This document shows positions 1 to 20,939 of a DNA stretch of 20,939 nucleotides, piece after piece (position 1 is the first letter of the stretch; every line of letters begins with the position of its first letter). The stretch is from a virus: the IMG/VR virus record IMGVR_UViG_3300010148_005382, positions 1 to 20,939 of that record; one strand, 5' to 3'. The position numbers and the translations under genes were made by a program. The notes beneath the pieces are model-generated. The model was not told where the DNA came from. It made no database searches and saw nothing but the letters and a program-made list of their open reading frames with translations.

Positions 1-309
1 ATCGAGACTTTTGCTAGCGAATGTTCCACCATGAAAATACCCATCTCCAGTTCCACGGATATCTCCTTGTCCAGTTGCTCCAGTTATTATGTTACCAGAT
101 GAAAAAATAATTGTTGATAAATCAGATGATTTTATACCAGTGGTAATATCGTTAATATCTGTGCTTGCTGCTATAACAAAACCCTCGTGTAATCCTGAAT
201 TAGCATAAACTCCACCTGCGCTAGTTGAATTTACATATGAAGTATGCGCCCCAGAGTAATAAGGTATAAAACCAGTTGATGTAGTATCTAATATTGTAAC
301 TCTAGGCAT
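1..309 (-). CDS. Tail fibre-like protein, N-terminal part (runs off left edge)
   Basis: An open frame starts at an ATG at 309 and continues to the left edge with no stop, giving 103 codons. It begins MPRVTILDTTSTGF and is rich in Gly, Ser, Thr and Ile with short beta-prone stretches, a composition typical of tail fibre or fibre-tip proteins. Only one base separates it from the stop of the gpJ-like gene, so it should be cotranscribed with the tail-tip operon. In lambda-like phages the genes after J commonly encode side fibres or fibre accessories, which supports a structural role. I recognise no specific domain. The call is inferred from position and composition. The C-terminus, which would carry any receptor-binding or chaperone domain, is outside the window. 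Confidence 0.6.
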   Translation of the reverse strand, partial: MPRVTILDTTSTGFIPYYSGAHTSYVNSTSAGGVYANSGLHEGFVIAASTDINDITTGIKSSDLSTIIFSSGNIITGATGQGDIRGTGDGYFHGGTFASKSLD

Positions 310-310
310 T

Positions 311-3300
311 TTAATTTATCGTGAAATTTTCTAGGAAAGATTTGTCATGTGTTAAGCCTTCTTCAGGAACTAAGAATTCATTATGAACTGCAAAAGCAGA
401 ATCATAGTAAGCATTTAAAACTGACATATTATCAGCACCAGCACCTAAAGCTTTAACTCTTAAAGAGTAAGTCCCGACCTCCTCACTTAAACCGCTAAAA
501 ACAGCGAAGGTATTTTCTGTTCTTGCAAAAGTTGGAAAATTATTTTGTAAAAGTATAGCTTGATACCCAGTAGCGTTTGATCCATTTGGATCTGTCCAAC
601 TTCCACTTACGAAAAATTCTCCAACTTCAGGCACATCACCCGTAGCGATAGCTAAGTTTGTTACTGGTGTGAGATTGTGATATATTAGTTGATTTATTTG
701 TGATGATGCATTTTGATAACTAAAAGTATTTGATAAGGTTGTAATACTTTTATCGCTTTCTATAAGGTCATATTTACCAGATTCATACAGGCTGGCTACT
801 GTTGCAAATTCATTAGTGTTTACCTCTGCTATCTCTAAAACTTTAAATGTAATTGGTGATGCCCCGCTTTTTTGAAAACTACAAGGACTTCCAACTTTAA
901 TGTTTTGCAGTAGACCAGTCTTAGAGGCTTCAATACCAGAAACTAATGTTCCGTAAGCTTGATTTACAGTACTACCTGTAATTGTTACGACATCTATTTG
1001 GCTTGGTGAATTTACGTCAATTTCAGATTCTAATATTCCATTTGTAAAGCTTTCATTAGTAAAATCTCCAGAGAAAGTGCCTTTTAAATCAAAAGTATTA
1101 GAGCCTCTATTATTACTAGCTGATGCATCATAATTTTTTAAATCACCAGTAGCAAAATTTTGTAGTTTAGTATTTTGTCCTATTGTTGTGGTTGCGCTTA
1201 TAAATTTAGCAAAATCATTATCTCTTTCAAAGCTATTGCCAGTTGCAAAAACCCAACCAGTTAATGTAGTGTCAAAATATAAAATATTAGAGCCAGTTCC
1301 AGTGTAAGTTGCATATTCTTCAAAACCACCCTCATTTCCTGTATAACCTTGTCTATATCCAGAAAAATCATAATCACCTGTAAAATTAGCTGTCCATACA
1401 GCAGTTGAACTGGAACTAGCTAAATCTCCACTAATATTAAAAGTAGATTTTGCCCTTTCTCTATTTTTTTGCGATATAGTATTAAGGTCTGATATAGTAT
1501 CAATACCAGTAGGATTAAATAATGTTAAACGACCACTCATTTGAGTGTTATCAAAAGAATTACTAATCCTAATTTCTTGTTTATCTGCGTCTACAGCTAA
1601 AACTCTACCAAAGTTTATAAGGTTTGATTTTAATTCATCTTGAACTTCTATTACATCTCCAGGTCTATATAGTAGACTTGACAGTCCAGCTTGAAATGTG
1701 ATTGTTTGATTCTCATTTACTTTGTGAAATAATAAATGCGAGGCGGCTCTCCTAGCCATCCCTCTTGAAGTCATACCTACTCCTTGAATCCTAGTCTTAA
1801 ATACGCCTCTTCTTCTTATATCCTCTTCATCTTCAATAGTTTCTATTTTTGGTAGAAAATTATCAAATCTATCATTGTATGTAATTTCTACAGTATTAAA
1901 AATTTCATCTCTTCTATTATTAGAATAATTAAACATACCCCCTTTTACTGATTCATTTGTAATCAAGCAAATAGGTGATCTAGGTCTATCATCTACAAAA
2001 TTTATTTGGTTATCACCAAAAAATATACTCCCCCTAAAAAGTGCGGCTATTTGATAAATTGCATCATAAATTTTTTCATTATTATTAAACATTATGTTGC
2101 AAGCAAATCTAGGTTCAAGTCCACCTTGACCATCTGACACACCAACAAAAGCTCCATCATCATTTACTGCGTCGCAAAATCTACCAATTTTATATAACTC
2201 CCAAATATTTATAGTGTTTTCATTTACATGTTCACCTAAACCGTATCTTTTATTTGTTAGTAGATCATAAAGAATCCAAGCTGGATTATCACTCCATTTT
2301 AAATCATCATGAAAAGTCCCATCCCAATCTCCATCATAAACTATTTTATCATTATCAGAGGTATTATTAAATTCATCTACGGATGTATAGTATCTTTTAT
2401 CTTGTCCGTTTACTTTTGTAGGATGATAATTACTTGGTATTTTTATTAATTTTAATTTACAATCAAAGTTCCTAGTGGGAACTCCATCTATAGATCTGGA
2501 ATCAAGTTTAGTGCCTATTATGGCTGAAAAAGGATAACTTAAATTAACAGGTATTATTTCAGTAACTTTTGATAAAGATACACTTCTAGTTAATAAAACA
2601 GAGCTGGTCTCACATGATATTTTCTCAACCTCTACATATCTATGAGGAACCTCTTCATTACCTTCACCTACTCCAGCAGCTCCAACTCTAATCGCTGGAG
2701 GTAATTTAATCGGTGTATTTATTTTACTTTCTGTAGATGAACTTTTAAAAGAATCTAATTTAACCCAAGGGAAATCATTAGGAGAACTTTCAGGATTACC
2801 TAAATCAACTAAAACACTTGAGTTCACTAAAGCTACAAAATGATAATCTCTAACTTCTCCATTCCTTGTTTTTTTATTAGTTTTAGGGTCTATTAATCCA
2901 GTGCTTACACGAACTTCAAGTAGAGCTGGATAATTTACACCAGCCCCTAACTTTCTAGCAGCTTCTTCTTCTTCATTAGCTAAAACAACTGGTTTTATTT
3001 CAGAATGCAAAGTGTCTCTTAATTCTTGTATATCTAAAGTTACAAATACTTCTTCTATATTAGGATTATAAACAGTGTGCGTTACTGGAGATGACAATTC
3101 ATCAAAACTAGGATTTAATGCATCAGCCCAATCAGAATAATTTAAAAAATTAGTTCTACTAGAAACTGCATCAAAACCATCTGCTGGCAAAGGTTTACCT
3201 GTTCTTAAGTCGGTGCTTCCCTCTATGCTGTCCTCAGAAATAGTAGTATTAAAATCAAATTCTGATAATGATTTAGTATCAGATACGATTCTTTGAACTT

Positions 3301-5377
3301 TAAATTCTGGATTTACTCTATAAGGACCATAAAGAAAACTATCATAAGGTTTATCAATATAAATTTTATTAAAAAATTTAAAAGGGTCTTGATTTTCAGT
3401 ACCTAATTTTAATTCTGCTAGAACATTAGAGTAATTAAATTTTTGATTTAATTTAAGTGGTTCTACAAATGAAATAGAATTAGTTTGCTTATATTCAAAA
3501 GTTGATAGTTGTTTTATAATTGTAACTAAATTTTTATCTATTCCTCTTTTTTGTGTTCTAAAAGCGTATTCACCTGTGTCGCCTCGATTTTTTAAAGTGG
3601 TAGATTTTTTAGCTTGATCTTTAAGAGCTATTAAGTAAAACCCATGGACCTTTTGTTGTAGATCGCCATTTAAATTTATTTCTGGGACTAAAAAATCAAA
3701 TACTTCTAATTTATCATTATTATTAGCAAGCACCTCTAAATCATTGCCAATACTAGTTGTAAATCTAAAAGAGTAATCAACAATTGAATTATAAGTAAAG
3801 CCTTCTACTTTTTTTGTAGGACCATCTGGGTCTAAAATATTAAAGTTTAAACCAGCCTGAGTTTCTAAAGGTCTATATATTAGGAATATTTCTTTATCTA
3901 AATTATTTAAAAAATTTGTAAAGGCTTCTTTCCAATCCTCGTTTAATTTTGAATTTATTATTGTGTCGCCATTATCTTTTTCTATAAAATCTCCAAGATT
4001 ATTAAGAGCTTTATTTACTAAATCTATTTGATATAAATTATCATTAGCATCATTACCCCTAGATGCTTCTTTTAAAGATACTAAATCTAAAAATTCAGAA
4101 CTTAGTATCTGCGATAGCATTGAAGATGATGACTTTACACCTTTGCCAAAATATTGCATATCTTCACCCTCTTCACCTTTAAAGAAAAGGCTGTTTTTAT
4201 CATTACCAAAAGCAAATAAAGATTTGTAATTTGTTGGAATGGCATCATCAGTTACATCATAAACAAAAATATCTTTAATTTTGAAAGTATTTGAAGCGCT
4301 TTGAGTTTGAAGGAATAGCTTATTGCCGTCATTTCCTAAAAACGTAAAGCTGAATGTCCCATTCGCTGAAACATTTGTGAAGCCTTCACTTGAAGCATTA
4401 AAAGGAAAACGTACTTTTATACTCCCCTCTACATAATCAAATACAGTAAACTCGACTCTGTACGTTTTAGTTGAATTACCCACTATATCAGCAGTGACAT
4501 CTTGAATGTATTGGTTTATACCCGCTCCATTAAATGTATAAATGCCATCAGCTAAACTTATAGTTGATGAATCACTTATATTAGCAGTTGTGTTAATAAC
4601 TGATATATTAGTTAAATCTGAATATATTAGATAATCTTTGATTTTAGCTTTAGTGACAACGTTTTCGTTTGTATCTCTTTCTAAAACACTTTTAACACCA
4701 GATTGATTTACTAGTTTTACATCTGCTGGAACTTTATTAAAATCTGTTAGCTCACTACCATCCTCTGGCCCCATGAAAAGACCAAACCTTGGAAAATCAT
4801 TTTTTACACTGACACATGTTCCATTTAATTTGCCCTTAGTTTCTTCATCATCGTCTTGTTTATAAGATACTCCTCCATATACAAATCCATTAGATGCATT
4901 AGAATTTGTATTGAAAGTGTGAACACTATCATCTCCAGCACCAAATTGAGACCAATCAGGAGCTATTAAACCTGCTTTGCCAGTAAAGTTTGTAAGTTGA
5001 CCATTTGGCTCTACTATTAAATCATCAGGATTAGAGTCTGCAAGATGATTGAAAAAATTAGTTAGGGTAATATCTCCAGTTATATCAGCTTGTGTTGAAC
5101 TGCCGTCTGCTATATTAACTTTAGATGAATCGCTTTTTAAACTTACTTGAACTGGTGAGTCATTTAAATAAATCCCTTGCAATAAATCTGGACCATTTAC
5201 AACTTCAGCATTTTTGTTTACTAAACCCTGTATCGGTCCATCGCTTATCAAATCTAAAGTTTCTAAAAAACTATATGATGCTCCATATTGCATCTCCCCA
5301 AGTTTAGGAGGTCTAAAAACTGGAGGACTGGCTTGGTTAGCTCCAGCAAATTTTGTTTTTTTATGTATATGTTTCAT
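311..5377 (-). CDS. J: Tail tip attachment protein, lambda gpJ-like (central fibre)
   Basis: This 1688-residue protein forms the central tip of a siphovirus tail and usually sets host range. The N-terminus (residues 15-80) has the PPVFRPP...LLDLISDGPIQG-type region and a GIYLNDSPV segment characteristic of gpJ. The central TipJ/phage-tail-3 region contains NPAWILYDLLTNKRYGLG, followed by a stretch around an RRRGVFKTRIQG motif and SLLYRPGDVIEVQDE, all typical of gpJ. The C-terminal part is rich in Gly, Ser, Thr and Asn, with a fibronectin-type-III-like segment near residues 1560-1670. Residues about 258-376 look like an inserted beta-sandwich module. It is longer than lambda gpJ (1132 residues). 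Its ATG shares one base with the stop of the gpI-like gene, giving translational coupling. Family assignment is strong; receptor identity is unknown. Confidence 0.93.
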   Translation of the reverse strand: MKHIHKKTKFAGANQASPPVFRPPKLGEMQYGASYSFLETLDLISDGPIQGLVNKNAEVVNGPDLLQGIYLNDSPVQVSLKSDSSKVNIADGSSTQADITGDITLTNFFNHLADSNPDDLIVEPNGQLTNFTGKAGLIAPDWSQFGAGDDSVHTFNTNSNASNGFVYGGVSYKQDDDEETKGKLNGTCVSVKNDFPRFGLFMGPEDGSELTDFNKVPADVKLVNQSGVKSVLERDTNENVVTKAKIKDYLIYSDLTNISVINTTANISDSSTISLADGIYTFNGAGINQYIQDVTADIVGNSTKTYRVEFTVFDYVEGSIKVRFPFNASSEGFTNVSANGTFSFTFLGNDGNKLFLQTQSASNTFKIKDIFVYDVTDDAIPTNYKSLFAFGNDKNSLFFKGEEGEDMQYFGKGVKSSSSMLSQILSSEFLDLVSLKEASRGNDANDNLYQIDLVNKALNNLGDFIEKDNGDTIINSKLNEDWKEAFTNFLNNLDKEIFLIYRPLETQAGLNFNILDPDGPTKKVEGFTYNSIVDYSFRFTTSIGNDLEVLANNNDKLEVFDFLVPEINLNGDLQQKVHGFYLIALKDQAKKSTTLKNRGDTGEYAFRTQKRGIDKNLVTIIKQLSTFEYKQTNSISFVEPLKLNQKFNYSNVLAELKLGTENQDPFKFFNKIYIDKPYDSFLYGPYRVNPEFKVQRIVSDTKSLSEFDFNTTISEDSIEGSTDLRTGKPLPADGFDAVSSRTNFLNYSDWADALNPSFDELSSPVTHTVYNPNIEEVFVTLDIQELRDTLHSEIKPVVLANEEEEAARKLGAGVNYPALLEVRVSTGLIDPKTNKKTRNGEVRDYHFVALVNSSVLVDLGNPESSPNDFPWVKLDSFKSSSTESKINTPIKLPPAIRVGAAGVGEGNEEVPHRYVEVEKISCETSSVLLTRSVSLSKVTEIIPVNLSYPFSAIIGTKLDSRSIDGVPTRNFDCKLKLIKIPSNYHPTKVNGQDKRYYTSVDEFNNTSDNDKIVYDGDWDGTFHDDLKWSDNPAWILYDLLTNKRYGLGEHVNENTINIWELYKIGRFCDAVNDDGAFVGVSDGQGGLEPRFACNIMFNNNEKIYDAIYQIAALFRGSIFFGDNQINFVDDRPRSPICLITNESVKGGMFNYSNNRRDEIFNTVEITYNDRFDNFLPKIETIEDEEDIRRRGVFKTRIQGVGMTSRGMARRAASHLLFHKVNENQTITFQAGLSSLLYRPGDVIEVQDELKSNLINFGRVLAVDADKQEIRISNSFDNTQMSGRLTLFNPTGIDTISDLNTISQKNRERAKSTFNISGDLASSSSTAVWTANFTGDYDFSGYRQGYTGNEGGFEEYATYTGTGSNILYFDTTLTGWVFATGNSFERDNDFAKFISATTTIGQNTKLQNFATGDLKNYDASASNNRGSNTFDLKGTFSGDFTNESFTNGILESEIDVNSPSQIDVVTITGSTVNQAYGTLVSGIEASKTGLLQNIKVGSPCSFQKSGASPITFKVLEIAEVNTNEFATVASLYESGKYDLIESDKSITTLSNTFSYQNASSQINQLIYHNLTPVTNLAIATGDVPEVGEFFVSGSWTDPNGSNATGYQAILLQNNFPTFARTENTFAVFSGLSEEVGTYSLRVKALGAGADNMSVLNAYYDSAFAVHNEFLVPEEGLTHDKSFLENFTIN

Positions 5378-6138
5378 TATAATACAAAAGAATTTGCTGA
5401 TATTGGAGCGTCTATATTTGTGCTTTTTGATATAAAAGTATTAGACTGGAGAGCTTTTTCATCAGGCACTATTAATGGAAATGATTTAATACATGACTGA
5501 ACAACCGCTGAGCCAACTTTTAATCTACCATAACCAATAGGCAAAAAAGATCCTTGTTGTGCTAAATTCGTCTTCGAAGAAAATATATAAGATTGAGTTA
5601 ATGCGTTGGCTACAGCGGAAATTTCTTGCTGGGCTGGCAAGCCTAAATCTGGTTTTGGTGCGAGCATAGAGGCTATAGCAGCTAAACCTACAGATTTAGC
5701 AATACTTCCAAAAACACCAGCTCCTTTTGCTGCTGTACCTGCTCCTGCTGCTGCACCTGCTCCACCACCTAAAGATCCAGTTAGTGCAGAAAACCCTGCA
5801 CTAAGCGTTTGTCCTACAAAAGATGTAACAGCAGTTATAGGTGCTAAAACTGCTGACACTACTGCACCTATAGCTGAGAAAATTCCAGCTCCTGCTATAG
5901 CTGGCACTAAATCAATTCTTTTTGGTTTTTCTTTTAAATCTTGGAAAGATTTAACTCTTTTTTTATTGACTATTATATCGTAAAAGAAACATTTGTTTTG
6001 TAAATTTATAAGCCTTGCCTTAAACCCTTGTCTATTACAGTCTATCGCATCTATCAAATCAGATGCATTTTTTAAGTTTAAACAAAAGAATTTTTGATAT
6101 TCTTTTTCTAAAATTCCATGTAAATATATTTTAGTCAT
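5377..6138 (-). CDS. I: Tail tip assembly protein, lambda gpI-like
   Basis: This 253-residue protein fits the lambda tail assembly protein I family, which acts with gpJ, gpK and gpL in forming the tail tip. Residues 1-75 form an N-terminal segment (starting MTKIYLHGILEKEY) like the ubiquitin-like start of this family. Residues 78-170 are a Gly/Ala-rich hydrophobic stretch (AGAGIFSAIGAVVSAVLAP and a run of Gly-Ala), also characteristic of gpI. The C-terminus has a conserved-looking FLPIGYGRLKVGSAVVQS block, common at the end of these proteins. The start overlaps the K-like stop by 4 bases (ATGA) and the stop overlaps the J start by 1 base. Its position between K-like and J-like genes matches lambda order. 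The long opposite-strand frame here is only a shadow of the alanine/glycine codons. Confidence 0.88.
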   Translation of the reverse strand: MTKIYLHGILEKEYQKFFCLNLKNASDLIDAIDCNRQGFKARLINLQNKCFFYDIIVNKKRVKSFQDLKEKPKRIDLVPAIAGAGIFSAIGAVVSAVLAPITAVTSFVGQTLSAGFSALTGSLGGGAGAAAGAGTAAKGAGVFGSIAKSVGLAAIASMLAPKPDLGLPAQQEISAVANALTQSYIFSSKTNLAQQGSFLPIGYGRLKVGSAVVQSCIKSFPLIVPDEKALQSNTFISKSTNIDAPISANSFVL

Positions 6139-6533
6139 AGTAAAGCCTTTATCCTTCCTAATGTATTTACATCTGAATCTGAATTTTGTGGTTCATAAAT
6201 ATGAACTTTTTGCGTATTTAAACTAAAAACTAAAAAAGGCAAACAAGCATTTTCAGCCATTTCTTTATCAAAATCTGACGGCTCTTCATCTCCGACTATG
6301 TGACTATGATATAAAGCTAGAATTGCATACTTCTCCTTAAATAATAAATATTCTAAAGGATCTACTAAAAAAAAAGATTGAGGATTATCAGAGGCGTTTT
6401 CGCTTTCTTTTACTACAAAAGTATTATCTTCAATGCAATGACCTAAAAAACCACATATTTCATATCTTAAGTTTTTATTACATAAGATTTTTATATGTTC
6501 TAAAGCTGCTTTTGGGGTTTTAAATTTTTTCAT
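6135..6533 (-). CDS. JAB1/MPN metalloprotease-domain tail protein, lambda gpK-like but JAMM-only
   Basis: This 132-residue protein carries a complete JAMM zinc metalloprotease motif. His-Ser-His is followed by seven residues, Ser, two residues and Asp (within YHSHIVGDEEPSDFD), with an upstream Glu in the YEICGFLGH segment. In lambda gpK this domain is followed by an NlpC/P60 cysteine peptidase domain. Here the protein ends soon after the JAMM domain and the NlpC/P60 part is absent; no frame in the neighbourhood supplies it. It lies between the L-like and I-like genes with 4-base overlaps at both ends, so the gene is intact rather than truncated by mutation. The expected role is processing or assembly at the tail tip. 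A peptidoglycan-cleaving role would need the missing domain. Confidence 0.85.
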   Translation of the reverse strand: MKKFKTPKAALEHIKILCNKNLRYEICGFLGHCIEDNTFVVKESENASDNPQSFFLVDPLEYLLFKEKYAILALYHSHIVGDEEPSDFDKEMAENACLPFLVFSLNTQKVHIYEPQNSDSDVNTLGRIKALL

Positions 6534-8437
6534 TGACCATATCCAAATCCATCTGTTCCTGGGAATCCTGCAAATCTAGGGTAGTAATAACTAGGGTTAG
6601 AAATAACTACTTCATCATTAAGGCTAACACTAAAAGATCCAGTTTCAAAAACTCCTGAACCACTTAAAAATATATTATTTTCATGTAAATCTTTTAATCC
6701 AGTATGATTATCAGGCAAAGCTCCAGTGGTCATGTCCCACCATGCAACTAAGTTTCCATCTCCACTTATCTTTTCAAAATCTCCAGTTAGCTCAGAATAA
6801 TTTCTCGGAATAAAATCAATAGTGTCTTTACTTGGGGTTATGACATCTTGGATTAAATATTTTTGTTCAATTTTCGTTAATTTTCTCTTCCATAGAGCGC
6901 ATGGACCTAAAGACCCATTTAATGACGCATGTTTACTATTGCCTAAATCAATACCTCCTATTGTAAAAGTTTCGGGTAAATTTACTCCTCTTTCAGTAGC
7001 TGGAGCTGTTTGAGCACTAAAAAACGTATCTGGTTTATCTATCGTAAAAGATGTTATTGATCGGCCATCAGCTGCATTTGGGAGACCTTTTTCATGAGTT
7101 ATAAAATAACAATCCCAGCTGGCTTCAACTGAGCCTACTATTTGCCTTTGTTCAGGATTTATATTTGGGTCATATGGGTTGAATCCAGAATAGCTAAATT
7201 GAATATCATCTATTCTACTAGCGTCTTGTGAGTCTACTCTACTTAAATTAAAGAATTTAAATTGATCATCTCTAGGAGTTGTGCTTACAATTGCTGATTT
7301 TTGACTTGAAGCAGCGTTACCACTTGCCCAAATCATAAGAGTAAAATCTCCAGTTAAAAATCCAGTTATATCTCCAGTGCTTGTAAATAATCCAGCTGAA
7401 TTTATTGAATCATTTTCATTTACAAATTTATTACCAAAAAATGACATTGTGTTAAACCCAGTAGGGTCTATTTCATCTTTTACATAAGTGTATTGGTTAT
7501 CTAAGTTAAATCTTTTTCTACATGCTGATAAATTTTTAGAACATACATCTTTTTGCCAAAACGATGGGCCTTCATTAGGATGTATTCCAGAATTATCATT
7601 AACAACAGATACATAAACAGTTTTTGAATCAATAAGTGATTCTGTCCTAGCTATTGTATTACTAGGATTAGGCATATTAGGTATTTTATTACCTTTTACA
7701 TAAACTATATCACCTTTGATGTATTCTCGATTAGGATTCCACTCAGCGTTAATATCATCAAAAAAATGCTTTTGACTATTACTTAGACCTCTATATATGG
7801 GTGTTACCGTATTGCCATCTGAATCTGTAAAAGGTTTACTACCTTCGGTTTCTATTGGTAAACCATAATATCTACAGCCCTGACCCCTGTATTTCCAAAA
7901 GCAATAACTTGATACGATAGCTCTATCATTTACATTAAATGATTCTACATCTAATGGTGAGCTAAGTTCAAATTCTACAAATAGTTTTGATTCTTGCGCT
8001 TTTCTACCTATGACATATTCTTCAGAGGATATGACAGCTGCTGCGTTAGCTGAACTCCAAGGATTCCCTCCATCAAAGTTTATATCATCTATATTTTTAA
8101 GAAAAGCTTTTTTTCTTGTTACTTTAGCATTAATAAAATCATTATAATTTTGTAATAATGCAGTTATTAAAAAATCTTTATTAGAAACCCTAATTTTAGG
8201 TCTTGGTAGTCTTTTATCGCCCAACATCTCAAAACCCTCAGACTCCATAGCTATTGGAGTATACTTATTACCCTGCCAAGTTATACTATCTCCAAACAAG
8301 CTACCATTATGGAAAAATACAGTTTCTGTTTTCTCTGTTTTTGGGTCTGTTAAAGCTATCTGGAAAAATTCTAAGATCGCAGTTGGCTGCAAATCTAATA
8401 AATTTTTTGCTACTATGTTTTTTCCTTCATCTGCCAT
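6530..8437 (-). CDS. L: Minor tail protein, lambda gpL-like, with extra carbohydrate-binding-like modules
   Basis: Residues 1-190 match the gpL family: an N-terminal segment with ILEFFQIALTDP, then SFNVNDRAIVSSYCFWKYRG. gpL binds an iron-sulfur cluster through four cysteines. Here Cys179/Cys188 and Cys299/Cys306 keep the within-pair spacings of 9 and 7 that I recall for lambda gpL. The pairs are 111 residues apart instead of about 23. The intervening piece (about 225-298) has the W...Y..GD.VY...P...W pattern of small chitin-binding modules (CBM5/12-like). Residues about 335-530 look like a LamG/concanavalin-type jelly roll (GDFTLMIWASG; LGPCALWKRKLT). At 635 residues it is far longer than lambda gpL (232). 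It is the first gene of the minus-strand operon, starting just downstream of a GTGTAA box. The modules suggest glycan contact at the tail tip, which is inference. Confidence 0.88.
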   Translation of the reverse strand: MADEGKNIVAKNLLDLQPTAILEFFQIALTDPKTEKTETVFFHNGSLFGDSITWQGNKYTPIAMESEGFEMLGDKRLPRPKIRVSNKDFLITALLQNYNDFINAKVTRKKAFLKNIDDINFDGGNPWSSANAAAVISSEEYVIGRKAQESKLFVEFELSSPLDVESFNVNDRAIVSSYCFWKYRGQGCRYYGLPIETEGSKPFTDSDGNTVTPIYRGLSNSQKHFFDDINAEWNPNREYIKGDIVYVKGNKIPNMPNPSNTIARTESLIDSKTVYVSVVNDNSGIHPNEGPSFWQKDVCSKNLSACRKRFNLDNQYTYVKDEIDPTGFNTMSFFGNKFVNENDSINSAGLFTSTGDITGFLTGDFTLMIWASGNAASSQKSAIVSTTPRDDQFKFFNLSRVDSQDASRIDDIQFSYSGFNPYDPNINPEQRQIVGSVEASWDCYFITHEKGLPNAADGRSITSFTIDKPDTFFSAQTAPATERGVNLPETFTIGGIDLGNSKHASLNGSLGPCALWKRKLTKIEQKYLIQDVITPSKDTIDFIPRNYSELTGDFEKISGDGNLVAWWDMTTGALPDNHTGLKDLHENNIFLSGSGVFETGSFSVSLNDEVVISNPSYYYPRFAGFPGTDGFGYGQ

Positions 8438-8445
8438 AACAATAC

Positions 8446-8451
8446 TTACAC
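8446..8451 (-). promoter_or_regulatory. GTGTAA box upstream of tail-tip operon
   Basis: On the minus strand GTGTAAGTATTGTT directly precedes the ATG of the gpL-like gene, with 8 bases between box and start. The same hexamer recurs upstream of other leading genes in this window. The almost identical GTGTAAGTAATAGTTAT precedes the holin at 9948. Its function, promoter element or operator, is inferred from position only. Confidence 0.45.
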
Positions 8452-8478
8452 TTTTGCTATATTATAATATAAAAAACA

Positions 8479-8484
8479 GTGTAA
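8479..8484 (+). promoter_or_regulatory. GTGTAA box upstream of the 8514 gene
   Basis: A GTGTAA box on the plus strand is followed by an AT-rich run containing TATAAT-like hexamers, then the ATG at 8514. It is divergent from the box at 8446-8451, so each copy points toward the gene it precedes. The 76-base intergenic region also contains TATAAT-like hexamers, so the exact promoter cannot be fixed by eye. Confidence 0.4.
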
Positions 8485-8513
8485 AATTATATAATAATTA
8501 AAACATATATGAT

Positions 8514-8780
8514 ATGAGTGTTATTTTTAGAGTAGTAGGGGCAAATGAAACTGTTAAAGATTTATTAAATGAAGATTTAAAAGTAGTTTCAAAAAGTAAA
8601 TCAGTTACAGGCTCAGTAATTTTTAATATTAAAAATGATGATAAAACTTTTACTTTTGAGCAAAAAGAGGTTGATTTTCATTCAGATTCAGTTCATTTGA
8701 ATGGTTTTTTATCAGATGGAAATGGAAATGTTGGAGTTGCTCAATTAAAATTTATACCTCAAACATACAATTGCCCTTAA
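8514..8780 (+). CDS. Hypothetical protein, 88 aa, beta-rich
   Basis: This is the first gene of the rightward unit, with ATG 29 bases after a GTGTAA box and no Shine-Dalgarno sequence. The product has alternating hydrophobic and polar residues (SVIFNIKNDDKTFTFEQKEV), suggesting a small beta-sheet protein. It has no signal peptide or membrane segment. Its stop is followed one base later by the start of the next gene, so it is probably cotranscribed with the spanin-like pair. I do not recognise the family. Its place between the tail-tip operon and the lysis genes fits either a small structural protein or an accessory of lysis; the sequence does not decide. Confidence 0.7.
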   Translation: MSVIFRVVGANETVKDLLNEDLKVVSKSKSVTGSVIFNIKNDDKTFTFEQKEVDFHSDSVHLNGFLSDGNGNVGVAQLKFIPQTYNCP

Positions 8781-8781
8781 G

Positions 8782-9054
8782 ATGGTCGGTTCAATAAAAT
8801 CAATTTTAAAATCTATAGAACTATATTTAACATTAAAAAATAAAAAATTTTACTATGAGTTATATAAAGAGTTTAAAGAGAGAGAGCAAAAGCTTGTGCA
8901 AGATATTGAGAACCTTAGGATTCGTGGTGATACCCATAGCGCTGACAGGGCTGACCTCTTGCGAGACTACCTCAACACCGAACGTAGGGAATTTGAACAT
9001 ATATCAGCCTTCTACTCTAAGATTACAGGAGGGGAAAACGATACAAACAATTGA
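8782..9054 (+). CDS. Coiled-coil protein overlapping a lipoprotein gene; i-spanin-position protein without clear membrane anchor
   Basis: This 90-residue, highly charged helical protein has its middle part (residues about 20-80) predicted by eye to be a coiled coil rich in Glu, Lys, Arg and Leu. About two thirds of the gene is overlapped in the +1 frame by a lipoprotein gene at 8855, the arrangement of lambda Rz/Rz1. Rz-type inner-membrane spanins start with a hydrophobic anchor. Here residues 1-30 (MVGSIKSILKSIELYLTLKN) are at most amphipathic. It may therefore be a divergent spanin subunit held by an amphipathic helix, or an unrelated small phage protein. Base composition rises in GC between about 8905 and 9000, as expected where two frames are constrained. 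Confidence 0.6.
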   Translation: MVGSIKSILKSIELYLTLKNKKFYYELYKEFKEREQKLVQDIENLRIRGDTHSADRADLLRDYLNTERREFEHISAFYSKITGGENDTNN

Positions 9055-9145
9055 CGGTATTTACACGCCACAAACCACTGAAATTTGGCACTCTGATACT
9101 AGATTTAGAAGATTAGAAAGACAAATTTACAATTCTAGTAAATAA
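8855..9145 (+). CDS. Lipoprotein embedded out of frame in the preceding gene; candidate outer-membrane spanin (Rz1-like)
   Basis: This 96-residue product has a lysine/arginine-rich n-region (residues 4-16), a hydrophobic core (17-33) and a lipobox LTSC with the acylated Cys at residue 36. The mature chain is about 60 residues, mostly polar. It begins inside the coiled-coil gene in the +1 frame and extends 91 bases past its stop. Embedded lipoprotein genes next to a holin and endolysin are the hallmark of o-spanins, which join an inner-membrane partner to disrupt the outer membrane. The mature part is less proline-rich than lambda Rz1. ATG 8855 is the only in-frame ATG that gives the complete signal. 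Lipoprotein call is strong; spanin role is inferred. Confidence 0.7.
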   Translation: MSYIKSLKRESKSLCKILRTLGFVVIPIALTGLTSCETTSTPNVGNLNIYQPSTLRLQEGKTIQTIDGIYTPQTTEIWHSDTRFRRLERQIYNSSK

Positions 9146-9148
9146 TTC

Positions 9149-9176
9149 TTGAAAAAGATTAAAGTTTGTTCATAAT
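9149..9176 (+). promoter_or_regulatory. Sigma-70-like promoter for the beta-barrel gene
   Basis: TTGAAA (9149-9154), a 16-base spacer and CATAAT (9171-9176) lie in the short gap before the beta-barrel gene. The -10-like hexamer is only 3 bases before ATG 9180 and 9 before ATG 9186. Transcription from it would give an almost leaderless message beginning near the second ATG. Confidence 0.45.
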
Positions 9177-9179
9177 TAA

Positions 9180-9872
9180 ATGATTATGAATAAAACATTG
9201 TTTAGTCTTTTGACTATATTGGGCATTGCATTTAGCAATGCAGGTACACAAGCGACCACATTAGCCGATAATATCGGTGTTAGTGGTGGTATTTCAGTTA
9301 GCAACTTCACTACAGATAGAGGTTTAGCAGTAAGAGAAGATTCATTTGATTACTCTCTTTCATTAACAGCTCCTCTTGCTGGTGGTGATTTTTCAATTGG
9401 CTTAGGGCTTGCCGATTCAGACGATGATACAGACGCATCATATTCTGTTTCTTACAGCAAACCAATTGAAGTTGCAGGGCAAAAACTTAAAGCAAAAGCA
9501 AGCTTCTCTGGTCTTGACTCTGTTTTCGGTGATCGTGAAGAAGTTGCGGTTGGTCTTACATACGGATACAGCCTTTTTGATGCATCAGCAGCAGTTTGGC
9601 ATGAGCTAGAGAATGATTGGTTTGGAGTTGAACTAGGCGTGTCACGCCCTGTTGGTACTCCAGTCAATGATCTTGTTGCAACCCCATTTCTCACTGTGAA
9701 CCTTGCAGATGAGTATACGGCTATAGAAGCTGGTGTTAAAGCTAGCTACCCTATTAGTGATCAGCTTTCTGTCTCAGCTAAGTTGTCATACAACAATAAC
9801 GACTTTGATAATTCATCTTTTAATGTCGAAGATGAGTGGATTATTGGCGCTGGATTGAAATATGATTTCTAA
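9180..9872 (+). CDS. Secreted outer-membrane beta-barrel-like protein
   Basis: This 230-residue protein has an N-terminal signal peptide (hydrophobic core residues 7-18, plausible cleavage after Ala21 or Ala25). The rest is a series of alternating amphipathic strands and ends in KYDF. A C-terminal phenylalanine after an alternating strand is the usual signal for outer-membrane insertion by the BAM machinery. The pattern resembles small bacterial beta-barrel families such as Gcw_chp. Codon use is visibly richer in GC than the neighbouring genes, suggesting recent acquisition from a bacterium. It has its own promoter-like sequence and a strong terminator, so it forms a single-gene unit inside the lysis region. 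Phage-encoded outer-membrane proteins can block reinfection or alter the host surface; that role is inference. Start 9186 (MNKTLFS) is equally plausible. Confidence 0.75.
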   Translation: MIMNKTLFSLLTILGIAFSNAGTQATTLADNIGVSGGISVSNFTTDRGLAVREDSFDYSLSLTAPLAGGDFSIGLGLADSDDDTDASYSVSYSKPIEVAGQKLKAKASFSGLDSVFGDREEVAVGLTYGYSLFDASAAVWHELENDWFGVELGVSRPVGTPVNDLVATPFLTVNLADEYTAIEAGVKASYPISDQLSVSAKLSYNNNDFDNSSFNVEDEWIIGAGLKYDF

Positions 9873-9900
9873 AATTTTTAGTATCAAATCAAATAAACTT

Positions 9901-9930
9901 AAAAAGCTCTCCGCAAGGAGAGCTTTTTTT
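9901..9930 (+). terminator. Rho-independent terminator after the beta-barrel gene
   Basis: The stem AGCTCTCC / GGAGAGCT is closed by a GCAA tetraloop (9913-9916) and followed by seven T residues. Flanking A and T runs extend the pairing. It lies 28 bases after the stop at 9872 and before the holin promoter region, isolating the beta-barrel gene. Confidence 0.92.
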
Positions 9931-9936
9931 GTGTAA
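9931..9936 (+). promoter_or_regulatory. GTGTAA box upstream of the holin
   Basis: GTGTAAGTAATAGTTAT immediately precedes the holin ATG, with 11 bases between box and start. It begins right after the T-run of the preceding terminator, where a new promoter is expected. It is the closest match to the sequence in front of the tail-tip operon. Confidence 0.45.
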
Positions 9937-9947
9937 GTAATAGTTAT

Positions 9948-10265
9948 ATGGAACCCGAAAAGTCTATTTTAAAAGAGTTTCTTAACGGAGGATGGCTTGT
10001 CCCACTAGTAGGAGCTGCTGCAATGTTTGCACGACTCCTATCTGGAGATAGTGGTTTATCGGTAAAACAACAGTTTAAAAGAATTTTGACGGCAGCTATA
10101 GCAGCAGGTATAGCATGGTTTGTGTTAGAGCAAACTGATGTATCATCTTTAACAAAAGCTATTGCTTACGGTATTATTGGAGTTGTAAGTCCTGAAGTCA
10201 TTGGAGGTATAGTTCGTCTAGGCCAAAAATTCGAAAAGAATCCAGAAAAATTTATAAAAAAATGA
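9948..10265 (+). CDS. Holin, LydA/phage holin 3 type
   Basis: This 105-residue membrane protein has about three hydrophobic segments (roughly residues 13-30, 45-62 and 69-88), a charged N-terminus and a lysine-rich C-terminal tail (GQKFEKNPEKFIKK). Size, topology and the NGGWLVPLVGAAAMFARLL opening resemble LydA-type and related class I holins. These form membrane lesions that release the endolysin at a set time. It is the first gene after a terminator and overlaps the start of the next gene by 4 bases. The endolysin follows one gene later, which supports the call. Its timing partner could be the 10262 product. Confidence 0.8.
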   Translation: MEPEKSILKEFLNGGWLVPLVGAAAMFARLLSGDSGLSVKQQFKRILTAAIAAGIAWFVLEQTDVSSLTKAIAYGIIGVVSPEVIGGIVRLGQKFEKNPEKFIKK

Positions 10266-10867
10266 GACCTAAGTTTATAGTTTATTGTTTATCTGCTATC
10301 TGTTTGCTTTTTGGACTAAAAGGCTTCGAGCTAAATAAAGATATACAGAAAACGCTAAAAGAAAATGCTCGACAATCAGAGTCTTCTATTATGGAGATAG
10401 GAATGTGTTTTGATTGGTACGGTGTAATAATAGTTAACTCTGTAATTAAAACATCTCATAGCACAATGACACCAGAAGAGATGATAGACATTTTAAAAGA
10501 GGAAAGCGGTTATAAAGATGAGTACTTAGAGGGATATAAAAAAGATATAACGCCAGATGAGCAAGAGTATGCTGATTTTGTATTTATACAAGAAAAAAAG
10601 ATAAATGCATATGTTAATGAATTAATTGAGTGGGCAGAAAAAGGGGATATAGAAATGATTAAAGCTTCTATACCTAGGATGTATGATATGACTGACCCCA
10701 CTATAGATGCCATAAATAATATTATGGACACAAAAATGTATTATAATGAAGAGCAATCAGAAATCCTAAATAAAAAAATAGACAGGTTTTCTGATTTTAT
10801 ATGCACTTTACTAGCTTTATGTTTTGTAATGTCCATATGCGCTTCATTTAGTAAAAAATGTAATTAA
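10262..10867 (+). CDS. Two-helix membrane protein with helical periplasmic domain, unknown function
   Basis: This 201-residue protein has a transmembrane segment at each end (residues about 5-22 and 178-196) and a long charged, mainly helical region between them. This topology places about 150 residues in the periplasm and resembles the sensor half of bacterial four-helix-bundle receptors, without any signalling domain. It overlaps the holin stop by 4 bases and ends 1 base before the endolysin start codon, so it belongs to the lysis transcript. An antiholin or lysis-timing role, comparable in position and exposure to T4 RI, is a reasonable hypothesis but no motif supports it directly. I do not recognise the family. 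Confidence 0.7.
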   Translation: MRPKFIVYCLSAICLLFGLKGFELNKDIQKTLKENARQSESSIMEIGMCFDWYGVIIVNSVIKTSHSTMTPEEMIDILKEESGYKDEYLEGYKKDITPDEQEYADFVFIQEKKINAYVNELIEWAEKGDIEMIKASIPRMYDMTDPTIDAINNIMDTKMYYNEEQSEILNKKIDRFSDFICTLLALCFVMSICASFSKKCN

Positions 10868-10868
10868 A

Positions 10869-11489
10869 ATGAATTTTAAAGGAAAAAAAGAAGTAGTAAA
10901 AGCTGTACAAAAATTATTAGGCGTTTCTGCTGATGGTGCAGATGGTCCTGTAACTTGGAACGCTATCTTAGCAAAATTATCTACTAAAGACACCCCAGCC
11001 TCAGATGGAAATATACCGCAAAAAATGGTTTCATTGGCTAGAGATGAGATAGGAGTTTCAGAAGTCGATGGTAGCAATTGTGGGCCGAGAGTAGATGAAT
11101 ACAAAGCAGCTACTTGGCTTGATCCAGATAAAGGTTGGCCTTGGTGTGCAGCTTTCATCTGTTGGTTAGTTAGAGAGGCTATCGATGGTGAGGATATAAA
11201 ATTTAAAAGACCAAGAACTGCTGGCGCATGGGATTTTGAGAATTGGGCTAAACAGCAGGTTGCAAATGGCATAGATCTTCGTAAACCAACAAATGGAAAT
11301 ATTAAAGCTGGAGATATAGTTGTATTTACATTTTCTCATATAGGTTTAGCTGTAAAGGATATAGACTCAAGCGGTTATGTAGTTACTATAGAGGGTAATA
11401 CAAATGGGGCTGGCAGTCGTGAGGGCGGGTCTGTTTTAGAGAAAAAACGCCACGTTTCTAAAATAAGGAGTAGGATAAGAATATTATAA
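10869..11489 (+). CDS. Endolysin: peptidoglycan-binding domain plus CHAP amidase/peptidase domain
   Basis: This 206-residue lysis enzyme has an N-terminal segment (residues 6-37; AVQKLLGVSADGADGPVTW) that is a short PG_binding_1-type domain with the usual DG..GP.TW signature. After a linker, residues about 50-206 form a CHAP domain. The catalytic Cys is Cys93 in WPWCAAF, the His is His157 in FTFSHIGLAV, and the following Glu175/Asn177 (IEGNTNG) complete the expected site. CHAP enzymes cut peptide or amide bonds in peptidoglycan. There is no signal peptide, so export should depend on the holin encoded just upstream. The domain order is unusual only in that the binding domain precedes the catalytic one, as seen in many Gram-negative phage endolysins. 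The gene starts 1 base after the preceding stop and lacks a Shine-Dalgarno sequence. Confidence 0.9.
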   Translation: MNFKGKKEVVKAVQKLLGVSADGADGPVTWNAILAKLSTKDTPASDGNIPQKMVSLARDEIGVSEVDGSNCGPRVDEYKAATWLDPDKGWPWCAAFICWLVREAIDGEDIKFKRPRTAGAWDFENWAKQQVANGIDLRKPTNGNIKAGDIVVFTFSHIGLAVKDIDSSGYVVTIEGNTNGAGSREGGSVLEKKRHVSKIRSRIRIL

Positions 11490-11541
11490 AAATATTTGAA
11501 GATTGAACTTACTTGTTTATTATTATATTTTGTATAATAAC

Positions 11542-11844
11542 ATGTCTGATAAGCACGAAATTTCAGTTAAAAAGGAGGATATATTTTTATTTGTTGTCGG
11601 CAACTCCATGTTCGACCCTATGGAAAAATGTATAGACTCTACAAGATATGAAGTGTTTGACACTTTCATTTATGACAATGAGGCTGATTATAAATGTAAT
11701 CAGGACGATACTTATTCAAGATTTTGTTGGGAAGTCACTAAATTAAAAAACAATGCTTCGAAAATGTCTAGAGATGAGATAGCTAGATTATGTGAAGAGA
11801 TAGAAGAAATCGCCCCTAAATTTGTCAATTTAAAATGCATTTAG
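11542..11844 (+). CDS. Hypothetical acidic protein, 100 aa
   Basis: I chose ATG 11542 (MSDKHEISVKKEDIFLF). The frame can be extended to a TTG at 11503, but that adds an AT-derived hydrophobic stretch and is unlikely. The product is small, acidic and soluble, with several Cys and Tyr residues and a Glu-rich helical C-terminal half. A TATAAT hexamer at 11533-11538 lies three bases before the ATG. The 3' end overlaps the pyrophosphatase start by 10 bases, so the two are probably translated together. I do not recognise a family and see no motif that suggests a link to phosphate metabolism. Confidence 0.65.
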   Translation: MSDKHEISVKKEDIFLFVVGNSMFDPMEKCIDSTRYEVFDTFIYDNEADYKCNQDDTYSRFCWEVTKLKNNASKMSRDEIARLCEEIEEIAPKFVNLKCI

Positions 11845-12437
11845 TAAATGATATACCTACAACTCATGATGATTATGATCATGTCAATTGCATTATAGAG
11901 ATACCTAAAGGAACTAACACAAAGTATGAGTATGATGAGAATTTAAATGTATTTAAATTAGAGAGATGCTTGGTCTCATCATTGCAATATCCAATTAATT
12001 ATGGTTTTATACCTCAAACTATTGCATTAGACAATGATCCTTTGGATGTTCTTGTTTTCAATCATGATCCAATCGATAGAGGTACTTTAGTAAGTTGCCG
12101 TGTACTGGGCATGCTTGGTTTTGAAGATGATGGAGAGATTGATAATAAATTGATAGCTGTTCCACATTGGTCGCCAAAAGATAAATACTCTAAGCTGCAT
12201 GATATTGAGTTATCACATTTAAAAATATTTAGACAGTTTTTTAAAATTTATAAAGTTGATAGAAAAACAGATACGAAAGTTGGAGATTGGAAAAGTTCAA
12301 CATCTGCCATGAAAGCACTCAAAGACTCACATGATCGTTGGGTCAAAGCCAACCAAGAAAGATTTCGTGAAGAATGGTCAGATAGACAATTTTGGTCTAA
12401 AATCAAAGAAAAAGGTTACATAGTTCAACCTGATTAG
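11835..12437 (+). CDS. ppa: Inorganic pyrophosphatase, family I
   Basis: It hydrolyses pyrophosphate to phosphate in the cytoplasm, pulling nucleic acid and nucleotide-sugar synthesis forward. The 200-residue length is normal for bacterial soluble pyrophosphatases. Active-site landmarks are all visible: Glu22, Lys30 and Glu32 in IEIPKG...KYEYD; Arg44; Tyr52/Tyr56 in YPINYGFIPQT; the signature DNDPLDV with Asp66, Asp68 and Asp71; the DDGEIDNK segment with Asp103 and Lys105; and Tyr139-Lys140 in FFKIYK. The enzyme should therefore be active. It is an auxiliary metabolic gene rarely carried by phages. Pyrophosphate released by phage DNA replication and by sugar-nucleotide enzymes could be its substrate. 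It overlaps the upstream gene by 10 bases. Confidence 0.93.
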   Translation: MHLVNDIPTTHDDYDHVNCIIEIPKGTNTKYEYDENLNVFKLERCLVSSLQYPINYGFIPQTIALDNDPLDVLVFNHDPIDRGTLVSCRVLGMLGFEDDGEIDNKLIAVPHWSPKDKYSKLHDIELSHLKIFRQFFKIYKVDRKTDTKVGDWKSSTSAMKALKDSHDRWVKANQERFREEWSDRQFWSKIKEKGYIVQPD

Positions 12438-12443
12438 GTGTAA
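12438..12443 (+). promoter_or_regulatory. GTGTAA box upstream of the 12471 gene
   Basis: GTGTAATTAATAATAAC begins at the last base before or just after the pyrophosphatase stop and lies 27 bases before the ATG at 12471. It shares the GTGTAATTA core with the copies near 13008 and 20213. The gene it precedes is a single-gene unit ending at a terminator. Confidence 0.4.
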
Positions 12444-12470
12444 TTAATAATAACAACCATTTAATATATT

Positions 12471-12662
12471 ATGGAAATACTACTTAAACTTATTGAAGAC
12501 AACCCTTGGTTTGGTGTTTTAACAGCGCTTGTAGCTTTTGCTTCTGCGGTCACTGCTGCTACACCTACTCCTAAGAAAGGATCAATCTGGGCTAAAATTT
12601 ACGCTCTTATAGATTGGGCAGCCCTTAATATTGGTAAAGCCAAGCAGAAGTCTGAGGATTAA
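12471..12662 (+). CDS. Small single-helix membrane protein, holin-like
   Basis: This 63-residue protein has one hydrophobic segment (residues about 13-31, FGVLTALVAFASAVTAATP), then TPTPKKG and a conserved-looking basic tail with DWAALNIGKAK. Small proteins of this form are common in marine and other environmental phages and are often labelled holin-like or left hypothetical. A second holin or lysis regulator is possible, but a dedicated holin is already present at 9948. It is preceded by a GTGTAA box and followed closely by a terminator, so it is probably transcribed alone or as the end of the pyrophosphatase message. Confidence 0.7.
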   Translation: MEILLKLIEDNPWFGVLTALVAFASAVTAATPTPKKGSIWAKIYALIDWAALNIGKAKQKSED

Positions 12663-12684
12663 TTCTAGACTAATTTCTTAGACA

Positions 12685-12714
12685 CCCCCTCCCCTTTGGG
12701 CTAGGGGGTTTTTT
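12685..12714 (+). terminator. Rho-independent terminator
   Basis: CCCCCT (12685-12690) pairs with AGGGGG (12703-12708). An inner CCC/GGG pairing has a TTT loop, and six T residues follow. It starts 23 bases after the stop at 12662 and separates the plus-strand genes from the convergent minus-strand gene. There is no T-run on the other strand, so it should act on plus-strand transcripts only. Confidence 0.88.
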
Positions 12715-12721
12715 AGCTAAT

Positions 12722-12985
12722 TTAAGCAGGAAAATTGCTAAAATTTCCTGTGCCTGTATATCTAGATCCAGCATCAAAAGGGCTTAGATAAAGTCCAGTT
12801 GGCAAATTCAAATCTGTTATTTTATCATTAAATTCTCTTATTACGTGATTTGAAAAATATACGTAATTTACTCCAGAACCGTTTTGACTTGCATATGCGC
12901 CAGTTACCTCAGTCCTGACACTAGCCCAATCACCAGAACCTGTTGACAAGTTTGAGTGAATTCTTTGTAGAAGGTCTCCCGCCAT
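12722..12985 (-). CDS. Hypothetical protein, 87 aa, isolated minus-strand gene
   Basis: This single minus-strand gene sits among rightward genes. The product begins MAGDLLQRIHSNLSTG and is soluble, rich in Gly, Ser, Asn and aromatic residues toward the C-terminus (YTGTGNFSNFPA). It has no membrane segment or signal peptide. A GTGTAA box lies 22 bases upstream and the gene converges on the terminator at 12685-12714. Strand, isolation and own control region fit a separately expressed accessory gene. I do not recognise a family. Confidence 0.6.
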   Translation of the reverse strand: MAGDLLQRIHSNLSTGSGDWASVRTEVTGAYASQNGSGVNYVYFSNHVIREFNDKITDLNLPTGLYLSPFDAGSRYTGTGNFSNFPA

Positions 12986-13007
12986 AATATATATAATTTA
13001 AATATAA

Positions 13008-13013
13008 TTACAC
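13008..13013 (-). promoter_or_regulatory. GTGTAA box upstream of the 12985 minus-strand gene
   Basis: Read on the minus strand, GTGTAATTATATTTAAATTA precedes the ATG of the isolated gene by 22 bases. The intergenic interval to the 13073 gene is short and very AT-rich. A TATAAT hexamer facing the other way lies at about 13059-13064, 8 bases before the ATG at 13073. Confidence 0.4.
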
Positions 13014-13072
13014 TTATTGTTGAAAATTTACTTAATAACAATAATATACATTTAAGTATATAATACATTTTT

Positions 13073-13300
13073 ATGAAAACTATTCAATACACAGAGAACG
13101 AATTAACAGTTTTAGTTCAGCTTCTAGACATAGCTGTAAAAGCTGGAGGTTTAAATGTCGCCGAGGCAGCTATTGCATTAACTAAAAAAATAGAAATGGC
13201 TGCTGCTCCTGACGATCAAATTGTTGAGCCATTTCTTGCTGAACCTGAATTAGTCCCAGACGAAGCAGGATCAGACGAAAGTTTAGAAGAAAATTCTTAA
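13073..13300 (+). CDS. Hypothetical acidic protein, 75 aa
   Basis: A small soluble protein. Residues 1-42 look helical (ENELTVLVQLLDIAVKAGG) and the last 30 residues are strongly acidic and disordered-looking (PELVPDEAGSDESLEENS). Similar short helical proteins with an opening like this are widespread in phages without known function. It starts behind an AT-rich region with a TATAAT hexamer 8 bases before the ATG. It ends just before an inverted repeat and promoter that serve the next gene. Confidence 0.65.
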   Translation: MKTIQYTENELTVLVQLLDIAVKAGGLNVAEAAIALTKKIEMAAAPDDQIVEPFLAEPELVPDEAGSDESLEENS

Positions 13301-13339
13301 GATTAGTCTTGACATAGGCATTTAGTTAAGTAATCTTAA
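13297..13339. promoter_or_regulatory. Promoter flanked by a 9-bp inverted repeat
   Basis: TTGACA (13309-13314), a perfect -35 hexamer, is followed after 16 bases by TAATCT (13331-13336) and 7 bases later by ATG 13344. TTAAGATTA (13297-13305) and TAATCTTAA (13331-13339) are perfect inverted repeats that flank the -35 and cover the -10. This looks like a regulated promoter for the plus-strand run that begins at 13344. Confidence 0.5.
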
Positions 13340-13343
13340 AAAT

Positions 13344-13685
13344 ATGTTATATTTATGCATATTTTTTGGATGGCTTATATTATTATTAATAATATTAAGG
13401 TTTTTTTCTGTTTGCTCAAATAAGTATCGCTCATTTGATAATATAACTTGGGAAGAAATAAAAGAACTAGATTTTTTTATTGATGATGAAGCAATAAAGT
13501 TTACAGGTTTAGATGATTGTATTACAGGCGTAGATCAAAGAGGTTTTTTGATTTATGAGTATGAAAAAATACTTAAATATTTTCAGGAAGAGGGGATGTC
13601 TTACGATGAGGCGGTGGAATATATAGATTTTAATGTTATAGGTATTAAGCCTGATAATTATACAATACATTATTCAAAACTTTAA
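13344..13685 (+). CDS. Membrane-anchored hypothetical protein, 113 aa
   Basis: It has an N-terminal membrane segment (residues 2-22, dominated by Leu and Ile) followed by a soluble acidic domain. The C-terminal part contains MSYDEAVEYIDFNVIG, a segment found in many small phage and bacterial proteins of unknown role; here it is linked to a membrane anchor. The N-terminus is likely an uncleaved anchor because no signal peptidase site is obvious. It stands first after a promoter-like sequence and ends directly against the next gene with no gap. Function unknown. Confidence 0.68.
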   Translation: MLYLCIFFGWLILLLIILRFFSVCSNKYRSFDNITWEEIKELDFFIDDEAIKFTGLDDCITGVDQRGFLIYEYEKILKYFQEEGMSYDEAVEYIDFNVIGIKPDNYTIHYSKL

Positions 13686-13979
13686 ATGGTGCATTTTAAA
13701 ATTTTAAAACTTGTGTACGCTGTAATATCTTTAATTGCAGGACTTACTGTAGGTCTTTTTGTTTCAGTTTTTATAGGTGTATTTACCACATTGCAAGTTT
13801 TTTTTCGATTTCCAATTAGAATTTACAATTCTTTAGTAGAAGCAGAAATAACCAGACTAAAATTAGAAGCATTTAACATTCAAACGCAATCAAACGAGGA
13901 TGAAGAAACAATGGCAGATAAGATGTGGGCGAGACATATCAGAAGGATGAATGAAAAAAAACAAAATAAAAATCTTTAA
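13686..13979 (+). CDS. Membrane protein with charged cytoplasmic tail, 97 aa
   Basis: One long hydrophobic stretch (residues about 8-40) could form one long helix or two packed helices. It is followed by a charged helical tail ending RRMNEKKQNKNL. It begins right after the stop of the 13344 gene, so the two are almost certainly expressed together and may form a membrane complex. No known domain is visible. A role in superinfection exclusion or envelope change during infection is possible but unsupported by motif. Confidence 0.65.
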   Translation: MVHFKILKLVYAVISLIAGLTVGLFVSVFIGVFTTLQVFFRFPIRIYNSLVEAEITRLKLEAFNIQTQSNEDEETMADKMWARHIRRMNEKKQNKNL

Positions 13980-14005
13980 GCCCCACTTAATAATAATAAA
14001 ATAAT

Positions 14006-14188
14006 ATGACGAATAAAACATTAGCCACAATTAATATACTTTGCATTGCATTCCCTATGGTATTGGGTGCGTTGGAAGTAATTTTAGAAAAACCGCTAAC
14101 ACATGGAGCATTAGTAGGGTTAGCAGGATTATTTATGATATTCTTTGGTATGTGGACTTCACTAAGATTATCTAAACAGCCAGATTAA
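14006..14188 (+). CDS. Small two-helix membrane protein, 60 aa
   Basis: Two hydrophobic segments (residues about 6-25 and 33-52) are separated by a short EKPLTHG loop, with a short polar tail. Size and topology resemble small holins or antiholins, but a better holin candidate is at 9948. It is followed one base later by another membrane protein gene. It has no Shine-Dalgarno sequence; the ATG follows an A/T-only run. Family not recognised. Confidence 0.65.
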   Translation: MTNKTLATINILCIAFPMVLGALEVILEKPLTHGALVGLAGLFMIFFGMWTSLRLSKQPD

Positions 14189-14189
14189 T

Positions 14190-14414
14190 ATGACATCTGT
14201 CAAAAAAATGAGAACTACTTTACTAGTTGGCATAATAGTGACGGTTGCAGTGTTTTTTGCTGTAGCCGTCACTTCTTTTCATGAAAGCCAAGATAATAAA
14301 GAAGAGTTTATGCCACCATTGCCACAAATATTAATACTTCCAGAACCGCCGCTAATAGAGCCTCCACAAAATTTACCAGATGTAAATCCATCTAATGGTC
14401 ATAATATAGCATAA
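14190..14414 (+). CDS. Membrane-anchored protein with proline-rich tail, 74 aa
   Basis: A positively charged N-terminus (TSVKKMR) leads into one membrane helix (residues about 9-28), then a periplasm-facing tail rich in Pro (PPLPQILILPEPPLIEPP). By the positive-inside rule the tail should be outside the inner membrane. Proline-rich tails on short anchored proteins occur in spanin-type proteins and TonB-like spacers. The position away from the lysis genes makes either link speculative. It lies between another small membrane protein and an HNH endonuclease gene, with 1- and 4-base gaps. Confidence 0.62.
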   Translation: MTSVKKMRTTLLVGIIVTVAVFFAVAVTSFHESQDNKEEFMPPLPQILILPEPPLIEPPQNLPDVNPSNGHNIA

Positions 14415-14418
14415 TTTT

Positions 14419-15249
14419 ATGAGAGAAGAAGAAAAAAGTATCTGTTGGTTAGGCGTAATCCCAGAATGTGATAAAGATAAGGTTCGTTATCCTACTGATG
14501 AGGAGATAAATCAATTTATAGAGGAAGCTGAGAACTTTATTGAGCAAGACCCTTTAGAAACTAGACCTTTAGTAACTAGAAATAAAATTTATAAAAATTA
14601 TCTTTTAAATACAGATGGAGACTTAGTAAGGAAATTTAAAAGCTCTACAAGAAAACTTAATAAGTTTCTAAAAACATACCCCAACAAAGCAGCCAGTAGA
14701 TATTATTGGCCTGTCTGTGATGAAGGCATTGATAAACAAGTTAGAGTAGGAGTTGTTAAAGCTCTAACTTTTCCTGAGTTAGTAGGTAGAAGCCCTTTAG
14801 TTCGTCATTTTAATTTGAAATATGGAGACGATATTCAGATTGTAACTGAGGACGGAACCGAACTAAGATTGATTGTTAGCTTGGATCATATTGATCGAAA
14901 CGAACAAAATGATGAATACAATAATCTTAGATTTTGCACTCATATAGAACAACATTTAAACACTGGTCCAAAAAACGGGTCAAAATTTAAAGGAGTTTCT
15001 ACTTTGCAAAATATTAAATCTAAGACATACAGGTGTAAGCTAGAGCTAAATCGTAGAACTAATAATCGATTTCTTGTAACTAAAAATTTCAAGATAGAGG
15101 AACAAGCAGCTACATATTATAACGATAAATTAAGAGAGATTTTAAAAAAATCATTTGGAAATAAATTAGGTCAAGAGCTGATTGATGAAGTAGCGTATTT
15201 TAATAATGTCATTCCAACGCAACAAGAATTAGATTTAGATATGTCATAG
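14419..15249 (+). CDS. HNH endonuclease with AP2 DNA-binding domain (homing-type)
   Basis: This 276-residue protein has an HNH_3-type nuclease core at residues about 150-182, with Asp156-His157, Asn169 and the final His/Asn in FCTHIEQHLN. Residues about 188-242 match the AP2/ERF-like DNA-binding fold (SKFKGVSTL...YRCKLEL...EEQAATYYND). HNH-AP2 proteins are typical free-standing homing endonucleases of phages. They cut at a target in relatives that lack the gene and drive its spread. The N-terminal 90 residues are acidic and not recognised. It lies just upstream of a second HNH gene and of the repeat-flanked glycan cassette, marking this zone as a hot spot for gene acquisition. The nuclease site appears intact. 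Confidence 0.85.
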   Translation: MREEEKSICWLGVIPECDKDKVRYPTDEEINQFIEEAENFIEQDPLETRPLVTRNKIYKNYLLNTDGDLVRKFKSSTRKLNKFLKTYPNKAASRYYWPVCDEGIDKQVRVGVVKALTFPELVGRSPLVRHFNLKYGDDIQIVTEDGTELRLIVSLDHIDRNEQNDEYNNLRFCTHIEQHLNTGPKNGSKFKGVSTLQNIKSKTYRCKLELNRRTNNRFLVTKNFKIEEQAATYYNDKLREILKKSFGNKLGQELIDEVAYFNNVIPTQQELDLDMS

Positions 15250-15261
15250 ATATGATATGTG

Positions 15262-15765
15262 ATGGGGTCTAAAAAAGTAAATGTTAATTGTTTATACTGT
15301 AAAAAAGAATTTATTGCTGAACTATCTAATTTAAAAAGAGGTCATGCCAAATTTTGCTCAAAAAGTTGCTCTTGTTCATACCAAAATGAAAATAGAAAAT
15401 TAATAAAAAAAAAATGTGAAGTATGTGGCAAAGCTTTTCAAACTAAATGCAGTCATGCGAAACATTGTTCAAGAAGTTGTGGTAACCGTAAGTCAAAAGC
15501 GACAATTAAAGCTGCTAGATCACAAGGTAAATATAGATATCATTTAAGTGCTGAGGTATACAAAGAATTTGGTGATTTGAAATGTTTTTATTGTGGATGG
15601 AAAAAAGATAAATGCGATATTCACCATATAGTACCAAGATCAAAAGGTGGAACAGATGAGTACAAAAACTTAACAATAGCTTGCCCAAACTGTCATAGGC
15701 TTATACATAAAGGTAAACTAAAAGTAGGATTAAATTTAGAAGATTATAAAAATGAATATAAATGA
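15262..15765 (+). CDS. HNH endonuclease with N-terminal zinc-binding cysteine clusters
   Basis: The protein has two N-terminal Cys-rich zinc-binding units: Cys10/Cys13 with Cys32/Cys36, and Cys52/Cys55 with Cys69/Cys73. A C-terminal HNH domain follows. In the HNH part, Cys108/Cys111 and Cys141/Cys144 hold a zinc, His121-His122 carry the catalytic His, and Asn136 and His145 complete the motif (DIHHIVPRSKGG...CPNCHRLIH). I chose ATG 15262; a GTG one codon earlier is possible. It overlaps the Nmad1 start by 14 bases. Function is DNA nicking or cutting; a homing or anti-competitor role fits its neighbour. Confidence 0.85.
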   Translation: MGSKKVNVNCLYCKKEFIAELSNLKRGHAKFCSKSCSCSYQNENRKLIKKKCEVCGKAFQTKCSHAKHCSRSCGNRKSKATIKAARSQGKYRYHLSAEVYKEFGDLKCFYCGWKKDKCDIHHIVPRSKGGTDEYKNLTIACPNCHRLIHKGKLKVGLNLEDYKNEYK

Positions 15766-16093
15766 ACTATTAGAAATCCATGAAGACACTTGTTCCAAGT
15801 GCAAATCAATCATGGTAAAGAAAAATAATGATTATACTGGTGGCAAAACAGCCAATGATATCTTTGCCAACTTTAACTCATCAAAGATAATAGGCTTGCA
15901 CCCAGTCAAAGGTTTACTGATAAGAGTGATAGACAAAATACAAAGAATAAATTCTTTCACTAACGACAAAGAATTATCCGTGTCGAACGAGACAGTTGAA
16001 GATGCTTGTGATGATATTGTAAACTATGCTATCTTAGCTAAAGCTATGCTAATTGAGGAAAGGTCCAAGATCGAACGAAATAAAGCCAAATAA
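15752..16093 (+). CDS. Nucleotide modification associated domain 1 (Nmad1/DUF1599) protein
   Basis: This 113-residue protein shows the Nmad1/DUF1599 pattern: KKNNDYTGG near residue 25, DIFANFN near 36-42, the core GLLIRVIDKIQRI near 54-66, and an ETVEDACDDIVNYAILAKAML helix. The family is found in phages, often beside genes for modified DNA bases, and is related in helical fold to MazG-type nucleotide pyrophosphohydrolases. A role in hydrolysing or sorting nucleotides is plausible but not proved. The last ten codons lie within the first copy of the AGATCGAA-N11-CAAATAA repeat, whose CAAATAA includes the stop codon. This makes the gene's 3' end resemble an insertion site for the downstream cassette. 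Confidence 0.82.
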   Translation: MNINELLEIHEDTCSKCKSIMVKKNNDYTGGKTANDIFANFNSSKIIGLHPVKGLLIRVIDKIQRINSFTNDKELSVSNETVEDACDDIVNYAILAKAMLIEERSKIERNKAK

Positions 16094-16095
16094 GT
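16063..16095 (+). repeat. Cassette-flanking repeat, copy 1 (left)
   Basis: AGATCGAA (16068-16075), 11 non-conserved bases, CAAATAA (16087-16093). It is preceded by GTCC and followed by GT. It covers the end and stop codon of the Nmad1 gene. Two further copies with the same 11-base spacing lie at the other end of the glycan cassette. Confidence 0.75.
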
Positions 16096-16125
16096 TGAAA
16101 ATTTGAAAATAATATTTAGTATACT
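16095..16125 (+). promoter_or_regulatory. Candidate promoter for the glycan cassette
   Basis: TTGAAA (16095-16100) and TATACT (16120-16125) are separated by 19 bases, longer than ideal. The -10-like hexamer lies 3 bases before the ATG of the SGNH gene. This is the only gap (35 bases) between the Nmad1 gene and the cassette, so a cassette promoter must lie here or upstream. Confidence 0.35.
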
Positions 16126-16128
16126 GAA

Positions 16129-16683
16129 ATGATTTGGAATGAAATTTTATGTCTTGGAGATTCTCTAACTTATGGGGCCAGAGATAAATATGGCCGTTCT
16201 TATCCCGCTGAGTTGGGCAAAATACTTTCAGAAAAAACTGGAGACTTTTACATTTGTCACAATTATGGAATAAATGGAGAGACAAGCTCAGATTTGCTCA
16301 GGAGATCTTGGAATATTATAAAGTCAAATAGAGACTCAAAAATATGTTTATTATTGATTGGTACAAATGATACAAAAAAACCTACCCCTTTAAATATCTA
16401 CGAAGATAATTTAAGACAAATAATTTTATCAATAAAAGCTAATGGCATGATTCCAATTGTCGGAACTTTGCCTGAATTAACTTTTAGCCCCTTCTATGCA
16501 AGGAATAGAGATTGGACTTTAAAATATAATAAATTAATTAAAAATCTAAGTACTACGTTAGATTTTGATGTTTGCTCTATGGAGGGAATGCAAGACTATC
16601 TAATCGATGGAGTTCATTTTACTCATGAAGGATATAATGAGATAGCCAAAAGATGGTCGGACAAAATTCTATCACTAAAATAG
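16129..16683 (+). CDS. SGNH/GDSL-family hydrolase
   Basis: This 184-residue esterase or acyltransferase-type enzyme has all four SGNH blocks: GDSLT with nucleophile Ser12, Gly47 in HNYGINGET, GTND with Asn80, and DGVHF with Asp160 and His163. The length is normal for a single-domain enzyme. There is no signal peptide, so it acts in the cytoplasm or leaves with lysis. In a cluster with sugar-modifying enzymes it probably removes or transfers acyl (for example acetyl) groups on a sugar. It is the first gene of the cassette, preceded by a promoter-like sequence. The next gene overlaps its 3' end by 31 bases. Confidence 0.9.
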   Translation: MIWNEILCLGDSLTYGARDKYGRSYPAELGKILSEKTGDFYICHNYGINGETSSDLLRRSWNIIKSNRDSKICLLLIGTNDTKKPTPLNIYEDNLRQIILSIKANGMIPIVGTLPELTFSPFYARNRDWTLKYNKLIKNLSTTLDFDVCSMEGMQDYLIDGVHFTHEGYNEIAKRWSDKILSLK

Positions 16684-17456
16684 CAGTTGTAGGTAATACA
16701 AAACTGACTCTGAAAGGACTTACAGCTTTAAAAAAGCTGTCTAATGTTGAAATAAAAATAATACTTGGCCTTGATAGACAATCTGTTAATAAAAAAGTCA
16801 ATTCAATATCATTTGCCAGTTTTCTCTCATCATATCGTTATGTAGATGCCCCAAGTATTATAAGATCAAATGAATGGGATCTCTTTGAAAATGCTTGCAA
16901 AGAAAAAAAAATTGATTTAATTATATTATTAGGTGACTCTAGAATTGTTCCAGAATCAATAATAAATTCTTTTACTGTTGTAGGAAATCATGGAGCGATT
17001 CTACCTGATGTACAAGGTGGAGCGTCTTTAGTGTGGGGTAGAATGTTAAATAGTGGAGAGTGGGGAGTATCTATAATGGAAATAGATAAAAAAATAGATT
17101 CTGGTAAAATTTTAAAAGTAAAAAAGTTTAAATATGATGAAGACTGTTCTGAGCTAGAATTTACTGAAAAGTGTGACGATTTAACGGTAGATGCTTTAGT
17201 TGATGTTTTAAATGGTAATTATGTGATTAGCGATAACTCTAAGTGGGATTTAAAAATAGCTAAACATACAGATAGTAAACATGTAATAAACATTTTAAAG
17301 TATTGTATTGATAATAAACTTAACGTATATTTACCACCAAGAACTCCTGAAGATGGGTTTATAAAGAGTGATTGGAGTGATGAATTTAAAAAAATTTTTA
17401 AAATAGCTAATAATAAACCTTACCCTAAGTGGAGAGATAAAGTTAATAATGAATAG
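16653..17456 (+). CDS. Formyltransferase-fold enzyme (sugar N-formyltransferase-like)
   Basis: This 267-residue protein has the fold of methionyl-tRNA and sugar formyltransferases that use N10-formyltetrahydrofolate. Visible landmarks are HGAILP (His113), then GGASLVWGRMLNSGEWGVSIM and IDSGKIL with Asp149, the expected catalytic Asp. A C-terminal RTPEDGFI and a PYP motif near the end match sugar formyltransferases rather than the tRNA enzyme. The usual Asn two residues before the His is Gly111 here; Asn112 is adjacent to the His instead. Whether this shift preserves activity is unclear. Sugar formyltransferases act on amino sugars such as 4-amino-4-deoxyarabinose or Qui4N. The start lies inside the SGNH gene; no better start exists downstream. 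Confidence 0.8.
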   Translation: MVGQNSITKIAVVGNTKLTLKGLTALKKLSNVEIKIILGLDRQSVNKKVNSISFASFLSSYRYVDAPSIIRSNEWDLFENACKEKKIDLIILLGDSRIVPESIINSFTVVGNHGAILPDVQGGASLVWGRMLNSGEWGVSIMEIDKKIDSGKILKVKKFKYDEDCSELEFTEKCDDLTVDALVDVLNGNYVISDNSKWDLKIAKHTDSKHVINILKYCIDNKLNVYLPPRTPEDGFIKSDWSDEFKKIFKIANNKPYPKWRDKVNNE

Positions 17457-18012
17457 ACTAAATACATACAAATCATCTGCGACCGCAGGTCGTCAGACAG
17501 AAAACAATTTTAAAAACCTTATGATTAGTAGAGGTAATAAGGTTCGCAAAGCAAATAAGGAACAAGATTGTGTTAATAAAGTAGACTTCATTATTAAAAC
17601 AAAAGAAAATAAAATATTAAAGTTCCAAGTCAAAAATAGAAATACTCCTGGTAGAAATCAAGCAAAGGATGATAACTTTATAACTTTAGAGTTTAAAAAT
17701 ACTAAAGGGGATGATGGTTGGATGTATGGAGACTCAGACTACTTAGCTAAAGAAGTTGAGGGTGGTTTTAATATATATCACATGACAACTCTTAAAGAAT
17801 TTGCCGAGATACGAACTCAAAAAAATGTTATTACTAATAGACTAGTTGATAGTTATGTTAAAGGTATGCCATATAAAATATACAAAAGAAAAGGTTCATA
17901 TGGCCATAAAAATTACGATGAATTAATTTATGCTAATGTGCATGAAATAAAGGAGTTTTTTTTAGAGAAAAGCAAGAGCATTTATTTTTTACCATCAAAG
18001 TGTGAAGACTAA
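17449..18012 (+). CDS. Putative PD-(D/E)XK-type nuclease-like protein
   Basis: This 187-residue basic protein is of uncertain family. Residues 14-62 fit a PD-(D/E)XK core: Glu18 in an N-terminal helix, VDF with Asp46, then QVK with Gln60 and Lys62 after a short hairpin. Gln in place of the middle acidic residue occurs in some resolvases and restriction-type enzymes. The C-terminal half contains many Tyr and Lys residues and no recognisable domain. It overlaps the formyltransferase by 8 bases and the mutase by 11, so it is a true member of the cassette operon although it has no obvious sugar role. It could help the cassette move, or degrade competing DNA. Both are inference. Confidence 0.6.
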   Translation: MNRLNTYKSSATAGRQTENNFKNLMISRGNKVRKANKEQDCVNKVDFIIKTKENKILKFQVKNRNTPGRNQAKDDNFITLEFKNTKGDDGWMYGDSDYLAKEVEGGFNIYHMTTLKEFAEIRTQKNVITNRLVDSYVKGMPYKIYKRKGSYGHKNYDELIYANVHEIKEFFLEKSKSIYFLPSKCED

Positions 18013-18991
18013 AATAAAAATTGTAGGCTGTGGATTATCAGGTATCACTGCTGCAAATATTTTAAAAAACAAAGGTTATGATGTAAAAATATATGATACT
18101 AGGTCTCATATAGGTGGTAATTGTTATGATGGTTATTTGTGTGGAACTTTAACTCATCAATACGGACCTCACATATTTCATACAAATGATGAAGATGTTT
18201 TTTGTTTTTTAAGTCGATTTACAGATTGGTTTCCTTTTGAATATAAACCTAAAGGTAAAACCAAATTAGGTTTAATATCTTTACCTTATAGTAAAAAAAC
18301 TATAAAAGAAATAGGTAGAGAATTATCTCTTGATGAAATAAAAGAAATAATATTTAAAGATTATTCTGAAAAGCAATGGGGTATTGCGTTTGAAAAGTTG
18401 CCTAAATCTATTTGTAATAGAATTCCAGATACTTCAGAACTAGATGATCCTACTTGGTACAAAAATGAAAAGTATCAATGCATGCCTAAATATGGATATA
18501 CTAAAATGTTTGAAGAAATGTTGAAAGGAGTCAATATTGAATTAGCTTGCGACAAATATGAATGGAGAAAAGACAAAGCAGATTTGACCATTTATACAGG
18601 TAGTGTAGATAGTTATTTTAATTATTGTTATGGATTTTTACCTTACAGGAGCTTAGAGTTTGAGCATAAGGTGACAAATAACAAAATGAATTACGTTGTT
18701 GAAAATCAAAACACTAAAGATGTTGCATATACTAGGAAATATGATCACTCCTTTTTTAATTTTAAACATAACCAAAATACAACAGTAATAACTAAAGAGT
18801 TCCCTTTGGAGTATGACACCTATAACATTCCATATTATCCTAAATGTTTTGGAAGAAATAAAGACTTGTACCTAAAATATAGAAAGCTTGCTAATAAAGA
18901 AAATAATGTTTTATTTTTGGGTAGACTTGCTAATTATAAATATTTAGATATGTGGTGTGCAATAAAATTAATTTTAAATAAATTAAAATGA
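18002..18991 (+). CDS. glf: UDP-galactopyranose mutase
   Basis: This flavoenzyme interconverts UDP-galactopyranose and UDP-galactofuranose. The N-terminus has the FAD-binding GCGLSG motif (residues 9-14) and RSHIGGNCYDG. Further family marks are QYGPHIFHTN, PYSKKTI, YSEKQWG, MPKYGYTKMFE and the C-terminal FLGRLANYKYLDM. At 329 residues it is somewhat shorter than typical bacterial enzymes (about 360-390). The usual second Asp after DM in the final helix region is Trp here (DMWCA), so FAD or substrate contacts may differ. The start is GTG, overlapping the previous gene by 11 bases. It supplies the galactofuranose donor for a glycosyltransferase, most simply the next gene. Confidence 0.92.
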   Translation: MKTKIKIVGCGLSGITAANILKNKGYDVKIYDTRSHIGGNCYDGYLCGTLTHQYGPHIFHTNDEDVFCFLSRFTDWFPFEYKPKGKTKLGLISLPYSKKTIKEIGRELSLDEIKEIIFKDYSEKQWGIAFEKLPKSICNRIPDTSELDDPTWYKNEKYQCMPKYGYTKMFEEMLKGVNIELACDKYEWRKDKADLTIYTGSVDSYFNYCYGFLPYRSLEFEHKVTNNKMNYVVENQNTKDVAYTRKYDHSFFNFKHNQNTTVITKEFPLEYDTYNIPYYPKCFGRNKDLYLKYRKLANKENNVLFLGRLANYKYLDMWCAIKLILNKLK

Positions 18992-19818
18992 AATATATAT
19001 TCGTAACTGTCTGTTATAACTTTGAAAAATGGATTGCTAGATGTATAAGATCAGCAATTGATCAGAATTATAAAAATTGGGAGATGTATGTAATTGATGA
19101 TAACAGTTCTGATAACTCTGTATCTTTAGCCGAAGAAGCGGCAAATGGTGACCCAAGAATAAAAATTATAAAAAACACACAAAATATGTGTGGAGTATAT
19201 AATAAAACAATAAATTTTGTAAACCACGCTAAACCTAATGATGAGGATGTAATAGTTACATTAGATGGCGATGATTATTTATTACATGAAAATGTTTTAA
19301 ATCATCTTAATAGAATATACAGCAATGGTTACTGGTTAACTTATGGTGGTTGCGTTCATGATGGTAGTCATGCATTCCCAGAGGGTTGGTCTACTCCTGT
19401 TGATTGGTCTACAAGTTTAAGAAAACAAAGATTTTGTTTGATACATTTAAAAAGCCATAAGTTTTTTCTTGTTAAAAATATAAAAAACAAAGATCTATGT
19501 TATCGAAATGGTCAAATGTTTAAATACTCAGATGATGTTATAATGTATATTCCGATGGCGGAAATGTCAGGAAAGAAGCATTGCTTTTATATAAAAAATA
19601 AAGTTTATTTTTATAACACACATCAAAATTGCGACTTCCAAGACAAAAAACGTGTTAATCATATAAATAATGTAATACAAAACGATTTATCACTTAGAAC
19701 AGAATACAAACAAAAATCAAAAAATGATTTAAAAAACTCAATTTGCGACTGGAAGTCTTATAAATTAGTACCCCCCAGATCGAATCATTTTGCGGCAAAT
19801 AAGTCCCAGATCGAATGA
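18988..19818 (+). CDS. Family 2 glycosyltransferase
   Basis: This 276-residue GT-A fold enzyme opens with YIFVTVCYNFEKW and VIDDNSSD (Asp37-Asp38). It carries the metal-binding DXD-type motif LDGDDYL (Asp93, Asp95, Asp96), the hallmark of GT2 enzymes. It has no membrane segment, so it acts on a cytoplasmic acceptor or at the inner face of the membrane. It starts in a 4-base overlap with the mutase and is the natural user of UDP-galactofuranose, though the sequence does not fix donor or acceptor. The C-terminus is odd: the last 15 codons fall in two tandem copies of the AGATCGAA repeat, and the final SQIE before the stop matches the SKIE of the Nmad1 protein in the same frame. Confidence 0.88.
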   Translation: MKYIFVTVCYNFEKWIARCIRSAIDQNYKNWEMYVIDDNSSDNSVSLAEEAANGDPRIKIIKNTQNMCGVYNKTINFVNHAKPNDEDVIVTLDGDDYLLHENVLNHLNRIYSNGYWLTYGGCVHDGSHAFPEGWSTPVDWSTSLRKQRFCLIHLKSHKFFLVKNIKNKDLCYRNGQMFKYSDDVIMYIPMAEMSGKKHCFYIKNKVYFYNTHQNCDFQDKKRVNHINNVIQNDLSLRTEYKQKSKNDLKNSICDWKSYKLVPPRSNHFAANKSQIE

Positions 19819-19835
19819 TATTTTTCCAAATAAAC
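19772..19835 (+). repeat. Cassette-flanking repeat, copies 2 and 3 (right, tandem)
   Basis: Copy 2 has AGATCGAA at 19777-19784 and CAAATAA at 19796-19802. Copy 3 has AGATCGAA at 19808-19815 and CAAATAA at 19827-19833. The period is 31 bases and both copies have the same 11-base internal spacing as copy 1 at 16068-16093. Copy 2 lies inside the glycosyltransferase gene; copy 3 includes its stop codon. Confidence 0.78.
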
Positions 19836-19863
19836 AGTTAATTTAGTTTAGTTTTTTAAAAAT

Positions 19864-20196
19864 TTAAAAGAAATCTTTTTTTATTTTAGCTAAAGATTTA
19901 ATTTGTGTTATTAAAAAAGTTACATTAAAAACATGAATAGAATTTGTTTGTACTGTTAAAGGATAATTTAATTCTGTGTCTAATCTTATTCCATCAACTT
20001 CATATTCTGGAGGAACAATCTCTGAAACATAATCATATAAACCCTTTTTTTTCAGTAGTTTATAGTAATAATCTATTTGTTCTTTTCTAGCTTCTACTAC
20101 AACATCTAATTCTAAATGCGATTTTGCAGTCATTGTCAAATACCTAAAATATAATCCTTCTTTCGTGGTTAAATCAGATACAACAATTAAATTCAC
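19864..20196 (-). CDS. Hypothetical protein, 110 aa (GTG start)
   Basis: This minus-strand gene is convergent with the glycan cassette. The start is GTG at 20196; an ATG overlapping it by two bases is out of frame and stops at once. The product begins with an alternating strand (MNLIVVSDLTT) like the first strand of an alpha/beta fold. It has a Lys/Tyr-rich helical middle (YYKLLKKKGLYDYVSEIVPPEYEVDG) and no membrane segment. A GTGTAA box precedes the GTG by 8 bases. I do not recognise the family; a link to HAD-like phosphatases is too weak to claim. Confidence 0.6.
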   Translation of the reverse strand: MNLIVVSDLTTKEGLYFRYLTMTAKSHLELDVVVEARKEQIDYYYKLLKKKGLYDYVSEIVPPEYEVDGIRLDTELNYPLTVQTNSIHVFNVTFLITQIKSLAKIKKDFF

Positions 20197-20204
20197 ATTA
20201 TTAT

Positions 20205-20218
20205 TTACACAAGTGTAA
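20205..20218. promoter_or_regulatory. Divergent GTGTAA boxes forming an inverted repeat
   Basis: TTACAC-AA-GTGTAA places one GTGTAA on each strand, back to back, between the divergent genes at 20196 (minus) and 20260 (plus). The left box is 8 bases from the GTG start and the right box 41 bases from the ATG. The arrangement could bind a dimer or drive two promoters. Confidence 0.5.
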
Positions 20219-20259
20219 TTATAAAATAGAAATTTAAATAATTAAAATTAATATATAAT

Positions 20260-20745
20260 ATGCCAGAAGACAATTTAGGAGATCCAATACCCAGAAATGA
20301 ACCTTTCGTTATTCCTGCTAGACCAGAAGAAACATTTGATTCTGTTTGGTTACGCAGTATTAATATTTATTCACCAGAAATAAATGCATCTGGAAATAAT
20401 CAAGGAAGCATAAACATAGAAATGTTACCTTATGATTCTACCAATGATAAGATCTGGACTACTGCTGATAATGAAGGTGTAGAATATTTAAATATACCAA
20501 GCAGAGCAAACGGAAGAAAAACTTTTTGGGATTCGGTAAATGAAGTGCCAGAAGTTGCGATTGCGATGAACTCAATCCTCGAGGCTATTCCTGCTTTAAG
20601 AACTTGGGCAAATACACCTCCTGATCCAGACCCTCCAGTAAACCCTGAGCCAACTCCTGAGCCAACTCCTGATCCAACTCCTGAGCCTGAGCCAACTCCT
20701 GAGCCTGAGCCAATTGATGATGGTGATGAGGATGACTCAGAATAA
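20260..20745 (+). CDS. Hypothetical protein with Pro/Glu-rich repeat tail, 161 aa
   Basis: Residues 1-115 form a soluble domain (SVWLRSINIYSPEI; Asn- and Ile-rich, beta-prone, then a helix SILEAIPALRTWA). The rest is a low-complexity tail of Pro-Glu-Pro-Thr and Pro-Asp units that ends in an acidic IDDGDEDDSE. No signal peptide or membrane segment is visible. The tail would be extended and strongly negative. It is expressed from the divergent GTGTAA region and converges on another gene at 20774. Function not recognised. The first part could be a small structural or head-decoration-type protein, but nothing proves it. Confidence 0.65.
   Translation: MPEDNLGDPIPRNEPFVIPARPEETFDSVWLRSINIYSPEINASGNNQGSINIEMLPYDSTNDKIWTTADNEGVEYLNIPSRANGRKTFWDSVNEVPEVAIAMNSILEAIPALRTWANTPPDPDPPVNPEPTPEPTPDPTPEPEPTPEPEPIDDGDEDDSE
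20644..20712 (+). repeat. Tandem repeat encoding Pro-Glu-Pro-Thr units
   Basis: Units of the form GAGCCAACTCCT, with variants GATCCA and an added GAGCCT, are repeated across about 69 bases in frame. They encode the low-complexity tail of the 20260 gene. Such repeats can change length by slippage. Confidence 0.85.
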
Positions 20746-20758
20746 GAGTCGTTAAAAC

Positions 20759-20780
20759 GAATTAAAATTAATTTTAATTC
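20759..20780. terminator. 22-bp perfect palindrome between convergent genes
   Basis: GAATTAAAATT followed directly by its exact inverse, AATTTTAATTC, makes a 22-base palindrome. It starts 13 bases after the stop of the 20260 gene and covers the stop codon of the minus-strand gene at 20774. An AT-only hairpin is a weak terminator candidate; it could also be a protein-binding site. Confidence 0.4.
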
Positions 20781-20939
20781 AATTTAATCCATTTCCAACC
20801 ATTTGGAGCCTTGTACTTAATCGAAGGTTTATTATCCTTCCATTTAATCATGTAGCGATAATGATCGCTATTACAAATATATAAAGGTCTTCCTTTTTCG
20901 TCACATACTTTCTCGTACCATTTACCAGAAGTATGCACA
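20774..20939 (-). CDS. Hypothetical protein, C-terminal part (runs off right edge)
   Basis: A minus-strand frame is open from the right edge to a TAA at 20774-20776, giving 55 codons. It encodes a segment rich in Lys, Tyr and Trp that ends APNGWKWIKLN, with two Cys residues 12 apart (VCDEKGRPLYIC). The gene converges on the 20260 gene. The start and most of the protein may lie outside the window; the GTG at 20938 is not assumed to be the start. Codon pattern and lack of stops support coding, but no family is recognised. Confidence 0.5.
   Translation of the reverse strand, partial: VHTSGKWYEKVCDEKGRPLYICNSDHYRYMIKWKDNKPSIKYKAPNGWKWIKLN

Follow-up and report, generated by a model that had tools for sequence, protein, structure and literature searches.

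The DNA analysed here (the window) is a 20.9-kb IMG/VR virus record, in which end repeats were searched for and none were found, often a sign that a record is a fragment. Lambda-like tail tip genes of the J, I, K and L types occupy the minus strand (311–8437). From position 8514 the plus strand carries, in this order, p88, an Rz-like gene, an Rz1-like gene, a barrel gene, a holin-like gene, p201, a CHAP endolysin gene and a pyrophosphatase gene. The Rz-like candidate (8782–9054, plus strand) lies directly 5' of the barrel unit in a syntenic position and overlaps the Rz1-like gene (8855–9145, plus strand), which is read in another frame and encodes a lipoprotein with the lipobox LTGLTSC, read by eye. 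Family searches gave no match for either product, and the two were assigned as spanins from gene position, overlap and lipobox. The holin-like membrane protein (9948–10265, plus strand) was identified from weak holin family matches and its position, and the CHAP-domain endolysin (10869–11489, plus strand) from family matches. With a spanin-like pair before it and a holin-like gene and endolysin gene after it, the barrel gene does lie inside a lysis module, as a reading of the sequence alone (hereafter the sequence-only reading) had proposed.

Other genes of the window were also noted. Between holin and endolysin, p201 (10262–10867, plus strand) encodes a predicted periplasmic protein with two transmembrane segments, modelled with AlphaFold2 as a long four-helix bundle with hydrophobic ends (pLDDT 87). 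The fold resembles the domains with which chemoreceptors and NarQ bind ligands in the periplasm (best TM about 0.5–0.6, Foldseek E > 0.1), and p201 could be an antiholin or a lysis-timing sensor. The inorganic pyrophosphatase gene (11835–12437, plus strand; NCBIfam PRK01250, E 9e-40, below that family's cut-off) adjoins the lysis genes and is kept in many relatives. Further downstream, a gene run at 16129–19818 has by eye a sugar or surface-glycan look, its products including UDP-galactopyranose mutase-like and glycosyltransferase-like proteins.

The barrel open reading frame (9180–9872, plus strand) was confirmed. Since position 9180 is GTG or AGG in relatives, translation probably starts at ATG 9186, giving a protein of 228 aa (9186–9872; 230 aa with the ATG at 9180 as start). 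An AlphaFold2 model built with 30 homologues had a mean pLDDT of 88, with 12 strands spanning residues 33–229 and low confidence in the signal region (1–27). In the homologue alignment the C-terminal end reads G225-x-x-Y-x-F230, F230 being invariant and G225 nearly so; a G-x-x-aromatic-x-F terminus is expected of BAM substrates. The signal peptide, beta-strands and terminal Phe described from the sequence alone are thus upheld by the model and by conservation, and the barrel prediction proposed there as a check returned a 12-strand barrel. By prediction and conservation the protein combines a signal peptide, an even number of strands and a C-terminal aromatic beta-signal, as an outer-membrane barrel should. 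Upstream lies a sigma70-like promoter (TTGAAA-16-CATAAT, 9149–9176, plus strand) that matches 10 of 12 positions, with its -10 box ending 9 nt before ATG 9186. Downstream lies an intrinsic terminator (GCTCTCC-GCAA-GGAGAGC-T7, 9901–9928, plus strand), a hairpin with a GNRA (GCAA) loop and a T7 tail, which, given its A/T-symmetric stem, is possibly bidirectional. That the unit and the barrel have the anatomy described here is nearly certain.

To see how widely the gene is kept, related loci were collected with the endolysin and the holin as anchors, two sets that share contigs and were not chosen by the barrel. The barrel gene was present in 70 of 73 usable endolysin-anchored loci and in 60 of 63 holin-anchored loci. 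In a tree of the Rz-like, holin and endolysin proteins (76 distinct rows, barrel-anchored loci included), the four rows without a barrel fell at two separate places, both well supported, so that two losses are the simplest reading. In L186 and L188 promoter, barrel and terminator are all absent, a T-run is left, and about 66 nt separate the Rz1 stop from the holin start; their identity to the window is 59–82% for tail L, spanins and endolysin and 72–89% for the pyrophosphatase. In L083 and L087 the barrel gene is lost and the terminator kept. Gene order upstream of the holin differs in L099 and L190, and the L024 barrel runs against the direction of its spanins and holin. The barrel is therefore an old, near-core gene of uncultured marine phages that has been lost in two lineages.

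Among 15 long related contigs, all with the cassette, the lambda-type tail gene L (PF05100) was found in 2 and not in the other 13, and no contractile sheath was detected in any of them. Since the barrel occurs with and without a detectable tail L, it looks not to be tied to one receptor. Integrase genes of the tyrosine type were sought in 18 related records of up to 109 kb, which may be incomplete, and none was detected. On this result the phages are likely lytic, and expression of the barrel in lysogeny is doubtful.

Promoter conservation was assessed in 83 distinct upstream sequences. A match of at least 9 of 12 positions was present in 92% of them, compared with 18% of shuffles, and of at least 10 of 12 in 81%, compared with 3% of shuffles, which confirms the earlier suggestion that the gene has a promoter of its own. 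It was also seen in relatives whose spanins are hundreds to about 2000 bases distant. Of the 75 relatives that have the promoter, 74 place the end of the -10 box 6–11 nt from the barrel ATG, and a Shine-Dalgarno-like motif is absent upstream of that ATG in 81 of 82. This spacing, together with the missing motif, predicts an mRNA that is probably leaderless, or nearly so. Across the window from 8514 to 20745, a Shine-Dalgarno-like motif was seen at just 1 of 21 checked gene starts, and translation initiation in this phage seems mostly independent of it.

In many relatives (L021, L028, L030, L039 and L049 for example) the promoter spacer contains the exact palindrome ATTACAN4TGTAAT. It occurs exactly once, at the barrel promoter, in 42 of 148 loci, and long records (up to 109 kb) hold one copy each in 9 of 15. 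With at most one mismatch it was present in 41% of upstream sequences, compared with 0.1% of shuffles. Because it is placed between -35 and -10, the palindrome looks like a repressor operator. At the barrel promoter of the window it has 4 mismatches, and weaker matches in the window are at chance level; the putative operator is accordingly claimed for other clades only, the clade of the window being without the palindrome.

A hairpin followed by a T-run was present in 70 of 70 distinct barrel–holin gaps, a count made without a shuffle control, with stems of 9–15 bp and a G/C core in which the sequence varies and the pairing is kept. The strong GCAA-loop terminator recognised from the sequence alone is in place, and a terminator hairpin is general at this site; like the promoter, it is conserved whether the spanins are adjacent or distant. 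In 101 distinct sequences no promoter matching at least 10 of 12 positions was found within 75 nt of the holin start, so the lysis genes rely on transcription from upstream. A natural deletion of the barrel gene in L083 has left the terminator and a promoter-like scar (5580–5660); from this deletion, the terminator itself may be selected for holin expression.

These observations could be taken to mean that the barrel is a lysis accessory, conditioning the outer membrane together with the Rz1-like lipoprotein, or that the unit throttles holin transcription and thereby lysis timing. The gene is always beside spanin or holin genes, the holin has no promoter of the kind searched for, and the terminator is both universal in the gaps and kept in L083 after barrel loss. 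Yet L186 and L188 presumably lyse without promoter, barrel and terminator, and L024 has its barrel on the other strand from holin and spanins; we consider a lysis role unlikely. Less probable again is a wider version, in which promoter, barrel and terminator form an integrated lysis control unit. Here an operator-regulated leaderless barrel and a terminator that meters read-through into a promoterless holin–sensor–endolysin operon would couple outer-membrane conditioning to lysis timing, and in many clades the operator would let a host or phage regulator time the barrel.

The base composition of the gene was compared with that of its genome. Gene GC is higher in the barrel (0.403) than in the window (about 0.32), as the sequence-only reading had noted in calling the codon use GC-richer than that of the neighbours. 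At fourfold-degenerate sites, however, the barrel GC of 0.17 equals that of the genome (0.16 in holin and endolysin, 0.13 in J and L), and a foreign codon use was rejected on these values. Given its amino acids, the GC3 of the barrel is modestly high (z = 2.4–3.3), and C-ending codons make up 24 of 65 two-fold codons (0.37), compared with about 0.2, and 0.38 in the pooled homologues. The GC excess is due to the first two codon positions of an Ala-, Gly- and Asp-rich barrel and to the C-ending two-fold codons. As the homologues show the same compositional shift, it is no sign of foreign origin, and the bias towards C-ending two-fold codons would reflect selection for high expression.

The sequence-only reading had interpreted the gene as a moron, and had named as a point against this the finding that homologues occur only as core phage genes of matching composition. 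Its own promoter, its own terminator and the losses among relatives stand. Recent acquisition is not supported, since the gene is near-universal and has genome-like fourfold sites, and the state named as contrary is nearly what was found, the gene being near-core. A recently acquired bacterial moron with foreign codon use could draw on the separate promoter and terminator, the empty sites in near relatives and the higher gene GC. Against it are the near-universal, syntenic distribution and the tree, in which the pattern is one of two losses and not of recent gains; a single scan of 84,980 species genomes with a degenerate pattern also found no bacterial relative. We regard recent acquisition as very improbable. 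Many homologues are present in IMG/VR, and all barrel homologues found come from viral contigs; the window protein and three divergent homologues had no match in 50,697 phage records. A host guess by way of the pyrophosphatase gave no match, and literature searches found no paper on the barrel gene.

Family searches tied the barrels, taken as a family, weakly to MipA/OmpV (PF06629): of 30 members of the barrel family, 20 match it at E<=0.01, and the three members tested exceed its gathering score (31.0, 27.2 and 26.9 vs 24.2 bits). The window protein stays below this cut-off (19.4 vs 24.2 bits), and E. coli MipA aligns with the last 45 columns only, at a probability of 23%. The cyanophage outer-membrane protein of PF24653 and phrog_417, likewise a marine phage outer-membrane barrel, gave a weak, partial match (16.8 bits against a cut-off of 27; phrog_417, E 0.027). 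Membership of MipA, OMP_b-brl, Phage_OMP, PHROG and PADLOC families was rejected for the window protein, which fell below the cut-off or had no match.

Structural comparison placed KdgM first (Z 17.8, 4fqe), followed by NanC (15.7), Tsx (15.7), VhGalP (15.1) and PcoB (15.0), all small-solute channels; the same list includes autotransporter domains (about 14–15) and OMPLA (13.6). KdgM and NanC share with the barrel a 12-strand fold and a similar size, at about 11% identity, and the KdgM family was absent from the Pfam matches. The 12-strand fold by itself does not reveal function. OMPLA-type phospholipase, also of 12 strands, was set aside as one of many similar barrels, and by eye the conserved WHE motif around W140 does not resemble its His-x-Ser pair. 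The extracellular loops of the model are very short (2–11 residues). W140, G149, S155, E183 and K201 do not vary among homologues, E151 and N174 hardly do, and strand alternation, read from the sequence, suggests that the conserved residues point into a Ser/Gly-lined lumen.

Selection was estimated from 11 close relatives. The barrel has a pN/pS of 0.195, close to the Rz-like protein (0.199) and above endolysin (0.102), p201 (0.070) and holin (0.031); it is thus under purifying selection that is looser than on holin, p201 and endolysin. Loops L1, L3 and L5 are among its most conserved parts, with an entropy of 0.68–0.95 against 1.2–1.6 in most strands. Barrel distances follow those of the spanins (r 0.64) more than those of tail gene L (r 0.39), a comparison confounded by linkage.

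These data bear on superinfection exclusion or receptor masking, according to which the barrel would occupy or alter the site of the same or competing phages in the outer membrane and so prevent wasteful re-adsorption to infected cells and debris. Its surface location, its apparently early or host-type promoter and its dispensability would suit such a role, as would a protein that changes faster than holin and endolysin. The short loops and the conservation of L1, L3 and L5, unlike what is usual in an arms race, speak against it, as does the closer tracking of spanins than of tail L, with the linkage noted above. Conserved loops and lumen residues speak for a functional lumen or rim more than for a variable surface with a masking role.

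Known phage systems were compared with the barrel. The closest is the NmpC/Lc porin, a lambdoid phage outer-membrane barrel gene beside a holin–endolysin–spanin cassette, as here; prophage DLP12 of E. coli K-12 shows the gene order quuD(Q)-nmpC-essD-rrrD-rzpD/rzoD. The present barrel gene likewise adjoins a holin gene, in the position of a lysis-slot porin. NmpC belongs to the large trimeric general-porin family, a different class from the present barrel of 12 strands and about 228 aa, and it is carried by a temperate phage and inverted relative to the lysis genes, whereas here no integrase was detected and the barrel is mostly co-directional with the holin. Phage PA-2 carries the related porin Lc, which is linked to exclusion at OmpC. 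Lambda Lom, of the Ail-OmpX type, is a small phage-encoded outer-membrane barrel of a temperate phage; it has 8 strands compared with 12 here and lies near tail genes, the present gene being in the lysis region, and Ail_Lom was absent from the Pfam matches. A lytic phage provides a further precedent in T5 Llp, an outer-membrane exclusion protein acting on FhuA (PMC9586334), which may share the function of blocking reinfection but is a small periplasmic lipoprotein and not a barrel. With NmpC/Lc and T5 Llp on its side and the loops against it, exclusion is possible but doubtful.

The conserved loops and lumen residues led us to rank a channel or permeability role first, followed by superinfection exclusion and then by a lysis accessory. 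It is very likely that the barrel is made in the infected host and inserted into its outer membrane. In the mechanism we propose, host sigma70 RNA polymerase would read the strong barrel promoter during infection, with transcription starting on the ATG or just a few bases ahead of it, and the resulting abundant, near-leaderless, single-gene mRNA would stop at the terminator that precedes the holin. After export of the product by Sec, the BAM complex would fold it into a 12-strand barrel in the host outer membrane, which would act there as a narrow solute channel or a membrane-remodelling protein that alters the permeability of the infected cell. The nearest structural neighbours, the very short loops, the conserved residues assigned to the lumen, a promoter at a conserved short distance from the ATG and a terminator that are kept whatever the spanin adjacency, codons that fit high expression and the presence of the gene with or without a detectable tail L are all consistent with this. 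Conversely, many 12-strand barrels, OMPLA and autotransporter domains among them, are not channels, the rest of the cassette gives no hint of uptake, the conserved charges could close the lumen, and two lineages do without the gene. We therefore put forward a channel or permeability function as the main role only tentatively.

Outer-membrane proteins carried by phages have been known mainly from the conversion genes of temperate enteric phages. The barrel gene described here is near-core and separately controlled, and it belongs to the lysis module of marine phages that are uncultured and apparently lytic. The 50,697 phage records hold no cultured relative, and no PHROG family clearly fits the barrel. 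Natural deletion variants allow the hypothesis to be tested, and regulation can be approached through the conserved putative operator and the predicted leaderless mRNA. The finding suggests that, as a regular part of their life cycle, these phages remodel the outer membrane of the infected host.
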